The notes under the pieces are model-generated. The model did no database searches and had not been told where the DNA came from. It saw only the letters and a program-made list of their open reading frames with translations. DNA of 64,000 nt, from positions 1 to 64,000 of the forward strand of contig JANWVC010000014.1 in the NCBI GenBank assembly GCA_025057755.1, in the 5' to 3' direction. The position numbers and the translations under genes were made by a program. Shown in pieces: positions 1-64,000 of this stretch. Each line of letters begins with the position of its first letter. The first letter of the stretch is position 1. Origin of the DNA: Limisphaera sp. (lineage in GTDB: Bacteria; Verrucomicrobiota; Verrucomicrobiia; Limisphaerales; Limisphaeraceae).

Positions 1-3000
1 TCCGCCCGGCGCGTTGGCAGTTCCACCTCGCCGACGCAAAGTGATCACCGCGTTGGTTTGGTCTTCCCACACGTCGAACTGGGCCCGAGCAAATTCGATC
101 CTGCCACTGCCGGCCACCGAGCCGCCATAAATCCGCGCCAACCGGTGACGCGGCTGGCCGTCGTAGGTGGAGAACGCACCGCCTAAAACGATCTTACCAT
201 CCGGTTCCAACAGCAGCGTAGCCACCAATGCGTCGGCTCCCCCGCCAAAGTTTATGCTCGGGTCAGCGGTCCCATCCGGGTTCAGCCGAGTAATCCCACC
301 ACGCGTCACCCCGTTGCATCGCCGGAAAGCACCACCCACCACAAGGCGCATATCCGGCTGCAGCGCAAGGCTCCACACCGTGTCCTCGGCACCCACACCA
401 GGATCAAAACTCGGATCCACAGAGCCGTTGTCCAGCAAGCGCGCCAAACGGCTACGCGGCCATCCGTTGAATTCAGTAAAGGCTCCACCAATGACGATGC
501 GTCCATCGGGCTGCAGCAACACGGCCCGCACCGTATCATTCGCACCTAAGCCCACGCGGAACGTCGGATCCAACGAACCGTCGGGATTAAGACGAACCAG
601 CCTGGGGCTGCTCTGACCATTGAACCGTACAAAGTCACCAGCTACCAGCACCTTGCCTGCATGCACACTGTTCGTCGGATAAACAGCCACCGCATAGACT
701 GTGCCCTCAGCGCCGGTACCCGGGTCAAAGGAACTATCTACGGATCCGTCCTCATTCAACCGGACAATGCTCCGCCTGGGTACACCCCGAATCGTGGCGA
801 ATGATCCGCCCACAACAATTTTGCGAGCTCCTTGCCAGAACGTTTCCGCCAACGCAAACACTGGTTGATCCGTCCCTGCACCCACATTGAACGTGGTGTC
901 CAACGCGCCGTTAGACTGCAATCGAGTCAGGAAGTTCCGGGTCAAGCCGTTCACAGCCGTGAACATGCCTCCAATCAGAATGCGGCCGTTGGACTGAACT
1001 GTGATTGCATAGACCGGTCCATTCACCGCGGGAACAAACGTGTTGTCCAAAGCGCCGTCACTGCCATGCAGTCGCACCAGCCGTTGTCGCGTCACGGAGT
1101 TAGCCAGGGTAAATTCACCACCCACCAACAACTTGCCGTCCTGCTGCCGGGCCACACTAAAGACCACATCGTTAAAATGGCCCTCGCGGAACAACGTGTC
1201 CAATTCTCCCGCCGGCTCGTTGAAGCTTTCATCGTCAATGATCCGGAGAAGCGCCGTCGCCGGCTGTCCCAAAGCCGAGCCCGGAGACGCCCCCGACAAG
1301 GTCAACGTCACAAACCGATCACCAGGATCCACATTGGCGCCGTCCAAGATCTGCACCAAGAAACTCTTTGCGACCTCGCCCGGTCCAAAGGTCAACGTGC
1401 CATGGGTCGGCACAAAGTCTATCATGGGCACAGCCGTGCCGGGCTCCGCGCGGAAATTGACCGTCACGGTTTCAGCCGCCCCATCCGTCCGCACGACGGT
1501 GATCAAAGCATCTCCGCCGTTCTCTTTCACTCGGTATTCCGTGACGGGGAAAGCAACGAACCCCACCCGGTCATCGTTTGTGATCCACAACGTGGCGGTC
1601 GCCTGCGGTCCCAAGGAGGCCGGGTTGGGTACCCCGTTGAGTACGGGATCTCGTAAACGAAGAGTCACACGCTCGTCGGGCTCGACGAAACTGTCATCGA
1701 TCAAAGTCACCCAAAAGCCCTTGGAGGACACGTCGCCATGCGCCCAGGTCAAGACCACGTTGGTCGCAACGTAATCCACTCCTGCGGTGGCGGTGTTGTC
1801 TAACGTCTCTGCTATTACAGACAACGTGCCCGCACTGCTGCCCCGTCTCGAGACCGATACCCAAACCCGAGCGGATCCCTCTAAATCGCCGAAATGAGCG
1901 GCCTCAAAGTTTAGTTTTCCCCCAGGCGTGTCATCATCCACGATGGTCAAGACGGCATTGGAAATGCTCAATGCGGCGTTACCGACCGGCACAAGTCGTA
2001 GCAGCACGGTTTCATCCGATTCCACGACGCTATCATTAATGATAGGAATGGCAAATGTGAGATTGGTAACGCCATTAAGGAAGGTTAGTGTTCCGGAGCG
2101 CGACTGGTAATCGACACCCGGGGTAGCCGTGCCTCCTGCTACCACCTCGTACCGACAAGAAACTGTGCCAGAACTGCCATTCGTCCGGATGACTGTAATC
2201 ACCGCTTGGCCGACGCCCTCAACGACCGCGTAGTGCGTCGTTACGAATCCCAAAACGCCGGTCCGTCGATCGTCATCTACGACTTGGAAGTTTGCCAAGG
2301 ATCGCCCAAGAGCGCCTCCCAAAGGAATGTTCTCACCCCCTAAAAAGAACGTATCGGCAAAGGTGGGGTTGGCCAGACGGAAGGCGGTGTCTCGATCACC
2401 CTGCGTGCTGCTATCATCCACAAGATTTACGATCAACCGACCCGGCTGATAATTATAAAATTGCTGGCCAAAAACAGAGGTCGGCACAAAGTTGTCCCCA
2501 TAAAGTCCATCGCTCATCATGCGTGTCGTCGAGTTGGGCTGGCTGGCGGGCCACGGCGCCTGCCAAGAACTTAGGTAGATGGGTGGCACTGCGTAATACT
2601 GATAATCCACACCGCTGCGAGCCAGTCCTTCCTCGACTTCAAAGTTCACTCCGAGATATCCCAACGTCCCATTCGTTCTTATCAGATCCACGGACAGGGC
2701 CGCTTGATTTTCGTTGGCCGTATAAGCCGTCCGGACAAAGCCAACATTGCCAGGCCCGGGCGTGGAACCCCCGATTAACCGCGCCACGTTCATGCGGTTG
2801 CGGACGCCGTCTCGGGACTTGGGCTCGATCCAAAGGTTAGGATCCGCGTTTGCCTCCGGCCGGATTTGACGCAGTGCCTGTCCGCCCCCTACCTTGTCAA
2901 ACAGCCCGCCGATCATGACGTTCCCATCAGACTGCACGCCTGTGGCAAATACAATGCCTCGCGGATCTGCAAACCTTGCCCGGAACAGTCCGGCAAACTG

Positions 3001-5658
3001 ATTATACGCGGTATCCAGGAAAGAAGTGTCGAGCGTGCCGTCCGAATACAATCGGGCAAAACTTCGGCGCGGCGTTCCGTTGTAAGTATCGAAGCTTCCC
3101 CCGATGTAAATCAGGTCACCCCACAACTCAATGGCATAGATCGGGCCATCCGTGCCTCGACTACCAGGGTCGAACTCGGGGTCCAAGGTCCCGTTAGCTA
3201 ACAGCCGGGCAATGTTATTCCTGGGACTTAAGTTGACCCGACTGAATTCCCCGCCAATCAAGATCCTGCCATTCGGTTGAATACGAATGGCATAGACCCG
3301 GCCGTCCGTGCCCGACCCGGGCTGGAAAGTTGTGTCCAACTCACCGGTGCCCAACAGTCGCGCAATCCCGCCTCGGATTTGACCTGCGACCGTATTGAAT
3401 TCACCGCCGATCAACAAGCGATTATCCGGTTGCAAAGCCAGCGCCCAGACCGGCCCATCGGGACCAAGGCCAGGATCAAAACTCATGTCCACCGAACCAT
3501 CCCGATTTAAGCGAGCCACATATCGTCGCGGGATCCCGTTCACGACGGTGAAGTCCCCACCAATATACACTTTCCCATCCGACTGTGCGACGACTGCCCA
3601 AACGGGTCCGTTGGGGCCGTCTCCGGGTCGAAAAGTTGCATCCAAAACGCCGTTTCCGTCGATCCGCGCTACCCGCATGCGACTCTGCCCCGCATAGGAT
3701 GTAAAGCCCCCCGCGATGACCCACTGCCCCCCAGGAAAAGGGGCAATACAACTGATGAAATCATCAGCCCCTCCTGTCGCCGCGAAGGTGGTATCTAGCG
3801 AACCATCATCATTCAGCCGAGCGATGCGAGCCCGTGGGATCGTGTTGTAATTACGGAAATCCCCTACGATGATTGTTCGATTATCCGACTGCACTGCCAG
3901 CCCGTACACCGGACCATCTGCTCCCGGGTTGGGCAGGTTCCGCGGCGAGGTCGTGACCGGCGGCACCATGAATACCCCATAGTCAGGGTTATGATATTGA
4001 TCGACCGACCCAGCTGGCGGATCGCGATCGTCAAACAAAATCGTCACCGTGGTCTGATTGACCGTGCCTACCAAGGTGGGACGATTATCCACGTTCCGAT
4101 ACAAAAAGATCTGAAAATCCTCATTAAATTCGGTCCTCGTATCGTTGGTCACAAGCAGGTTGATGGCCTTGGATCGAAAGTCGTTTTGTCCCCAATCGAG
4201 ACTGCCGCCGCCGGGGAAACTGTAGTTTGGAAGCATTTCAAAGTCTGGGTAAAGCCCGCGGATACCAATCGGCTCGTCCGGCGGCGTCGGCGTGGCGTAA
4301 TCAGACCCCGGTTGCAAGGCAAAGACGTTGTTATCCATCTCCGCATCATTGGCATCATCGCCGGCACCCAGGAAGTTGTTTACCCGATACCGAAGCGTCG
4401 CCGAATCCCGGTTGGTCCCCGACCGCACAACCCAAATCGTAACTTGAGACCAGTACCCGTTTACGTCCTCAAGGGTCCGGTGGACCAAACGAGCGAAATT
4501 GAAAATAGCGTTGGTGGGTTGAAACAACAAATCCGGCGGATCATTCGTTCCGACCGGTTGGAAATTGCGTTCCCATATCGGGTCAATGTCTGCATCCAAA
4601 ATGCGCACGATCACGCGGCCAAAAGCTCCGTCAATCCGAGGCGGAGCAACCTCAGACGATTCATTCGGGTCCGGTCGGGCATTGGACAACACCACGGCGA
4701 AACTCCGGTTTGTCATCGGCATGCCGTTGTCAGGAACGATGGAAATCAAGATGCGTTTGGTCATCTCGCCGTGGTCAAAAACCAAGGTTCCTTCCACAGG
4801 GACAAAGTCCTGCAGGGCCACCGCCGGAATTTCCTGGCCCGGCATAAGCACGTCATTATCCGTGATCTCCTGCGTAGCATAATCCACCAACATGCGGCCG
4901 GTTGCTCCACCCACCCGCGTTACAGTCACCAACAGACCCGGTACCCCAAACTGATAGTAAGTCTCCCACGTGCTGGCATCTCCAGCGGCGACGCTCTCCA
5001 ATTCGGAGCACTGGTACACCGGCACGCGGCGCACACCCTGACGCGTGATGCGTGTGAACATGTCTTCCGTTGCAAACCGGAATACGCCTCCGGAGTAATA
5101 AGCCCAACTCAGAATCACCTCGCCCCCCGCGCCACCCAGCAACCCTGTGTTTAGTCCCACGGCGATGTAATAGACACGCCCTTCTTCGGCGTTGAACCGG
5201 AGCGCACTGCCTCCGCCGCCCACAGTCGTCAGGCCGGCTGCCCCGATCATGCCATTGGGAACTTTAATGTAACCAACGGGTGGAGAATTGTCGTTGGCAG
5301 CAACTTGCCTCAACTCCGAAAGCCGTTCGCCCGTGTACACTGCCAAGACCGTATCAGGCCCACCGGGAGTCGCCAACGTGTCCCATTGAACCTCCCCTGT
5401 CCGCGGCGCCATCCATCGATACCAAATGGAAGGAACCACGAATCCCGCATGGCTAGGTTCACCCACCTCGAATGTGGCCCGGGCCAAGTTGCCGGTCACC
5501 GTTCCATACAAACCCGTGAGTTGTTGGGCACTGGCAAAATTGTCATTGGCCGGCTGGCTCCACAATTGACAGGTCGCGGCTATCCATGTCATGCCGACCA
5601 CCAGCCAGCCTCTGACACCGGCGTTTTTCGTCCCGAGCTTGCCTGTCGCGCTGCTCAT
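1..5658 (-). CDS. Giant exported delta-60 repeat / Calx-beta protein (partial)
   Basis: The reading frame is open from the ATG at 5658 to the window edge, at least 1886 codons; the C-terminus lies outside. The N-terminus is basic then hydrophobic (about residues 1-34, ending near CQLWSQ), a signal peptide. It is followed by a PPC-like beta domain (about 35-125, starting ANDNFASAQ) and Calx-beta-like domains (about 200-540). Next come six or seven delta-60 repeats (about 570-935, each ending in forms such as DGSLDTTF), a second Calx-beta group (about 960-1470, with acidic DD ends), seven more delta-60 repeats (about 1480-1850) and the start of another Calx-beta domain. Delta-60 repeats are thought to form beta-propeller-like folds, and Calx-beta domains bind calcium in some families. 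I infer a cell-surface or secreted adhesin-like protein. It starts 18 bp after the preceding gene and is probably the last member of that operon. No catalytic domain is visible. Confidence 0.85.
110..1230 (-). repeat. Delta-60 repeat array, distal block
   Basis: About seven tandem coding repeats of 50-56 residues (150-170 bp) within the giant protein. Each carries a segment like [13 protein letters not shown] and ends in a D-G-[ST]-x-D-[PST]-[ST]-F motif. Repeat ends fall near positions 1200, 1050, 900, 750, 575, 420 and 270. The DNA copies are diverged, so recombination between them is unlikely to be frequent. Confidence 0.75.
2860..3960 (-). repeat. Delta-60 repeat array, proximal block
   Basis: Six clear and one degenerate tandem delta-60 repeats. 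The ends read [39 protein letters not shown] and DGTLDTSF, near 3805, 3645, 3490, 3345, 3190 and 3035. The last copy, near 2850, has lost the motif. The array sits between two Calx-beta groups. Confidence 0.75.
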
Positions 5659-5676
5659 AGGTTTTGCCAAAACTGT

Positions 5677-8652
5677 TTATGGAAGAGGCGGCTCCACTTG
5701 AACTCGATAAAACCGGACTCCTTGCGGAGCTGCGGGGAGTCGCACCGCTCCACGGCCTGGAAGTTGATTCAAAAGACACGGCGGATTCGTGCAGCTCTCC
5801 CCCGGCGGCAGAGGCAACACGCTGAAGTTCGTCGTCAAAACGACCCTCCAATCCTGCGTGGTGAGTGAAGTTGCCTCCCAGATCGTGTTGGTCGCGCCTC
5901 TTATCGAAGGCCAAGCCAAAACAATCCACTGCGTCCCATCCGGGGATGCTGACAGCCGCACATCTTCGGGCACAAGGATTGGAATGGTATCCAAAGCGTT
6001 GGGGGTGCCGTCACCGTCCAAGTCCAGTTCTTTTGAAAGGACTAATGCAGTATTTACCTGCAATTGCCGTGCCCCAACCTGGAGATTGGTTGAACCATAA
6101 TACCCACCGGCATACGTTGGCACCCACCGCAATCGTCCGTTGTTATATCTGCTTGAATGAGCTATTTCGGCTAGACGATGGGTTCCCACGATCAAGTCTG
6201 CGTAGTAAATGACCAGGTTCGGGGCGATGTTCAGTGCTACCAAGGCGTTATTATGCTCATTAGTGGCGTGATTCAACAGAACCAGTTGGTCTACATATAG
6301 GGCATTGCTCGGGCCTACACCTTGAAACACGAACATTGCACCAAAAGCCCCGTCCAGCACGAGGCGGCCGATCGCCATGTTGTTCGTAAAACCGGAAGGG
6401 GTTGGGCCTCTGTCTTCCCCAGCCCATAAGGTGACATTATAAGCGTACGCCGGTGCAATGTTAGTAATGGTCGTCCCCCGCAAATCGCCTAATCGCGGCC
6501 GGAGGGTCAAGGTTAGGCCGTCCCGGGTCAACCACACGTTGTTCGTTGTATCTCCATCGCCCAAAAACTCCGAGGCGCCAAGAATCAACCGGCGGCCTGC
6601 CTCCACCACTTGGTTGGTCAGGAGCAACCGGCTTCCTTGCAACTCAACGTCTCCAAAGGGTGCAGCCACTTGTCCCCATTGATTCGTCGCCCGGCTGCCC
6701 AGTCGTACTTCCGTCGCACTCAGACGGAAGGAACCAACTGTAGCCACGATATGTCCCTCATTTTCAAAATGGCGGGCTTGAATGTCCCATGCCTGCGCCG
6801 TTAGCCAGCCTTGGTTAACCACTGCCTCGTAAGGCTCCTGAAAAACGGAAGGATAGTAAGGCGGCCGACGAATTCCTGCAAACGTGGCCACGTTGCTAAT
6901 GGCGATGACTCCATAATTAGTCAAATATCGTAGCCTCGGCAAACTGTCCGCCCATGTGATCCGGTTGGTCATCAAGTTTAATTCCCCATATGGGTTGAAC
7001 GGCGGGACACTCCAGGGCGGTTGTATGTAAGCCACAGGTGGGTTGGTCGTCAGGGTCAGCCTCTCCGCATCGATCAACAAGCTGCCGAAGACATTCAGTT
7101 TATCTGCGATCCGAACCTCCCGGGGCTGTCGCGGGCTGCTCAGGACAAGATCTTCGATCCTTGTCTCAGCACTGGGCAGAAAATAGTTGCTTACCATTAA
7201 CACCTTGTAAATTAGCCCGACACCGTCGCTCGTGATGTTCGTCCACATACCGACCCATGCATGCAAATCACCCACGATACGGGGAATTCTCGGAAACTGT
7301 AGGTGTCGAATTTGCAGTAGGCCGTTGGTAGATCCCAAGCGAACAGCACTATACGGGGCTTCGATCTGGGCCTGGGCGTTATCCGCCAGATGGTTCGTGG
7401 CTTCCAACCGCAGATAACTTGGCGCCGAGATCCGCGCGTCTCGCAAATCCAAAATCTGACGAGCCACAAGCTCCACCCGCCCGGCAACATTCGAAAACAC
7501 GCTGCCCGGTTGCGTTTCGGATGGGACCATCGCCGCCGGGATAATCCGGGTTCGATAACCGGAATTCGTAATATCCAGGACCAAGTTGGTTCCGATTGTG
7601 TAAAACCAGGAATTGGAATCGAACGTCGTTCCCCCTACGACAGGCATAGTCGAGTAAAACGAAGGCTGCACGCCGCTCAACCAGAAGTTGAAGGGGCGAG
7701 AAGCGCCTCTTGGGCTCAACGAAGAGGCATAAAGCGTTCCATTGGTGAGATTAAAGATATAGTTATTCGGCGTGAGAAATTCCATAAGATACAGATCGTT
7801 GGTGGTGCGCTCCAGCGTCACAAGGTTCGAGAATACGCCTTGCCACCGGATTACGTTGAACCAAGGGGTCATCCGCACTTCGGCCTGGGAGATCTCCCCG
7901 CCGTTATAGACATACACCGCTTGGATGAGGAGACTATTATTAGGCAGTTGGGTTGTCAGAACATGACTGGTGAAGCCCACGGGCAAAACTACCTGGCTAA
8001 GACTGAGCCCCGTAAGCTGCCTGACCTGATGCAAAGGGCTTTGCAACGGCGGCTGGTTGGCACCAAACCTTCCGAGGATCTGATTTGTGTCAAAACCCCA
8101 ATGGAGATCATAAGTGCGCGTGCTTAAGTTGGTATCTCCTGCCTCTTGAAAGCGCACTTCGCCCCCCCGCAAATCGACGTTATCTCCCGTAAGATTCAAC
8201 TGGCCCAGAGACGATATCTCAAGTCGCCCGCGATTGATAATATTGGTTGCCTGCACCAGCAGCCAGAGTGCACTGCTGACTTCAGCACCGTTCGGATTCA
8301 CCAAGCCTTCGTTGTGGAACACGCTCGCAGGACGACGCTGTGGATTAGATATGGGATTAAAGGACTGAAAACGGTAACCGGGATAGCCCCACCATCGGCC
8401 TCGGTTAGTGATATAGAGCATGTTCTGGAACTCAATGGGCTGCAGCAAGGCCAGATTGGTCAATCCGATAGTCCCCAAGTTGAGAACGCGGTAAGCGTCA
8501 ATCGCAGGGAGCGGTTCCGGCGGAAAGGTGGCTTGCAAAACGCCAGTATTTAAAAACAGCTCCTGAGTGGCCCTTCCGTTGGGCAGTGCCAGACCAAGCA
8601 GCATTCCCACTCCACCCGCCGCCCATGTGGCTTTCCAAGTGCGTATGCTCAT
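5677..8652 (-). CDS. Exported Thr/Asn-rich beta-structured surface protein, 991 aa
   Basis: The ATG at 8652 begins a signal peptide (hydrophobic stretch about residues 9-24, cleavage near GRATQ). The body is long, low in Cys and Lys, and rich in T, N and aromatic residues in strand-like patterns such as LEISSLGQLNLTGDNVDLRG. That resembles the filamentous-haemagglutinin/beta-helix type, but I recognise no named family. Near the C-terminus LDLDGDGTPNALD is a thrombospondin type 3-like calcium-binding motif. The protein ends in a roughly 90-residue module finishing FYRV, also seen in neighbouring exported proteins. Its ATG overlaps the stop of the upstream gene (ATGA, 4 bp), so translation is probably coupled. 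I infer a secreted or surface structural protein of unknown role. Confidence 0.75.
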   Translation of the reverse strand: MSIRTWKATWAAGGVGMLLGLALPNGRATQELFLNTGVLQATFPPEPLPAIDAYRVLNLGTIGLTNLALLQPIEFQNMLYITNRGRWWGYPGYRFQSFNPISNPQRRPASVFHNEGLVNPNGAEVSSALWLLVQATNIINRGRLEISSLGQLNLTGDNVDLRGGEVRFQEAGDTNLSTRTYDLHWGFDTNQILGRFGANQPPLQSPLHQVRQLTGLSLSQVVLPVGFTSHVLTTQLPNNSLLIQAVYVYNGGEISQAEVRMTPWFNVIRWQGVFSNLVTLERTTNDLYLMEFLTPNNYIFNLTNGTLYASSLSPRGASRPFNFWLSGVQPSFYSTMPVVGGTTFDSNSWFYTIGTNLVLDITNSGYRTRIIPAAMVPSETQPGSVFSNVAGRVELVARQILDLRDARISAPSYLRLEATNHLADNAQAQIEAPYSAVRLGSTNGLLQIRHLQFPRIPRIVGDLHAWVGMWTNITSDGVGLIYKVLMVSNYFLPSAETRIEDLVLSSPRQPREVRIADKLNVFGSLLIDAERLTLTTNPPVAYIQPPWSVPPFNPYGELNLMTNRITWADSLPRLRYLTNYGVIAISNVATFAGIRRPPYYPSVFQEPYEAVVNQGWLTAQAWDIQARHFENEGHIVATVGSFRLSATEVRLGSRATNQWGQVAAPFGDVELQGSRLLLTNQVVEAGRRLILGASEFLGDGDTTNNVWLTRDGLTLTLRPRLGDLRGTTITNIAPAYAYNVTLWAGEDRGPTPSGFTNNMAIGRLVLDGAFGAMFVFQGVGPSNALYVDQLVLLNHATNEHNNALVALNIAPNLVIYYADLIVGTHRLAEIAHSSRYNNGRLRWVPTYAGGYYGSTNLQVGARQLQVNTALVLSKELDLDGDGTPNALDTIPILVPEDVRLSASPDGTQWIVLAWPSIRGATNTIWEATSLTTQDWRVVLTTNFSVLPLPPGESCTNPPCLLNQLPGRGAVRLPAAPQGVRFYRVQVEPPLP

Positions 8653-10805
8653 AAGCGAATGGTCAGTGTGTACGACTGCAATCGGCGTCGGCCTTGGGCA
8701 TCCTGAATCTGAAGCACGAAATCATAGATCCCGGCCACCCGGGGAGTACCTAACAGGGCGCCGCCGGGCGAAAGTTCCAGACCCAGTGGCAATCCCGGTG
8801 ACCCTTCTGCCAAAGAAAAGACGTACGGTGGTTGTCCTCCTTCGACCGTGAAGATTACCTGAAAATACTGGCCCACCACCCCGTACGGCAAGGCCAACGG
8901 TTGAACGTTGAGCGCGCTGAAGAGCATGTCCTCCAGATCGCGCAGACTTGCTCCTTGCGGGTAAACCACCGGAGCATTGGTGCTGCCGTCGAAACTGGCC
9001 CAGATGAAATTCGTGGTACTATTCCATTCACTCAAGCCGCTGAAGGGAAGGAAGGGGTCATACACATTAATATTCATGGGGCCGACCCGGTTGAAGCCGA
9101 TCTGAATATCCGGTTCAATGTGACCGGGCCCGGCCAAGCCCGGGATCGCGTTCGTCATGATGAAGGTCGCGGCAGTTTCTGTCCGAACAGCAGCGAGGAG
9201 GTTCAGATCAGTTGCTGTGAACAGAAAATCTGGCGCCACCACCACGCGCTGCAGGTGCTGCCGAATTACCCGGTTGTTTGTCACAGCATTCAGCGTGTAG
9301 TAATTGGTAATTGGCTGGAAGAATCGTCCGAGCAAGGAGTCATACTGCGCTCGGACAAACTGCATTCGCTCGATGCCCTGACGGTTCATGGGCACGTTGG
9401 TTTCACAACTCACTGGGTGGATGACCACCGCGTGGTTTGTGAAATATGTATACACATTCTGCGAAAACTGTTGGCCCAACTGGTTTGTGGCCACCGCCAC
9501 CGGATTTGTGACGACGGTGAGGATTGGCGGTAGGTTCGACAGCAAAACGTAACCGCACAAAGCATTCGTTGGGAGAATAAAGAAGTCACCAGACGGGATG
9601 TTCAATACCACGTGATTGGTCGTAACATTCGTGCAGATGCCTGCGGGAAATCCCCATGTGTTCTGACAGGGCCCAACATTGGTCGTCACTAGGGTGGCTA
9701 GCGTGTAAGGAAAGTACCGGTTTGTAACCACGTTTGCGAACGTATGCCGATAACGGATTACGTAATTGGTTACATAGTTTGTAGCCCAAACCAATCCTTG
9801 CCAGGGCGCAGGCGCCCATGGCGCATTCGTGAAATAGGCCACGATATTAGTCGTTATCTCGGTGGTGTAAACAGGATCAGTTTGGGCAATGACCAAGCCA
9901 GGATACAGCGTTTGCAACGCAAGCGCATCGTTTGTCCAGGCTGCTGCCACCAGAGTGTTCAAGTTCGAGCTGATCAACAATTGAGTTGTTTGATAGTTGG
10001 TATAAAACAACAGGCTATCTGACGTAATCGCTTCCCAATTGACATTGTTGCTCCGCCACAAGTATCGCAAACCGCCTACATCGTCCCGACTTAGCCCAGT
10101 CAAGTAAGCGCCATAATTGAACCATGCTGTTTCAGCCACGGGATAGCTGCTTTGTGCCAGAGGATCCACTTGATACTCGTAAGCATCGGCTAGTGGATCC
10201 GGGCCGCTGCAGATTTCGACGATCTGGTAGGAGTAAAGCACCCCGTTGACGTAGGCTGTGGGTTCAAAGGTGACAGGATCGAAATTCCGGCGGATTACGT
10301 GATAAATCATGTTAGGACAAGACAGCCCGGGAATCGGGTACCGGTCTCGCAAGCACCATGTCCACCGCACCGGTTCGGCCAAGCCGAGTTCTTCCAAAAT
10401 CAGATGCATGGCGATGGATTTTAGGTCGAGCAAGCCGAGCGCCTGGGCCCGGTAATTATAGCGAACCACTTCTAAGGGAAACTCAGTCAGATCAGGGCTA
10501 TACGACGAAACGTTTCGTAGGCCATTAAAATGAGCAATGGCTTGTTCCAACGCCGCCACGCCGTTTGAGCCGAAGTAATCAAGAAACGATGCGTCATATG
10601 CGTAATAGACGACCGGTAGATTCCACCGATACTCTTCGCCCAAATTCTTTGGAGCGCCGATGTCTGCTACCGAGGGCAAGTTATACCCAATCGCGGGCAC
10701 TTGATATGCCTCATTAACCGGGCCCAAGAGGCTGAAAGCATACATGTTAGCCCCTACGGCCAGCAGCAGCAGCAGCCCGCAACATGCTTTGGTACGGTGC
10801 CACAT
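8649..10805 (-). CDS. Exported protein with degenerate matrixin-like N-domain and putative Ig C-domain, 718 aa
   Basis: A signal peptide covers about residues 1-24 (MWHRTK then a Leu/Ala-rich core, ending MYAFS). The first 250 residues look like a matrix-metalloprotease-type fold: AIAHFNGL followed by a helix H-L-I-L-E-E-L-G-L-A-E-P. This aligns with the zinc motif HExGHxLGLxH but keeps only the first His, the Gly and the second Leu. The middle (about 260-520) is very rich in T-N pairs and aromatics, with a few Cys. The C-terminal 70 residues (starting VEGGQPPYVFSLAEGS, then LPLGLELSPGGALLGTP) match the putative Ig domain He_PIG. It lies 7 bp after the 627-aa gene and overlaps the next by 4 bp. 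It is probably catalytically inactive and surface-located; its function is unknown. Confidence 0.75.
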   Translation of the reverse strand: MWHRTKACCGLLLLLAVGANMYAFSLLGPVNEAYQVPAIGYNLPSVADIGAPKNLGEEYRWNLPVVYYAYDASFLDYFGSNGVAALEQAIAHFNGLRNVSSYSPDLTEFPLEVVRYNYRAQALGLLDLKSIAMHLILEELGLAEPVRWTWCLRDRYPIPGLSCPNMIYHVIRRNFDPVTFEPTAYVNGVLYSYQIVEICSGPDPLADAYEYQVDPLAQSSYPVAETAWFNYGAYLTGLSRDDVGGLRYLWRSNNVNWEAITSDSLLFYTNYQTTQLLISSNLNTLVAAAWTNDALALQTLYPGLVIAQTDPVYTTEITTNIVAYFTNAPWAPAPWQGLVWATNYVTNYVIRYRHTFANVVTNRYFPYTLATLVTTNVGPCQNTWGFPAGICTNVTTNHVVLNIPSGDFFILPTNALCGYVLLSNLPPILTVVTNPVAVATNQLGQQFSQNVYTYFTNHAVVIHPVSCETNVPMNRQGIERMQFVRAQYDSLLGRFFQPITNYYTLNAVTNNRVIRQHLQRVVVAPDFLFTATDLNLLAAVRTETAATFIMTNAIPGLAGPGHIEPDIQIGFNRVGPMNINVYDPFLPFSGLSEWNSTTNFIWASFDGSTNAPVVYPQGASLRDLEDMLFSALNVQPLALPYGVVGQYFQVIFTVEGGQPPYVFSLAEGSPGLPLGLELSPGGALLGTPRVAGIYDFVLQIQDAQGRRRLQSYTLTIRL

Positions 10806-10812
10806 AAACGAT

Positions 10813-12696
10813 TCAGCGCAGACGAATCACTCGATAAAAAGCTGAATGGGATCCTTCGACCCGGACGCTCTCCGCTGTGCCCCGGGCGAAACGGGGCTCG
10901 CCCAGGTTGGTCCAGCCAGTCAGGCCGCCTGCGGATTGCACCTGATAAACCAGCCCTGGTTGCGTATTCCACTCCAGATACCAACCCATCGGGGTGTGGC
11001 GCAGATTCACGCGCAGGACACTGTTTGGATTCCGCGGATCTGTTCCGGCCAAAAACTCTTCCCCATTGGTAGCTCCATCACCGTCGGAATCCTCTTGGGG
11101 ACGCGGCCAAGCCCACAAGTCCGGTCCGAAGTAAGCCGCCATCCATTCGGAAGGAATCCCGCCATACACCCAAGGCCCATAGGTGGTATTGCTGGCGGCG
11201 GCCGAGAGTGGCGACCGTTGCCCGTTGGTGAGCACATAGGCTACCCGGAAGCTGTAAGTGGTGCTATGCAAAAGATTGGAAATCGTGACAACATTTCGCG
11301 GGGTTACCACCGTGGCTTGGGGCGGTTCGGCTCCGTTCATATAAACTTCATAAGTTTGCACAGGCAGGCCGGCCACCGTTGCCCAGCTTACAGAAAGGGC
11401 ATTGGAGCTGAGGACACTCACTACAGGAGGATCCAAGGGTTGAAGCGGCAAGGCTGCGGAGGCTAATCGTTGCGCCTGCAGATCAAAGCCATGGGCCACG
11501 TCAGTGAAGCTGCTCCAAACCACCAGGAACCGGTTGCTGCCATCGGAGGCGACCACCGGATGGATTTGCTGACTCCGTGTGGTTGTGTTTAGCTGGATCT
11601 CTCCGCCCAGCGGCATCCCGCCAAGGTCCAGCACGCGTCCGAAGACTCCCTCGCGCGAACCGTCTTGGGCCAGGCTGGTCCAAACGACCACGACTCGTTC
11701 TCCGGCCACCGCTACTCTGGGAGCAAACTGATCTCCATAGGTATGAGTGTTCAGACGGCGGACGGCGCCGCCGTTACCCCGGGCGTCAAACGCGCGCGAC
11801 CAAATATCCCAACTGTTCTGGCGGACTACGGTGTCTTTTTGGCCCCACACGACGAGAAAGCCGCCTCCGGGCAGGGCTGCGACCTGAGGGTTGGCACACA
11901 CATTGGTTTCCATGTTTATCAAGATTTCACCCGAAACAGGAGACCCGTCGGCACGGAACAACCGCGCATAAATATCCACGCTGTTCTCGAAGCGCTGCTG
12001 TTCACTGACCCACACCACCACGAATCGACCATCCGACAGACCAGCAACGGCTGGAGTCCGCTGGTTATAGGGCGTGGTGAGATTGATTTTGAATTCTGTG
12101 CCCAGCGGTTCACCGGTAGGGCTGAATTTGCGGCCAAACACATCCAACATGGGGCGGTTACCCCCTTCTTGATTCCAACTCGTCCAGATGATGACGACAC
12201 TGTTGTCGTTTAACCGCGCCAAGGTAGGAGTCTGCTTGCCAGAGTTTGTGTGTACATTGACGCGGATTTCGCTGGTGCGCCATAGACCGTTGCTGCCCAA
12301 GAAGCGACTCATGACTTGTGCCTGACTTGAAGGTCCACTCAGCCAAGTAAAGACAGCCCCCCCGTCAGACAAGGTAATTACAGCAGGTCGAGTCTGATCT
12401 CCTTGCGCTGTTTGATTCACGCGAAACACGCTTAACATGCCGGAAAAGCTGGCGTCCAGACGCCGTGCACTGATACCCTGCCCCTGGCCATCCGTAAATT
12501 CATCTTCCCAGACGACATATCCGCCCTGTAGTCCAACGGCCGCCGCGGGCTGGACCTGGTCGCCGGCTAAAGGTTCGGTGAGTGCGTACTCCCCGCCCTG
12601 GAAGACGACATCACTCTGGGCCATGATCCAGACCGGCAACACTGTCGTCCCAAGCAGGCCCCAAACCCGGCAACGATGGGTTATCCAAGCAGCCAT
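10813..12696 (-). CDS. Exported repeat protein with FN3 domain and FYRV end module, 627 aa
   Basis: The ATG at 12696 was chosen because it starts a clean signal peptide (MAAWITHRC, then a hydrophobic core, ending near IMAQS); upstream in-frame GTG/TTG codons are less likely. Residues about 25-410 hold roughly seven repeats of about 55 residues with a pattern like P.VA.L.DG.FVVVW.S, typical of beta-propeller-like repeats in exported proteins. A fibronectin type III-like domain follows (about 415-505, LPVQTYEVYMNG...TYSFRVAYV). Then come DSDGDGATNGEEFLAGTDP, a calcium-binding type 3 motif, and a C-terminal module with YQVQSAGGLTGW and FYRVIRLR. It is the first of four co-directional exported-protein genes and starts 27 bp after the exonuclease stop. 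No enzymatic motif is seen. Confidence 0.75.
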   Translation of the reverse strand: MAAWITHRCRVWGLLGTTVLPVWIMAQSDVVFQGGEYALTEPLAGDQVQPAAAVGLQGGYVVWEDEFTDGQGQGISARRLDASFSGMLSVFRVNQTAQGDQTRPAVITLSDGGAVFTWLSGPSSQAQVMSRFLGSNGLWRTSEIRVNVHTNSGKQTPTLARLNDNSVVIIWTSWNQEGGNRPMLDVFGRKFSPTGEPLGTEFKINLTTPYNQRTPAVAGLSDGRFVVVWVSEQQRFENSVDIYARLFRADGSPVSGEILINMETNVCANPQVAALPGGGFLVVWGQKDTVVRQNSWDIWSRAFDARGNGGAVRRLNTHTYGDQFAPRVAVAGERVVVVWTSLAQDGSREGVFGRVLDLGGMPLGGEIQLNTTTRSQQIHPVVASDGSNRFLVVWSSFTDVAHGFDLQAQRLASAALPLQPLDPPVVSVLSSNALSVSWATVAGLPVQTYEVYMNGAEPPQATVVTPRNVVTISNLLHSTTYSFRVAYVLTNGQRSPLSAAASNTTYGPWVYGGIPSEWMAAYFGPDLWAWPRPQEDSDGDGATNGEEFLAGTDPRNPNSVLRVNLRHTPMGWYLEWNTQPGLVYQVQSAGGLTGWTNLGEPRFARGTAESVRVEGSHSAFYRVIRLR

Positions 12697-12723
12697 AGCG
12701 AGACTCGTTTCCACCAAGTTTCT

Positions 12724-13719
12724 TTAACAATCGATCCGTACATTGTCCAACTTTTCTCCCTGACCGGCCGGACCCGATTGGCAACGCCCTGCACAAACCT
12801 CGATAAAAAGGTCAGCTTGCTCCGAGATTGGCGTGTCATTGGGCAACCCCTGTAACAAAGATCGGAATCCCCATTGCTGATAAAGTGTGCGCAGCGACTC
12901 CGTATTCGGCGGACGCAAGGCCAATTCGGTCGGTTCCAATCCCAACGGAAGGTCGGTACGAAGCCGAATGATTGATTGGTTGCGGCGAATCTGATCGGCC
13001 GACTGGCGCAAGGCTTCGCGAATGCGCGCTGGCTCGACTTCTGCCAGGCGATGCATCAAGCCTTCCATGGAGCCAAACCGGTTGAGTAACTTGGCGGCCG
13101 TCTTTGGCCCGACGCCGGGCACACCGGGGATGTTGTCAGAAACATCGCCTACCAAGCTCAACCAGTCCACCACCTGTGCGGGTGTTACGCCGGTTTTGGT
13201 CCGTACTTGTTGTTCCGTCCAGATTTGGGCGGTTGGGTCGTGCGGTTGAATCAAACCAATGGCGGCCGACACGAGTTGCATGAAATCCTTGTCCGAGCTG
13301 GCAATGAGGACTTCCCAACCACGGCCTTGCGCCCAGTGTGCCAGTGTAGCGATCCAATCATCTGCCTCCACGCCGGGCCGGCAACCCGTGGCCACGCCCC
13401 GTGCTTGCAACCAGGTCGCGATGGGATTCAACTGGATCCTCAGGCCCTCAGGTATTTCAGGGCGCTGCGCCTTATACTCCGGCAGCACCTCCACCCGTTC
13501 GGCATCCAGACCACCGTCCCATAGGACGGCTGCGTGGGTGGGCTCCACATTGTGCAGCAGCTTCTCGAATGCCTTAATGAAGCCGAAAATGGCGTTTGTG
13601 GGACGACCGTCCGGACCGCGAAGATCCCGGATGGCATGCCAAGCACGGTAGGCATAGGCATGACCGTCTACCAGCAACAGCCGTGGGTAAGCCACGGGTT
13701 TGGTTGTCGACGCTTTCAC
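12724..13719 (-). CDS. Stand-alone 5'-3' exonuclease (FEN/Pol I N-domain family)
   Basis: A 331-residue protein matching the flap-endonuclease domain otherwise found at the N-terminus of DNA polymerase I. Metal-binding acidic clusters are intact: LLVDGHAYAYRA (about 14-25), WDGGLDAERVEVLPEYKAQR (about 68-87), GVEADDWIA (about 116-124) and SSDKDF (about 141-146). The helix-hairpin-helix region is GDVSDNIPGVPGVGPKTAAKLL (about 193-214). No polymerase domain follows, so it is a free-standing nuclease acting on 5' flaps or RNA primers in replication and repair. It lies between the pilus-like genes (91 bp upstream) and the exported-protein genes (27 bp downstream) on the same strand. The context gives no clue beyond possible co-transcription. 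Confidence 0.93.
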   Translation of the reverse strand: MKASTTKPVAYPRLLLVDGHAYAYRAWHAIRDLRGPDGRPTNAIFGFIKAFEKLLHNVEPTHAAVLWDGGLDAERVEVLPEYKAQRPEIPEGLRIQLNPIATWLQARGVATGCRPGVEADDWIATLAHWAQGRGWEVLIASSDKDFMQLVSAAIGLIQPHDPTAQIWTEQQVRTKTGVTPAQVVDWLSLVGDVSDNIPGVPGVGPKTAAKLLNRFGSMEGLMHRLAEVEPARIREALRQSADQIRRNQSIIRLRTDLPLGLEPTELALRPPNTESLRTLYQQWGFRSLLQGLPNDTPISEQADLFIEVCAGRCQSGPAGQGEKLDNVRIDC

Positions 13720-13810
13720 AGGCCGTTGGGCTCCAAGCCGAGTTAATGTTCGACTGTCACGGCCGCAGGTTGCTTCTTGTCAACGTTCCTCCCTAAGTTT
13801 TCCTTTTGGA

Positions 13811-16675
13811 TCACGGCTGTGTAGCCCCCGGCTGCGGCGGAATGGTGGTTTGCGCAAAAGGCATCTCATCATCCGAGTGCAGCGGGTTTCCAGCCGGATC
13901 AATGATCCGCGGTGTCACAAAGATCAGCAGATTCTTCTTTTGCTTCTGATCAGATTCACTTCGGAAAAATCGGCCCAAAAGGGGCAGGTCGCCCAAGACC
14001 GGCACCTTGTCGCGCACCTTGGCGACATTCTCGCTCAGCAAACCACCGAGGACGACGGTTTGACCGTCCCAAACGATTGCTGTGGTCGTCACTTGACGAA
14101 CGCGGAAGATCGGCAGCGGCAGTTGAGCAGTCAGAGGCACGCCGATGGCGCCCGCGCCAACTGATTGAACTTGAGGAACGAATTGCCGAGCTGTTTCTGT
14201 ATCGTAACCGATGAATTCGGTCACAGTTGGAAGGATCGTAAGTTGGATGGTGTAGCCATCGGCTGAAACAACGGGCAGGACGTCCAGCGTGGGACCGAAT
14301 GGCAATGAGGCGATGTCATAGCCGATTTGAGCACCGACGACGCCCGCGCCTCCGGTGCCTGTCAAGCCTCCGGCACCCCCAGCGGCCGTTTGGCCTGTGC
14401 TGAGACCGACGACTACAGACTTGATGTCCACCAAATTTACCTGTGCCTGACGTCCGCTAAGCGTTGTAACTTCCGGTGCTGTCAACAGTTCGACCCCTTT
14501 ACGTTGTTCCAAAGCTTGAATCGCCATTCTGAATTGCGGATCCGTGAGGATTCCAGTCAGCGTGAACAGGGAAGGCGCGTTCAGTTCGTTTCGCAACCCT
14601 GAGGTCAATCGCGCATCGGAAGTGGAGGGCAGAATCAAAGTGTTGATGTCCGTCACGGTTGCCTGGCCCGGCTGGCCGGTCCCCGGTTGGCCTGTACCCG
14701 GTTGACCTGCTTGGCCGCCGCCCGTCTGACCGGTCAAACCGCCCGGAATGAAGACACCAGGGAAGGTCCCCGCCGGGTTGGCAGTCGAAGGTGCGCCAGA
14801 ATAAGAGGGCGCAGTGCCTGCTTGCAGACCAACTCTACCGCCCCCCATCAACCAATTGCCCAAGTACCAATCGAACCCCAGTGCGCGTGCGTCTTCCTGC
14901 GAGATGTCGATGAATTTGGTCCGAATGTTGACCTGAGGGGGCGCTTCGTTGAGCACCTGAATGGCAGCTTGGATGATGTCCAGGTCCTCCGGCGTCGCCC
15001 GGACGATTAAGCGACCTGCGCGATCATTCCAAAAGACTGCCTTGGGCGGATTCAGATCCACTCCGAGGGTCAGGAAGTATTCGCGTACAGCCGCGCTCAC
15101 GTCGGCGGTTGAGTTGGTCCGGGTGATAAAGCGCAATCCCCCCCCACCCACGCCCGCGGCACCGCCTCCAGCGCCGCCGCCAAAGCCACCGCCGAATCCG
15201 CCGCCAAAGCTGACACCTCCGGCCACATTGACGCGTGGGACGATGGTACCCAGCGTCATGCCGCCGCCACCTCCAAACCCGCCCCCGCCGAATCCACCTC
15301 CGAACCCACCGCCGCCGAACGCGCCACCCCCGCCCCCGCCCGTGGAAGTCGCGAAAGCGCCAAACTGGGTTCCTTCCACGGATTCAAGTCCCTGATAGAA
15401 TGTATTCGGGTCCACTTTGAAAACGCGGGTCTCCAAACGAAGTGGTTCGGGGCCGCGCATGGAGAAGACCACAGCGTATTCCTCGATGGAATATCTAATG
15501 GGGCGTTCGGCGACGCGAACGATCGCGTCGAGCACGTCTGCCAACCGGACGTCAGTCAGTGGAGGGACAAGTTTGATGGAGATCTGGCCTACGTCTACCT
15601 GCTCGGCCGGTTGGGTGGGAGCTGCCACCGGCAGGCCTGTGGTGGGGTCGATCGCAGTGGGAGCAGCACCAAATCCAGCAGCACCCAGAGCGCCCGCAGT
15701 CGAGGCCTGTTCCGGATTGGGGTTGATGATGAAATTAATGCCGCGTTTGTCGGGGTCGCGTCTTTTTGCCTCCTCGTAAAGATGGCGCACGACCTCTTCC
15801 AACGGCAGGCCGTCGTATTGGACCTGTTCAAGCCGAATGCGATCCAGCTTACTCATAATGAGCTGGCGTCCACGACCGACGTGCACCAGGTTCGTGCGCG
15901 CGTAAGGGTTGGGCACCGGCAATTTCTCGCGCGTTGCTTTGGTTTCCCATGCTTGCTCCACCTCCACCAGAGCGGTTTTGGCCATGGCCTCGCGCTGACG
16001 GCCGGCTCGTCGGTAACGGGCATCTTTGACAAGATCAAGGTAATAAGGTGCAGCCCGGTTTTCCGGATCTAGTCGCAGGGCCTCATTCAGCTTGGCTTCC
16101 GCTTCTTCCAGTTTTCCCAATTCCCATAACAACACGCCGTCGCGGACGAGTTTAGCGGCTTCCTCCTTTTCTTTCCGCACCTCCGGCACGCGTTGCAGTG
16201 TTTCCTCATGCGGTGTGCGCGTATATTGGGCCGCCAAAGCAGCGTCGTTTTCCTGTTTGAGTTTCAACGCTGTTTGATCGTTGGGGTTAACTTTCAGCAC
16301 GCGGGTGATCTGGACCTCTGCCTCTTTCAAATCCCCTCGCTTACGCGCTTCTCGCGCCAACGTCAATCGCACCCGTGTCAGACCTTGGACGGTCTGCTCC
16401 GTTTCCCTAGGGATGCCAGAACCAATCCTTTGGGCAAGGTTCCAAGCATCTTCATAGAGTTTGGCAGCGACGGCGAGGTCACCGCGCGTTTCCGCCGCTG
16501 CGGCTTCTTGAATCTTTTGGCGTAAGAGTACGGTGTTGGCCTGACGATAAATGGCTTCTTGCGCAGCAACGCTTGCACTATCGGCGGCCGGTTGTTGCGC
16601 AGTCGCCGCAGCCAAGCTTGTGACCAGGATCACAAAACACAACCGGGACTTATGGACGTTGGTCATAACTGGCAT
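13811..16675 (-). CDS. Secretin (GspD/PilQ-type), Amuc_1098-like
   Basis: A 954-residue outer-membrane secretin. The signal peptide covers about residues 1-26. A helical region with tetratricopeptide-like repeats (about 40-215, AEVQITRVLKVNPNDQTAL and LNEALRLDPENRAAPYYL) precedes N-type domains (about 270-600). These contain a long Gly-rich insert (about 444-514) and a KH-like segment, IVRATPEDLDIIQAAIQVL. The secretin core (about 690-930) holds LTAPEVTTLSGRQAQV and VPVLGDLPLLGRFFRS, and the protein ends in a Pro-rich tail. Secretins form ring-shaped outer-membrane channels for type II secretion or type IV pili. It is the last gene of a four-gene set ordered PilM, Amuc_1100-like, Amuc_1099-like, secretin, the arrangement known from Akkermansia. 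A second Met at 16666 is an alternative start. Confidence 0.9.
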   Translation of the reverse strand: MPVMTNVHKSRLCFVILVTSLAAATAQQPAADSASVAAQEAIYRQANTVLLRQKIQEAAAAETRGDLAVAAKLYEDAWNLAQRIGSGIPRETEQTVQGLTRVRLTLAREARKRGDLKEAEVQITRVLKVNPNDQTALKLKQENDAALAAQYTRTPHEETLQRVPEVRKEKEEAAKLVRDGVLLWELGKLEEAEAKLNEALRLDPENRAAPYYLDLVKDARYRRAGRQREAMAKTALVEVEQAWETKATREKLPVPNPYARTNLVHVGRGRQLIMSKLDRIRLEQVQYDGLPLEEVVRHLYEEAKRRDPDKRGINFIINPNPEQASTAGALGAAGFGAAPTAIDPTTGLPVAAPTQPAEQVDVGQISIKLVPPLTDVRLADVLDAIVRVAERPIRYSIEEYAVVFSMRGPEPLRLETRVFKVDPNTFYQGLESVEGTQFGAFATSTGGGGGGAFGGGGFGGGFGGGGFGGGGGMTLGTIVPRVNVAGGVSFGGGFGGGFGGGAGGGAAGVGGGGLRFITRTNSTADVSAAVREYFLTLGVDLNPPKAVFWNDRAGRLIVRATPEDLDIIQAAIQVLNEAPPQVNIRTKFIDISQEDARALGFDWYLGNWLMGGGRVGLQAGTAPSYSGAPSTANPAGTFPGVFIPGGLTGQTGGGQAGQPGTGQPGTGQPGQATVTDINTLILPSTSDARLTSGLRNELNAPSLFTLTGILTDPQFRMAIQALEQRKGVELLTAPEVTTLSGRQAQVNLVDIKSVVVGLSTGQTAAGGAGGLTGTGGAGVVGAQIGYDIASLPFGPTLDVLPVVSADGYTIQLTILPTVTEFIGYDTETARQFVPQVQSVGAGAIGVPLTAQLPLPIFRVRQVTTTAIVWDGQTVVLGGLLSENVAKVRDKVPVLGDLPLLGRFFRSESDQKQKKNLLIFVTPRIIDPAGNPLHSDDEMPFAQTTIPPQPGATQP

Positions 16676-16715
16676 CTGGGAATTCGGCCCCCCGACCGAC
16701 AGTGTTGAGCGACAC

Positions 16716-17522
16716 TCATCCTTCGGTTCGCATCCTGATGGTGGACTTCTTACCCGTCAGGCGGTGGGACACTACCACTTCGTTCTCGGTGATGGCAACG
16801 ATATTGTAATCCTCGCCAGCCAACGTGATGCGGTCTCCCACGCGCCGGCCGGTAAAGGTGCGTTTTTCGGGCTCGTAACGAAGGTCAGCCAAGTAACCTT
16901 CCACGCGTCGGTACGGTTGATCCTTGGACAGGACCACGCGTTCGGTGCTGTCGCTGAGTTCCAAGACCAGGGCGGTGGGGTTCTCGGGCGGACCTTGGAC
17001 TTCCCGAAGAGTGAACAGGTCTTCCCGCTTCTCATTGAGGCGCGCAAAGACCTGTCGTTTCCGCCGGCCCGTCGGGGGGGACGCCGCCTCACGTTCGATC
17101 CCAATGAGATAACCGGAAGGCGTCCCATCCGTCACAGGGCCCACCGAATCAAATGTCAGGATCAGATGCAGAGGCCGAATGGCCGTGACTACGGCAGCTT
17201 CCGGGCCTGTTTCAGTCCCCCGAGCCAGTTTGATGAGGTTCCCTCCGGCAGTTCGCTGCCACTGCACGGGATTAAACAGGTTGTGGGGCCGGCCGAAATC
17301 CAGGTGCAACGGTGTCTCCAAGCGGTGAAGCACGGATTCCATGGACGCAAGATCGAGTTGCGGCAGCGGTTGAATCGGTCGACGGGTAATCCGGTTTCGC
17401 TGTTCTTCGAGCTGGGATCGTGTGTTTGATATTAAGATCGGCACGGCCGCCACCGCCAGAGCGGCGACCGCCAAGACGACGCCCAAAATAATTTTTTCGT
17501 AATGTTTCTTGAACCAGTCCAT
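16716..17522 (-). CDS. Amuc_1099-like inner-membrane pilus-locus protein
   Basis: A 268-residue protein with a short basic N-terminus (MDWFKKHYEK), one membrane helix (about 11-32) and a soluble, probably periplasmic, remainder. A charged segment around 35-60 is followed by beta-rich sequence with VGDRITLAGEDYNIVAI near the C-terminus, a PilP-like feature that would suit contact with the secretin. Its ATG directly follows the upstream stop (TGAATG), so translation is probably coupled. Identification rests on position between an Amuc_1100-like gene and a secretin, on size and on topology. I did not recognise a named domain. Likely role: linking the inner-membrane PilMN/Amuc_1100 platform to the secretin. 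Confidence 0.7.
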   Translation of the reverse strand: MDWFKKHYEKIILGVVLAVAALAVAAVPILISNTRSQLEEQRNRITRRPIQPLPQLDLASMESVLHRLETPLHLDFGRPHNLFNPVQWQRTAGGNLIKLARGTETGPEAAVVTAIRPLHLILTFDSVGPVTDGTPSGYLIGIEREAASPPTGRRKRQVFARLNEKREDLFTLREVQGPPENPTALVLELSDSTERVVLSKDQPYRRVEGYLADLRYEPEKRTFTGRRVGDRITLAGEDYNIVAITENEVVVSHRLTGKKSTIRMRTEG

Positions 17523-18782
17523 TCAGTTTTGCGTCTGCTCCGAAAGCAGCTTCACCACGTGGAGGAGCATGGTGACCCGCAACGGCTTTTCATCAAGCAC
17601 AGTCTGCAAGGTTCCTTGTGCACCTGCTCCCTGTGAACCGGTCGTTCCGGGAACAACCGGCATGGCAGCGCCCGGAGGCGTCATACCAGGGGTGGGCACC
17701 GGATAAGCAGGGGTCGCTGCACCCGGCTGAGCTGGCGTCAAAGGTCGGTACGGAATGCCGCCTCCACCAGGCCGCCCCAATCCGGGCTCGGCGGGGGCAT
17801 AGCGTTGGGGACCATAACGCGCGGCCGGGCCTGCTCCGCCTCCAGGCCGAATTCCATAACGCTGGGCATAAACCGTAGCCGGGTCACTGGCAAGCTCGGG
17901 CGGTGGTGCGTAACGAGGAAACGCGGCTGGAGGTGTGGGCATCTCTGCTTCCGGCAATCCGCCCGTGGGCGGCAGCCCGTAACGCCGCCGATAATAATCC
18001 TCCAGCCCTGGCTCAGGCGCCAACGGACTTGTCAATGTAGCGGGCTCCACATCCACAGCTTTAACCAAGATGCAGTAAGGGGAACTGTGAAACCCGGCCA
18101 ACACGGCTGCCAGTTCGGGACTGAAACAACGAAAGGTGACTTCGTAAGGTGTCAGGATGGCCAGTTCATTAGTAGCCGAACGCTGCTCCAGATAATCCGA
18201 CACAGGTCCTTTGTAATCATCGGAAGAGACCCGTTCCCTGCGGAGGTTGTCCAAGCTATTGATTTTGGCCGCAAAGAGGATTTCGCAGATGGCCTTAATC
18301 TCCCCGAGCTGGACCGCCAAGCGATCGAGGCTGCCCGGAGCAAATCGCATAAGATTCTTTTGGGCTTCAAATGAGAAACTGTAATCCGGCGGCAACTGAA
18401 CGCCCACGGATTCGGCAGTGCGACGCAATTGGTCCAACGTTCGCCATAATTGTGGTGTGAAGAGTTCAGCTGTGACCCGGTTGGTCCCGGTGACCTGGGG
18501 AATGGGCGGGGGAGCGATGAAATAGCGCGCGGTGCGATTGAGGAAGGCCCGTAACTGTGCCTGTTGATCCCGGGCGGCTTGAATGTTGTTGACTCGTTCG
18601 TTTCCCGGGTTGGGGTTGAGGTTGTAAAGACGGTTCAATTCCTCGTATTGCGCCGTGAGCCGTTCGAAAACCTCATTTTTCTGCTGCAAACTGGAATAGA
18701 GGTAGAAGATGGCCAGTCCCAGGAGGATCAAGGCGACGGCACTGCTAATAACAAACAACAAATTGCGTTTGACCCAATCCAT
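17523..18782 (-). CDS. Amuc_1100-like (PilO-like) inner-membrane protein
   Basis: A 419-residue protein. It starts MDWVKRN with a membrane helix (about 8-29), followed by a coiled coil (QQKNEVFERLTAQYEELNRL, about 33-52) and a PilO-like domain. In that domain, LGEIKAICEILFAAKINSL (about 177-195) and SPYCILVKAVDVEPA (about 258-272) resemble the LxAIxxLVxxL and VxSIRIR positions of Amuc_1100. A Pro/Gly/Tyr-rich linker (about 285-385, with RYGxxP repeats) leads to a conserved end, LRVTMLLHVVKLL. Amuc_1100 of Akkermansia muciniphila is an outer-surface/periplasmic protein of a pilus-like locus known for TLR2 signalling. Whether this relative shares that activity is unknown. It lies 95 bp after PilM and abuts the next gene. 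Confidence 0.75.
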   Translation of the reverse strand: MDWVKRNLLFVISSAVALILLGLAIFYLYSSLQQKNEVFERLTAQYEELNRLYNLNPNPGNERVNNIQAARDQQAQLRAFLNRTARYFIAPPPIPQVTGTNRVTAELFTPQLWRTLDQLRRTAESVGVQLPPDYSFSFEAQKNLMRFAPGSLDRLAVQLGEIKAICEILFAAKINSLDNLRRERVSSDDYKGPVSDYLEQRSATNELAILTPYEVTFRCFSPELAAVLAGFHSSPYCILVKAVDVEPATLTSPLAPEPGLEDYYRRRYGLPPTGGLPEAEMPTPPAAFPRYAPPPELASDPATVYAQRYGIRPGGGAGPAARYGPQRYAPAEPGLGRPGGGGIPYRPLTPAQPGAATPAYPVPTPGMTPPGAAMPVVPGTTGSQGAGAQGTLQTVLDEKPLRVTMLLHVVKLLSEQTQN

Positions 18783-18877
18783 GGTCTTAGCGGTCCTGGG
18801 CAGGCTAAGCTGACCGAACTGGAATTGGTTGCCCGACGTACGATGACAAGTCCAAGAGTGCGATGCGCTTCATGGTG

Positions 18878-20833
18878 TTAAAAGATGCGCAGGGGTTTGC
18901 GAAGTTTCACGTTGATGCCGAAGGTATAGGTGCCTGTCTGTTCATCCGGCTGGATGGTGCCTTCGAACTGGGTGCCCTCTGGATTGACCATCGGGCTCTG
19001 TTGGAGTTCGCGCAATACAGCAATGGCCAATTCGGTGTTGGCGGAGGGCGAAACCCGGCTCAGGTCCACTGCACGGCAATACAAGGTGACGGTGGCAATT
19101 TCGTTTGTGTTTGTGGTTTGGGCTGTTGAAGTCGTTGCATCGGCCATGCCTGTGGCGGGCATTTCAGGGTTTTCCGGCTCGGCGGTCGCGGGCGGGGCTT
19201 CTGGATTAACCGGGGCTGCACTTCCGCCGGGGAATCGGATGCCATAGCGCTTTTCATAAATTGCCCGAATCTCGGGGTCCCAACCGGCTCCGGCGGCGGG
19301 CTGGGTCTGCTGCGCGCCTGCATCGGCTTCCACTCCGGGCTCGGCCGTGCCACTGTATCGAGCGCTGAGGTTGGCAGTGAGGAAGCGTTCGACCCAAACG
19401 CCGGCGTCTGCGCCCAGGCGATTTTTCGTTGCGTTTTCCACTTCAATCAACACACGACGCAATTCCGTCATGAAGTCGGCCCAGTAATACCGTTGCTCCA
19501 TCCAGGCGGTCAGTTGAGCAGCCTGGTCCTGGAGGCGGCGCAGCTCTGCGTAAGCTCGTTTGAACTGCTGCTCGCGGATCTGAAGGGGTTGCACATCATG
19601 GGACACCGTTTTCAGATCCTCCTCCATGACGCGGGCAAGGCGTGTGAACAAAAAGCCCACCGCAGCCACAACGACCACCAAGCTGTAGGCCGAGGCGAGG
19701 AAATAGGGCTTTTTTTGATTAAAACTCTGCCAACGCAGCGTGCTGGGCGGCATTAGATTGAGTTCGACGGGGCACTGGGCCACATTGCGGAGTCCCAACC
19801 CGACCAACTCGCCCATGGTATGAGCCACCTTCGCCAGTTCCTCCAAGTTAATCGAAGGATCGATTTCCACCGACCGGAGGGGATTGAAGTACTCCACCGG
19901 CAGGTTCAGTTTCTCAGCAAAGAACTGTGCGGTATAGGGCATGATGGAGGCGCCCCCCGAAAGGAACAGCCGCTGCGGGGCTGACCCACCTTGTTGGCCG
20001 CGGTAGAATTGGATGGTCTGGTTGACTTGGATGTGTAAGCGGGTCATGAACTGCCGGGAGATCTTCGCAATGGCCGCCTGGTGTGGATTCTCCGGCTCTT
20101 CATAGGCCCCCCCCAGACTGACGAAGCCCTCAGCGATCTTGAGTTTCTCCGCCTGTTCCCAGCGGAGCTTGGATTCTTGGGCGAAATCCTGGGTGATCGC
20201 ATTGGCGCCGAGGTTGATACTGCGGGCGAAGACCTTGCCCTTCTCAAAGAACAACACGTTGCTCGTTTTGGCGCCAATGTCCAGGAGCATGCAGCATTCT
20301 TCGACGTCGGCGTAATTGTATCGAAATGCGTTGCAAAGAGCCGCAGGAGCTACGTCTGTCAGGATCAGGTTCAGTCCAGCTGTTTCGGCGATGCGAAAGA
20401 GTCCCTCGACGATCTCTGATTTGATGGCCACCAAAAGCACTTCGAGTTCTCCGGCTGCGCTAGTCCCGAGGATTTGGTAGTCCCAAACCACCTCTTGGAG
20501 TGGGAAAGGCACGTTTTGCTGGGCCTCGTACTGGATGATCTGGGCAATCTTGCCCGTGTCCACCGGCGGCAACTTGACGAACTTGGAAAAGACATGGAAC
20601 CCGGGGGCGCAAACATTGAGGTCTTTGGCCTTGATCTGCTTTTCCGCCAAAATTTCCTGCAATGCCTTGAGGCTGACCTGTTCCCGAGTGGATTCCTGCG
20701 AACCTTGCAAGCCCAGCGAGCGAAATCCATACTGTTTGAGCCGCAACCCACCCGCCTCACTGGATTCAAATTCCGCCAGCTTGAGGGTACCAGCCCCGAA
20801 ATCCACCGCCAGGAATGACCGTCCGGTTCGCAT
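18878..20833 (-). CDS. pilM: PilM-PilN fusion, Amuc_1101-like
   Basis: A 651-residue protein. Residues about 1-365 are a PilM actin-like ATPase: LAVDFGAGTLKLAEFE (phosphate 1), LLDIGAKTSNVLFFE (phosphate 2) and LFLSGGASIMPYTAQF (adenosine region). After ELNLMPPSTLRWQSFNQKK, the PilN-type N-terminal motif that binds PilM, a membrane helix (about 378-397) and a coiled-coil/ferredoxin-like periplasmic domain follow to the end. PilM and PilN are thus joined in one chain. A Pro/Ala-rich insert with EIRAIYEKRYGIRFP (about 525-540) echoes the RYGxxP repeats of the downstream Amuc_1100-like protein. It is the first gene of the set and is transcribed away from purH. It presumably forms the inner-membrane platform of a type IV pilus-like machine. 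Confidence 0.88.
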   Translation of the reverse strand: MRTGRSFLAVDFGAGTLKLAEFESSEAGGLRLKQYGFRSLGLQGSQESTREQVSLKALQEILAEKQIKAKDLNVCAPGFHVFSKFVKLPPVDTGKIAQIIQYEAQQNVPFPLQEVVWDYQILGTSAAGELEVLLVAIKSEIVEGLFRIAETAGLNLILTDVAPAALCNAFRYNYADVEECCMLLDIGAKTSNVLFFEKGKVFARSINLGANAITQDFAQESKLRWEQAEKLKIAEGFVSLGGAYEEPENPHQAAIAKISRQFMTRLHIQVNQTIQFYRGQQGGSAPQRLFLSGGASIMPYTAQFFAEKLNLPVEYFNPLRSVEIDPSINLEELAKVAHTMGELVGLGLRNVAQCPVELNLMPPSTLRWQSFNQKKPYFLASAYSLVVVVAAVGFLFTRLARVMEEDLKTVSHDVQPLQIREQQFKRAYAELRRLQDQAAQLTAWMEQRYYWADFMTELRRVLIEVENATKNRLGADAGVWVERFLTANLSARYSGTAEPGVEADAGAQQTQPAAGAGWDPEIRAIYEKRYGIRFPGGSAAPVNPEAPPATAEPENPEMPATGMADATTSTAQTTNTNEIATVTLYCRAVDLSRVSPSANTELAIAVLRELQQSPMVNPEGTQFEGTIQPDEQTGTYTFGINVKLRKPLRIF

Positions 20834-21335
20834 TGGGCCCTATTTTCGTCAGCGCTTCACCATAATCCTCGGCGCACGCAGTTGCCAAGCCCTGAAAACA
20901 GTCGTGTCCGATTAAGAAAAACCGGCTGCTTCGTCAATCCGAAACATTTTTGAACCTCCGCACAGAAGCGGAACGAATTTCCACGAATCCAACTGGCATC
21001 CCTCCATGGTGCCGGTCCAGGAGCGCGCAGAAGGGCTCACACCTCTGATGTGCAGCGTCAAACGAACACTTTTGTCCAACGTCAGCGGTTGACTCACAAC
21101 CCGGCTGTCATCTTCTTGCCCAGCGCGGGGCACCCGAGTCATAAACTTACCTAAATCTCAAAGCGACGTTCGGGACGGCTGTCTGAGGCCTGCCCTGAGG
21201 ATTTTCGCAAGTATTGGGCCACTGCTCCTCATTGCCTTGATCCTCCAAGCCCGTAACCAAGGGCAAGTCCGCAACAAGAGTCCGGGATTGACGAGTTGAT
21301 GCCGGCGTCAAACTCTGATGCCCACCATGGGACGC
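20834..21335. other. Divergent intergenic region pilM/purH
   Basis: About 500 bp that should hold promoters for both pilM and purH. A weak sigma-70-like pair for pilM can be read on the minus strand: TTGACG at 20937-20932 and CTTAAT at 20916-20911, with a short 15 bp spacer. For purH only poor matches are seen. Small open frames here (for example 20912-21142, minus) have no recognisable content. Confidence 0.4.
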
Positions 21336-22883
21336 ATGGAGCGCGCATTGATTTCAGTCTGGGACAAAACGGGTCTGATCCCTTTTGCGCAAGTGCTGGC
21401 CGAAGCAGGCGTGGAGATTCTCTCCACGGGCGGCACTGCACGCATCCTGAGACAAGCTGGCTTACCGGTGCTTGAACTGAGTCAATACACCGGGTTTCCG
21501 GAAATCCTCGATGGACGAGTGAAAACCCTACATCCGAAAGTTCACGGCGGCCTGCTGTTTTTGCGCGAGCGACCGGAGCATCGGGCTACGGCAGTAGCGC
21601 ACGGAATTCGCCCGATCGATCTTGTGGTTGTCAACCTATATCCGTTCGAACAGACCGTGTCGCGACCGACTGTGACGGAGGAAGAGGCCATCGAGAACAT
21701 TGACATTGGCGGACCGGCCATGCTGCGCAGCGCGGCCAAAAATCATGCCCACGTGACGGTGGTGGTCGATCCTGCGGATTATCCTGCGGTGGCAGCCCAA
21801 ATTCGCGAACACGGTCAAACCACGGCTGCGTTGCGGCGTCGATTGGCGCAAAAAGCCTTTGCGCGCACTGCTGCGTACGATGTTGCCATTGCCTCCTGGT
21901 TGGCGGGTCGATTGGAGAATGGTTCGCGGGACGTAGATCCTCCGGAACAATTGTTATTGGTCGCACCGCGGGTGCAGCGCTTGCGTTACGGGGAGAATCC
22001 GCATCAGCTGGCAGCCTTGTATGGCCGTTTTCACGATTATTTCCTCCAATTACAGGGGCGTGAACTTTCCTACAACAACATTCTGGATCTGACGGCAGCC
22101 GCCGCCCTGATGTCAGAATTTGCGACTGATCCACCCACGGTAGCGATTCTTAAGCACACCAACCCTTGTGGCGTGGGTCAGGGCCGTACGTTGCGTGAGG
22201 CTTGGGAAAAAGCGCTGGCGACGGACCGCCAGTCGCCCTTCGGCGGGATCATCGCGGTCAACCGACCTTTAGATGCCGAATGCGCGAGCGCGATTGCAGA
22301 GATCTTCAGCGAGGTGATCGTCGCGCCCCGCTTTGAGCGGGAAGCGCTGGCGATTCTCCAGCGCAAGAAAAACCTCCGTTTGTTGCAACAACGCAAAGAG
22401 CCCCCTGCGCCACCGGAATGGGAGACCCGCAGTGTGGGGTTCGAGTCCTGGCTGCATCAGTTGCGCGATCGGATCCCCACCCCGCCTGATAACGCGCGCG
22501 TTGTTACCCGTCGTCAACCCACGGAGACCGAATGGCGAGCCATGCGGTTCGGGTGGCGTGTCGTGAAGCATGTCAAGTCCAACGCCATCGTGTTTGCCGC
22601 TTCCGACCGCACGCTGGGCATCGGGGCCGGTCAGATGAGCCGGGTAGATGCGAGTCGCGTCGCCATCTGGAAGGCGCAGGAAGCGGGCCTTTCCCTAGCT
22701 GGCAGTGTGGTTTGCAGCGATGCGTTTTTCCCCTTTGCCGACGGGCTGATCGCAGCCGCCGAGGCTGGCGCCACGGCGGCCATTCAACCCGGAGGGTCGG
22801 TTCGGGACGAAGAGGTCATCGCTGCGGCCGATGCACGTGGGATGGCCATGGTGTTCACGGCGGTGCGGCATTTCCGTCATTAA
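21336..22883 (+). CDS. purH: Bifunctional AICAR transformylase / IMP cyclohydrolase
   Basis: A 515-residue protein of normal family length that catalyses the last two steps of purine (IMP) synthesis in the cytoplasm. The IMP cyclohydrolase domain comes first: [38 protein letters not shown] and NLYPFEQT. The transformylase domain follows: [35 protein letters not shown] and [10 protein letters not shown], then a typical C-terminus near [10 protein letters not shown] and [16 protein letters not shown]. The start at 21336 ([11 protein letters not shown]) matches the usual N-terminus; ATGs at 21318 and 21327 are possible. It is monocistronic on the plus strand, and its last 29 bp overlap the end of the convergent FHA gene. 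Confidence 0.97.
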
Positions 22884-23298
22884 ACGTAACAGCACGCAGG
22901 GCAAAGGACTCAAGCGCGGGCCAAAGGAGGATCGCTTGCAGCACTAGAGTGAGGCCGATCAGGAGCCAGGTTTGTGCAGCACACAGGTTTCGTCGCTGAG
23001 GACGCAGCGGTGTCAGGACGAAACGGAATGTCAGTCCGCCCAAGGTGAGACAATCGCCGGCGCGCAAAATCGTCTCTTGGACGAGTCGATCCTGCACCCA
23101 AAGCCGTGCGTTGGGACCTAAAACCCGGACCCGAACACCCGCTTCAGCATCCAGTTCAAAACGGACGTGCCGGTCCCAAACCCCTGGTCCGTCCACAACC
23201 AAATCATTATCCGGTGAACGTCCCACCGTAGCCGGAAGCCGAGTCAGGATGAATCGACGGCCGCGTACCGGATCACTCAGGCCGACGAGCTCGATCAT
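22855..23298 (-). CDS. FHA-domain protein with C-terminal membrane helix
   Basis: 147 residues. The FHA fold occupies about 1-100: [30 protein letters not shown] and [11 protein letters not shown]. The Gly-Arg and His of the core are kept, but the Ser normally three residues before the His (SxxH) is Trp here, so classical phosphothreonine binding is doubtful. A hydrophobic helix (about 114-131) probably anchors the C-terminus in the membrane, leaving the FHA domain cytoplasmic. The ATG overlaps the upstream stop (TGATG), so it is translated with the Wza-like lipoprotein gene. It may tether or sense a partner of the export machinery; no direct evidence. Confidence 0.8.
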
Positions 23299-23966
23299 CA
23301 CCAAAACCGTCGAGGCACATGAATCCGGTCGCCCGGCATCACTTTCGGATCCAGCTCAGGTCGCTCAATAGCCCGACGACAATCGACGGTTGCCGTGGAG
23401 CCGTCCGACCGGACCAGCAACACGCGCGTTTTCCGTGCGAAATCCGTAAAATCTCCGGCGGATTGAATGGCCTGAGTCACCGTCAGTTCGCCCAACCATG
23501 GATACCGTCCCGGCGATCTGACTTCACCCCCGACGTAATAAAACCGTTCCAGAGACTTCACCGTGACCGTCAGCCGGGTGTAGTAACGCGAATAACGTTC
23601 CTGAATCTCCCGCTGCAACTCTCCAGGGCTTTTGCCCGCTGCGAGGATGGATCCGATCATGGGCAACGTGATGGTGCCATCCTCCTTGATGCGTTCTTCA
23701 TGAGGGGGCGGCGGCGCTTCGACGCCTGAAAACGTGACCGTGACGGTGTCTCCCACGCGAAACCGTTCCACCGCTGCAACGAGGTCTGAACGATTCGTAG
23801 CGTGAATTCCCACTGCGGGCGCAGGTGGAGTGCCGACGGTAGTTGCCTCCGGGAAGGCGGCCCAACTGGGATCCGCCGTTCTGCAACCAAGCAACAAACC
23901 AGCCATGAGGCCACAACCACCCACCAAGGCAGGCCATCTCCCCAAATGGTGCCATGCAGTACTCAT
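23298..23966 (-). CDS. Wza-like polysaccharide export lipoprotein
   Basis: 222 residues. A signal peptide with lipobox (LLLGC, Cys at about 28) indicates lipidation. The polysaccharide export (Poly_export) domain lies at about 62-140: VERFRVGDTVTVTFSG, IKEDGTITLPMIG and ELQREIQERYSRYY. One SLBB domain follows: YYVGGEVRSPGRYPWLGELTVTQAIQSAG. The protein is shorter than Wza itself (about 380) and lacks the C-terminal outer-membrane helix, like many exopolysaccharide OPX proteins; a separate beta-barrel protein is encoded upstream. It sits 47 bp after the Wzc-like kinase gene and is coupled to the FHA gene. Predicted role: periplasmic/outer-membrane conduit for an exopolysaccharide. Confidence 0.92.
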   Translation of the reverse strand: MSTAWHHLGRWPALVGGCGLMAGLLLGCRTADPSWAAFPEATTVGTPPAPAVGIHATNRSDLVAAVERFRVGDTVTVTFSGVEAPPPPHEERIKEDGTITLPMIGSILAAGKSPGELQREIQERYSRYYTRLTVTVKSLERFYYVGGEVRSPGRYPWLGELTVTQAIQSAGDFTDFARKTRVLLVRSDGSTATVDCRRAIERPELDPKVMPGDRIHVPRRFW

Positions 23967-24013
23967 CGAGAACTCAATCCCTCCCCTTGCAATGATCGAA
24001 TCGTGCCCGTGGT

Positions 24014-26197
24014 TCAGTACTTCGGTTTAATCTCGACTCGCGCCGTTTCTGCGGACACCGATCCACCGGTTTTTCCTTTGACGGTGTCGGATCGCTCGGA
24101 CTCGTCACTGCGGTAGTAATAGTCGTGATAATAGCCGCTGTAGTAGTAATAACTCTCGTCCTGAGAAAGATTGATGTTGTTGAGCACGATACCCACAAGG
24201 TTGCCGCCGACTTTTTCAATCATTTGTTTTGCGCGGATATTCATCGGTTGCGGGTATCGGCGGTATTGAATCACCTGAATAGCCATGTCCACTTCACTGG
24301 CAAGGATGGAAGCATCGCTGACGCCCATGATCGGAGGGGAATCGAAGAACACGAAGTCGTACCGCTGCTTGAGTTCCTGAATGAGTTCGCGCATGGCGGT
24401 GGAGCCCAGGATACCCAGGGAACTGCTTGGCAACTTGCCGCTGGGCAGGAAGTCCAAGGTGGGCAGTTTGGTGGTTTGGATAACCTCCTCCAACTTGTTT
24501 TGCCGGAGCAGGTAGTTGGTCAGACCGATCGCGTTGCTGACCTTGAGACGCTTGTGCATGGCCGGCCGACGCAAGTCAGAGTCCACAATTAACACGCGTT
24601 GATTGCTCTGAGCAAAAACCGTGGCCAGGTTTAGCACGGTGGTGGTTTTGCCCTCGCCCGCGCCGGCACTGACGACCACCAGTGTGTTCAGACGTTCGTC
24701 CTTGCGCGAGAAGAGCAAGTTGGTGCGCAAGACGCGGTAGGCCTCGGCGTGCGGGCTCTCGGCACCTTCATCCAACAGCAAGCCGACATTTTGCGGAATA
24801 ACGCCCAACACCGGAGCGCCCAAGGCTCGCTCCACGTCGTCAATGGTCTTCACGCTCGTGTCGAGATATTCAATGAAGAAAGCGAGCCCCACGCCAACTA
24901 CCAGGCCGATGATAATCCCCAAAGTGATGTTCAATGTTTTGTTGGGCTGAACCGGCCTCAAACCGGGTTTGGCCTGCTCCACGATGGTGACCATCGCCGT
25001 CTTGGGCAAATCCACGTCAATTTTTTCGGCCTTCAACTTGTTTTCCAACAAACGCTGAAAGGCGATGAGATTTTCCAATTCACGTTTTTTCTCGAAGTAA
25101 GGCCTGCTTTTTTCCACCTTTTCGATGTCTTTCCGGCGAGCCTCTTCGAATTCCGCCACCATGGAGTCCAGACGCTCTTTCAAGGAGGCCACGCGAACCT
25201 CAAGGCCCATCAGAATGCCGTCGACCCTGCTTTTGATCTTGTTATTGAGCTCTTCAATCTGACGCCGCACGGTCACAACCGAGGGATGCTCATCGGCATA
25301 ATCACGCCGGAGCTGAATCAGGGTCTGTTCGGCAAGGTTGAGACTTTGCAGGAGCTCCGTCAGTTGGGGGTCATCCCGCATGGCCGAGGAAAGAATTTGG
25401 GGCAACTGATTGCGCGGGACGGATTTGAGCTGCGCCAACAGCTTGGCTTCAGCTTCATACTGGGCCTTGGCTTCGATGCGCATAGCCTCAAGCCGTCGAA
25501 CGGTTTCGGCCTCCAGGAGCAGGCTGGGCCCTGTGCCGGCCGCGTCCGCGTCAGATATTTCAAGTTCACGTCGGAGTCGATCCAGTTCCCGCTGTGTTTC
25601 TTCAATTCGGCGTTGATGTTCCTCCAAGCGTTCCACCAATACGGCGATGCCCCCCATACTGAGCGTCTTCCGTTGCTCAACGCGATAGCGCTCATAGCTT
25701 TGGGCGATGGCGTTGGCGATATCGGCGGCCTCCTGGGGATCCTCGCTGATGACACGGATTTCGATGATGCTGGTATTTCGCCGCGGGCGGAGGTCCATGC
25801 GGTTGCGCAGCAGCATCAGCGCCTCTTGCATCTTCAGTGGTTCTCCGCCGGCGAATTTTTCACCCCATTTTACCATGAGGTTGAGGTCGTTAACCACGTT
25901 GGTGAGGATGACCTCGGCGTTGATCACTTGAAACTCGGTTTCAATGAAGTAAGGGTCATAACCCGGGTTGTACATCGGGTCAGTCAACCCCCGAATGTCC
26001 GTAATGTCCCGTTCCACCTTAATGAGTGCCACGCTTGCGTAGCGCTGGGGCATCATGTACGTGGCCGCGAAAGCGGTGAGTACGACGAGGAAAAACACCG
26101 CCAAGATCACCGTCTTGCGGATCCGAATGATCCGCCAATAGTCCAAGAAGTGAAGCTTGGTTTCGGGAGGAGGAGTGGCGATTTTGTTGGCTTCCAT
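24014..26197 (-). CDS. Wzc-like polysaccharide co-polymerase / tyrosine autokinase
   Basis: A 727-residue inner-membrane protein. The Wzz domain with first membrane helix (about 30-50) is followed by a long periplasmic coiled coil (about 180-410) and a Pro-rich second-helix region (KPGLRPVQPNKTLNITLG..., about 412-445). The cytoplasmic BY-kinase domain has Walker A SAGAGEGKTT (about 509-518), Walker A' VLIVDSDLRRP (about 537-547) and Walker B FVFFDSPP. The C-terminal tail carries the tyrosine cluster expected for autophosphorylation (about 681-694, nine Tyr within 13 residues). Such proteins set polysaccharide chain length and work with OPX proteins such as the one encoded just downstream. 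A terminator precedes this gene, so it may have its own promoter or be reached by read-through. Confidence 0.95.
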   Translation of the reverse strand: MEANKIATPPPETKLHFLDYWRIIRIRKTVILAVFFLVVLTAFAATYMMPQRYASVALIKVERDITDIRGLTDPMYNPGYDPYFIETEFQVINAEVILTNVVNDLNLMVKWGEKFAGGEPLKMQEALMLLRNRMDLRPRRNTSIIEIRVISEDPQEAADIANAIAQSYERYRVEQRKTLSMGGIAVLVERLEEHQRRIEETQRELDRLRRELEISDADAAGTGPSLLLEAETVRRLEAMRIEAKAQYEAEAKLLAQLKSVPRNQLPQILSSAMRDDPQLTELLQSLNLAEQTLIQLRRDYADEHPSVVTVRRQIEELNNKIKSRVDGILMGLEVRVASLKERLDSMVAEFEEARRKDIEKVEKSRPYFEKKRELENLIAFQRLLENKLKAEKIDVDLPKTAMVTIVEQAKPGLRPVQPNKTLNITLGIIIGLVVGVGLAFFIEYLDTSVKTIDDVERALGAPVLGVIPQNVGLLLDEGAESPHAEAYRVLRTNLLFSRKDERLNTLVVVSAGAGEGKTTTVLNLATVFAQSNQRVLIVDSDLRRPAMHKRLKVSNAIGLTNYLLRQNKLEEVIQTTKLPTLDFLPSGKLPSSSLGILGSTAMRELIQELKQRYDFVFFDSPPIMGVSDASILASEVDMAIQVIQYRRYPQPMNIRAKQMIEKVGGNLVGIVLNNINLSQDESYYYYSGYYHDYYYRSDESERSDTVKGKTGGSVSAETARVEIKPKY

Positions 26198-26198
26198 A

Positions 26199-26240
26199 CA
26201 AAAAAGCAGGGGGCTAGAACCTAATTTGATCCAGCCCCCT
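26199..26240 (-). terminator. Rho-independent terminator after the beta-barrel gene
   Basis: A perfect 8 bp inverted repeat, agggggct at 26208-26215 and agccccct at 26233-26240, has a 17-base loop. On the minus strand it is followed by a T-rich run, TGCTTTTTTG. It lies 17 bp after the beta-barrel stop and just before the Wzc-like start, so it should separate or reduce transcription between the two parts of the export locus. Confidence 0.75.
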
Positions 26241-26256
26241 ACGGCTCACACTCAGG

Positions 26257-27513
26257 TCAATAAGTGGCAGTGATTCCGATGTACACCCGGTTTCGATCGT
26301 AGGACCGCCCGGGGATATCCGAATTTAGCCGATCGAAATTGTAGCCGGCTTCGCAAGAAAGGAAACGATTCACCTGGTAGGTTAAATTGACGCCCGCGGA
26401 GAAGAACTGATCTCCCTGATCGCCGTAGAGCCCGCCGTCGAATGTCGAGTCCTGGTATCGCACGTTGGCTAGAGCTACGAGCTTAGGCGTGATTTGGTGA
26501 CTGATCAATCCGTACACAGTGCTGCTTTCCTGCGATCCGGTAATCCGGGTGCCCAAGGGCGCAATGACATCGGTTGCGTAGAACGAGTGAACAAAACCGA
26601 TTTGAACGTTTCCTCCGCGTGCATAGGCGTAATTGGCGCTGACGTCCACGTAGGGGATCCAATTATCTTCGTTCACGCGGTCGTTGTCGTAGTCAATGTG
26701 AGTGGCGCCGAGTTTCAACGATGCACTGGCGTTCCGCAGAAAGGCGTGATTGACACCCGCATACAGATAATGGGAGATGTTATCCCTGTCTTCTGACATC
26801 ACCCGAATGGGACCCGCCCAAGCGATCTGTTCGTCTCCTGTGTAATGAGTGATGCCGAGGTTGTAACCCACCAAGGCGGTGGTTTCCGGCAGAGCCTGCC
26901 AGCGCAAGTTGCCGACGATCATGTGTTCCACGCGGTCCAAAAGCCCTGACAAGCTGGGTCTGGCCGGTGTGCCGTTGTCCATGTCGTAATTCCAGAAGAC
27001 GTTGTTGTAACCCAACTGGACTCCCAACTGTCGCGTCAGTTGGGCACCCGTCAAAAGCCGTGCTTGGTTTCGAATGTTGTCACCCTCGGTGCGGTACGGT
27101 ACGCCGTTGTCCAACAGCTCCGGTTCTTGTGCCACGACGAAAGAATCGGTCAACTCGATGCTGTAGCGCTCGCTGAACGCGTGCGTCAGTCTCAAGTCCA
27201 CTTGATGACTGTGATCCCATGCGTCCTTGCTGCGATCTTCGAAATATTTTCCAGAATACAAGTAACGCAAGCCTAAGTAAGTCTGCTCCAAAGGCAGATT
27301 AAACTGGACGGACGGAGCGACATTGAATCCAAAGCTATCGCGCTCCCGTCGGTTGCTGTAGCCGTATGCGTAGTTGTCGTCGTAAAAACCTCGCAATGTG
27401 GCTGAGACGCTCCAAGTCTTGCTTGCTTCCGGTCCTACGAGCCCGGGCGAGTAGGCTGAAACGCCGGAAATTCCCATCGTCACCATGCCGACAGATGCCA
27501 CGATCCTTTTCAT
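26257..27513 (-). CDS. Outer-membrane beta-barrel protein of exopolysaccharide locus
   Basis: 418 residues from ATG 27513 (MKRIVASVG), chosen because it opens a signal peptide with cleavage near GVSA; an upstream ATG at 27543 gives a poor leader. The body alternates polar and aromatic/hydrophobic residues in strand patterns (WSVSATLRGFYDDNYAYG, LGLRYLYSGKYF, NLTYQVNRFLSCEAGYNF) and ends RVYIGITATY, with the terminal aromatic usual for outer-membrane barrels. It matches the BBP2-type barrel often found beside short OPX proteins, where it probably supplies the outer-membrane pore for the polysaccharide. A candidate promoter lies about 75 bp upstream and a terminator follows, so it may be a single-gene transcript. 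Confidence 0.85.
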   Translation of the reverse strand: MKRIVASVGMVTMGISGVSAYSPGLVGPEASKTWSVSATLRGFYDDNYAYGYSNRRERDSFGFNVAPSVQFNLPLEQTYLGLRYLYSGKYFEDRSKDAWDHSHQVDLRLTHAFSERYSIELTDSFVVAQEPELLDNGVPYRTEGDNIRNQARLLTGAQLTRQLGVQLGYNNVFWNYDMDNGTPARPSLSGLLDRVEHMIVGNLRWQALPETTALVGYNLGITHYTGDEQIAWAGPIRVMSEDRDNISHYLYAGVNHAFLRNASASLKLGATHIDYDNDRVNEDNWIPYVDVSANYAYARGGNVQIGFVHSFYATDVIAPLGTRITGSQESSTVYGLISHQITPKLVALANVRYQDSTFDGGLYGDQGDQFFSAGVNLTYQVNRFLSCEAGYNFDRLNSDIPGRSYDRNRVYIGITATY

Positions 27514-27931
27514 AAGCCTTGACCTCTGGTTTTCGTAGTGCACGCCCCGGCGTCACGTCTCCAAGCCACCGAAGCCGCTTTTTCTTGTACCATGCTTGCT
27601 GGGTTCGTCAACAAATCTTGCCCTCAATTAAAGCGGACAGACAGATTGCTGCAAGCGAAATATTTGCGCCTCAAAGAATTCTCGCCCGCGAAAGCAGAGT
27701 TGAACCGCCTCCAATTTGAAACAGATCTTCATGGGAACATCTATGCGTCGGATTTAAACGCGCTGGCATGACGGCATGATCGGCCTCTGCAGCGACTACT
27801 CAAAGGTTCGGCTGAAAAAAGGCCGATCTCTTAAAGCCAGTTCTGGGGCTCGTGAGCAAAGGTCAGAGGGTCGGAGTGCGGCCCAAGTGTCAACGAATGC
27901 GTGGAGCAGGCGAGCGGGCGTCCGCGCGCCT
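27514..27931. other. Intergenic region, beta-barrel upstream leader
   Basis: About 420 bp between the LysM gene and the barrel gene, both on the minus strand. Apart from the candidate promoter at 27584-27611 I see no structured element, and the short open frames look random. Confidence 0.5.
27584..27611 (-). promoter_or_regulatory. Candidate sigma-70 promoter for the beta-barrel gene
   Basis: On the minus strand, TTGACG (27611-27606) and TACAAG (27589-27584) are separated by 16 bp and lie about 71-98 bp upstream of the ATG at 27513. The -35 matches five of six consensus bases and the -10 four of six. This is a sequence match only. Confidence 0.4.
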
Positions 27932-28747
27932 TTAACGTCCCGGCAAACGGAGTTTTTGACCGATTCGGAGGCGATGGGGATCAATGCCCGGGTTGGCTTC
28001 CATAAGGGCCTGGACGGTTGTGCGGTAGCGCCGCGCGATCCGACTTAGCGTCTCACCGGGCTGAACCTCATGGGTTCGAAAGGTGGTTTGGGATGGTGCC
28101 GATGCGGGCTCGAGCCGAGGTGAGGTAAAAGAGAGTCCTCCGGCTGGCGGTGCAGCCTGAGTTGGGACGGCAAAACTGAATCCCATGTCAGAACTCGACT
28201 GGTTGAGCGGTCCTGAGGAGGTGGTGCGGGAGGAAGCGACGGCATTGGAAAGCGCCCGGGTCAAATCGCCGGCGTAATTCTGCCAGCGCGCAAGCTCTGA
28301 TTTGAGTCGGCGATTTTCCTCGGCCAGTTGCTCAAATTCCCTTTGCAAGCTCGGACTGATGGGCAGGGGCAGAACCGAACGCGCCAATTCTTGTTTGCAA
28401 GCTAGGATTCGTTGGCGAACGATGTCCGCGTTATCTGCGCGCGGCCGGAGCTGCAGGTATTTTTGGTAATGGTAAACAGCCGCCGCTGGATCCGGCACTT
28501 TAACGTCGTAAAGCCAGCCCAATTCGAAATGAGCGGAGGCCGAACGCGGGTTCACTTCCAGGGCTCGCTGAAAAGCTTCAATGGCACCCGTATAGTCCAT
28601 GCTGTTGACGCGAGCTTTACCGACGCGATAGTGCGGTTCCTTTTGTTCCTCCAATGGCCCTCCCGGCCCAGGAGTACAACCACTCAGCCCTATCAGCATC
28701 CACCCGGTCGCTAACAATGCCGGCGTTATCCATTCGCAATGACGCAT
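27932..28747 (-). CDS. LysM-TPR lipoprotein
   Basis: 271 residues from ATG 28747 (MRHCEWITPALL), chosen because it begins a lipoprotein signal with Cys after LIGLSG at about residue 24. Residues about 40-120 form two tetratricopeptide repeats (AIEAFQRALEVNPRSASAHFELGWLYD, AAAVYHYQKYLQLRP). A coiled coil follows (about 135-165, REFEQLAEENRRLKSELARW), then a Ser/Pro-rich linker and a C-terminal LysM domain (about 225-270, HEVQPGETLSRIARRYRTT and IGQKLRLP). LysM binds peptidoglycan or related glycans, so the protein probably bridges the outer membrane and cell wall. It is the first gene of the minus-strand export locus and may scaffold the polysaccharide machinery. Confidence 0.87.
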   Translation of the reverse strand: MRHCEWITPALLATGWMLIGLSGCTPGPGGPLEEQKEPHYRVGKARVNSMDYTGAIEAFQRALEVNPRSASAHFELGWLYDVKVPDPAAAVYHYQKYLQLRPRADNADIVRQRILACKQELARSVLPLPISPSLQREFEQLAEENRRLKSELARWQNYAGDLTRALSNAVASSRTTSSGPLNQSSSDMGFSFAVPTQAAPPAGGLSFTSPRLEPASAPSQTTFRTHEVQPGETLSRIARRYRTTVQALMEANPGIDPHRLRIGQKLRLPGR

Positions 28748-29231
28748 TAGAGGCAAACTATGCACGGGCTGCTGCGCAGGCAATGTTCCCCTGACGAGTC
28801 CCGTTCCCCCAGCTTTATCCATCCGGCTTTTAAGGGCGATGGTGTCCCTAAGCTCGATGTGGTCGTTTTAAAAGGCGCTCGATGCTCAACTGGCTTGTGC
28901 ACACTTGTGGATGGGGTTGCCTCACAATCGACGCACTGGCAAAGCCAGACTCAGTCTTCGCTGGGGTATGATGAATGCTGAGGAATTCTGCGCATGTGGT
29001 CGGGAAGTCGGAGCTCGGACACTTTAACCCTTGGGACTGAGTTCTCACCCAGGCGAGCGCCCTGAAGTTGCGTCTCAATGCTGGAGACGCGTGGTTTTGT
29101 CCGGCGACCTTACGGAGCGGGCTTTGGGGGTTGTTGACTTTTGAGCCCGAGAGTCCTGCGGCTGTGGAGCCAATTCTGGTCATTGTCCGCACGCATCAGC
29201 TCGGGCAGATTCGAAGAGCAGGTTCTGTAGG
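28748..29231. other. Divergent intergenic region LysM gene / PL11 gene
   Basis: About 480 bp expected to contain the promoters of both divergent genes. I find no convincing -35/-10 pair, operator palindrome or terminator. An open frame at 28848-29192 (minus) has no recognisable features. Confidence 0.45.
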
Positions 29232-32200
29232 ATGTTAGGCTGGTTCAAAAGAAGGAGGTGGAAGCACTCACCGCAAGCTGGGCGGTCTAAAGCGGTGTGG
29301 GGGGTGCTGCTCAGCGTGAGTGTTTGGGTGGCAACGCCGGTTTCTGCTCAGCGCCAGATGGAGCGCCTCGGCCGGGGTTTGATTGCCTTGCGCAGTAGCA
29401 GCACGCAAGTGTGGATCGGCTGGCGGTTTTTAGGACAGGATCCGGTGGACCTTGCCTTCAATTTGTATCGGGTGACAGCCGGCAACACCAATCGGTTGAA
29501 CGTTACCCCGCTTCGTCAAACTACGGATTTTGCGGACACCCCCCCCACGTTTGGAGTTCCTCATTTGTACTTTATTCGTCCGGTTTGGCAGGGCGTGGAA
29601 GTGGAGGACCGCTGGGCGCATCCGCAGGGTCGTTCGGCTTGGTTGCTCCCGGCCAACCCCAGGGTGCCAACGGATTTTCAAGGCCGGGTAGCGCCATATT
29701 TAGAAATTCCTCTGCGTGTGCCTGCGGGAGGCACCAGTCCGGACGGCGTCAACTACACTTACTCGCCCAATGACTGCAGCCCGGGAGATTTGGACGGGGA
29801 CGGCGAGTACGAAATTGTCCTCAAATGGGATCCATCCAACAGCAAAGACAATGCCCAGTCTGGTTACACGGGCAATGTCTTTTTGGATGCTTACCAGCTC
29901 GACGGCACGCACCTGTGGCGTATTGATTTGGGTCGGAACATTCGGGCAGGTGCCCACTATACGCAGTTTTTGGTGTACGATCTGGATGGCGACGGACGCG
30001 CTGAGGTAGTGTGCAAGACCGCTCCAGGGACGGTTGATGGCCAGGGGCGTTGGGTCCTGATGCCTGGAGACAATCCGATGGCCGATTACCGGAACAGCTC
30101 CGGTTACATCCTCAGTGGTCCGGAATATCTGACCGTCTTCGATGGTCTCACTGGGGCTGCGTTATGGACAACGAATTATTTGCCGCCGCGCGGTTCGGTC
30201 AGCGCATGGGGTGACAGTTACGGCAACCGTGTGGATCGATTTTTAGCATGCGTCGCGTATTTGGATGGCGTGCGTCCCAGTGTCGTGATGTGCCGAGGTT
30301 ATTACACTCGCACGGTTCTGGTGGCCTGGGACTGGCGTGAGGGGAGGTTGATCCACCGATGGACCTTTGACAGCAATGCTGGATGGGGCGCGTACGCCGG
30401 GCAAGGGAACCACAATCTCAGCGTGGCAGACGTGGATGGTGATGGCCGGGACGAAATTATTTACGGAGCGTGCGTGATTGATCACGACGGCCGCGGCCTT
30501 TACAGCACGGGCTGGGGACATGGCGATGCGATGCATGTATCGGACATGGACCCAGATCGGCCAGGCCTGGAAGTTTGGCAGGTGCATGAGTCGCCCTCGG
30601 CTGTGGGCGGTGGCTCTTTGCGCGAAGCGCGTACGGGGCAACTCCTTTGGGGCATCGAAGGCCCGGGCGACACGGGCCGGGGGTTGGCCGCTCCGATTGA
30701 CGGTCGGTTCCGGGGCTATCAGTTTTGGTCTTCTGTGTCCCCCGGAGTGTTGAATTTAGCCGGGCAGTCCATCTCCACGAGTCGGCCTTCCATCAACTTT
30801 GCCGTCTGGTGGGATGAGGATGTTTTACGGGAATTACATGACAGCGCGGGCAGTGGTGGCACAGCTGCCAAGCTGGACAAATGGACGGGCAACGGCGTGC
30901 AACGCATTCTCAGCCCATACTCTGTGGATGGGGGGGCCTTAAACATCAATGGCACGAAGGCGAACCCCTGCCTGAGTGGGGATCTGTTGGGGGACTGGCG
31001 CGAGGAGATGCTGTTGCGCAGTGCAGACGATAAACGGCTTATGCTGTTTGTCTCCGTGACGCCCGCCACCAATCGCTTTCGGACCTTTCTTCACGATCCC
31101 CAGTATCGGCTGGCCCTGGCCTGGCAAAATGTCGCCTATAACCAACCGCCTCATCCAAGCTTTTACGTGGGTGTGGGTATGGACGAGCCGCCGGTTTACC
31201 CGGTTAGTCCCGCCGAACTGGTCTGGACAGGCGGAGGCGGGAACGTATGGGATTTTGCCAATGTGGCATGGGCGATCAATTCGGTATGGACTCAAAGGAT
31301 GGGGGCTGTGTATCGCGATGGACGAGCCGTGTTGTTTGACTTGCGGGGAGCTTCTGCAGGGCGTGTTCAGTTGGCGGACGAACTCCGGCCTGCGGCTGTC
31401 ACGGTGTATGCGCCGGTGGACTATGAGTTTTGGGGCGGTTCCTTGGCAGGTCCCATGGGGCTCGTGAAGGCCGGCACGGGCAGCTTAACTTTGAACAACA
31501 CGAACAGCTTCACCGGCCCCACCGAGGTCAGTGAGGGAACCCTCTGGGTTAACGGCGCGATCACGGCCAGTCCAGTGCGTGTGCGGCCCGGGCCGTGGCT
31601 CAGCAGTCGGCTCGGGGGAACGGGTCTGCTGGGCGCCGGCGCCAGCGTGGGACAAGCCTGTATCATCGATCCTGGAGCTGCGCCCGGCCAAACCGGCACG
31701 TTGACCATTTCGAACGAGCTGGTTCTACAAAATGCGCGATTGCAATTTGATCTTTCGGCGCAAGCACCCGGTATTGAAGGAGCCCATGACCGCATCCGTG
31801 TGGCCGGGGCCGTCACCCTGGTGGGGACGAACCGGGTCACGATTCGACTTACTGAGGGTCGATTGGCAGCCGGTTCGCATCCCCTGATTGAGTTTCTTGG
31901 TCCTCTCACCGGTGGCCTGGCTCAACTGGAGCTTGTGGACCCACCTTTGGCGGGCCTGACTCTGGGGCTGACATCCGGCAGCGTGGTGCTGGTCGTGCCC
32001 GGGCCGTTTGCGGAGGGAGGCCGAGCGCTGGTGTGGCGTGGCTCTGGCACAGTTTGGGATACCGGCACTAGCGCTCATTGGCTTTTTGAAGGGCAACCCA
32101 CCGTATTCCTCAATGGTGACCGAGTGTACTTTGATGACACTGGCGCAGCGGCTCCCGAGGTCAATCTGCTTGGCGATGTCAGACCCGCATTAGTCAGCGT

Positions 32201-33680
32201 GAATGCTTCTGCAAACTACCGTTTTAGCGGCGCCGGATCGATTATGGGTACTAATCGACTGATCAAGGCTGGCACAGGCACGCTCACTTTGAGCACCACC
32301 AACAGGTTCAGCGGCGGCATCCTTCTGAGCAATGGCGTTCTGGCGTTGAGCGGCTCCACGGTCGGGAGTTTTACTGCCAATCAGTTCGCTCCCGGCACGG
32401 GCCCCATCACCTTTTACGGCGGCACGCTTCAGCTACACGGGTACAACTTGGGCGACAATACGAGCAGTTATGGTTCCTTTACCAACACGTTGATCGTGCC
32501 AGCCGGTCAAACTGGTGTGATTCGGACCGGCCCACGACAAACGCTGGGCAGCCGAGTGTTGGGTAGCGGCACACTGGAACTGTTCGTGGATTACGTGCGA
32601 GGAGAAGTTTCAGGCGATTGGACTGCCTTCACCGGCGTACTGCGGGTGCGGGCTACGCCTGGGACGCCAGCCGTTTCCAGCGTGGATGATTTTCGCGTCA
32701 ATCACGCAGCCGGATTCCCCTCCGCCAAGGTTCAGTTGGGCGCCCAAGTGGCGATGTACAGTCGGGCCGGTGCAGGCAGCGTCATTCCAATTGGTGAACT
32801 GTCAGCGGAAGAGGGGGCCTTTTTGTTGGCCGGAGGCGGTTCCGGCTTGGGTGCCCAACATCCGGTGACTTGGCGTGTGGGCGCTCTCAACACTTCGGCG
32901 ACCAATGCAGCTCTCATTCGGGGCAGCACCTCATTGACCAAGGAAGGCACGGGCACTTGGACGCTCACCGCTTCGAATGACTACTCGGGTTCCACAGTCG
33001 TCAGCGAAGGGCGACTTGTGATCTTGGGGAATCAACGCGCCGCTACCGGAATGGTCGCTGTGGCAGTGGGGGCATCTTTGGGAGGCTGGGGAGTCATCGG
33101 CGGGCTGACACGGATCAGTGGCACGTTGGCTCCGGGGGGTGTTCGACCGGTCACGCTGACGTTTGCCCGGGATTTGATTTTGGAACCGACGGCCACCACG
33201 GCGCTCAAGCTGGCAGTTCCGGACCACGATCGGCTAGTAGTCGAGGGAACCTGTGTTTTGGGGGGTCGGCTCCACTTAATTTCCACCCTACCTGAACCGT
33301 TGTTGGCCGGCCACTCCTTTCGCTTGATCCAAGCGGCGCGGCTTCAGGGTAATTTCCGCGAGTTTCAGTTGCCGGTGGTAGACGAGGGGCTATCCTGGCG
33401 CACGGATCGGCTTGCCGTGGACGGCACTTTGTGGGTGGTGCGAACTACGCCCCCGCAATTCACCGTCATCCGGATCGAGGAGGATCAAATAAAACTCCGC
33501 GCAGAGAACGGCACACCGAACTGGCCAGTGCGCCTGCGGCGCACGGCAGACCTCACCTTACCGGTTTCTGCATGGGAAATCGTTGCGGAGAATGTTTTTG
33601 ATTCACGCGGCCACGCTGAGTTCACTGTACCCATGAATGTGGCCTCCGTGGCTGCCTTTTACCGAATCGAAGTACCTTGA
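29232..33680 (+). CDS. Rhamnogalacturonan lyase (PL11) with autotransporter-type beta-strand repeats
   Basis: 1482 residues. The basic N-terminus and hydrophobic core end near PVSAQ (about 36), a signal peptide. Residues about 40-655 form a complete PL11 lyase: LGRGLIALRSS and GWRFLGQDP (N-terminal beta domain), then propeller blades rich in calcium-type motifs (DLDGDGEYEIVLKWDP, NIRAGAHYTQFLVYDLDGDG, VDGDGRDEIIYG) and GDLLGDWREEML. PL11 enzymes cleave the rhamnose-galacturonate backbone of pectin RG-I by beta-elimination. The remaining 800 residues carry at least three autotransporter-associated beta-strand repeats (about 748-775, 1015-1043 and 1239-1268, GTGxxTLxxxNxFSG). The end is a strand-rich module finishing AAFYRIEVP. 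No autotransporter barrel is present, so the repeats probably serve as a stalk or adhesin. The next gene on the same strand is also pectin-related. Confidence 0.92.
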   Translation: MLGWFKRRRWKHSPQAGRSKAVWGVLLSVSVWVATPVSAQRQMERLGRGLIALRSSSTQVWIGWRFLGQDPVDLAFNLYRVTAGNTNRLNVTPLRQTTDFADTPPTFGVPHLYFIRPVWQGVEVEDRWAHPQGRSAWLLPANPRVPTDFQGRVAPYLEIPLRVPAGGTSPDGVNYTYSPNDCSPGDLDGDGEYEIVLKWDPSNSKDNAQSGYTGNVFLDAYQLDGTHLWRIDLGRNIRAGAHYTQFLVYDLDGDGRAEVVCKTAPGTVDGQGRWVLMPGDNPMADYRNSSGYILSGPEYLTVFDGLTGAALWTTNYLPPRGSVSAWGDSYGNRVDRFLACVAYLDGVRPSVVMCRGYYTRTVLVAWDWREGRLIHRWTFDSNAGWGAYAGQGNHNLSVADVDGDGRDEIIYGACVIDHDGRGLYSTGWGHGDAMHVSDMDPDRPGLEVWQVHESPSAVGGGSLREARTGQLLWGIEGPGDTGRGLAAPIDGRFRGYQFWSSVSPGVLNLAGQSISTSRPSINFAVWWDEDVLRELHDSAGSGGTAAKLDKWTGNGVQRILSPYSVDGGALNINGTKANPCLSGDLLGDWREEMLLRSADDKRLMLFVSVTPATNRFRTFLHDPQYRLALAWQNVAYNQPPHPSFYVGVGMDEPPVYPVSPAELVWTGGGGNVWDFANVAWAINSVWTQRMGAVYRDGRAVLFDLRGASAGRVQLADELRPAAVTVYAPVDYEFWGGSLAGPMGLVKAGTGSLTLNNTNSFTGPTEVSEGTLWVNGAITASPVRVRPGPWLSSRLGGTGLLGAGASVGQACIIDPGAAPGQTGTLTISNELVLQNARLQFDLSAQAPGIEGAHDRIRVAGAVTLVGTNRVTIRLTEGRLAAGSHPLIEFLGPLTGGLAQLELVDPPLAGLTLGLTSGSVVLVVPGPFAEGGRALVWRGSGTVWDTGTSAHWLFEGQPTVFLNGDRVYFDDTGAAAPEVNLLGDVRPALVSVNASANYRFSGAGSIMGTNRLIKAGTGTLTLSTTNRFSGGILLSNGVLALSGSTVGSFTANQFAPGTGPITFYGGTLQLHGYNLGDNTSSYGSFTNTLIVPAGQTGVIRTGPRQTLGSRVLGSGTLELFVDYVRGEVSGDWTAFTGVLRVRATPGTPAVSSVDDFRVNHAAGFPSAKVQLGAQVAMYSRAGAGSVIPIGELSAEEGAFLLAGGGSGLGAQHPVTWRVGALNTSATNAALIRGSTSLTKEGTGTWTLTASNDYSGSTVVSEGRLVILGNQRAATGMVAVAVGASLGGWGVIGGLTRISGTLAPGGVRPVTLTFARDLILEPTATTALKLAVPDHDRLVVEGTCVLGGRLHLISTLPEPLLAGHSFRLIQAARLQGNFREFQLPVVDEGLSWRTDRLAVDGTLWVVRTTPPQFTVIRIEEDQIKLRAENGTPNWPVRLRRTADLTLPVSAWEIVAENVFDSRGHAEFTVPMNVASVAAFYRIEVP

Positions 33681-33846
33681 AACTAGTGCCATGCTCGACT
33701 GGCTCCTTGACCCTGATCCGCCATGCAGGTCCAGCCTAAATGACTCCGATCATACGCCAGGCGTGCTTGGCCGCGAACAGACCGATTTGTTTGCTGCCCT
33801 CCTTTTGCATAGTCGGTCAGGACGGATCGGGTGTGGGCCACCTTGG

Positions 33847-36800
33847 ATGCTGTTATGGGTTGTATTAGTCTGGCTAGGTAAGGCCTTGTCGCCAGCCTCC
33901 CCCAATTTTTGGAGCTGGGCTGAGCGCCCGCCCATGGGCTGGAACAGTTGGGATTCTTTCGGCACCACGGTAACTGAGGAACAGACGCGTGCTCAGGCAG
34001 ATGTGATGGCCCGTCATTTACAGCCATACGGTTGGGAGTACATAGTCGTGGACATCCAATGGTATGAACCCCACGCCCGTGGATATGGTTACCGCGCAGG
34101 GGCGGAGTTGAGCATGGATGAGTGGGGTCGGCTCTGGCCCGCCACCAACCGCTTTCCTTCGGCAGCTCACGGAGCAGGATTCAAGCCCCTGGCGGACTAT
34201 GTGCACAGCCGGGGTCTAAAGTTCGGGCTGCACCTTATGCGAGGCATCCCGCGAGAGGCCGTCCATCGGAACACTCCCGTCCTTGGGACCACATGGCATG
34301 CTCGTGACATCGCCGATTCCAACAACATTTGCCCGTGGAATCCCGATATGTACGGTGTGGACTCGCGCCATCCAGGCGCCCAGGCGTGGTACGATTCCGT
34401 GTTCCGCTTACTGGCCAGTTGGGGCGTGGACTACGTGAAGGTGGATGACATCAGTCGGCTTAATCATGATCATGAAGGAGAGATCGCATGCATTCGACGG
34501 GCAATAGACCGGTGCGGTCGCCCGATGGTCTTAAGTCTTTCGCCCGGTGAAACGCCGCTGACGGCAGGGGATCACGTTGTTCGCCACGCCAATCTGTGGC
34601 GGATCAGTGACGATTTTTGGGACAACTGGGCGGCTTTGTGGGAACAGTTTGAACGACTGCATCAATGGACGCCCTTTGGTGGTCCCGGACACTGGCCGGA
34701 TGCGGACATGCTGCCTTTGGGCGTTTTGGAGTTTGGTAGACGCACCACGCGCTTTACGCAGGATGAACAGATCACCCTGATGACCCTTTGGTGCGTGGCG
34801 CGGTCGCCCCTGATGTTTGGGGGCGATCTAACCCGGTTGGACGCGTGGACTTTGTCTTTGCTCACCAATCGGGAGGTGTTGCGCATCCATCAACGCAGTA
34901 TGGGTAATCGCCAACTGTTCCGAAACGGCGATTTGATCGCTTGGACGGCCCGGGATCCGGACTCGAAGGATCACTATGTAGCTTTGTTCCATGCGCCCGC
35001 ACCGCGCCAGGTACGTGCGGCCGAAGCGCTCTGGCAAAGTCCCGTCGTGCATCGGGGAACTCCGGGCCAAGGCGTGTCTGTGGACGTGCCTTTGCACGGT
35101 GCGCGAGAACTGTATCTGGTCGTCACGGACGCTGGAGACGATATCCACGGCGACCATGCCAACTGGGTAGAACCGCGCGTAATTATGGACTCCGGAGAAG
35201 TCTCGTTGATTCAAATCGGCTGGCGCTCGGCGCAGGCCGGTTGGGGCCAGGTAGCGGTCGGCCGAGATGCTGGAGGCGGCCCAATGCGTGTAACCGGCCG
35301 GGACCTTACCAATGGCATTGGCACCCATGCATTTTCGGTTATCGCCTTTGACCTGCCACCTGGCGCAAAGCGCTTCCGAGCATTCGCTGCCCTGGATGAT
35401 GAAGGCGTCCGCCTCGCCCGCGGAGCAACGGTTCAATTTCTGCTCTTCACCAATGAGCCCTTAGCCTTGCCTCCGCCTCGAACGGTTTCGGTGAACTTCG
35501 CCGAGCTGGGTCTATCCGGGCTGGTGCAGGTGCGTGACCTTTGGACGCGGCGCAACCTGGGATATTCCACCAACGCATTCCAGGTCGAACTGCGTGCGCA
35601 CGCGGCCGGCTTGTTCCGACTAACACCCATGGGTGCACCTGGCAACGTGCCACAAACGGGTGCCGCTCAATTGCGGAGCGGTCGAATGCCCCCCCTTAAC
35701 TTGCGCGCTGCCTCTTCCATCCATGCGCAATCCTTGGATCGCGGTTTGGTAGCGTTCTTACTCACCAACGGCCATACTTACGTGAGCTGGCGACTCCTCC
35801 TCAGTGATCCCCCAGGAGTCCGTTTCTGGGTGGAACGCAGTTCCAACGGCCGCACGGGTTGGGAACGAATGCACATCCAACCGTTGGACGATCGTTGCAA
35901 CTGGGTGGACACCACGGCCAAGAACCGCGTGTGGTTTTACCGGGTGCGCGCCATTGATCCCGATGGTGCTGCGAAGGTTTCCCAAGCGGTGCCCGCCGTT
36001 CGTACGGAAGGCTCCACCGCCTATCTGCGGATTCCTTTGCAAGGACCGTATCGCTTTGACAAGGTTGGGATTGCTGATCTTGACGGCGATGGCAGGTTGG
36101 ATTTCGTCATTAAGCAACCTCACCAGGTCAGTGATCCCGGAGTGTGGCGTCCAAGCATGGATACTTTCAAGCTGGAGGCCTATCGCAGCGACGGTACCTT
36201 CCTATGGGGCCGGGATCTGGGTTGGAATATCGAGCAAGGCGTCTGGTGGTCACCCATGATTGTGTATGATCTCGACGGTGATGGTCGGGCTGAGGTGGCA
36301 ATAAAAACTGCACCTACCGATCTGGACTATCGGGATGCCACCGGACGGGTCAGCCAAGGGCCCGAATGGTGTTCCATCCTGGATGGGCTGACCGGACGCG
36401 AGCGATCTCGGGTGGATTGGCCCGCCCGCGGTCGGGTTGAAGATTGGGGGGATGCGAACAACAATCGGGCCTCACGTCATCTCATGGGTGTGGCGTATTT
36501 AGACGGACGCCGGCCCGCTCTGCTATTGCTGCGTGGCACCTATACCAAAATGGTCGTCCACGCCTATCGGTTCGAACAAGGCCGACTGGTCCCGCTTTGG
36601 CAGTGGTGCGGCGACGAAGAAGCACCCCCCGTTCGCGGGCAGGGAATGCACGGCGTGCACGCTGTTGATCTAGACGGAGACGGGTGCGACGAGATTGTTT
36701 TAGGTGCAGCTGTTCTACGGCCCACCGGACAAATCCTCTGGAACCTCGGCATGGGGCATCCGGATGCCGTATATGTGTCCGACGTGCTGCCCCATCGCCA

Positions 36801-37380
36801 TGGATTGGAAATCCTCTACGGCTTCGAAACCCGTCAGACCCGCAACGGAATTTGTCTAGTGGACGGCCGCACTGGCCGCTTAATTTGGGGATGCGATCAT
36901 CCCACCGATCACGTCCACAGCCAAGGAATGTTCGGCGATTTCGATCCGAACAATCCAGGTCCCGAATTCTATACGGGCGAAAAATTCAAGCCGGATCGCT
37001 GGACCTACAGTGTGCGCGACGGTCGTCTCCTGAGCCGAGAGGACATCGGTAGTTTGTCCCCCTACGCCATCTGGTGGGCCGACGGTTGGACCCGGTGGGT
37101 GGCTGTGCAAGGAGGCATTGGTCCCTATGGCCATACACCGCAGGATCGTTACGAGGGTCATGTTGTTGCAGTAGGCGATCTTGTAGGGGATTGGCGCGAA
37201 GAGCTCCTGACCTGTGTGCCGGGCGAATTGCGCATTTACGTCAGCACGATTCCTTCCTCCACGAGGCGCGTTTGCTGGTTGGAAGATCGGGCTTACCGGA
37301 CCGGCCTGGCGCATGCAGCCATGGGTTATCTGTTTCCCCCGCAAGCTACCGGCTCATGGATCCCTCGGTTCCGGCCCTGA
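33847..37380 (+). CDS. GH27 glycosidase - NPCBM - PL11 lyase fusion
   Basis: 1177 residues from ATG 33847 (MLLWVVLVWLG, signal-like); an in-frame ATG at 33691 would add 52 unlikely residues. Residues about 27-420 are a GH27 alpha-galactosidase-type barrel: PPMGWNSWDSF, YIVVDIQWYE, YVKVDD (predicted nucleophile Asp200), RISDD (acid/base near Asp255/256) and GPGHWPDADML. An NPCBM carbohydrate-binding domain follows (about 421-540, NGIGTHAFSVIAFDLPPGAKRF). From about 630 to the end is a whole PL11-like lyase: LDRGLVAFLL, SWRLLLSDPPGVRF, LDGDGRLDFVIK, NIEQGVWWSPMIVYDLDGDG, LVGDWREELL. The two activities fit removal of galactose-type (or arabinopyranose) side groups and cleavage of the RG-I backbone. 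It is probably co-transcribed with the upstream PL11 gene (166 bp gap). The last 27 bp overlap the convergent GH5 gene. Confidence 0.9.
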   Translation: MLLWVVLVWLGKALSPASPNFWSWAERPPMGWNSWDSFGTTVTEEQTRAQADVMARHLQPYGWEYIVVDIQWYEPHARGYGYRAGAELSMDEWGRLWPATNRFPSAAHGAGFKPLADYVHSRGLKFGLHLMRGIPREAVHRNTPVLGTTWHARDIADSNNICPWNPDMYGVDSRHPGAQAWYDSVFRLLASWGVDYVKVDDISRLNHDHEGEIACIRRAIDRCGRPMVLSLSPGETPLTAGDHVVRHANLWRISDDFWDNWAALWEQFERLHQWTPFGGPGHWPDADMLPLGVLEFGRRTTRFTQDEQITLMTLWCVARSPLMFGGDLTRLDAWTLSLLTNREVLRIHQRSMGNRQLFRNGDLIAWTARDPDSKDHYVALFHAPAPRQVRAAEALWQSPVVHRGTPGQGVSVDVPLHGARELYLVVTDAGDDIHGDHANWVEPRVIMDSGEVSLIQIGWRSAQAGWGQVAVGRDAGGGPMRVTGRDLTNGIGTHAFSVIAFDLPPGAKRFRAFAALDDEGVRLARGATVQFLLFTNEPLALPPPRTVSVNFAELGLSGLVQVRDLWTRRNLGYSTNAFQVELRAHAAGLFRLTPMGAPGNVPQTGAAQLRSGRMPPLNLRAASSIHAQSLDRGLVAFLLTNGHTYVSWRLLLSDPPGVRFWVERSSNGRTGWERMHIQPLDDRCNWVDTTAKNRVWFYRVRAIDPDGAAKVSQAVPAVRTEGSTAYLRIPLQGPYRFDKVGIADLDGDGRLDFVIKQPHQVSDPGVWRPSMDTFKLEAYRSDGTFLWGRDLGWNIEQGVWWSPMIVYDLDGDGRAEVAIKTAPTDLDYRDATGRVSQGPEWCSILDGLTGRERSRVDWPARGRVEDWGDANNNRASRHLMGVAYLDGRRPALLLLRGTYTKMVVHAYRFEQGRLVPLWQWCGDEEAPPVRGQGMHGVHAVDLDGDGCDEIVLGAAVLRPTGQILWNLGMGHPDAVYVSDVLPHRHGLEILYGFETRQTRNGICLVDGRTGRLIWGCDHPTDHVHSQGMFGDFDPNNPGPEFYTGEKFKPDRWTYSVRDGRLLSREDIGSLSPYAIWWADGWTRWVAVQGGIGPYGHTPQDRYEGHVVAVGDLVGDWREELLTCVPGELRIYVSTIPSSTRRVCWLEDRAYRTGLAHAAMGYLFPPQATGSWIPRFRP

Positions 37381-39087
37381 CCCTCGGGGAAGCTGCCACC
37401 AGGGCGGCTTTTCATTTCGTGCGAACCAAGAGCGCAACCATTGCTGACGATCAGTGGGCGGTGTGAGCGGCTCAGTTTGAACGCGGTCCTCTCCATGTTC
37501 GACACTCCAACCATGCCATTCGCGGAATGCATGGTACGTCCAATCCCAACCCCACGCTTCAAACAACTCCACCAAATCCCGCAAGTAGCGACGAGCACTG
37601 CCGTCGGGCGCCCAACGAATCGCACTAAACTCCCCCACGTAAATGTGCACTCGGTACCGTTGCTGAAACTCCCGAACTGGGCGCAACGTTTCAGCCAGCC
37701 GTGTTGAATCCCACCATTCCCCATTGATCACCCCTGGATACCGGACGGGTGGGTCGTTGTCATACACACCCTGATGAGTAAACCGATGCGGCTCGTACAT
37801 GTGCACACTATAGACAACGTTGCTCAGCGGCAACGGCACCCAATCCACAAACTCTGCAGGTCCACCCCATTGGGCTGGTTCCACAATGAGGGTCCGATCC
37901 GGATCCACCGCTTGGATCGCCCGCGCCACTCGCTCCGCCAAGGCTGGCCAATCGTCACAGCCTTCCTCCACGAACTCTTCGACCGGTTCATTGACAAGAT
38001 CAAAACCCCAAATGACCTTCGAACCGCGATAGCGCTGCGCGATCTGTTGCCACGCTGAAATCAGCTTCGCCTGAGCCTGCGGATCCGAGAACAATCGGTC
38101 GTTGGAAGCGACGTAATGTCCCGCAATCGCTCGGCCCCCTGGCGGCGAATGCAGATCGACCACCACGTACAGACCATACCGTTCACACCAGGGCAGAGCA
38201 GCGTCGAGCTTCCGCAAAGCCTGCTCCAACCAGCTCTCATAAGACTCTAAAGGTGGGCGGTGGCCGGGGGCAGCCTGTTGCACCAACTGCCAACGCACCA
38301 GATTGGCTCCCCATTCCTGGCCCAGCACTCGCAGTCCCTCCGGATCAAGATCCGGACTTACCATCGCACCCCGGAGCCTTGCCAGCGGATGACCTCGAAA
38401 CGGTCTGTCCGACCGATTTGTAGGGGCCAACCGTGGCTCGGCTGCAACCACAAGACGCACATCGTCAAACCACACCCGCCCCGTAACGGATTCCAATCCC
38501 AGGACTAGCTGGATCGTCTTGGCGTCCGAGGGAATGCGCGTCGTAAACGCCGCCCGTTGCCAAGCAAATGTTCCTACCGGCATATCAGCCTGTGGCCACA
38601 TCCGTTGCCGTGGCGTTTCAATCGCCAGCATGAATTTGATTCCGTTCCACGGGCGTGGCCGCTCACTGACCTCCTCTGCTTGAACCCATGCCGTGGCGCG
38701 AACCAAGCAGCCCCGAGCCGCATCCACCGGCAGCGTGCGCGTAATCACTTTGGACCCAGGCGGCGAGTCTGACGACGCACAGTACACCTGCAAAGAGCCA
38801 CCGCCTCCACGACCTTCACCACGGACGAGCTTTCCCTGCCATTCTGGGTCTTGGAAGTCTTCTGGGCGATCAAATCCCGTCGCAAACCAGACTCGTTCAG
38901 GCCGCTGATTCGAGGGCAGCGATGACGCGGCCCCATCAAAAACGGCACTCGTGCCCAGCCAGCTTACTACCCAAGCAACGGCAACCATAGCCTGGCAGGA
39001 CGTGCCCTCAGGTCGGACCGTGCCGCGGGTGGTATGTGCCGTAGGGACGGACCCGGCGCGATCTACGCTTCCCGTTTGCAGCTTCAT
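37354..39087 (-). CDS. GH5-family glycoside hydrolase with N-terminal carbohydrate-binding region
   Basis: 577 residues from ATG 39087. A hydrophobic stretch at about 34-52 (from VAVAWVVSWLGTSAV) is the export signal, and an internal ATG at 38988 would give a shorter, conventional signal peptide. Residues about 65-225 form a CBM4/9-like beta-sandwich (FATGFDRPEDF...VTGRVWFDDVRLV). The catalytic barrel follows: YGLYVVVDLHSPPGG, WGFDLVNEP (acid/base Glu), VVYSVHMYEPHRFTHQG, IYVGEFSAIRW (nucleophile Glu) and W-D-W-T-Y-H. GH5 enzymes cleave beta-glucans, mannans or related chains; the exact substrate cannot be read from sequence. A mannanase-type role would pair well with the neighbouring GH27 enzyme. 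It is convergent with that gene. Confidence 0.88.
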   Translation of the reverse strand: MKLQTGSVDRAGSVPTAHTTRGTVRPEGTSCQAMVAVAWVVSWLGTSAVFDGAASSLPSNQRPERVWFATGFDRPEDFQDPEWQGKLVRGEGRGGGGSLQVYCASSDSPPGSKVITRTLPVDAARGCLVRATAWVQAEEVSERPRPWNGIKFMLAIETPRQRMWPQADMPVGTFAWQRAAFTTRIPSDAKTIQLVLGLESVTGRVWFDDVRLVVAAEPRLAPTNRSDRPFRGHPLARLRGAMVSPDLDPEGLRVLGQEWGANLVRWQLVQQAAPGHRPPLESYESWLEQALRKLDAALPWCERYGLYVVVDLHSPPGGRAIAGHYVASNDRLFSDPQAQAKLISAWQQIAQRYRGSKVIWGFDLVNEPVEEFVEEGCDDWPALAERVARAIQAVDPDRTLIVEPAQWGGPAEFVDWVPLPLSNVVYSVHMYEPHRFTHQGVYDNDPPVRYPGVINGEWWDSTRLAETLRPVREFQQRYRVHIYVGEFSAIRWAPDGSARRYLRDLVELFEAWGWDWTYHAFREWHGWSVEHGEDRVQTEPLTPPTDRQQWLRSWFARNEKPPWWQLPRGSGPEPRDP

Positions 39088-39794
39088 TGATTTCCGTAGG
39101 GCATTCCTGCAATCGAATTGAGCCCAGCCTAGCGTACCAGTTCTGGTTCCCTGCAAGGCCGAATTGGCGACCGCAGCCTGAGGCGCATCCAGCTTCAGCC
39201 GCGTCGTGCTGCTGTCCTCAGCTGCGTCCGTGCCACTTGGAATTGCTGATCCTTCGGCCTATGCGCAACTAAATGAAAGTATCCTCGCAAAAAACCACTG
39301 CATCCAGCGTCTCTTCACCTGCTGCCTGAATCCCGCGTCCGGTGCTGTCCCCTGCGATCGGTCCTTGCAACCAGCCTGAATTCGGCGCTGCTAGCTGCGT
39401 CAGCGCCAAACTTGCCTGACGAACGCAAGAAGGTTAGAACGCCCCAACAAGCATCACGGGTGCTCTCTGGGCGCTGTTGAGCGGTCCCACCTCAGTACCT
39501 TCCTCTTTGCGATTGCGCCAACACCAACGGGTCAAGCCGTACCTCTGATAGTAGACGTTCTCTTCACCAACCTTCCGAATATCCGCCTGACCAATCGAGT
39601 GCAACCGAAAGACGGTAACTCAGGCATGAACACAGGGAGCCCCACGTTTTTACAACAAGCCGAAAGCTCGGCAGCAGCCGTCTGCGAGTGAAACACGCCA
39701 GGGCTTTGTAAAAACCACCTCCTGAGCCGGATTGAAGAGGTCTTGTGCCTGACGCTCCGCTGGGGAAAGAAATCCAGCCCGTAGCAAAAGCGGC
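39088..39794. other. Gene-free stretch between GH5 and phosphoesterase genes
   Basis: About 700 bp with no credible gene on either strand. It contains the upstream region of the GH5 gene (minus strand) and the downstream region of the large phosphoesterase gene. An open frame at 39532-39798 (minus) uses a GTG start inside the neighbour's stop and shows no recognised motif. No terminator hairpin or repeat stands out. Confidence 0.45.
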
Positions 39795-42700
39795 TCACGG
39801 CTGAGCGGCGCCGCGCATCAGGTCCAAACGCACATACCGGTCCGCAGGCGGTGGATCGTGAAACAATCCGTGCAAGGTAGAAGCGAACAGTTGAGACACC
39901 GGATCGGTCTGGCCTTGTAGAAAGGTAAGGACAGCCTGACTGTATGGAGAGATCGGTCGGGTTCCCTCGTCGCCCTGGTAATGAGAGGTAAAGGCCTCCG
40001 TCATGGCTGGCGCTAAAAACTCGGCCGTGGCCCGCGGCAGATTATAAGGAGGCTGTGTCAACGTATTGACCACAATCCCCATCAAGCCGTTGGTGAGGAA
40101 ACGATGCGCGTACGTGGGAAAGGGCTCGCCCCCGAGGTCCCATGCGATGGTCTCGACATAGCGGGTCTCCACGCTCAAAACTCCATTGGTTGACAGCGTA
40201 ACCATGCGATATGGCGAGGGATACGTGACTAAAGAACCTGTCTGCACATCGAACAACGTACCGGCTGGATGCTCCACACGCGCGATATCTTGAGCATGAA
40301 AATGGCCTGTAAAAACAATCCGTAATCCGAAGCGCGCCCATTCGGCTTGCACGGTCTCGAAATTGTCCAAGACATAATCAGGAAACAGGCCCTTCTGACC
40401 CGGGAAGTGCTCCAAGACGTTATGGTGCACCATACCGATCACGAACTTACCTTGCGCCTGTGCCGCTGCCAGTTGATTAGTGATCCACTGCCAGCGGAGC
40501 GGATCGAAATAGCCACCAGTGTACGGGTAGCCGTTTGTATTGCGATCATAGCGAGCAGCATCCATGGAAAGAATCCACAACCCCGGAACCGGCTCGACCA
40601 CGTAGGACAATGAGTTTGGATCCCGTGCTACCGCCTGACCATAACCGTAATGATGATAAAGGGCCGCAAATTCACTCGGACTGACGCTAGGGACTGGCAT
40701 GGTGGCGGATCCGTCGAAGCGTAGGGCGTGCGGGTTGGCCACGTCGTGATTCCCGGGACAGACAAATACGGAAATCCCAGCGGTACGCAACCGCTGGAGC
40801 GCATTGGTCAACCCCTGATGGCTAACCCTTTCTCCATCCTTTGTGAGGTCTCCCGCGATGAGCACGATTTGCGGCGAGGCTTGCAAAATCCCGTCAATCG
40901 CCGCCTCCAAAATGGCTGGGCTCTCACGCAGCAATTTACGATCTCGGGCCAGATACGACTGAAATGCAGGCCCGTCATTGACCAACAAGCTGGGATCCAT
41001 GAAGTGGGGATCGCTCAGGATTGCCATCCGCACCGCCGGCACCACGGCACGCACGATGCGGTAATAGCGCATGTTGGATCCGCTGCGCAGGCGATCCACA
41101 AAGCGGAGATATCCCTGATCCGCCGCACTGACCCAGCCCAGCGTCTCCCAATCCACCAGATTCGTCGAAGCTTGAACTTGATAGGCGTAATTTGGCACGG
41201 CCGCAATTCGCAGTTCGACTTCCTGTGCCGTGATCCGAATATTCACGATCCGCGGCCAAGCCACCGTATCCGGGCGCAGCGCAAGGTTTTGGATTCTTTG
41301 ATCCAGATGTGCCGGCAGATCGGGCTGCGTGAATACCTGGATGTTGGTAAGATACGAGGCCAGCGCCCACTGTTCAGAGCCCGCTGTAAAAAAGCTGTTG
41401 CCGGATGCAGGAGCCAAGTCCAATCTTCCGGCGGCCAAGGTAAGCGGGTAGTAATTGTCTCCACCGTTTGCCAAAAAACCAAGAGTGACCATTCGGAAGG
41501 TGCGGTTCGGATCCCCCACCAATTCGCCGTTCTCGACCACCAGATCCAACGTTCCATCCGGCCGAGCAGCCACAAGTGTGCGGACACGGGATCCCGGCTG
41601 GTCAATGCCCACAATGGTGCCGCCACTGCGGCGATAGGTCATGCCAGGCCGGGCGGGGTCATAACTAAACCACAAGCCGCTCACCTGAGGGAATTGCCCC
41701 GGTGTCGCGCCGGGAGCCGTGGCGGCCACACTCCACTCTATGACATCCCGTAACTGCCGGGCGGTTAGCGTCAGCAGAGTTAGACCGTTATTGAACCGCA
41801 GGGCATTCTCGATATCCAACTGGGATATATCGCCCCACTGTTTGCCCACAGCCGGGTTGGGCAAGGGTGGTACCAAGGCGGCTCCGCCCCCCGCCCCTAG
41901 AAAGGCTCCGATTGAGTCGCGGATGCCGCCGCCGTTTTTCAGGGACAGGGACACAGTGGGATCCATTTGTTGTGCCCACCAGAGGTTCGCATCCGCTGTC
42001 AGGTTCCCAAGATTCGATTCCTCTGTGCGGACCACGCTGCGCAGCCCGTTCAAATAGACCGTGGTGCGGCCAAATCGGTGACCGTCTTTGGCGCGCAAGA
42101 TGGCGCCCACGTTGGTGACGATTTGCACCACTTGCGGATTGGGCGGCACATTGCCGGTTTCGAGCACGCCTTGGGGATCTGTGGCATACGCTCCACTGGC
42201 CGGGTTCACACCCGTGATGCGACCTGCCGGATCAAATTCGACAATCAGACGCCCTACGTATCGGTAGTTCGGCCCTGTATTGACCACCGCCACTGGTTCT
42301 CCCACCGCAGACGTGAACCAGACCGGGTAATTAGTCACCGCCACATCGCCAGCCCGCAGCCGATCGGTGGGTTTGGCAAAAATAGCATGGGAACCTCCGG
42401 CAACGATCACGTCCACATCTCGCAGGCGTGGCGCCAAGGCAAACTCCTGATGAAACTGCTGGAGATGGGCGAGGAGGATAATCTTGTTGACGCCCCGTGC
42501 CAACAACCGATCCACGGCAGCCTGCACGGCTTCGACCACATTGGTGTCCACGCCCACATTGCCGGGCGAAGAAATCGCCCGGAGGTCGGGCGTAGTGACG
42601 CCCACCAACCCGATTGGTTGACCAGCCACAGAGACGATGCATGAAGCAGTCACGCGATTGGTAAGCAGGCGCGCATCCTGACCTTCTGCGGCCGTCAGGC

Positions 42701-45119
42701 CGGCAAAGCTGCCGTCCAGGGCAAAATTCAAGTTGGCGCTCAAGTACGGAAAGCGCGTGCCCGGATACCCGACCGCCGGGTCGGCCAACAAGACGCTGCG
42801 CACATGGGCCGTGCCGGCATCAAATTCGTGATTGCCCAGTGCGGACGCTTGAAATCCCATGGCATTCAGCATGGCAATGTCTGCGCGAGCGCCGACCCCG
42901 TTGAATCCGGCCGCAGGGTCTGCCCCTGCACTGAAGAAAGGTCCGGGGATGTAATTGTCCCCTGAGGAAACAATCAAGGTCTGATCGGGATAAGCCGCTG
43001 CCAGGGCGGCAAGCACGGAGGAGAAGGCGGGCGCGTCTTCGAGAGCCCCCAACCCGGCCTCGAAATCGCTCGCATGCAGCAGTTGCAGAGTGAACAGCGG
43101 CGAAGAGGCATTTCGCACGACGCTAATCGGAACCGGCGCAGAGGTATGACTAAGTCCGTGGTTATCGACGGCGACAGCAGTAAAAACATGGGTTCCCAAA
43201 AGCGGTTGCCGGATCGACCAAACGAAGGGCCGGCTGGCATTCGTTCCTACGGGGCGACCGTTCTGATAGAAAACGACCCGTTCCACCCAACCATCTTCAT
43301 CGGACGCTTCGGCTTCCAACGAAAACTCGGCCGGTGCACTCCACACACTGCCCGAAGCCGGCTGAATCAAGCTGACTAGAGGAGGTTTGTTACTGGCAAC
43401 CAGACTGACCGTGTAGGGCTCCGATCCCGCCGTTGCACCTTCGTTATCCCGGACCCAAGCTTGCAAGGTAAACGTGCCCGGATTTGTAAGCGTCAGTGTC
43501 CACTCAAAGGGATACGTCAGGTCCACGGCATGCACGGTGGTTCCTTGACGAAGCTCAGCCTGTACAATCCGACCGTCCTGATCGTAAGCTTGAGCCACCA
43601 CGGTCAGGGTCACAGGCACCGCCAGCACTTGGTTGGTGGGACCGATCAATCGGACCGACGGCACCTGATTGGCGGGGGGCGGCGCACCATACGTGGGCAA
43701 TGTTACGCGATACGCAAAGGCCAAGGTGTCCATGGCCGGCTGGTTGGTCCCCACGGGCAGACCGTTGTGATAGACCACCGGCGCCTTGAAGTCGTTGTCA
43801 CTGAGCACCAGCAACAGGAAATCATGGGGAGCCGTCGGATCGTTGAGTGGAATCAGGGTCAGCGCTTCCAGCTTTTCAGGAATGGTGTTGGTATTATGCG
43901 GCGTGCTGGCATTGAGACCGAACTTAGCCAGCGACACCGGATCCAATAAATCCACGAAATCCACGCGCTGCATGGGTCGCACATCGGGCGGAAGGCCGGA
44001 GGCTGGCAAGGACTTTTGACCGGGCGCATCACGTTCGAGGTCATACGCAGTATGAAGAATATTGCTCGCGCCGGTCACACTGGCTAACACCACACGTTTG
44101 TAAGTCGGCGCCAAGTTTGTATCCGCAATGCCTTGACCGATCTGATCACGTTCGAGCACCAGCAATTCCGTCCGATTCAACGCTACAATTTCACTGACTG
44201 GCGTATGACGATTCGTCGCTGCGCTGCCTCGGAGGGTCAGTTCATAAACATACTGCGCCAAGGGCTGCCCGTAGGTGGGCGAGCTTTCATCCGCGTCGAA
44301 GACCAACAGTCGCGTGTTGCGGCCCGACGTCCCACCCCCCGCATCCTGCATGGTCGGGCTTTGAAGCATGGCGAAGAGGCGTTTGCCGTCCGGAGACAGA
44401 CTCAGCCCCTCAAGACCCCGGTTGTTCCGGCGTCCTGAATCAGGTGCGGTAGCGCCGGTGAAGGAGTTGGTTCGCGGATATGCCGGACCTTTTTTGGGCA
44501 ACAGCGAGGCCGGGATCTCAAACGTCATCTCCAGTTCTCCAGCAGCCGAAAATCGGTAAATAAACGGCCCATATTCGTCACTGATGTAGAAGCGACCGTC
44601 CGCCAGCCGTACCAGGCCCTCTGGATCCAGACTGCGGCGCCCTCCCCCAAGACTCAGTCGTGAGGACTGCGGATGCGTGGTGATCGATGCATCGTCGGCA
44701 TCAAATCCGGTGAAAAAGTTGGTTCCGTCATACGAGAGTAACAACGTTTGGGTATTCACCAAGCTGATCTGGGTCTGCGGGGCAGGGCCGACACCTGTAA
44801 ATGGAGTGACCGTGCAGTGAAAAACCTGGATGCGTGGAAGATAGTTTTGGGTGCCGTCGCCAAAGCCACGGTCGGGGAGCGCATACAAGACCCCAGAGTA
44901 ACTATCGCCGTTGCGGCTCCAGGTGCGAACATCAAAAAATGCAGCCGAGCCAAATCCTCCGAGGGTATCCAGCGCTGGGCCTCGTGCGTCAAAGGCGTCG
45001 GCTGGAACACGCCCCACAGCGACCAAGCCGTGGTTGGTCCATCCGCCAAGCTGCGCGGCAACCGGGAACGTTGTTATCCACCAACCGGCTAGATACATTG
45101 TCCATCGCAGGATTTTCAT
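39795..45119 (-). CDS. Exported triple phosphoesterase: phytase-like esterase, 5'-nucleotidase, metallophosphoesterase
   Basis: 1774 residues from ATG 45119 (MKILRWTMYLAGWW..., signal ending VAAQ); an ATG at 45182 adds 21 residues. Order: a phytase-like esterase domain (about 45-470: ALDTLGGFGSAAF, SLDPEGLVRLADGRFYISDEYGP); two Ig-like domains (about 490-670); a UshA-type 5'-nucleotidase (about 674-1300: LHASDFEAG, SSGDNY, ALGNHEFDAG, VIVAGGSHA, then the substrate domain with NGGGIRDS); and a strand module YQVQASTNLVDW...YYRIVR (about 1305-1355). Last is a calcineurin-like phosphoesterase (about 1365-1640: LSDPHF, AGDLTKDGE, PGNHDVAN, MVHHN, TGHFHAQD). In the nucleotidase the first metal motif is DxE, not DxH. 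It is predicted to release phosphate from nucleotides and other esters outside the cell. The gene stands alone. Confidence 0.9.
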   Translation of the reverse strand: MKILRWTMYLAGWWITTFPVAAQLGGWTNHGLVAVGRVPADAFDARGPALDTLGGFGSAAFFDVRTWSRNGDSYSGVLYALPDRGFGDGTQNYLPRIQVFHCTVTPFTGVGPAPQTQISLVNTQTLLLSYDGTNFFTGFDADDASITTHPQSSRLSLGGGRRSLDPEGLVRLADGRFYISDEYGPFIYRFSAAGELEMTFEIPASLLPKKGPAYPRTNSFTGATAPDSGRRNNRGLEGLSLSPDGKRLFAMLQSPTMQDAGGGTSGRNTRLLVFDADESSPTYGQPLAQYVYELTLRGSAATNRHTPVSEIVALNRTELLVLERDQIGQGIADTNLAPTYKRVVLASVTGASNILHTAYDLERDAPGQKSLPASGLPPDVRPMQRVDFVDLLDPVSLAKFGLNASTPHNTNTIPEKLEALTLIPLNDPTAPHDFLLLVLSDNDFKAPVVYHNGLPVGTNQPAMDTLAFAYRVTLPTYGAPPPANQVPSVRLIGPTNQVLAVPVTLTVVAQAYDQDGRIVQAELRQGTTVHAVDLTYPFEWTLTLTNPGTFTLQAWVRDNEGATAGSEPYTVSLVASNKPPLVSLIQPASGSVWSAPAEFSLEAEASDEDGWVERVVFYQNGRPVGTNASRPFVWSIRQPLLGTHVFTAVAVDNHGLSHTSAPVPISVVRNASSPLFTLQLLHASDFEAGLGALEDAPAFSSVLAALAAAYPDQTLIVSSGDNYIPGPFFSAGADPAAGFNGVGARADIAMLNAMGFQASALGNHEFDAGTAHVRSVLLADPAVGYPGTRFPYLSANLNFALDGSFAGLTAAEGQDARLLTNRVTASCIVSVAGQPIGLVGVTTPDLRAISSPGNVGVDTNVVEAVQAAVDRLLARGVNKIILLAHLQQFHQEFALAPRLRDVDVIVAGGSHAIFAKPTDRLRAGDVAVTNYPVWFTSAVGEPVAVVNTGPNYRYVGRLIVEFDPAGRITGVNPASGAYATDPQGVLETGNVPPNPQVVQIVTNVGAILRAKDGHRFGRTTVYLNGLRSVVRTEESNLGNLTADANLWWAQQMDPTVSLSLKNGGGIRDSIGAFLGAGGGAALVPPLPNPAVGKQWGDISQLDIENALRFNNGLTLLTLTARQLRDVIEWSVAATAPGATPGQFPQVSGLWFSYDPARPGMTYRRSGGTIVGIDQPGSRVRTLVAARPDGTLDLVVENGELVGDPNRTFRMVTLGFLANGGDNYYPLTLAAGRLDLAPASGNSFFTAGSEQWALASYLTNIQVFTQPDLPAHLDQRIQNLALRPDTVAWPRIVNIRITAQEVELRIAAVPNYAYQVQASTNLVDWETLGWVSAADQGYLRFVDRLRSGSNMRYYRIVRAVVPAVRMAILSDPHFMDPSLLVNDGPAFQSYLARDRKLLRESPAILEAAIDGILQASPQIVLIAGDLTKDGERVSHQGLTNALQRLRTAGISVFVCPGNHDVANPHALRFDGSATMPVPSVSPSEFAALYHHYGYGQAVARDPNSLSYVVEPVPGLWILSMDAARYDRNTNGYPYTGGYFDPLRWQWITNQLAAAQAQGKFVIGMVHHNVLEHFPGQKGLFPDYVLDNFETVQAEWARFGLRIVFTGHFHAQDIARVEHPAGTLFDVQTGSLVTYPSPYRMVTLSTNGVLSVETRYVETIAWDLGGEPFPTYAHRFLTNGLMGIVVNTLTQPPYNLPRATAEFLAPAMTEAFTSHYQGDEGTRPISPYSQAVLTFLQGQTDPVSQLFASTLHGLFHDPPPADRYVRLDLMRGAAQP

Positions 45120-45876
45120 ACGCCGCTTGTACCCGGAAATCAGTGTTAACCTTCCGCGTTTGTAACCGCCTGTAGTGTCCATCGCTCCGATGACAACCGG
45201 GGCTCAGTTCGGTTACGAGTTTGTGATTCCCGCAGCGGCTTGAGGCGGGCAGCCTTCATTCGAAGGGTTCGTGGGCAGATGCCTTTCACCTGCGGTTTCC
45301 TGCCTGAAGAAAGGTTTTATGTGTTCCCAGCAAGGAGCGGTCTCTAACCAGTTGGTCTTCATCGGTGAATGGTTTCGCCTCGGACTTGTTGGAGGAAGGT
45401 CGGTATGCGTGGTTACCCACTCCACAAAAGGTCCTGCAAGCGAATTGGGACGATTCGGTCACTTCGTGATGGAGGAAACTGAGGAGTCGGCATTGCCGAG
45501 CATGTCCGCAGAAGGTAGCGTGGAAAGGGCGTGGTGCACCCGTGGCGCCTGCACGGTTGAAAGGCACCAATCGTCGGGAATCCAGGACCGGGATAGATGA
45601 ATACGTCAGTAACCGGCAGGGCTTCCAGAAAGTGGCAAAAGAGGCGTTTGGGCTTATGGCGGGGACGCAAAAAAGTGAAAATGAGCAGGAGCCAACCATG
45701 GCCAAAAGCAGGGCTTTCATTGTTCCCAGTTGCAAATAATCCGCGCGTGGCGTGGGGGTTAATTCCCCTGTCGGCACCGGCGTCTCCGCAATGTAGGCAA
45801 GCGACTCATGCATGTGTCAGGCCACGATTCGGCGCCGAGCATCGGGTCATCCCGATGCAGCGGGATTTTATGCCTT
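45120..45876. other. Divergent intergenic region, phosphoesterase / regulator
   Basis: About 750 bp upstream of both the phosphoesterase and the Crp/Fnr-type gene. It holds a perfect hairpin just before the regulator start (listed separately). An open frame on the minus strand (45286-45813) contains a signal-peptide-like start, MKALLLAMVGSCSFSLF, at 45720, but what follows looks non-coding. No known structured RNA was recognised. Confidence 0.4.
45839..45858. promoter_or_regulatory. Perfect inverted repeat upstream of the Crp/Fnr-type gene
   Basis: gcatcggg (45839-45846), a tcat loop and cccgatgc (45851-45858) form a perfect 8 bp stem ending 18 bp before the ATG at 45877. It could be an operator or a leader hairpin that affects ribosome access. 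It does not resemble the usual TTGAT-N4-ATCAA Fnr box. Confidence 0.45.
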
Positions 45877-46653
45877 ATGCGACAAACTTTTGAGGAACTC
45901 AAACGCACAGCCCTTCTGGCCGCGCTGCGCAAGACCCGCCTGTTCGGGGGTTTGCCGCCAGAAGATGTGGCCTCAGTTGTTTCCATCACTGAGGTGAGAC
46001 CGCTGAAAAAAGGGGAGTATTTGTTTCGTCAGGGTGAACCGGCGAGAGGTTTCTACGTGGTTCAACGGGGTGCTGTGTGCGTGTCACGTAGCGCGCCCGT
46101 GGGCAGGGAACACGTGATTCGCGTCTTTCGGGCTGGCGAGAGTTTCGCCGAGGCTGCGTTAATGTCCCCCGGAGGCTATCCTGCCGATGCCCGTGCGGTA
46201 GAACCCTCTCAGGTGTTGCTGGTGAAAAAAGAAGGTTTTCTAGCGCTTTTGCGCAGCCATCCGGAACTCGGTTTGCGCATGCTGGCTTCGATGAGTCTGC
46301 ATTTGCGCACGTTGGTGGAGCAATTGGAGGACTTGACCACGAAGGATGTGGAGACCCGGCTGGTTCACTGGCTGCTCAAACGCTGCCCGACGGATCATGA
46401 CGGTCCCGTAATGATCCAGCTCGATGTGACCAAACGAGTGCTGGCTTCCGAGCTAGGCACCGTAAGCGAGACGTTGTCGCGGATGTTCGGACGGTTCCGG
46501 CAAGCGGCTCTGGCCAAGGTTCAAGGCCGTACCATTATTATCCCTTCACCCTGCAAGCTTCGGGAGTTTTTGAAGGAACGGCTGGGCGAATCAACCTTTG
46601 CGGCTTCCGCGGGTGGATCCTCGCTGCGAAACCTGCCTCCCTGCGCGGGTTGA
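45877..46653 (+). CDS. Crp/Fnr-family transcription regulator
   Basis: 258 residues from ATG 45877 (MRQTFEELK); an upstream ATG at 45808 would run through the hairpin. The cyclic-nucleotide-binding-type sensor domain occupies about 18-140 (LFGGLPPEDVASVV, KGEYLFRQGEPARGFYVVQRGAVCV, GESFAEAAL). A dimerisation helix and winged helix follow, with recognition segment LASELGTVSETLSRMFGRF (about 190-208). The N-terminal Cys cluster of Fnr is missing and the cAMP-contact Arg-Ser of Crp is not conserved, so a Dnr-like redox/NO-type or unknown signal is more likely. Its 3' end overlaps the convergent copper-ATPase gene by 116 bp, so the protein's last 38 residues are encoded opposite the ATPase tail. 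Confidence 0.92.
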   Translation: MRQTFEELKRTALLAALRKTRLFGGLPPEDVASVVSITEVRPLKKGEYLFRQGEPARGFYVVQRGAVCVSRSAPVGREHVIRVFRAGESFAEAALMSPGGYPADARAVEPSQVLLVKKEGFLALLRSHPELGLRMLASMSLHLRTLVEQLEDLTTKDVETRLVHWLLKRCPTDHDGPVMIQLDVTKRVLASELGTVSETLSRMFGRFRQAALAKVQGRTIIIPSPCKLREFLKERLGESTFAASAGGSSLRNLPPCAG

Positions 46654-49063
46654 GCCATTCCCGCATGGGCCCATCGTGATTGGCTGCCAACCGATGCAGA
46701 CGCAATGCGTTTCCGATGACCATGAGATCTGAAAGGCCCATCGCCAAGGCGCAAACGACGGGACTCAAAAAGCCCAGGGCCGCCAGAGGCACAGCCGCCG
46801 CGTTGTAAAAGAAGGCCCAAAAGAGATTCTGATAAATGGTGCGCAAGCTGGCACGGGCCAATGCCAACGCCTCGGGCACGGCTGTCAGATCGGTTCGCAA
46901 CAACACGAGGTCTGCCGATTCTCGGGCAATGTCGCTAGCCCGAGCCACGGCGATGCCCAGATCGGCCTGCTCAAGAGCCGGAGCATCATTCAGCCCGTCT
47001 CCAACAAATGCCACGCGTTCCCCCTGCGCGCGCAACCTCCGGATCTGTTCAGCCTTGGCTTCGGGCAGCACTTCAGCCAGCACCTCGCCGGAGTCCAGGC
47101 CAAGTTCACGGGCCAAGGCTGCCGCTGTATCCGACTGATCTCCCGTAATCATGCCAACCCGCAACCCCATCCGATGCAGCTTCTGGACCACTTGAGGTGC
47201 CTCTGGCTTCACCGCATCGCGAAGAGCAAACAACAAGTGGCCCTGCTGGTTTATGGCAAACCCGACCAAGGTTGCGCCGTGCTGGTTCCACTCGCGGATC
47301 CAACTGGCCGCATTGGGAAAGTCCACCCCGAGAGCCTTCAACCATCGCAACGAGCCCAACCGTAACCAAACTGGCTCGGGGATGTCCGATCCCGTCCACA
47401 GACGCCCTTGAGCTTCGATTCCAGCCCCCCGAACTTCACGCCAGGCATGGAAAGCAATCGCGGTCTGCCGGCATTCGGCTGTGTCACGGGAAGCGTTCAA
47501 GCCCACAATCTGACCAATGTCCTGCCGACAATACGCAGCCACAGCCTGACTAAGCGGATGCCTCGATGGTTCGGCGAGCGCTCGCGCGCACTGCCACAGG
47601 TTCACTGGGCTTTCGGCCAACAACCGTACAGACACCACCCGGGGACGACCCTCGGTCAAGGTGCCGGTCTTATCAAACAAAACCGTAGTGATCTGACCGG
47701 CCTTCTCAAGGGCAATGCCATCCCGAATCAGGATGCCGCGGCGGGCCGCCACATTAGCCGCGGCCATGATGGCGACCGGCGTGGCTAAACCCATGGCGCA
47801 AGGACAGGCCACAATCAATACCGCGGCCGCCACGATGAACGGCGCCGCGGCGCCTGCAGGCACGTGCGCATCCCACAACCACCGCGCCAGGTAATGATGA
47901 ATCTCTCGAGCCGATTCGGGCCATAGGCCCCACCATAGAGCAGCTCCCACTGCTACTGCCAGGACCACCGGTACAAACACGCTGCTGACCCGGTCGCCCA
48001 GCCGCTGAATCTCTGCACGACTTTGCTGCGCGCGCTGTACGGCTCGGATGATGCCAGCCAATACGGTGGTGTGCCCCACCGCAGTTACGCGGAACACTAA
48101 ACGCCCATCCAGGATGACTGTTCCGGCAAACAACGGAGAGCCGCGTCCTTTGTTCACCGGATTGGCTTCACCTGTCAGCATGGATTCATCCACTGCCGAT
48201 TCACCATCGACAACTTCACCATCCACAGGCACGCGATCTCCAGGACGCAAAACCACGTGATCCCCTATTTGAAGGGCGCTCACCGGTACGCGCTCGCACC
48301 ATGTTTCGTTTGGCTCACCCCCCGCATGGGTGCCGGATGCGCCGCGCAGTCGCAACGCCTCTGGAGCCCGAAGTTCCATCAAGGCACGCAACGCCACGGA
48401 GGCACGAGCACCCATGTGCGCCTCAAGCCAATGACCCACACTAATCAAAGTAATAATGGCCGCTGATTCCAGGAAGTAAACATGCGTGTCCCGCTCACCA
48501 AGCAATGCCCATACGCTGTAGGCAAAGGCCGTGGTGGAACCCAGCGCCACCAAGGTGTCCATGTTGGCCTGGCCCGCTCGTAACTGCTGCCACGCGCCGC
48601 GGTAAAACGGCCAACCCCCAAATCCTTGAACGAGTGAAGCCAAGCCGAAGGCCGCCCACTGAAACCACCGCTCCAGGCTCCATCCGAGCACCCATTCGCC
48701 CAGGGCCAATGGGATGGTGGCGGCCGCCCCCAGCCAGAGGTTCCATTTCCATCGGTTTGTCCGCCCCCCGGCGGAAACGCCGGTTCCCGCCTCGTTCAAG
48801 CGCGCTCGGTAACCAGCCTGACGTAACCGTTCGATCAACTGCTCGGAAACAACCGACCCGGCTGCGGTCCATTGCACCGAGGCTTGCCCCGTTTCCAAAT
48901 CCACGGCCACCTCACGGACCCCGGGCACTGCCTGAAGGGCTTCAGTTACTTTGCGGGCGCAACTGGGACAGTTCATGCCTTCCACGCGCAGAATCGTAAC
49001 GGGCGTCGAAGCGCTTGCTCCGTCCGCAGTCGCACTCGCCCTTTCTTTCAGCAGCGGATTCAT
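46538..49063 (-). CDS. copA: Copper-type P1B ATPase
   Basis: 841 residues. One N-terminal heavy-metal-associated domain (about 20-90, GMNCPSC) precedes eight expected membrane helices. Other landmarks are the actuator motif TGEAN, metal-site CPC in helix 6 (about residue 420, IVACPCAMGLATP), phosphorylation motif DKTGTLTEG (about 461), the HP of the nucleotide site (SRHPLSQAV) and GDGLNDAPALEQADLGIA. The end of helix 8 carries MGLSDLMVIGNALRL. These motifs indicate Cu(+) export, although CopA-like pumps also serve cytochrome oxidase assembly (CcoI/FixI). About 45 residues after the last helix (NHDGPMREWLNPRREAG...) are not typical of the family and coincide with the overlap with the convergent regulator gene. 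The start is at 49063. Confidence 0.95.
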   Translation of the reverse strand: MNPLLKERASATADGASASTPVTILRVEGMNCPSCARKVTEALQAVPGVREVAVDLETGQASVQWTAAGSVVSEQLIERLRQAGYRARLNEAGTGVSAGGRTNRWKWNLWLGAAATIPLALGEWVLGWSLERWFQWAAFGLASLVQGFGGWPFYRGAWQQLRAGQANMDTLVALGSTTAFAYSVWALLGERDTHVYFLESAAIITLISVGHWLEAHMGARASVALRALMELRAPEALRLRGASGTHAGGEPNETWCERVPVSALQIGDHVVLRPGDRVPVDGEVVDGESAVDESMLTGEANPVNKGRGSPLFAGTVILDGRLVFRVTAVGHTTVLAGIIRAVQRAQQSRAEIQRLGDRVSSVFVPVVLAVAVGAALWWGLWPESAREIHHYLARWLWDAHVPAGAAAPFIVAAAVLIVACPCAMGLATPVAIMAAANVAARRGILIRDGIALEKAGQITTVLFDKTGTLTEGRPRVVSVRLLAESPVNLWQCARALAEPSRHPLSQAVAAYCRQDIGQIVGLNASRDTAECRQTAIAFHAWREVRGAGIEAQGRLWTGSDIPEPVWLRLGSLRWLKALGVDFPNAASWIREWNQHGATLVGFAINQQGHLLFALRDAVKPEAPQVVQKLHRMGLRVGMITGDQSDTAAALARELGLDSGEVLAEVLPEAKAEQIRRLRAQGERVAFVGDGLNDAPALEQADLGIAVARASDIARESADLVLLRTDLTAVPEALALARASLRTIYQNLFWAFFYNAAAVPLAALGFLSPVVCALAMGLSDLMVIGNALRLHRLAANHDGPMREWLNPRREAGFAARIHPRKPQRLIRPAVPSKTPEACRVKG

Positions 49064-49363
49064 GCTCTCTAAACATACCGGGGAATCAATAGCGCGTCCA
49101 AGCTGTCAAGGCGATGGATCCCATGCGCTTCCCCATCCACGGCCCCTAGGGTCTTTTGCTCATCGGTGCGTGAACGACGTCGCTTGTGGAAGAACTTGCC
49201 GGTCCCACAAGCAATGCATGAAAAATGGCGGCCTCCATACGGTCCATCCCCCGGTGACAGCAAGGCCCAGCCCGTCCTCGCCTCGGATGTCGAAATGCAG
49301 CCATGATGTTCTCAAAAGCTGCTCAGCGAGCGGCGGTTGAAGGAAGGAAAAAGAGGGGCCACT
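49064..49363. other. Upstream region of the copper ATPase gene
   Basis: 300 bp between the tRNA 3' end and the P-ATPase start, on the same strand. No clear promoter, copper-box palindrome or gene was recognised. Just beyond the tRNA 3' end the minus strand reads CCCCTCTTTTTCC, which could serve as a weak terminator but has no hairpin. Confidence 0.35.
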
Positions 49364-49448
49364 TGGTGCCCGCGACAGGACTCGAACCTGTACGGTGTTA
49401 CCCACTAGAACCTGAATCTAGCGCGTCTGCCAATTCCGCCACGCGGGC
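49364..49448 (-). tRNA. tRNA-Leu (CAG)
   Basis: An 85-nt class II tRNA on the minus strand, with encoded CCA (49366-49364). The acceptor stem GCCCGCG (49448-49442) pairs with CGCGGGC (49374-49368). The D-arm contains GGCGGAATTGGCAGACGC, the anticodon loop TTCAGGT reads CAG, a long variable arm TGGGTAACACC follows, and the T-loop GGTTCGAGTCC is standard. It decodes CUG leucine codons. Confidence 0.97.
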
Positions 49449-49464
49449 ACCCACGTGCTTGGCT

Positions 49465-49493
49465 TATATACCGCAGGTTGAGCTTTGAAGCAA
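49465..49493 (-). promoter_or_regulatory. Candidate promoter of tRNA-Leu
   Basis: On the minus strand, TTGCTT (49493-49488) and TATATA (49470-49465) are separated by 17 bp. The -10 ends 16 bp before the tRNA 5' end. The -10 is good and the -35 weak. Confidence 0.45.
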
Positions 49494-49814
49494 GGACCAC
49501 CCCGAACTCGGAGGCGTTTTCCGCAAGGGCGTTGCTTGGGATCAAGAGTCCCGGCGCTACGAAGCAGGAATAGCCCATCCGATGCCCAGCTGCAGGTTTT
49601 CTAAAATGTGGCATCGGCAATCCTGAGGCCTTACCCGCAATCGGCGCATCCCCCAAATTTGTCTCCTGCTGTCAATTCCGCAGCGCCCGAGCGTAACCAG
49701 GCCATCAGCAGAGCGGCCGAAACGGTCCGGTTCCCTCAATCGGAACGGATCAACCCATCTGCAACCCTGTGCTTGGATTGATGCAACCCTTGAACACGGT
49801 ACCCGGGCGATGGA
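49494..49814. other. Gene-free stretch between tRNA promoter and SecA-like gene
   Basis: About 320 bp downstream of the exporter operon. I see no gene and no strong terminator hairpin. Confidence 0.4.
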
Positions 49815-51803
49815 TCAGAGCCGTTCGGGAGGTGCGAAGCTCAAGGATTCCTCCATCCAGGTATCGTGCCGCAGCACCTGCAGCCGTTGACGTTGTGCCT
49901 CGCGGGCCGCCCGCTGCTGGGCCATTTTGCACGCCACACGCGCGGCTAACTCAGCACCTGGCGTCTGGTGCCGGACGGCTTCGGCGAGCCAACGGCGAAG
50001 ATAACCCGGTAAAAAGCGCCGGAACAATTCGTCCTCCAAGCTCAAGAAAGCCCGGGCACTGCCTGGATCGCCCTGCCGCCCGGCCCGACCAAACAACTGA
50101 CGGTCGATTCGCGGGCTTTCATGCCGTTCGGTTGCAATCACGTGCAGACCGCCCAACGCCGCCACGCCCGGGCCGAGTTTGATATCTGTGCCTCGTCCGG
50201 CCATGTTGGTGGCGATGGTAATCTGTCCACGCTGACCCGCCCGAGCCACAATACCGGCTTCCTCGCGATGCCGGACGGCGTTGAGCAGTTGAAACGACAA
50301 GCCTTGCTGCAACAGGCGGCGCGCAAGCTCCTCACTGGCTGCCACGCTTCGCGTCCCGATCAACAGGGGTCGGCCAGTGCTGTGGATGTAACGGATTTCG
50401 TCCACCACGGCTGACCACTTGGATGGTGCATCCGCAAAGACTCTGTCCGGATACTGGATCCGGATGCAGGGGCGGTGCCGAGGGACGATCAGCACCGGCA
50501 GTCGGTACACATGCCAGAACTCCGTGGCAGCCTCCAGGGCAGTGCCGGTCATGCCGCACAGGTGCCGATACAGACGGAAGTAACGCTGAAAACTGAGCCG
50601 GGCTAGCGTTTGATCCAGAGGCGTGATGGGCAGGCCTTCCTTGGCCTCGATCAGTTGGTGCAAACCGGCACGCCAGCGTCGGTGTGGCATCAACCGGCCG
50701 GTGAATTCGTCTACCAAGACGACGCGGCCCTCCTGCACTACGTAATGGACGTCTCGGTGAAAAAATTCGCGAGCCACCAAGGCCTGTTGCAAAAGTTGAC
50801 TACGCCGGGCTGGACTGCGCCAAAGTGCCGAGTGGACAGTCCAAGCTTCTTCCCATGCAGTCTGACCCGGAGGCAAAAGCTCCACCTCGCGTCGTCGCGG
50901 ATTCACCTGGTAATCGACGCCTGCTCGCAGGGAACTGGCAACGGCCCAAGCCTGGTGAAACACGACCTCGTCCGCAGCCGCCTGTGTGCTGCCGGAGATG
51001 ATCAGCGGCGTGACGGCTTCATCAATCAGCACGCTGTCCGCTTCATCAATGATAGCGGTGTGCAATCCTCGCTGCACCGGCCGTTTCCGCCGATGCGGTT
51101 GAAGGAGTTCCTGCAACCGGACACGCACGGGATTACCAAGGCAGGCAGCCAGTTGAAGACGGTCGCGGAGGAAATCGGCTACGACCTCCTTGCTGGTCGT
51201 ATAGGTGACGTCGCATGCATACGCAGCGCGGCGCGCCTCGGGGTCCATCGAAGCCAGAACACAACCCACAGTCACGCCACAAAGATCGAACAACGGCTTC
51301 ATCCATGCCGCGTCGCGCTCTGCCAGGTAATCATTGACGGTTACGACGTGACACGGACGTCGCGTCCAGCCAAACAGCACTGCCGCCAGGCCCGCCGTCA
51401 AGGTTTTCCCCTCGCCGGTGGCCATTTCGGCCAGAAATCCGTGGTACAATGCCAGCGCCCCCAAGATTTGCTCCGGAAAGGGTCGCAGGCCGAGGGTACG
51501 TTCGGCCGCCGTACAAACAGCCGCCAGGGCAGCATAAAGGGTCGAATCCTGCACACGCGCCGGCCGCCGGAACTGCTCGCAAGCGGCTCTCAAGCGCCTG
51601 CGGAGTTCGGCTTCAGCACAGTGCCGAAACTGCTCTTCCCATCGCAGCACTGCAGCCACGCCGGCTTGGAACCGCCGCAGAACCCATGGACGCCGTTTCC
51701 ATCGGCCGATCCATCGGTCCACCTGCGCGTCGGCACCTCGCAAAACCGGAGACACGCGGACCGGATCCCAACAAGCAAACTCGATAACTGAGGCCTTTAC
51801 CAT
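49815..51803 (-). CDS. Truncated SecA-like ATPase of exporter operon
   Basis: 662 residues from ATG 51803 (MVKASVIEF), which overlaps the preceding stop by 7 bp. It contains the SecA motor: Walker A MATGEGKT (about 127-134), VTVNDYLAERD, TTSKEVVADFLRDRL, DEAD box IIDEADSVLIDEA (about 251-263), the preprotein-crosslinking region, VDEFTGRLMPHRRW, GMTGTALEAATEFW, ATNMAGRGTDIKLG and RQLFGRAGRQGDPGSARAFLSLED. Housekeeping SecA (about 850-900 aa) continues with a helical scaffold, wing domain, two-helix finger and often a zinc tail. This protein ends about 60 residues after the second motor domain, at the first scaffold helix. It cannot be the cell's normal SecA. As the last gene of the exporter operon it probably powers or regulates that system. 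Confidence 0.93.
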   Translation of the reverse strand: MVKASVIEFACWDPVRVSPVLRGADAQVDRWIGRWKRRPWVLRRFQAGVAAVLRWEEQFRHCAEAELRRRLRAACEQFRRPARVQDSTLYAALAAVCTAAERTLGLRPFPEQILGALALYHGFLAEMATGEGKTLTAGLAAVLFGWTRRPCHVVTVNDYLAERDAAWMKPLFDLCGVTVGCVLASMDPEARRAAYACDVTYTTSKEVVADFLRDRLQLAACLGNPVRVRLQELLQPHRRKRPVQRGLHTAIIDEADSVLIDEAVTPLIISGSTQAAADEVVFHQAWAVASSLRAGVDYQVNPRRREVELLPPGQTAWEEAWTVHSALWRSPARRSQLLQQALVAREFFHRDVHYVVQEGRVVLVDEFTGRLMPHRRWRAGLHQLIEAKEGLPITPLDQTLARLSFQRYFRLYRHLCGMTGTALEAATEFWHVYRLPVLIVPRHRPCIRIQYPDRVFADAPSKWSAVVDEIRYIHSTGRPLLIGTRSVAASEELARRLLQQGLSFQLLNAVRHREEAGIVARAGQRGQITIATNMAGRGTDIKLGPGVAALGGLHVIATERHESPRIDRQLFGRAGRQGDPGSARAFLSLEDELFRRFLPGYLRRWLAEAVRHQTPGAELAARVACKMAQQRAAREAQRQRLQVLRHDTWMEESLSFAPPERL

Positions 51804-53950
51804 CCGTATTCGCGTTGCAAGAGTTGATGCAGCCGGCGCAGCCACTGGCTCAGCAAGGGTTCGGAAGCCAATCGGTAGCGGATCTGGCCGGAGCGACCAT
51901 GTAGGAGCGCAATGCGCGGATGCGAGGCCAGGTCCGCTCGCACCACGAAAAATGGCTCCATGGCGCGCCGCCCCTCCGGATCATCCATTGCCACGGCCAG
52001 TGGGCCGCCGCCTTGCCATCCCAGGGCTGCGGAAGGCAAACGACGATGTTCAGCCGGGATGATGGTCTGACGCAGGACCGAAAGCACTTCCCCCGCCTGA
52101 CCCCGGAGCCGAACCTGCGGCGATTTCAACTGCTGCTGAAACAACCATGCAGCTTCACGCTGGCTGACCACGGCTTCAAATCGATAGGCCTCCAAATTCG
52201 CCACCGCACCCAAAACTGTGCCACGAGGGATCCAGCGACCCATGGCCTGGTCCAGTTCAGGGGCCACCCACTGTCCGGCATGCGGGGCCACCACCACTCG
52301 GGCGGCCAATTCTTCCTCAAGCTCGCGGATGCGCTGTTCGACGGCCTGACGTCGGGCCGCCAACGGTCGCACGTCAGCCGTCGCTTCATGTAAGGCGCGC
52401 CGTTCCCTTGCGACAGTCTCCTCCCATTCTGCGCGTGCGCTCTGCAGCTCAAGCTCAAGTTCGGGGTTGTCCAATCGAACGAGCGGTTGCCCCGGTTGCA
52501 CCTGCCGGCCCGGCGGCGTCAACAATTCCACAATCCGGCCGTCTATGCCCGCTGGAATCAGGGTGAGGTCCTTTGCCTGCACCACCCCGGCAGCCCTGAA
52601 GTAATGGGGAAACGGGATTGCCCCAAGCAAGACAAAGCCCCCAGCCAATACACCGGCCGCGACACCGAGGGCGCGCCCTCGACAACGCTCAAGACGGGGA
52701 CTGGCGAGCAAATACATTACCGCCCGGGCCATCGGTACAATTACCCACCCGACAAGACATACAACTGCCATGAGGGCGCCCAACAGAAGGTAACGTTTCC
52801 CCACAAACAGGAGAATGCCGGCGAAGATCACCACGCGATACACATGTCCGCACACTGCGTAGAGTCCCAACCAGACCGCTTCACGGCGGCTGCGCGCCGG
52901 GTTTTCCGCTTCCTTTCGTCCGAATGCGTGGCGCTCGATCCAATAGGCCAGCATTTGATTGGCGCGTCCGTAGAGATTGGGAATATCCAGGGCATCGGAG
53001 AGCAGGTAATAACCATCAAAACGCATGAGCGGATTGGCATTGAACAACACCGTGGAGACCGAGGCCAGAAACATCATGTTGAAGGCCAAGCTGTGCAGGG
53101 TGCCAGGCGCCGTAGCAGCCCAGACGAAAGTCATGCAGGCCGCCACAAACAATTCTGCCCACATTCCTCCCGCTCCCACCCACAAACGCTGCGTGCGGCT
53201 CCGAAAGCTCCACGCCGAGGTCACGTCCACATAAGGAACCGGCGTGAAAATCAATAGCATCAGACCCATGGTGTGCACGCGACCGCCGAAGTGACGGCAC
53301 AGGAGGGCATGGCCAAACTCGTGCACCAACTTCAGTAACGCAAAACCGGCGTACAGAAGGAACCAGTTTTGAGGCGCCAAGATTCCCTCCGTCTGACGCG
53401 TCAACTCCGGCGCGTGATCCAGAGCCACCTTGATGGCCCCACTCACCGTTCCCAACCAGAGAACCATCCCGACGGGTCCGAATACCCATCGGATCCACGG
53501 CAACAAACGCTGCAAGAAGGGATCGGGATCCCACAATGGGATGCGGGCAAACATGATCCCCAACAAGCGAGTTTGCCACTGACGCTGACGACGCTGCCGA
53601 GCACGTTGGAACAAACGGACACTGTCGGGAGGTTGTTCCGTGAGCAACAGATTGGCCTGATGCAACTGAGCCAGGAGCCGGACGACCTCCTCTTGCCCGG
53701 GGGCAGTGTCGGGCCGGGCCCGCACCGCTGCTTCCCAAGCTTGCTGCACGGTCCGGCCGCGATCCATTCGGGCCACAAATTCGTAGGCCGGTGCCGCCAG
53801 TCGAAAGAACTGATTGGTCAACGGATCTTCCAAGACATACCACAACTCGCCCCGGAAAAACTGGCGACGCACCCGTACGTCCGGTCGCAGGGCCAAACGC
53901 TGGTCTGCCAGACGATGCCAGCTTTCACTAGAGAGGCTATCCGTGGTCAT
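51797..53950 (-). CDS. PqqD-like / site-2-protease-fold / HlyD membrane protein
   Basis: 717 residues. The N-terminal domain (about 15-105: LALRPDVRVRRQFFRGELWYVLEDP, FFRLAAPAYEFVARMDRGRTV) resembles PqqD, the leader-peptide-binding fold of RiPP systems. A multi-spanning membrane part (about 155-450) has the M50 site-2-protease zinc motif HEFGH (210-214) and the third ligand in NPLMRFDGYYLL (306-317). After a last helix (about 428-445) comes a periplasmic HlyD-type adaptor: biotinyl/lipoyl-like half (VVQAKDLTLIPAGIDGRIVEL), coiled coil (about 495-555) and beta-barrel. All zinc ligands are present, so proteolysis is possible. The gene starts 6 bp after the GAF-HlyD stop. Proposed role: membrane platform that recognises and perhaps trims an exported peptide. 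Confidence 0.9.
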   Translation of the reverse strand: MTTDSLSSESWHRLADQRLALRPDVRVRRQFFRGELWYVLEDPLTNQFFRLAAPAYEFVARMDRGRTVQQAWEAAVRARPDTAPGQEEVVRLLAQLHQANLLLTEQPPDSVRLFQRARQRRQRQWQTRLLGIMFARIPLWDPDPFLQRLLPWIRWVFGPVGMVLWLGTVSGAIKVALDHAPELTRQTEGILAPQNWFLLYAGFALLKLVHEFGHALLCRHFGGRVHTMGLMLLIFTPVPYVDVTSAWSFRSRTQRLWVGAGGMWAELFVAACMTFVWAATAPGTLHSLAFNMMFLASVSTVLFNANPLMRFDGYYLLSDALDIPNLYGRANQMLAYWIERHAFGRKEAENPARSRREAVWLGLYAVCGHVYRVVIFAGILLFVGKRYLLLGALMAVVCLVGWVIVPMARAVMYLLASPRLERCRGRALGVAAGVLAGGFVLLGAIPFPHYFRAAGVVQAKDLTLIPAGIDGRIVELLTPPGRQVQPGQPLVRLDNPELELELQSARAEWEETVARERRALHEATADVRPLAARRQAVEQRIRELEEELAARVVVAPHAGQWVAPELDQAMGRWIPRGTVLGAVANLEAYRFEAVVSQREAAWLFQQQLKSPQVRLRGQAGEVLSVLRQTIIPAEHRRLPSAALGWQGGGPLAVAMDDPEGRRAMEPFFVVRADLASHPRIALLHGRSGQIRYRLASEPLLSQWLRRLHQLLQREYGW

Positions 53951-53956
53951 GGAAGC

Positions 53957-55831
53957 TCAGATCCAGAAGAACAAGCGCAAGAAATCCACTGTGCGATGCG
54001 TCACCATCCACAAAAACGTCCTGCGGCCCACCTCAAGCTTCGCCACACCCGTCATGCCTGGACGCCACCAGTCCGGAGGCGACTCCAAGGGTTCGCAGCG
54101 GACTTGAAATACATTCGCGCCGTCATGGATTTGAGCAACCGGCTCAATCCGTTCGACCCGCACGGGAAATTTCAGGCGCGGCTGGCTCAGAAAAGCCACC
54201 TGTCCGGTTGCGCCCGTTCGAAGTTCGTGCACGTCGCGCTCAGATACGCGGCACTCGAAATACAAGCGATCCAGCCGTGCCACTCGAAAGAGGGGATCCC
54301 CCATGCGCACAGGAGCCCCCCGGCGCTCTTTCAAGTCGCCTTCCACCACCACGCCGGCGAAGGGACTGCTCAACGTGGCCAAAGACAGCCGATGCCGGAC
54401 CAGATCGAGCCGGGCCTGTGCTTGCCGGGCTTGCGCCTCTGCCAGGCGCATTTCCGCCAAAGCCTCGCGCGCTCGGGCCTTTTCGGCCTCTCGCAGCGCG
54501 CGATCCAAATCTGCCAGGGCGGCTGCTTCTTCCAGCAACAGGTCCCGCACATCCAATTGAAGCAATGGCTGCCGAGGCTGAACCAGGTCGCCCACCTCGA
54601 CATACACTTCATCGATGTATCCGGCAAAGGGTGCCGTCACGACCACCATGTCGGCTGTGCGCAATTCAAACGGCGCTTCTACTCGGTACCTCATGCCGCC
54701 GAAGCAGAGCACCGCCAAACCGACCGCCCCAGACAAAGCCCCCAACTTGGCCCATGTATGCTCAGGTCCAAGCCAACCCGCCAGCCGGCGCCGCATTCCC
54801 TCCCAGAGACGGTATCCAACCCAACGATCTGCTTGGTAGCGTTCCGCCAATCGGCGGACCACAAGGTCGGAAGTAAGCCACAAAAGTTGCTGTTCCTCCT
54901 CGGAAAACTGTCCTGTGACCCGTTCCAGTGTGATCACCCCAACAACCTGGCCTTCCAGACGCAGGGGAACAGACAATACGCTGGCCACGCCCGCAAAGGC
55001 GGCATATTGCCCGTGCTCTCGTGTCACCCGGGAATCCGAGTCCGGCGCCGGCCAGTGCACACGATCGTTTTGGTCCATGGCTTCTTCCATGGCCTGCTCC
55101 AACCAGCGCACGAGTTCGACCTTTTTTTCGAACCGATCTGTGTGACTCAACGCTTGCACCCGAATGTAAGGACCTTTGCGCCAACCCAACGCGACCCGGC
55201 TGCATTGATGCCGACTGGCCAACTCATTCACCAAGGCCATCGCCATGGGCTCAAACCGATCGTGCGCATTCAACTGGGCAACCAAATCGGTAATGTAGGA
55301 CAAATGCGTGGCCGCCAAACGCGCCTCCGACAGCTGCTGTCGCAGGTAGTACCACCGAGGAAGATTGGAAACCAATCGAAGGTGTCGCAAGGCCGCCGCC
55401 GCCTGAGCTTCGGTGGCACCGTCCAGGTGAAAAACGGATACCAGCCGATGATCCGACCGGCAGTGCTCCCACAACACTCCCAGGGCGTAACCCTTGTTCG
55501 TCGTCATTGCGCCGTTCAACGGTGTCAAAGCCGCCTCACGCTGGGCCGCGGCTCGGGCTACGTCCGGTGCCACTCGCCAAAAGATGTGCAAGTCAGGCTC
55601 GCTCGGCGATTCCTGGGGCCAGACCCACAGCCGTTGCACCGAAGCGTTGTTTTCGCCCCGATACAAGGCACCAAGACGAGCCCCGGCCAGCAACGTGCTT
55701 GTTTCCAACAGTCGCTGCCAGAACTCATCTTCCGAACCGCTAAACTCGCGCAGTTGTTCCAAGCGTTCCAAGCCCACCTGAAATTTCTCAGCGGGACTGG
55801 AGGGAATCCCCAGAGTGCCGGGTGCATTCAT
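53957..55831 (-). CDS. Tandem-GAF / HlyD-type adaptor protein
   Basis: 624 residues. Two GAF-like sensor domains occupy about 30-155 and 190-325 (the second with SVLSVPLRLEGQVVGVITLERV, the GAF signature). A single membrane helix (about 363-380, LGALSGAVGLAVLCFGG) then leads to a periplasmic HlyD adaptor (about 385-600). Its parts are VVTAPFAGYIDEVYVEVGDLVQP, a long Ala/Arg/Glu coiled coil (about 435-500), SLATLSSPFAGVVVEGDLKE and a beta-barrel with FECRVSERDVHEL. The C-terminal strand region ends near RRTFLWMVTHRTVDFLRLFF. GAF domains bind small molecules, which suggests that adaptor assembly or export responds to a cytoplasmic ligand. It lies 20 bp after the upstream adaptor gene and 6 bp before the S2P gene. 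Confidence 0.9.
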   Translation of the reverse strand: MNAPGTLGIPSSPAEKFQVGLERLEQLREFSGSEDEFWQRLLETSTLLAGARLGALYRGENNASVQRLWVWPQESPSEPDLHIFWRVAPDVARAAAQREAALTPLNGAMTTNKGYALGVLWEHCRSDHRLVSVFHLDGATEAQAAAALRHLRLVSNLPRWYYLRQQLSEARLAATHLSYITDLVAQLNAHDRFEPMAMALVNELASRHQCSRVALGWRKGPYIRVQALSHTDRFEKKVELVRWLEQAMEEAMDQNDRVHWPAPDSDSRVTREHGQYAAFAGVASVLSVPLRLEGQVVGVITLERVTGQFSEEEQQLLWLTSDLVVRRLAERYQADRWVGYRLWEGMRRRLAGWLGPEHTWAKLGALSGAVGLAVLCFGGMRYRVEAPFELRTADMVVVTAPFAGYIDEVYVEVGDLVQPRQPLLQLDVRDLLLEEAAALADLDRALREAEKARAREALAEMRLAEAQARQAQARLDLVRHRLSLATLSSPFAGVVVEGDLKERRGAPVRMGDPLFRVARLDRLYFECRVSERDVHELRTGATGQVAFLSQPRLKFPVRVERIEPVAQIHDGANVFQVRCEPLESPPDWWRPGMTGVAKLEVGRRTFLWMVTHRTVDFLRLFFWI

Positions 55832-55851
55832 GGGTCAGATCCGGGCCACGG

Positions 55852-56625
55852 TTATCGCAGAGCCGGAGTCTCGAAGATCAAGCGGCCGGTCACTCCCGGA
55901 GCAATGGCCGCGTCCGGGTTGTCCATTCGGATTTCCACCCGACGCAGCCCGCTGGCTGCGTCCACTACGGGCGAAATGTAAGCGATGGTACCGGCCAGGC
56001 GAACTGGTTTCGGAAGCGACTCCAATTCAACCAGAACTTGCTGATCTTTGTGAAGGGACCCGCACCGGGCAGGCTCGAGGTTCACCACGAACCGGATCTT
56101 GCGCGGATCCACGAGTCGGATCACCGGCTGATACGCTTGGACCGCTTCACCCTCTTCCGGAAGCACCTCGGCGACATAGCCTGCACAAGGAGCTACCAGG
56201 CGCCGGCGCCGCAATTGTTCCTCTGCAATCTGTAATTCCGTCTGAGCAATGGCGTATTCGGTGCGAGCCTTCTCGAGTTCCTCTTTTTTCACTGAAATAC
56301 TGTTTTGCTCGTACAGTCGCTGCAATGCTTCCCATTCCATACGCCGGCTTTCCACGATCAGACGTCTGCGCTTTACCTCGAGCTGCTCTAGCGTACTGTC
56401 CAGCTCCAGCAACAGGTCGCCGAGCTCCACGAACTCGCCTTCCTGACGGGCACATCGCACAACAATGCCCGCCACCGGCAGGCTCAACGTTCCATCATAA
56501 ATGGCCTGAGTCACACCTGCAGCCGGTTCGGCCGCGGGAGCCATGCAGGGACAAGCCCACGTCCACACACACACTCCCCATACGCCCGCCTGCACCCTGA
56601 GGCTTTGCATCCGAGGGCATTTCAT
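55852..56625 (-). CDS. HlyD/RND-type periplasmic adaptor subunit
   Basis: 257 residues from ATG 56625 (MKCPRMQSLRV), chosen because it gives a signal sequence (about 1-31, ending MAPAAEP) and starts 4 bp after the TolC-like stop. The lipoyl-type half-motif GTLSLPVAGIVVRCARQEGEFVELGDLLLELD is followed by a coiled coil (about 75-130), the second half LVAPCAGYVAEVLPEEGEAVQAYQPVIRLVD, and a beta-barrel ending in GVTGRLIFETPALR. Adaptors of this kind link an inner-membrane transporter to a TolC channel. Here no ABC or RND pump is encoded nearby; the partners are two other HlyD-bearing proteins. A possible lipidation Cys (about 29) is not in a good lipobox. Confidence 0.9.
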   Translation of the reverse strand: MKCPRMQSLRVQAGVWGVCVWTWACPCMAPAAEPAAGVTQAIYDGTLSLPVAGIVVRCARQEGEFVELGDLLLELDSTLEQLEVKRRRLIVESRRMEWEALQRLYEQNSISVKKEELEKARTEYAIAQTELQIAEEQLRRRRLVAPCAGYVAEVLPEEGEAVQAYQPVIRLVDPRKIRFVVNLEPARCGSLHKDQQVLVELESLPKPVRLAGTIAYISPVVDAASGLRRVEIRMDNPDAAIAPGVTGRLIFETPALR

Positions 56626-56629
56626 GCAG

Positions 56630-58330
56630 CTAAGGTTCGGAATCAAGGGTCTTTCGCAGCGCCTGGCGCGCCCGTTGTTGCTCCGGCGTTTCGAAGCCGG
56701 CTGGAGCAACTGCGTCGGCCCTCGTGAGGGTCGAGGCGGCCGGCTGTTGCATCCACACGCGCACCTCGGCCGCAAGGTTTTCGCGGCTTTCTTCCAGATT
56801 GCGCTGTTTCAAAAGTCGTCCACTCACCACCTCGAGCTCCAAAAGCGCGCGCTGCCGCTGGACGAGGGTCTCAGCCAGTTGATTGCGCGCTTCAAACAAA
56901 TCTGCCTCGATCTCCAGGACTTTTCGACTGTCCAACTTGCCCACTTCAAGCCGTGCCAGGGCCGATTCCAACAAGGTTTGGTTAAACGCAACCAGTGCCT
57001 GATATCCTTCAATCCCGGCGCGTGCGGCTCGGAATTTTTGCCGAGCCACTTCCAATGCATTGCCGATTTGCCGCTCGATCTCGCGCAAGGCTAATTCCGC
57101 AGCCTGATACTGCAAGCGTGCAGCCGCTAATTGATTTCGTGCCTTGATTCCTCCGGCCACGGGCATGCGCAGCTCCAGTCCAATGGACCAACTCACGAAC
57201 CCGCCGTCCTCAACCATGGCCCAGGAATCTCCCGGAGTCTCTCCCAAACCATTAAATCCATAACTGCCCACCAGGTTGAGCTCCGGCCACCGCTGATTGC
57301 GCTGGTATCCCACGCGATTCGCTTCTTGCATCACTTTAAGCCGCTGAATCTGATAATCTGGATTCCACAACCACGCTTCCCGCCACAGTTCCAGAAGGTC
57401 GGGTTCAGCCACGTTCACACGAGGCGCGTCCAGGGCGACCACCCCGCCTGGCACCTCCGCCGTTGTACGCGAACAGAATGTCAAGACCTGGGACCGGGCC
57501 GACTCCAACCGTTGCCGCGCCTCTTGCAACCGGGCTCGGCGCAGCGCAACGCCTGCCTCAGCTTCCAGCACCTCCAACTGAGATCCCCGGCCAGCCTCAA
57601 GCCGTTTCTGATTGTCCTGGAGCAACTTCTCGGCTGTGGCGAGTGAATCCTCGAAGTAACGAACCTGCTCTTGAGCCAAGAAGAGATTCCAGTAAGCGTC
57701 TTCGGCCTGGGCCAGCGTCAGCATCATTTGGCGCCGGTATTCCTGAAACGCGATGTCAGACTCCAATGCGGCGATTCGAAGGGCAGCCAAGGTTGCAGCT
57801 GGACCGGCATCCTTCAGGAGCGGTTGGGTGACCGAAGCGCCCACGAAGGTCACAAACTCTCCGTTGGTTGCGCCTCGGGACAAGAACAGGGGTTGACTCT
57901 GCAAGTTGTTTTTCAGATCCCGCAACGTATAACCGAGCCGCACCTTGGCGCCGCTGGGCAACAGACTTTCCAAGCCACCTTGATACACGTTGTTGCGTTC
58001 GCTGAAAATTCCGGACAATGTGCTGCGTTGTTGCTCCACAGTGTTTTGGCGCTCGTTAATCTGCCGCTGCGCCGAAGCAAACCATTCCGGCTCGAAGGCA
58101 CCCCATTCCCCTCGGGCTCTGCGCCGGGCGGCACGCGCCTCCAGCCAACGCGCCTGCAACGTTTCATTGCCGACCACCACCTCCCGAAGGTATTGCTCGA
58201 GCGTCAATGCCCAGACCTGGGTCCGGCCCAGCCTGTGGGCAGCCTCCGCGTTTTCCATTCCCAGCTCCGCCCCATACACCCCCAGACCGCAGACACACCA
58301 AATGACCGCCACGACACGGTGACTTTTCAT
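56630..58330 (-). CDS. TolC-like outer-membrane channel
   Basis: 566 residues from ATG 58330 (MKSHRVVAVIWCVCGLGVYG, a signal peptide); upstream in-frame codons give unlikely sequence. It is an outer membrane efflux protein with two long helical hairpin repeats (SDIAFQEYRRQMMLTLAQAEDAYWNLFLAQEQV at about 195-230, and ALREIERQIGNALEVARQKFRAARAG near 430-460). Beta strands (RLGYTLRDLKNNL, FVGASVTQPLL) form the barrel. TolC family members form trimeric tunnels across the outer membrane. It is the first full-length gene of the operon, with the adaptor gene starting 4 bp after its stop. The C-terminal 60 residues, charged and Ala-rich, extend past the second OEP repeat. Confidence 0.92.
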   Translation of the reverse strand: MKSHRVVAVIWCVCGLGVYGAELGMENAEAAHRLGRTQVWALTLEQYLREVVVGNETLQARWLEARAARRRARGEWGAFEPEWFASAQRQINERQNTVEQQRSTLSGIFSERNNVYQGGLESLLPSGAKVRLGYTLRDLKNNLQSQPLFLSRGATNGEFVTFVGASVTQPLLKDAGPAATLAALRIAALESDIAFQEYRRQMMLTLAQAEDAYWNLFLAQEQVRYFEDSLATAEKLLQDNQKRLEAGRGSQLEVLEAEAGVALRRARLQEARQRLESARSQVLTFCSRTTAEVPGGVVALDAPRVNVAEPDLLELWREAWLWNPDYQIQRLKVMQEANRVGYQRNQRWPELNLVGSYGFNGLGETPGDSWAMVEDGGFVSWSIGLELRMPVAGGIKARNQLAAARLQYQAAELALREIERQIGNALEVARQKFRAARAGIEGYQALVAFNQTLLESALARLEVGKLDSRKVLEIEADLFEARNQLAETLVQRQRALLELEVVSGRLLKQRNLEESRENLAAEVRVWMQQPAASTLTRADAVAPAGFETPEQQRARQALRKTLDSEP

Positions 58331-58457
58331 CAGCCGCGGTTGAGGGTACTGCTTTACCCGTGACACGCAATTACGGTCCAGCACGGAGCGCCACTCCGTA
58401 TCAGCCCGGACAGCGCAGCGACTCCCGGCCGCAGTTGCCCCTTGACAGGGCACGTCT

Positions 58458-58586
58458 TCAGGGCGCCGGCACCCAGCCTTTGCCGGGCCGGTATTCTCGG
58501 GCCCCCGTCTCACGCGGGGAGCAGCAACCTGAAGCAAGCAGCCAGGCAAGTACCAGAGCCATCATCCAGACAAAGCCCACTCGCAT
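58458..58586 (-). CDS. Small lipoprotein, 42 aa
   Basis: ATG 58586 begins MRVGFVWMMALVLAWLLASGCC, a compact lipoprotein signal with lipobox LASGC (Cys 21). A 20-residue polar tail follows (SPRETGAREYRPGKGWVPAP). The mature peptide would be only about 22 residues. It lies 127 bp upstream of the TolC-like gene on the same strand and could be the leader gene of the operon, like entericidin-sized lipoproteins. The assignment rests on the lipobox and position; no homologue is recognised, and on length alone it could be chance. Confidence 0.5.
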   Translation of the reverse strand: MRVGFVWMMALVLAWLLASGCCSPRETGAREYRPGKGWVPAP

Positions 58587-58656
58587 GAGGACAATGTAAA
58601 CCGGGTTGTCAGTCCCACAAGGTTGGGCGAAATTCGAACGGCAACGAGGAAAAAGT

Positions 58657-59214
58657 ATGGGACAGCCCAAATCGTTGAAAGGTCATCTATTGCTGGACAG
58701 TGGACAATTGAGCGGGTCGTTCTTTGCGCGAACTGTTATTCTCATCTGTCAGCATGATGCAAGCGGTGCATTTGGCCTGGTGCTCAACCGACCTACTGGC
58801 ACACGAGTAGGCGAGGCGCTCGTGGCTGATTTGCCCGAATCGCTTCGGGAGCTTCCGCTCTATTTAGGCGGCCCGGTGCAACCCACTGCCATGAGCTTTT
58901 TGCATTCCGATCTTTATCTGACCGACGCCAACGTCATGCCGAATTTAAGCCTTGGGCATTCGTTGGACGAGCTGATGGAACTGGGCCAGTCCTTCTCGCC
59001 CCAGAAAAAGGTCAAACTGTTTGCCGGCTACTCGGGTTGGGCACCGGGACAACTGGAAGACGAGCTTCGACGGAAAGCATGGCTCACGCATCCAGCCTCG
59101 TTGGATCTGGTGTTTGCGGAGGACACGGCAACGTTATGGTCCCGGATTCTGAAGCAAAAGGGCTGGCGATACCAGTTGCTGGCCCAAGTGCCGGATGATC
59201 CAACCCTGAACTGA
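58657..59214 (+). CDS. algH: YqgE/AlgH family protein (UPF0301)
   Basis: 185 residues. The ATG at 58657 is preceded by a good ribosome-binding site (gagga, 7 bp away), which decides it over an in-frame start at 58606. Family motifs are clear: LKGHLLLDSGQLSGSFFARTVILICQHD near the N-terminus, GAFGLVLNRPTG, LYLGGPVQP, VKLFAGYSGWAPGQLEDEL and WLTHPAS. AlgH/YqgE proteins are widespread and of uncertain biochemical function; in Pseudomonas AlgH affects alginate gene expression. The gene stands alone, divergent from the exporter operon, with about 70 bp between its ATG and the small lipoprotein gene. Confidence 0.95.
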   Translation: MGQPKSLKGHLLLDSGQLSGSFFARTVILICQHDASGAFGLVLNRPTGTRVGEALVADLPESLRELPLYLGGPVQPTAMSFLHSDLYLTDANVMPNLSLGHSLDELMELGQSFSPQKKVKLFAGYSGWAPGQLEDELRRKAWLTHPASLDLVFAEDTATLWSRILKQKGWRYQLLAQVPDDPTLN

Positions 59215-59325
59215 CCGGCACCTGGGCAGGACTTCAGACGTAATCAGGAGCCGCATCCACGGACTGATCCACGCAGTCGGAGGCCGGATTTTCCGTGGGT
59301 CTACACCCGTTCCAGACGAGGTGGT

Positions 59326-61179
59326 TCAAACTAGAACGCGAACCTTCGCCACAATGGCATCTGCGTGGATTCCGTATCGAGCTAGCAACTCTTCCGGTTT
59401 GCCCGATCGGGGCAGCTCGCGCACGGCCAGCTTATGGACCTGGACGCCGAAGGCACTTAGTTCACCGGCCACGGCATCACCTAGACCGCCTTCGACATAG
59501 TGATCCTCCACGGTCACCACGAGGTTACGTGTGCGCCGGGCCGCCTCGAGGATCAAGTCGGTTGCTAACGGCTTGATGCTATAAGCGTCAATGACTGTGA
59601 TCCCCAATCCTTCTTGGGCCAGCCTGTCGGCTGCTTTCAACGCCTCATGTAATGTAACGCCGGCCGCAACCACGGTGACCCGATCTCCTTCCTTCTGTCG
59701 CAAGATCTTCGCGCCGCCGATCGGGAATGTTTCATCATTGTTATAAATCACGGGCGTCTTCGGCCGGGACGTCCGTAAGTAACACAAACCTCGATGCAGC
59801 GCGATTTGCTCCACCAACTTCTCGGTGCTTACTGCGTCCGAAGGATACAAGACCACCGAACCGACCACCGCTCGCATCATCGCCAGGTCTTCCAAACCCA
59901 TCTGTGTAGGGCCATCCTCACCGATGCTCACCCCCACGTGGGAACCCACCAATTTGATATTGGCCTGTGAGATCCCCGCCACCCGTATATGGTCGTAGGC
60001 CCGCGTGAAGAAGCAGGCAAAGGTCGAGGCAAACGGGACGAAACCACGGGTACTGAAGCCAGCGGCTACCGCCACCAGAGTTTGTTCGGCAATGTAGCAT
60101 TCCGTATACCGATCAGGGAACTTCCTGGCAAAACGTTCGGCAAAGGTGGAATTCTTAGTATCGCCATCCATCGCCACGATTCGGGGATCCACCTCCCCCA
60201 TTCGGGCCAGAGCGTTGCCGTAGGCCTCCCGGGTGGCAACCATCTGGCCCAATTGATATTGCACTGGCGGATAGGCCGTTGGCTGGGGTCGCTCCGGCGG
60301 GCTTAAAGGCGAAGGTGGGGGAATGGTCACGCCCGCGGCAGACCGCGCTGAAGGAATCAGCTCGGCCACAGCACGGGCAGCTTCCTCTTTATTCAACGGT
60401 TTGCCGTGCCACCCATCCTTGTCTTGCAAGAAGGAAACGCCGGCCCCTTTGTACGTGCGCGCCAGGATGCACAACGGCTGGTCGCCCAACCCCACTCCGC
60501 TCAGCACCTCCAAGATTTCTTCCAAATCATGTCCGTCCACATCTTCGACGCGCCAGCCAAAGGCTTCAAACCGCCTTCGATACACCTCGAGGTCGTGTCC
60601 GAAGGCAGTCGGTTCGCTCTGGCCCAACCGGTTGACGTCCACAATGCCAATCAGATTGTTAAGCTTCTTGATTCCTGCAAGGGACGCAGCTTCCCAGACA
60701 GCCCCTTCGGCGATTTCGCCATCGCCCATCAGTACGTAGGTGCGATAATCCAGCTGGTTCTGACGCGCGGCCAGTGCCATGCCCACCCCGACTCCCAATC
60801 CCTGGCCCAGGGATCCTGTGGCCACATCCACAAACGGTAAGCGCGGTGTCGGGTGACCCTCCAAATCCGACGTGATCTGACGCAATTGCCCCAATTGGTC
60901 CACGGGAAGGAATCCTGCTTCCGCCCAAGCTGCGTAAAGCAAGGGGGCCGCGTGGCCCTTGGATAGAATGAACCGATCGTTATTAGGATGCTTGGGATTT
61001 CGCGGGTCAAACCGCATGTGACCAAAAAACAATGCCGCTACCAACTCGGCGGCAGATAGGCAGGAAGTTGGATGCCCACTCCCGGCCGCCGTGGTTGCGG
61101 TGATGCAATGAATCCGCAACTGATTTGCAATGCCCCTCAGCAATTCCAAGTCGGTCTCAATCATGCGGGGACCGAACAT
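59326..61179 (-). CDS. tkt: Transketolase
   Basis: 617 residues. It transfers two-carbon units between sugar phosphates in the pentose phosphate pathway, using thiamine diphosphate. N-terminal half: SGHPTSCLSAAELVAALFF, FILSKGHAAPLLYA, GSLGQGLGVGVGMALA, and the cofactor motif GDGEIAEGAVWEAASLAGIKKLNNLIGIVDVN. After a Pro-rich linker (about 290-310) comes the pyrimidine domain: DGDTKNSTFAERFA, YIAEQTLVAVAAGFSTRGFVPFASTFACFF and GEDGPTQMGLEDLAMMR. The C-terminal domain follows with TVEDHYVEGGLGDAVAGEL. At about 617 residues it is shorter than E. coli TktA and resembles the animal-type/short group. An alternative ATG lies at 61164. It is monocistronic. Confidence 0.96.
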   Translation of the reverse strand: MFGPRMIETDLELLRGIANQLRIHCITATTAAGSGHPTSCLSAAELVAALFFGHMRFDPRNPKHPNNDRFILSKGHAAPLLYAAWAEAGFLPVDQLGQLRQITSDLEGHPTPRLPFVDVATGSLGQGLGVGVGMALAARQNQLDYRTYVLMGDGEIAEGAVWEAASLAGIKKLNNLIGIVDVNRLGQSEPTAFGHDLEVYRRRFEAFGWRVEDVDGHDLEEILEVLSGVGLGDQPLCILARTYKGAGVSFLQDKDGWHGKPLNKEEAARAVAELIPSARSAAGVTIPPPSPLSPPERPQPTAYPPVQYQLGQMVATREAYGNALARMGEVDPRIVAMDGDTKNSTFAERFARKFPDRYTECYIAEQTLVAVAAGFSTRGFVPFASTFACFFTRAYDHIRVAGISQANIKLVGSHVGVSIGEDGPTQMGLEDLAMMRAVVGSVVLYPSDAVSTEKLVEQIALHRGLCYLRTSRPKTPVIYNNDETFPIGGAKILRQKEGDRVTVVAAGVTLHEALKAADRLAQEGLGITVIDAYSIKPLATDLILEAARRTRNLVVTVEDHYVEGGLGDAVAGELSAFGVQVHKLAVRELPRSGKPEELLARYGIHADAIVAKVRVLV

Positions 61180-61348
61180 AAGCCGCTTGCGCTCTGAGGA
61201 AAAGCAGGAAAATGCCGGCCTGACCTGCGGGTTTGTTCGCCCTTCCGAGAGGAATCTTCAGCGGTTGGGCAAGCTGCCGGCCTCTTTTGGGCTGAATCCC
61301 CGATTTGACATCGTCTCGGTTGCTACGTTGCGGTAGGTTGCCCTGGGC

Positions 61349-62254
61349 ATGCATGCACAGGTGCCATGGCGATGGGAAGCCCTGCTCCGATTGTTTGCAG
61401 GGGTACTGACGTGCGTTCTGATCGGGTCGTGGCTCGGATTGCTAGGCGTCAGCTACGGATCGCCCCAAGGGGTTCGAATCCGGTGGCTAGCCCTGCCCGG
61501 TTTGGGAGGGCTGCTGGTAGCCCTCGCGTTAACTTGGCGTCCTTGGCCATGGGAGGCCATCCGAAGCCGACTTGTCGGTTTCTCGGTGAGCTTTTATCTG
61601 GGATTGGGATTACTCAGTCTGGCGCATCAATGGATTGAGCATTCCAAGGACGACCCGCCGGGCTACCAACAAGTCGTCCTGGCAGGACTGAGTTTCCAAG
61701 GCGCTACTCTGATACTGATTACCAAGTTTCTTCGGGAACATCAGATACCCTGGCACAGGGCATTTGGTCTAAACCAGCATCCGGGCCGGGCCGCCTTCAT
61801 GGGAGTCGCTGCTGGGACAGCTGCCCTTCTCCCTGCTTGGACTTTGCAGATTCTCTCCGGAACAGTGTTGCAAAAATTTCACCAGGAAACCGAGGTACAG
61901 GTGGCGGTGCAGGTGCTTCAAACCACGACCGGATGGTTGCCACAACTGGCTCTGGCCGCAGTGGCTATCGGACTGGCGCCTGTTGCCGAGGAAGCTCTCT
62001 TTCGCGGCCTTTTGTTCCGGACTTTATATCAAGCCAACTTTCGGCGCCTGGCGTGGATTGGCAGCTCCCTGCTGTTCGCATGGGTCCATGCCCATGTAAC
62101 CTCCTTTGTGGCTTTGGTATTCCTCTCCTTGTGGTTGACGTGGCTATACAACCGGACGGGCAACTTGTTGGCGCCGATCGTGGCCCATGCAGTATTCAAC
62201 GCATTGAACTTCGCGGCTTTACAAGTGTACCAACGGGGTTGGAACCTACCATAA
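61349..62254 (+). CDS. CPBP-family intramembrane protease
   Basis: 301 residues with about eight hydrophobic helices. The CPBP (CAAX protease / bacteriocin-processing) signature is complete: AEEALFRGLLFRTLY (Glu214, Glu215, Arg219), FAWVHAH (His near 242-244) and HAVFNALNF near the C-terminus. Such proteins are glutamate-type intramembrane endopeptidases; bacterial members act in protein processing, immunity to self-made peptides or unknown roles. It precedes thiL by 8 bp on the same strand, so the two are probably co-transcribed. No peptide cluster adjoins it directly, although the exporter operon is about 3 kb away. Confidence 0.92.
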   Translation: MHAQVPWRWEALLRLFAGVLTCVLIGSWLGLLGVSYGSPQGVRIRWLALPGLGGLLVALALTWRPWPWEAIRSRLVGFSVSFYLGLGLLSLAHQWIEHSKDDPPGYQQVVLAGLSFQGATLILITKFLREHQIPWHRAFGLNQHPGRAAFMGVAAGTAALLPAWTLQILSGTVLQKFHQETEVQVAVQVLQTTTGWLPQLALAAVAIGLAPVAEEALFRGLLFRTLYQANFRRLAWIGSSLLFAWVHAHVTSFVALVFLSLWLTWLYNRTGNLLAPIVAHAVFNALNFAALQVYQRGWNLP

Positions 62255-62262
62255 AAATCCGC

Positions 62263-63225
62263 ATGGATGAATTCACGCTTATCCGACAATGGACTCGGGA
62301 TTTGCCAACGCGGCCCGAAGTGCTGGTGCCCGCCGGCGATGACTGTGCCGTGTTGCGGGTGCATGGAGCGGATCACGACTGGTTGTTTAAGACCGACGCT
62401 GTGGTGGAGGGCGTGCACTTCACCCCGGAAGCGGCCCCTGAAAGAATCGGACACAAAGCACTGGCTCGATGCCTAAGCGATCTTGCAGCCATGGGGGGAC
62501 TACCGCTCGCTGCGGTGATCACAATTGGTCTACCCCAAGTGGACGAGGCAGCCCGCGTTCAGAAAATCTACGCCGGCATCACCGAACTGGCCCGGCGTTA
62601 CCAGATGGCTATCGTCGGCGGCGAAACAACGCGCAGCCCGGGAGGGCTGTTTCTTTCCGTTGCGGTTTGGGGTTGGGTCGAAAGAGGTCGCGCCATTCTG
62701 CGTTCCGGGGCACGTCCCGGCGATGCCATTTTCGTGACAGGAGAACTGGGCGGCTCGGCTGCCGGCAAACATCTGGATTTTGAGCCCCGAATCCGCGAGG
62801 CGCGTTGGTTAATGCAGCACTTTGACATTCACGCCATGATCGACCTAAGCGACGGTTTGGCCGGTGATCTTCGCCACATTCTTCAAGCCAGCAACGTGGG
62901 CGCCGAACTGCTCAAACGAGCCATCCCTGTCAGTCGAGCAGCCAAGCAGGCTGCCTTGCGCGCCAGCAGTGCCAAGCCGCCCTTGGTAGCCGCTCTCACA
63001 GATGGGGAAGATTTTGAACTACTTTTCACCGTAAGTTCCCGTGACGCTGTGACGCTTTTGGATGCGTGGAAACAAGCCTTCCCGGACGTGAGGCTGACCT
63101 GTATTGGCAAGATCCTGGCTGAGCCAGTCCTGACGCTTCGAGATCGCAATGGGGTCGAACCGTTAACTTTGCACGGGTTCCAACATTTCTGCCCTTCAAA
63201 TTCCTCAGCGTTCCCCCAAAGCTGA
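62263..63225 (+). CDS. thiL: Thiamine-monophosphate kinase
   Basis: 320 residues from ATG 62263 (MDEFTLIRQW), the standard ThiL start; the longer frame from 61837 overlaps the protease gene. Motifs: AGDDCAVLRV, TDAVVEGVHFTPEAAPERIGHKALARCLSDLAAMGG (split by usual variation), IVGGETTR, DAIFVTGELGGSAAG, AMIDLSDGLAGDLRHI and LTDGEDFELLFTV. The enzyme makes thiamine diphosphate from thiamine monophosphate in the cytoplasm, the cofactor needed by the transketolase encoded nearby on the other strand. No thiamine riboswitch was recognised. Confidence 0.96.
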   Translation: MDEFTLIRQWTRDLPTRPEVLVPAGDDCAVLRVHGADHDWLFKTDAVVEGVHFTPEAAPERIGHKALARCLSDLAAMGGLPLAAVITIGLPQVDEAARVQKIYAGITELARRYQMAIVGGETTRSPGGLFLSVAVWGWVERGRAILRSGARPGDAIFVTGELGGSAAGKHLDFEPRIREARWLMQHFDIHAMIDLSDGLAGDLRHILQASNVGAELLKRAIPVSRAAKQAALRASSAKPPLVAALTDGEDFELLFTVSSRDAVTLLDAWKQAFPDVRLTCIGKILAEPVLTLRDRNGVEPLTLHGFQHFCPSNSSAFPQS

Positions 63226-63887
63226 TGCGCGCGGAGCAAGTTCGCTCAATCGGGAATCCAGGTCAGGTCTTGAAACCAATATCGGACAGATCCCAACCCA
63301 TTCCTGACTGGTTTCAAGGTTCAAATGACTGGACCGTCCAATGGCCCGTCTGGATCCGGGAAACTCCCAACCGGCACCTCAGACTGCGTCGCCGAATCAT
63401 ACGCACACGGGTTGCCAGACTTCGGCCCCAGGTAGAATCCCGAATCCATTACGTGCGCTGCGCCGGTGTCTTCCCCTGCCTTCAAACGGTCCATGTCGGC
63501 AGCGCCCTCGCGACGAAGCCAACAAACCCATCCTCGAGCCCGGGGCAGCGCAGATTTGGATCCCTCCAGTCGTAATTCGGGATAAACCATGGATTCGAAC
63601 CGCCGGCTTGTGCGGCCACCCCGACTCCGTCCGCCGCGCGTCGGACTCCACACCAGCCTTGTCCGGAAACTCGACCTTGCCACCGATAAGCACCGTCGGG
63701 CCATTTCAGTCGCTGCCCAACACCGTGTCAGGCACGGGCATGGGCATCAACCCCAACGCCATCACCGGATCCGGTGGTCCGTCCAATCGCCGCACTGATC
63801 TAACAGTCCGAATCCAGCCACTGGCCCACAGGCTGCGGACCCAAACGCAATCGTGGATCGCGGCGCTGTCTTGGCTCCATCGTTAGC
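63226..63887. other. Spacer without assignable gene
   Basis: About 660 bp after thiL. Several open frames exist on both strands (for example 63341-63886 plus, 63321-63704 minus), but none has recognisable motifs and their compositions look like random reading of GC-rich DNA. It may be a decayed region or simply downstream sequence of the partial gene at the edge. Confidence 0.4.
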
Positions 63888-64000
63888 TCAACGGGGAAAC
63901 CCAATCTGTACGCCAGCCGGCACCTGGAGCTCAAATGTTGCCCGCAATCTACCCATCCCAAAATGATGGTCCCGAACCAAAAGTGTGACCCGCACGCCTG
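63888..64000 (-). CDS. Possible C-terminal end of a gene cut by the right edge
   Basis: The minus strand is open from the edge to a TGA at 63890-63888, about 36 codons. It ends with strand-like sequence (VTLLVRDHHFGMGRLRATF then ELQVPAGVQIGFPR) that looks like protein rather than noise and resembles beta-rich exported proteins. The fragment is too short to identify. Confidence 0.3.
   Translation of the reverse strand, partial: GVRVTLLVRDHHFGMGRLRATFELQVPAGVQIGFPR

Follow-up and report, generated by a model that had tools for sequence, protein, structure and literature searches.

An Amuc_1098-1101-type locus of Limisphaera and the secreted-protein genes that follow it

In type IV filament biology the PilMNOPQ proteins align the motor with the secretin. 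Amuc_1100 has been studied as a host-active and immune-active protein. In Akkermansia muciniphila the genes of this locus (MUL2) are tied to mucin uptake and attachment (PMC13174399; PMC12418764), and MUL2 is conserved in Verrucomicrobiales and less so in Chthoniobacterales (PMC13174399). Here we describe a related locus in a window of 64,000 nucleotides, which is the whole stretch of Limisphaera sp. DNA that was analysed. The closest named relative by PilM is a Limisphaera MAG (81% identical) of the order Limisphaerales, and the host is probably an environmental relative of Akkermansia.

Locus layout and its four proteins

The locus lies on the minus strand at 20833-13811 and consists of four ORFs in the order PilM and PilN fused, Amuc_1100-like, Amuc_1099-like and Amuc_1098 secretin. 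An earlier note on this DNA had given these coordinates correctly and had called the locus Amuc_1098-1101-type, with which gene order, topology and fold agree. The NCBIfam E-values are significant for three of the four proteins (Amuc_1099_fam is the weakest) and none of the four reaches the curated cut-off. Because the scores lie below NCBI's curated cut-offs, the proteins are distant relatives of these families and not members by NCBI's rule; judged by the scores, the matches to Amuc_1101_fam, Amuc_1100_fam and Amuc_1098_fam cannot be chance.

The PilM-PilN fusion (18878..20833, minus strand; 651 aa, Amuc_1101-like) is made of an actin-like PilM domain, a PilN-type motif (CPVELNLMPPS), a membrane helix, a coiled coil, a linker with one RYG motif and a C-terminal domain. 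Amuc_1101_fam (NF045709) matches it with E 7e-147 and 490.8 bits (curated cut-off 650), and TIGR01175 for PilM gives 136.5 bits, over its cut-off of 133; Pfam PilM_2 and our alignment A3 complete the basis of the assignment. Pfam PF05137 (PilN) does not match the fusion's own PilN part.

The second gene (17523..18782, minus strand) encodes the 419-aa Amuc_1100-like protein, for which Amuc_1100_fam (NF038287) gives E 4e-14 and 52.7 bits and misses the curated cut-off of 180. The AlphaFold (AF2) model (pLDDT 77.9) shows a membrane helix at the N terminus along with a coiled-coil helix and a split alpha/beta domain. The comparison with Amuc_1100 proposed in the earlier note was done with Foldseek against the PDB: Amuc_1100 entries fill the first ten places with the highest possible match confidence (TM 0.60-0.71 on the target; 0.71 for 6kny), and the next is Pseudomonas PilO (2rjz), matched almost as confidently. 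The predicted model thus supports an Amuc_1100 or PilO-like fold, and the mismatch with this fold that the earlier note had named as counting against its reading did not appear. The alignment behind the model includes Akkermansia-type rows, and the single window protein alone already matches the Amuc_1100 model at 4e-14. When the profile is built from Limisphaerales sequences only, Amuc_1100 is not found in the PDB, which shows the extent of divergence, and the E of 2e-22 between profile A1 and Amuc_1100 is partly circular since A1 holds one Akkermansia-type row. The link to Amuc_1100 rests on the NCBIfam match and the model.

Between the last two core strands of the 419-aa protein there is a linker of 152 aa (21% P, 16% G, 14% A, 7% Y) which bears two RYG motifs. 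The earlier note had called this linker Pro/Gly/Tyr-rich and had taken it to be added. Akkermansia-type proteins have a linker at the same place (68 aa in L152; 41-152 aa across Limisphaerales), therefore that of the window is expanded, not added.

The motif F/Y..RYG(I/L) is common to this linker and to the PilN-side linker of the 651-aa protein. In the linkers of 47 genomes it occurs 27 times, against 0.36 in shuffles, and both copies of the 419-aa model are in predicted short helices (258-268 and 301-308). The pattern suggests a candidate docking peptide. Co-variation of the motif between both linkers was considered and not retained: Fisher p was 1.3e-5 uncorrected, and on the tree, where three of four independent pairs agree and none oppose, the pairs are too few for significance, so co-variation beyond ancestry cannot be shown.

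The third gene (16716..17522, minus strand) encodes a 268-aa inner-membrane protein with an N-terminal membrane helix at the position where pilP or gspC is expected. Amuc_1099_fam (NF042425) gives E 0.006 and 16.3 bits (curated cut-off 50), and the Amuc_1099 assignment rests mainly on locus position, on topology and on the fact that 38 loci have kept the gene. Neither a PDB profile search nor hhalign found a sequence match to PilP or GspC, and they did not support a PilP identity; from its position the protein would be the PilP counterpart. Amuc_1099 proteins outside Limisphaerales (L152:7610-8629, L139:12634-13680) carry a TSP3-like DxDxDG stretch that the window protein does not have.

The 954-aa Amuc_1098-like secretin (13811..16675, minus strand) contains TPRs (Pfam TPR_2), an N domain, Gly-rich inserts and the secretin barrel. 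Its match to Amuc_1098_fam (NF042912) has E 7e-115 and 384.8 bits (curated cut-off 750), and Pfam Secretin (PF00263) gives 118.1 bits, over the cut-off of 27.5.

Downstream exonuclease and secreted-protein genes

The earlier note had ended the locus at 13811. Its coordinates are accurate for the four genes, and the operon extends beyond the 13811-20833 range, with an exonuclease and four further co-directional genes spaced by -4 to 91 bp; the last five genes, from the exonuclease to the giant protein, are spaced by -4 to 7 bp. A promoter scan gave no excess over shuffles.

The first of these genes (12724..13719, minus strand) encodes a stand-alone 5'-3' exonuclease of the PolA N-domain type (Pfam 5_3_exonuc_N, 5_3_exonuc), which is a conserved neighbour at the equivalent place in many loci. 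It is followed by a secreted 634-aa protein (10813..12717, minus strand; Pfam fn3, TSP3_bac) having an N-terminal repeat region, fn3, a TSP3 repeat and a C-terminal domain ending FYRVIRLR, and proteins of this type are present in 30 named loci of the lineage. Its match to Amuc_1099 in NCBIfam (E 3e-7) was rejected as evidence of a second Amuc_1099, only the TSP3-like stretch being common.

The next gene (8649..10805, minus strand) encodes a secreted protein of 718 aa, whose family is confined in our sample to Limisphaerales, with a 'FSLLGP' N-domain, a beta-rich middle rich in Thr and Asn, and a C-terminal Ig domain. Relatives were found in 51 of 58 genomes of its closest kin, and wherever the relative shares a contig with the 1100 gene (34 cases), it lies 5.2-8.0 kb downstream of that gene and on the same strand. 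One genome (G291) has two 1100-type loci, each with a linked 718 relative. The N-domain was not found outside Limisphaerales in an 85-genome class sample, where only the Ig part matches. This domain (residues about 50-260) has no Pfam match and shows some matrixin-like sequence features and no zinc motif. The possibility of a degenerate matrixin, hinted at by LxxLLxEQLGLA and GLTRDDVGGLRYLY, was unsupported by Pfam, PDB profile and Foldseek, the matches of the last being Ig domains, and is left as an unproven lead.

A secreted 991-aa protein, beta-helix-like by eye and with a C-terminal domain ending FYRVQVEPPLP, is encoded at 5677..8652 (minus strand), where its gene overlaps the 718 stop codon by 4 bp; a homologue adjoins the 718 gene in all of the 16 genomes fetched. 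The last gene (1..5670, minus strand) is cut by the contig end and encodes a giant secreted protein of at least 1890 aa, in which Pfam finds 13 DUF5122 propeller repeats and 5 Calx-beta domains, with a homologue at the equivalent place in 12 of 16 genomes. A similar beta domain, which closes with [FY][YF]R[VILA] and has no Pfam name, is found at the C terminus of most 634-, 991- and giant-type proteins. The same domain is seen on unlinked large secreted proteins (window 29232-33677, plus strand; L150:3010-6699, minus strand), and its sequence is possibly that of a general export or sorting domain.

The block is conserved in Limisphaerales and is closed by coaE in four loci (L167, L169, L172, L174). 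In Akkermansia (L152) coaE directly follows the 1098 secretin, thus the block lies after the secretin and exonuclease and before coaE. Our search of the literature, limited to open papers, did not find a Limisphaerales version of the locus with this block.

The four downstream proteins could be unrelated cargo in a stable neighbourhood, with the complex doing only what Amuc_1098-1101 does in Akkermansia. Two observations fit this: the housekeeping exonuclease and coaE share the gene string without functional need, and the C-terminal domain of the proteins is also found on unlinked ones. The constant strand and distance of the 718 relative, its presence at both loci of G291 and the very short intergenic gaps speak against it, and we hold it to be unlikely. 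Linkage alone does not prove that the secreted proteins use the window secretin.

Distribution of the locus and its motor genes

Of 289 genomes sampled from the phylum, 267 have PilM relatives (251 of these below 1e-30). Among 58 genomes of the closest kin, 51 have the 1100 relative, and the order 1101-1100-1099-1098 also occurs in Akkermansia-type and other distant loci. Because PilM relatives are so widespread, the locus as judged from these genomes is phylum-wide and not a gut trait. Four Methylacidiphilum-like genomes have neither the locus nor any secretin. A genome without a PilM locus (G108) keeps the motor cluster, and its secretin match is broken by several stops (contig C6:72220-72626).

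It had been said in the earlier note that pilins, PilB/PilT and an Amuc_1102-like gene are not adjacent, and this is correct: the locus has no pilin, PilB or PilT gene as a neighbour, no GspE/F/G-K genes were found near it, and only 484 bp lie between pilM and the divergent purH, which leaves no room for an Amuc_1102 gene. The Amuc_1102 family (NF042424) was not detected in any of the 58 searched Limisphaerales genomes by a model that matched in four of the eight other genomes of a control and overlooks divergent members. The Limisphaerales loci examined have no gene of the 1102 kind directly upstream of pilM. Elsewhere an NF042424 1102 gene precedes pilM in L152, L154, L155 and L158, and divergent proteins stand at this position in L157, L159 and L160. 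In L158-L160, which are distant lineages, a flotillin-like gene (SPFH/FloA-type by eye) is upstream of the 1102-position gene.

Genome-wide, 7 full PilB/GspE-like ATPases, 4 PilT-like ATPases and 45 N_methyl matches were counted, along with five secretins. Three secretin clusters (contigs C24, C32 and C3) resemble type II systems, and the remaining two are the window locus and a second, canonical pilM-N-O-P-Q operon on C20 (51000-66000; L150:7394-12187, minus strand) with separate pilM and pilN. On C6 (208000-227500; L143:7003-19500, plus strand) there is a pilB-pilT-pilB-pilC-pilin cluster that has neither a secretin nor alignment genes of its own. Each of the Akkermansia-type genomes G232 and G021 has only one pilB-pilB-pilC cluster, in which every gene best matches the C6 cluster (51-57% identity), and both also have a second, weaker secretin. 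In G232, too, a long distance separates the locus (near 0.77 Mb) from the PilB cluster (2.42 Mb), so unlinked motor genes are the rule and no peculiarity of the window genome. Since the only pilB-pilB-pilC cluster of the Akkermansia type matches C6 best, the orthologous C6 cluster is most likely the motor of the window locus, although the C20 operon competes for it and could be its true partner.

The missing motor and pilin neighbours and the absent 1102 could also be taken as signs of a decayed or non-functional remnant. Its long ORFs are intact, the conservation across order and phylum is strong and the orthologous motor cluster is intact, which together make this scarcely credible.

A type II kind of secretion would be another use of these parts, in which a short pseudopilus of a GspL-M-C-D-like system mainly expels the linked proteins and no long pilus is made. 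A PilM joined to a PilN is the layout of GspL, the best generic secretin model is GspD (134.8 bits vs 109.1 for PilQ), large Sec-signal proteins are encoded within the same operon and the pilin-like 1102 gene is absent. Yet the PilM half is over the PilM cut-off, the C6 cluster has PilT, a retraction ATPase absent from type II systems, and the three other clusters of the genome already resemble such systems. We regard this reading as possible but doubtful.

Proposed role and comparison with known systems

The locus is probably a type IV filament alignment and secretin complex which takes its motor from elsewhere and would serve surface attachment with, or secretion of, the linked proteins. The alignment and secretin complex itself is well supported, and its use may be as follows. 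The ATPases, platform protein and pilins would be supplied from elsewhere, most likely by the C6 cluster, and this motor would build a filament or pseudopilus at the inner membrane. PilMN, the PilO-fold protein and the 1099-type protein would align it with the 1098-type secretin, and this would be the way out of the cell for the filament or for proteins that the filament pushes. The four large beta-rich proteins may be surface adhesins or binding proteins working with the machine, either as filament-associated adhesins or as its substrates, and the role would be attachment to polymers and polymer capture. It is quite unlikely, in our estimate, that the locus is a dedicated secretion and surface-display machine for its own giant beta-rich proteins, with the [F/Y][Y/F]R[V/I/L/A] domain as export or sorting signal, the RYG motifs as docking peptides and 1102 replaced by these proteins.

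What is added here to the earlier note is the longer operon, the lack of a detected 1102, the assignment of a motor and the motif in the linkers. The PilO-fold reading of Amuc_1100 is supported in a distant relative, a probable motor cluster is named, and one order is seen to carry surface proteins of its own with the locus. This suggests that the machine is old and served attachment or secretion in general, and that it did not arise as an adaptation to the gut. The secreted proteins are candidates for what the machine handles, and a Limisphaerales isolate would allow them to be tested with no host involved, which separates an old envelope function from immune effects in the gut.

The Amuc_1098-1102/MUL2 locus of A. 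muciniphila shares with the window the order 1101-1100-1099-1098, the PilM-PilN fusion, the Amuc_1100 fold, a TPR-bearing secretin and an unlinked motor cluster. In contrast to MUL2, the window locus is without 1102, all its proteins are under the curated family cut-offs, its 1100 linker is longer and has RYG motifs, its 1099 is without the TSP3-like stretch, and its lineage has the exonuclease and four large secreted-protein genes before coaE. The type IVa pilus complex PilM-N-O-P-Q has the same order of parts if the 1099-type protein is taken as a putative PilP, PilO follows Amuc_1100 among the PDB matches of the fold, and the PilN-type N-motif is retained inside the window fusion; in the window, however, PilM and PilN are fused, there is no recognisable PilP sequence and the motor is unlinked. 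With the type II GspL-M-C-D proteins the locus has in common a GspL-like fusion layout, a secretin and possible linked substrates, whereas the window fusion scores as PilM and not as GspL, GspE-K genes are not adjacent and the probable motor includes PilT.
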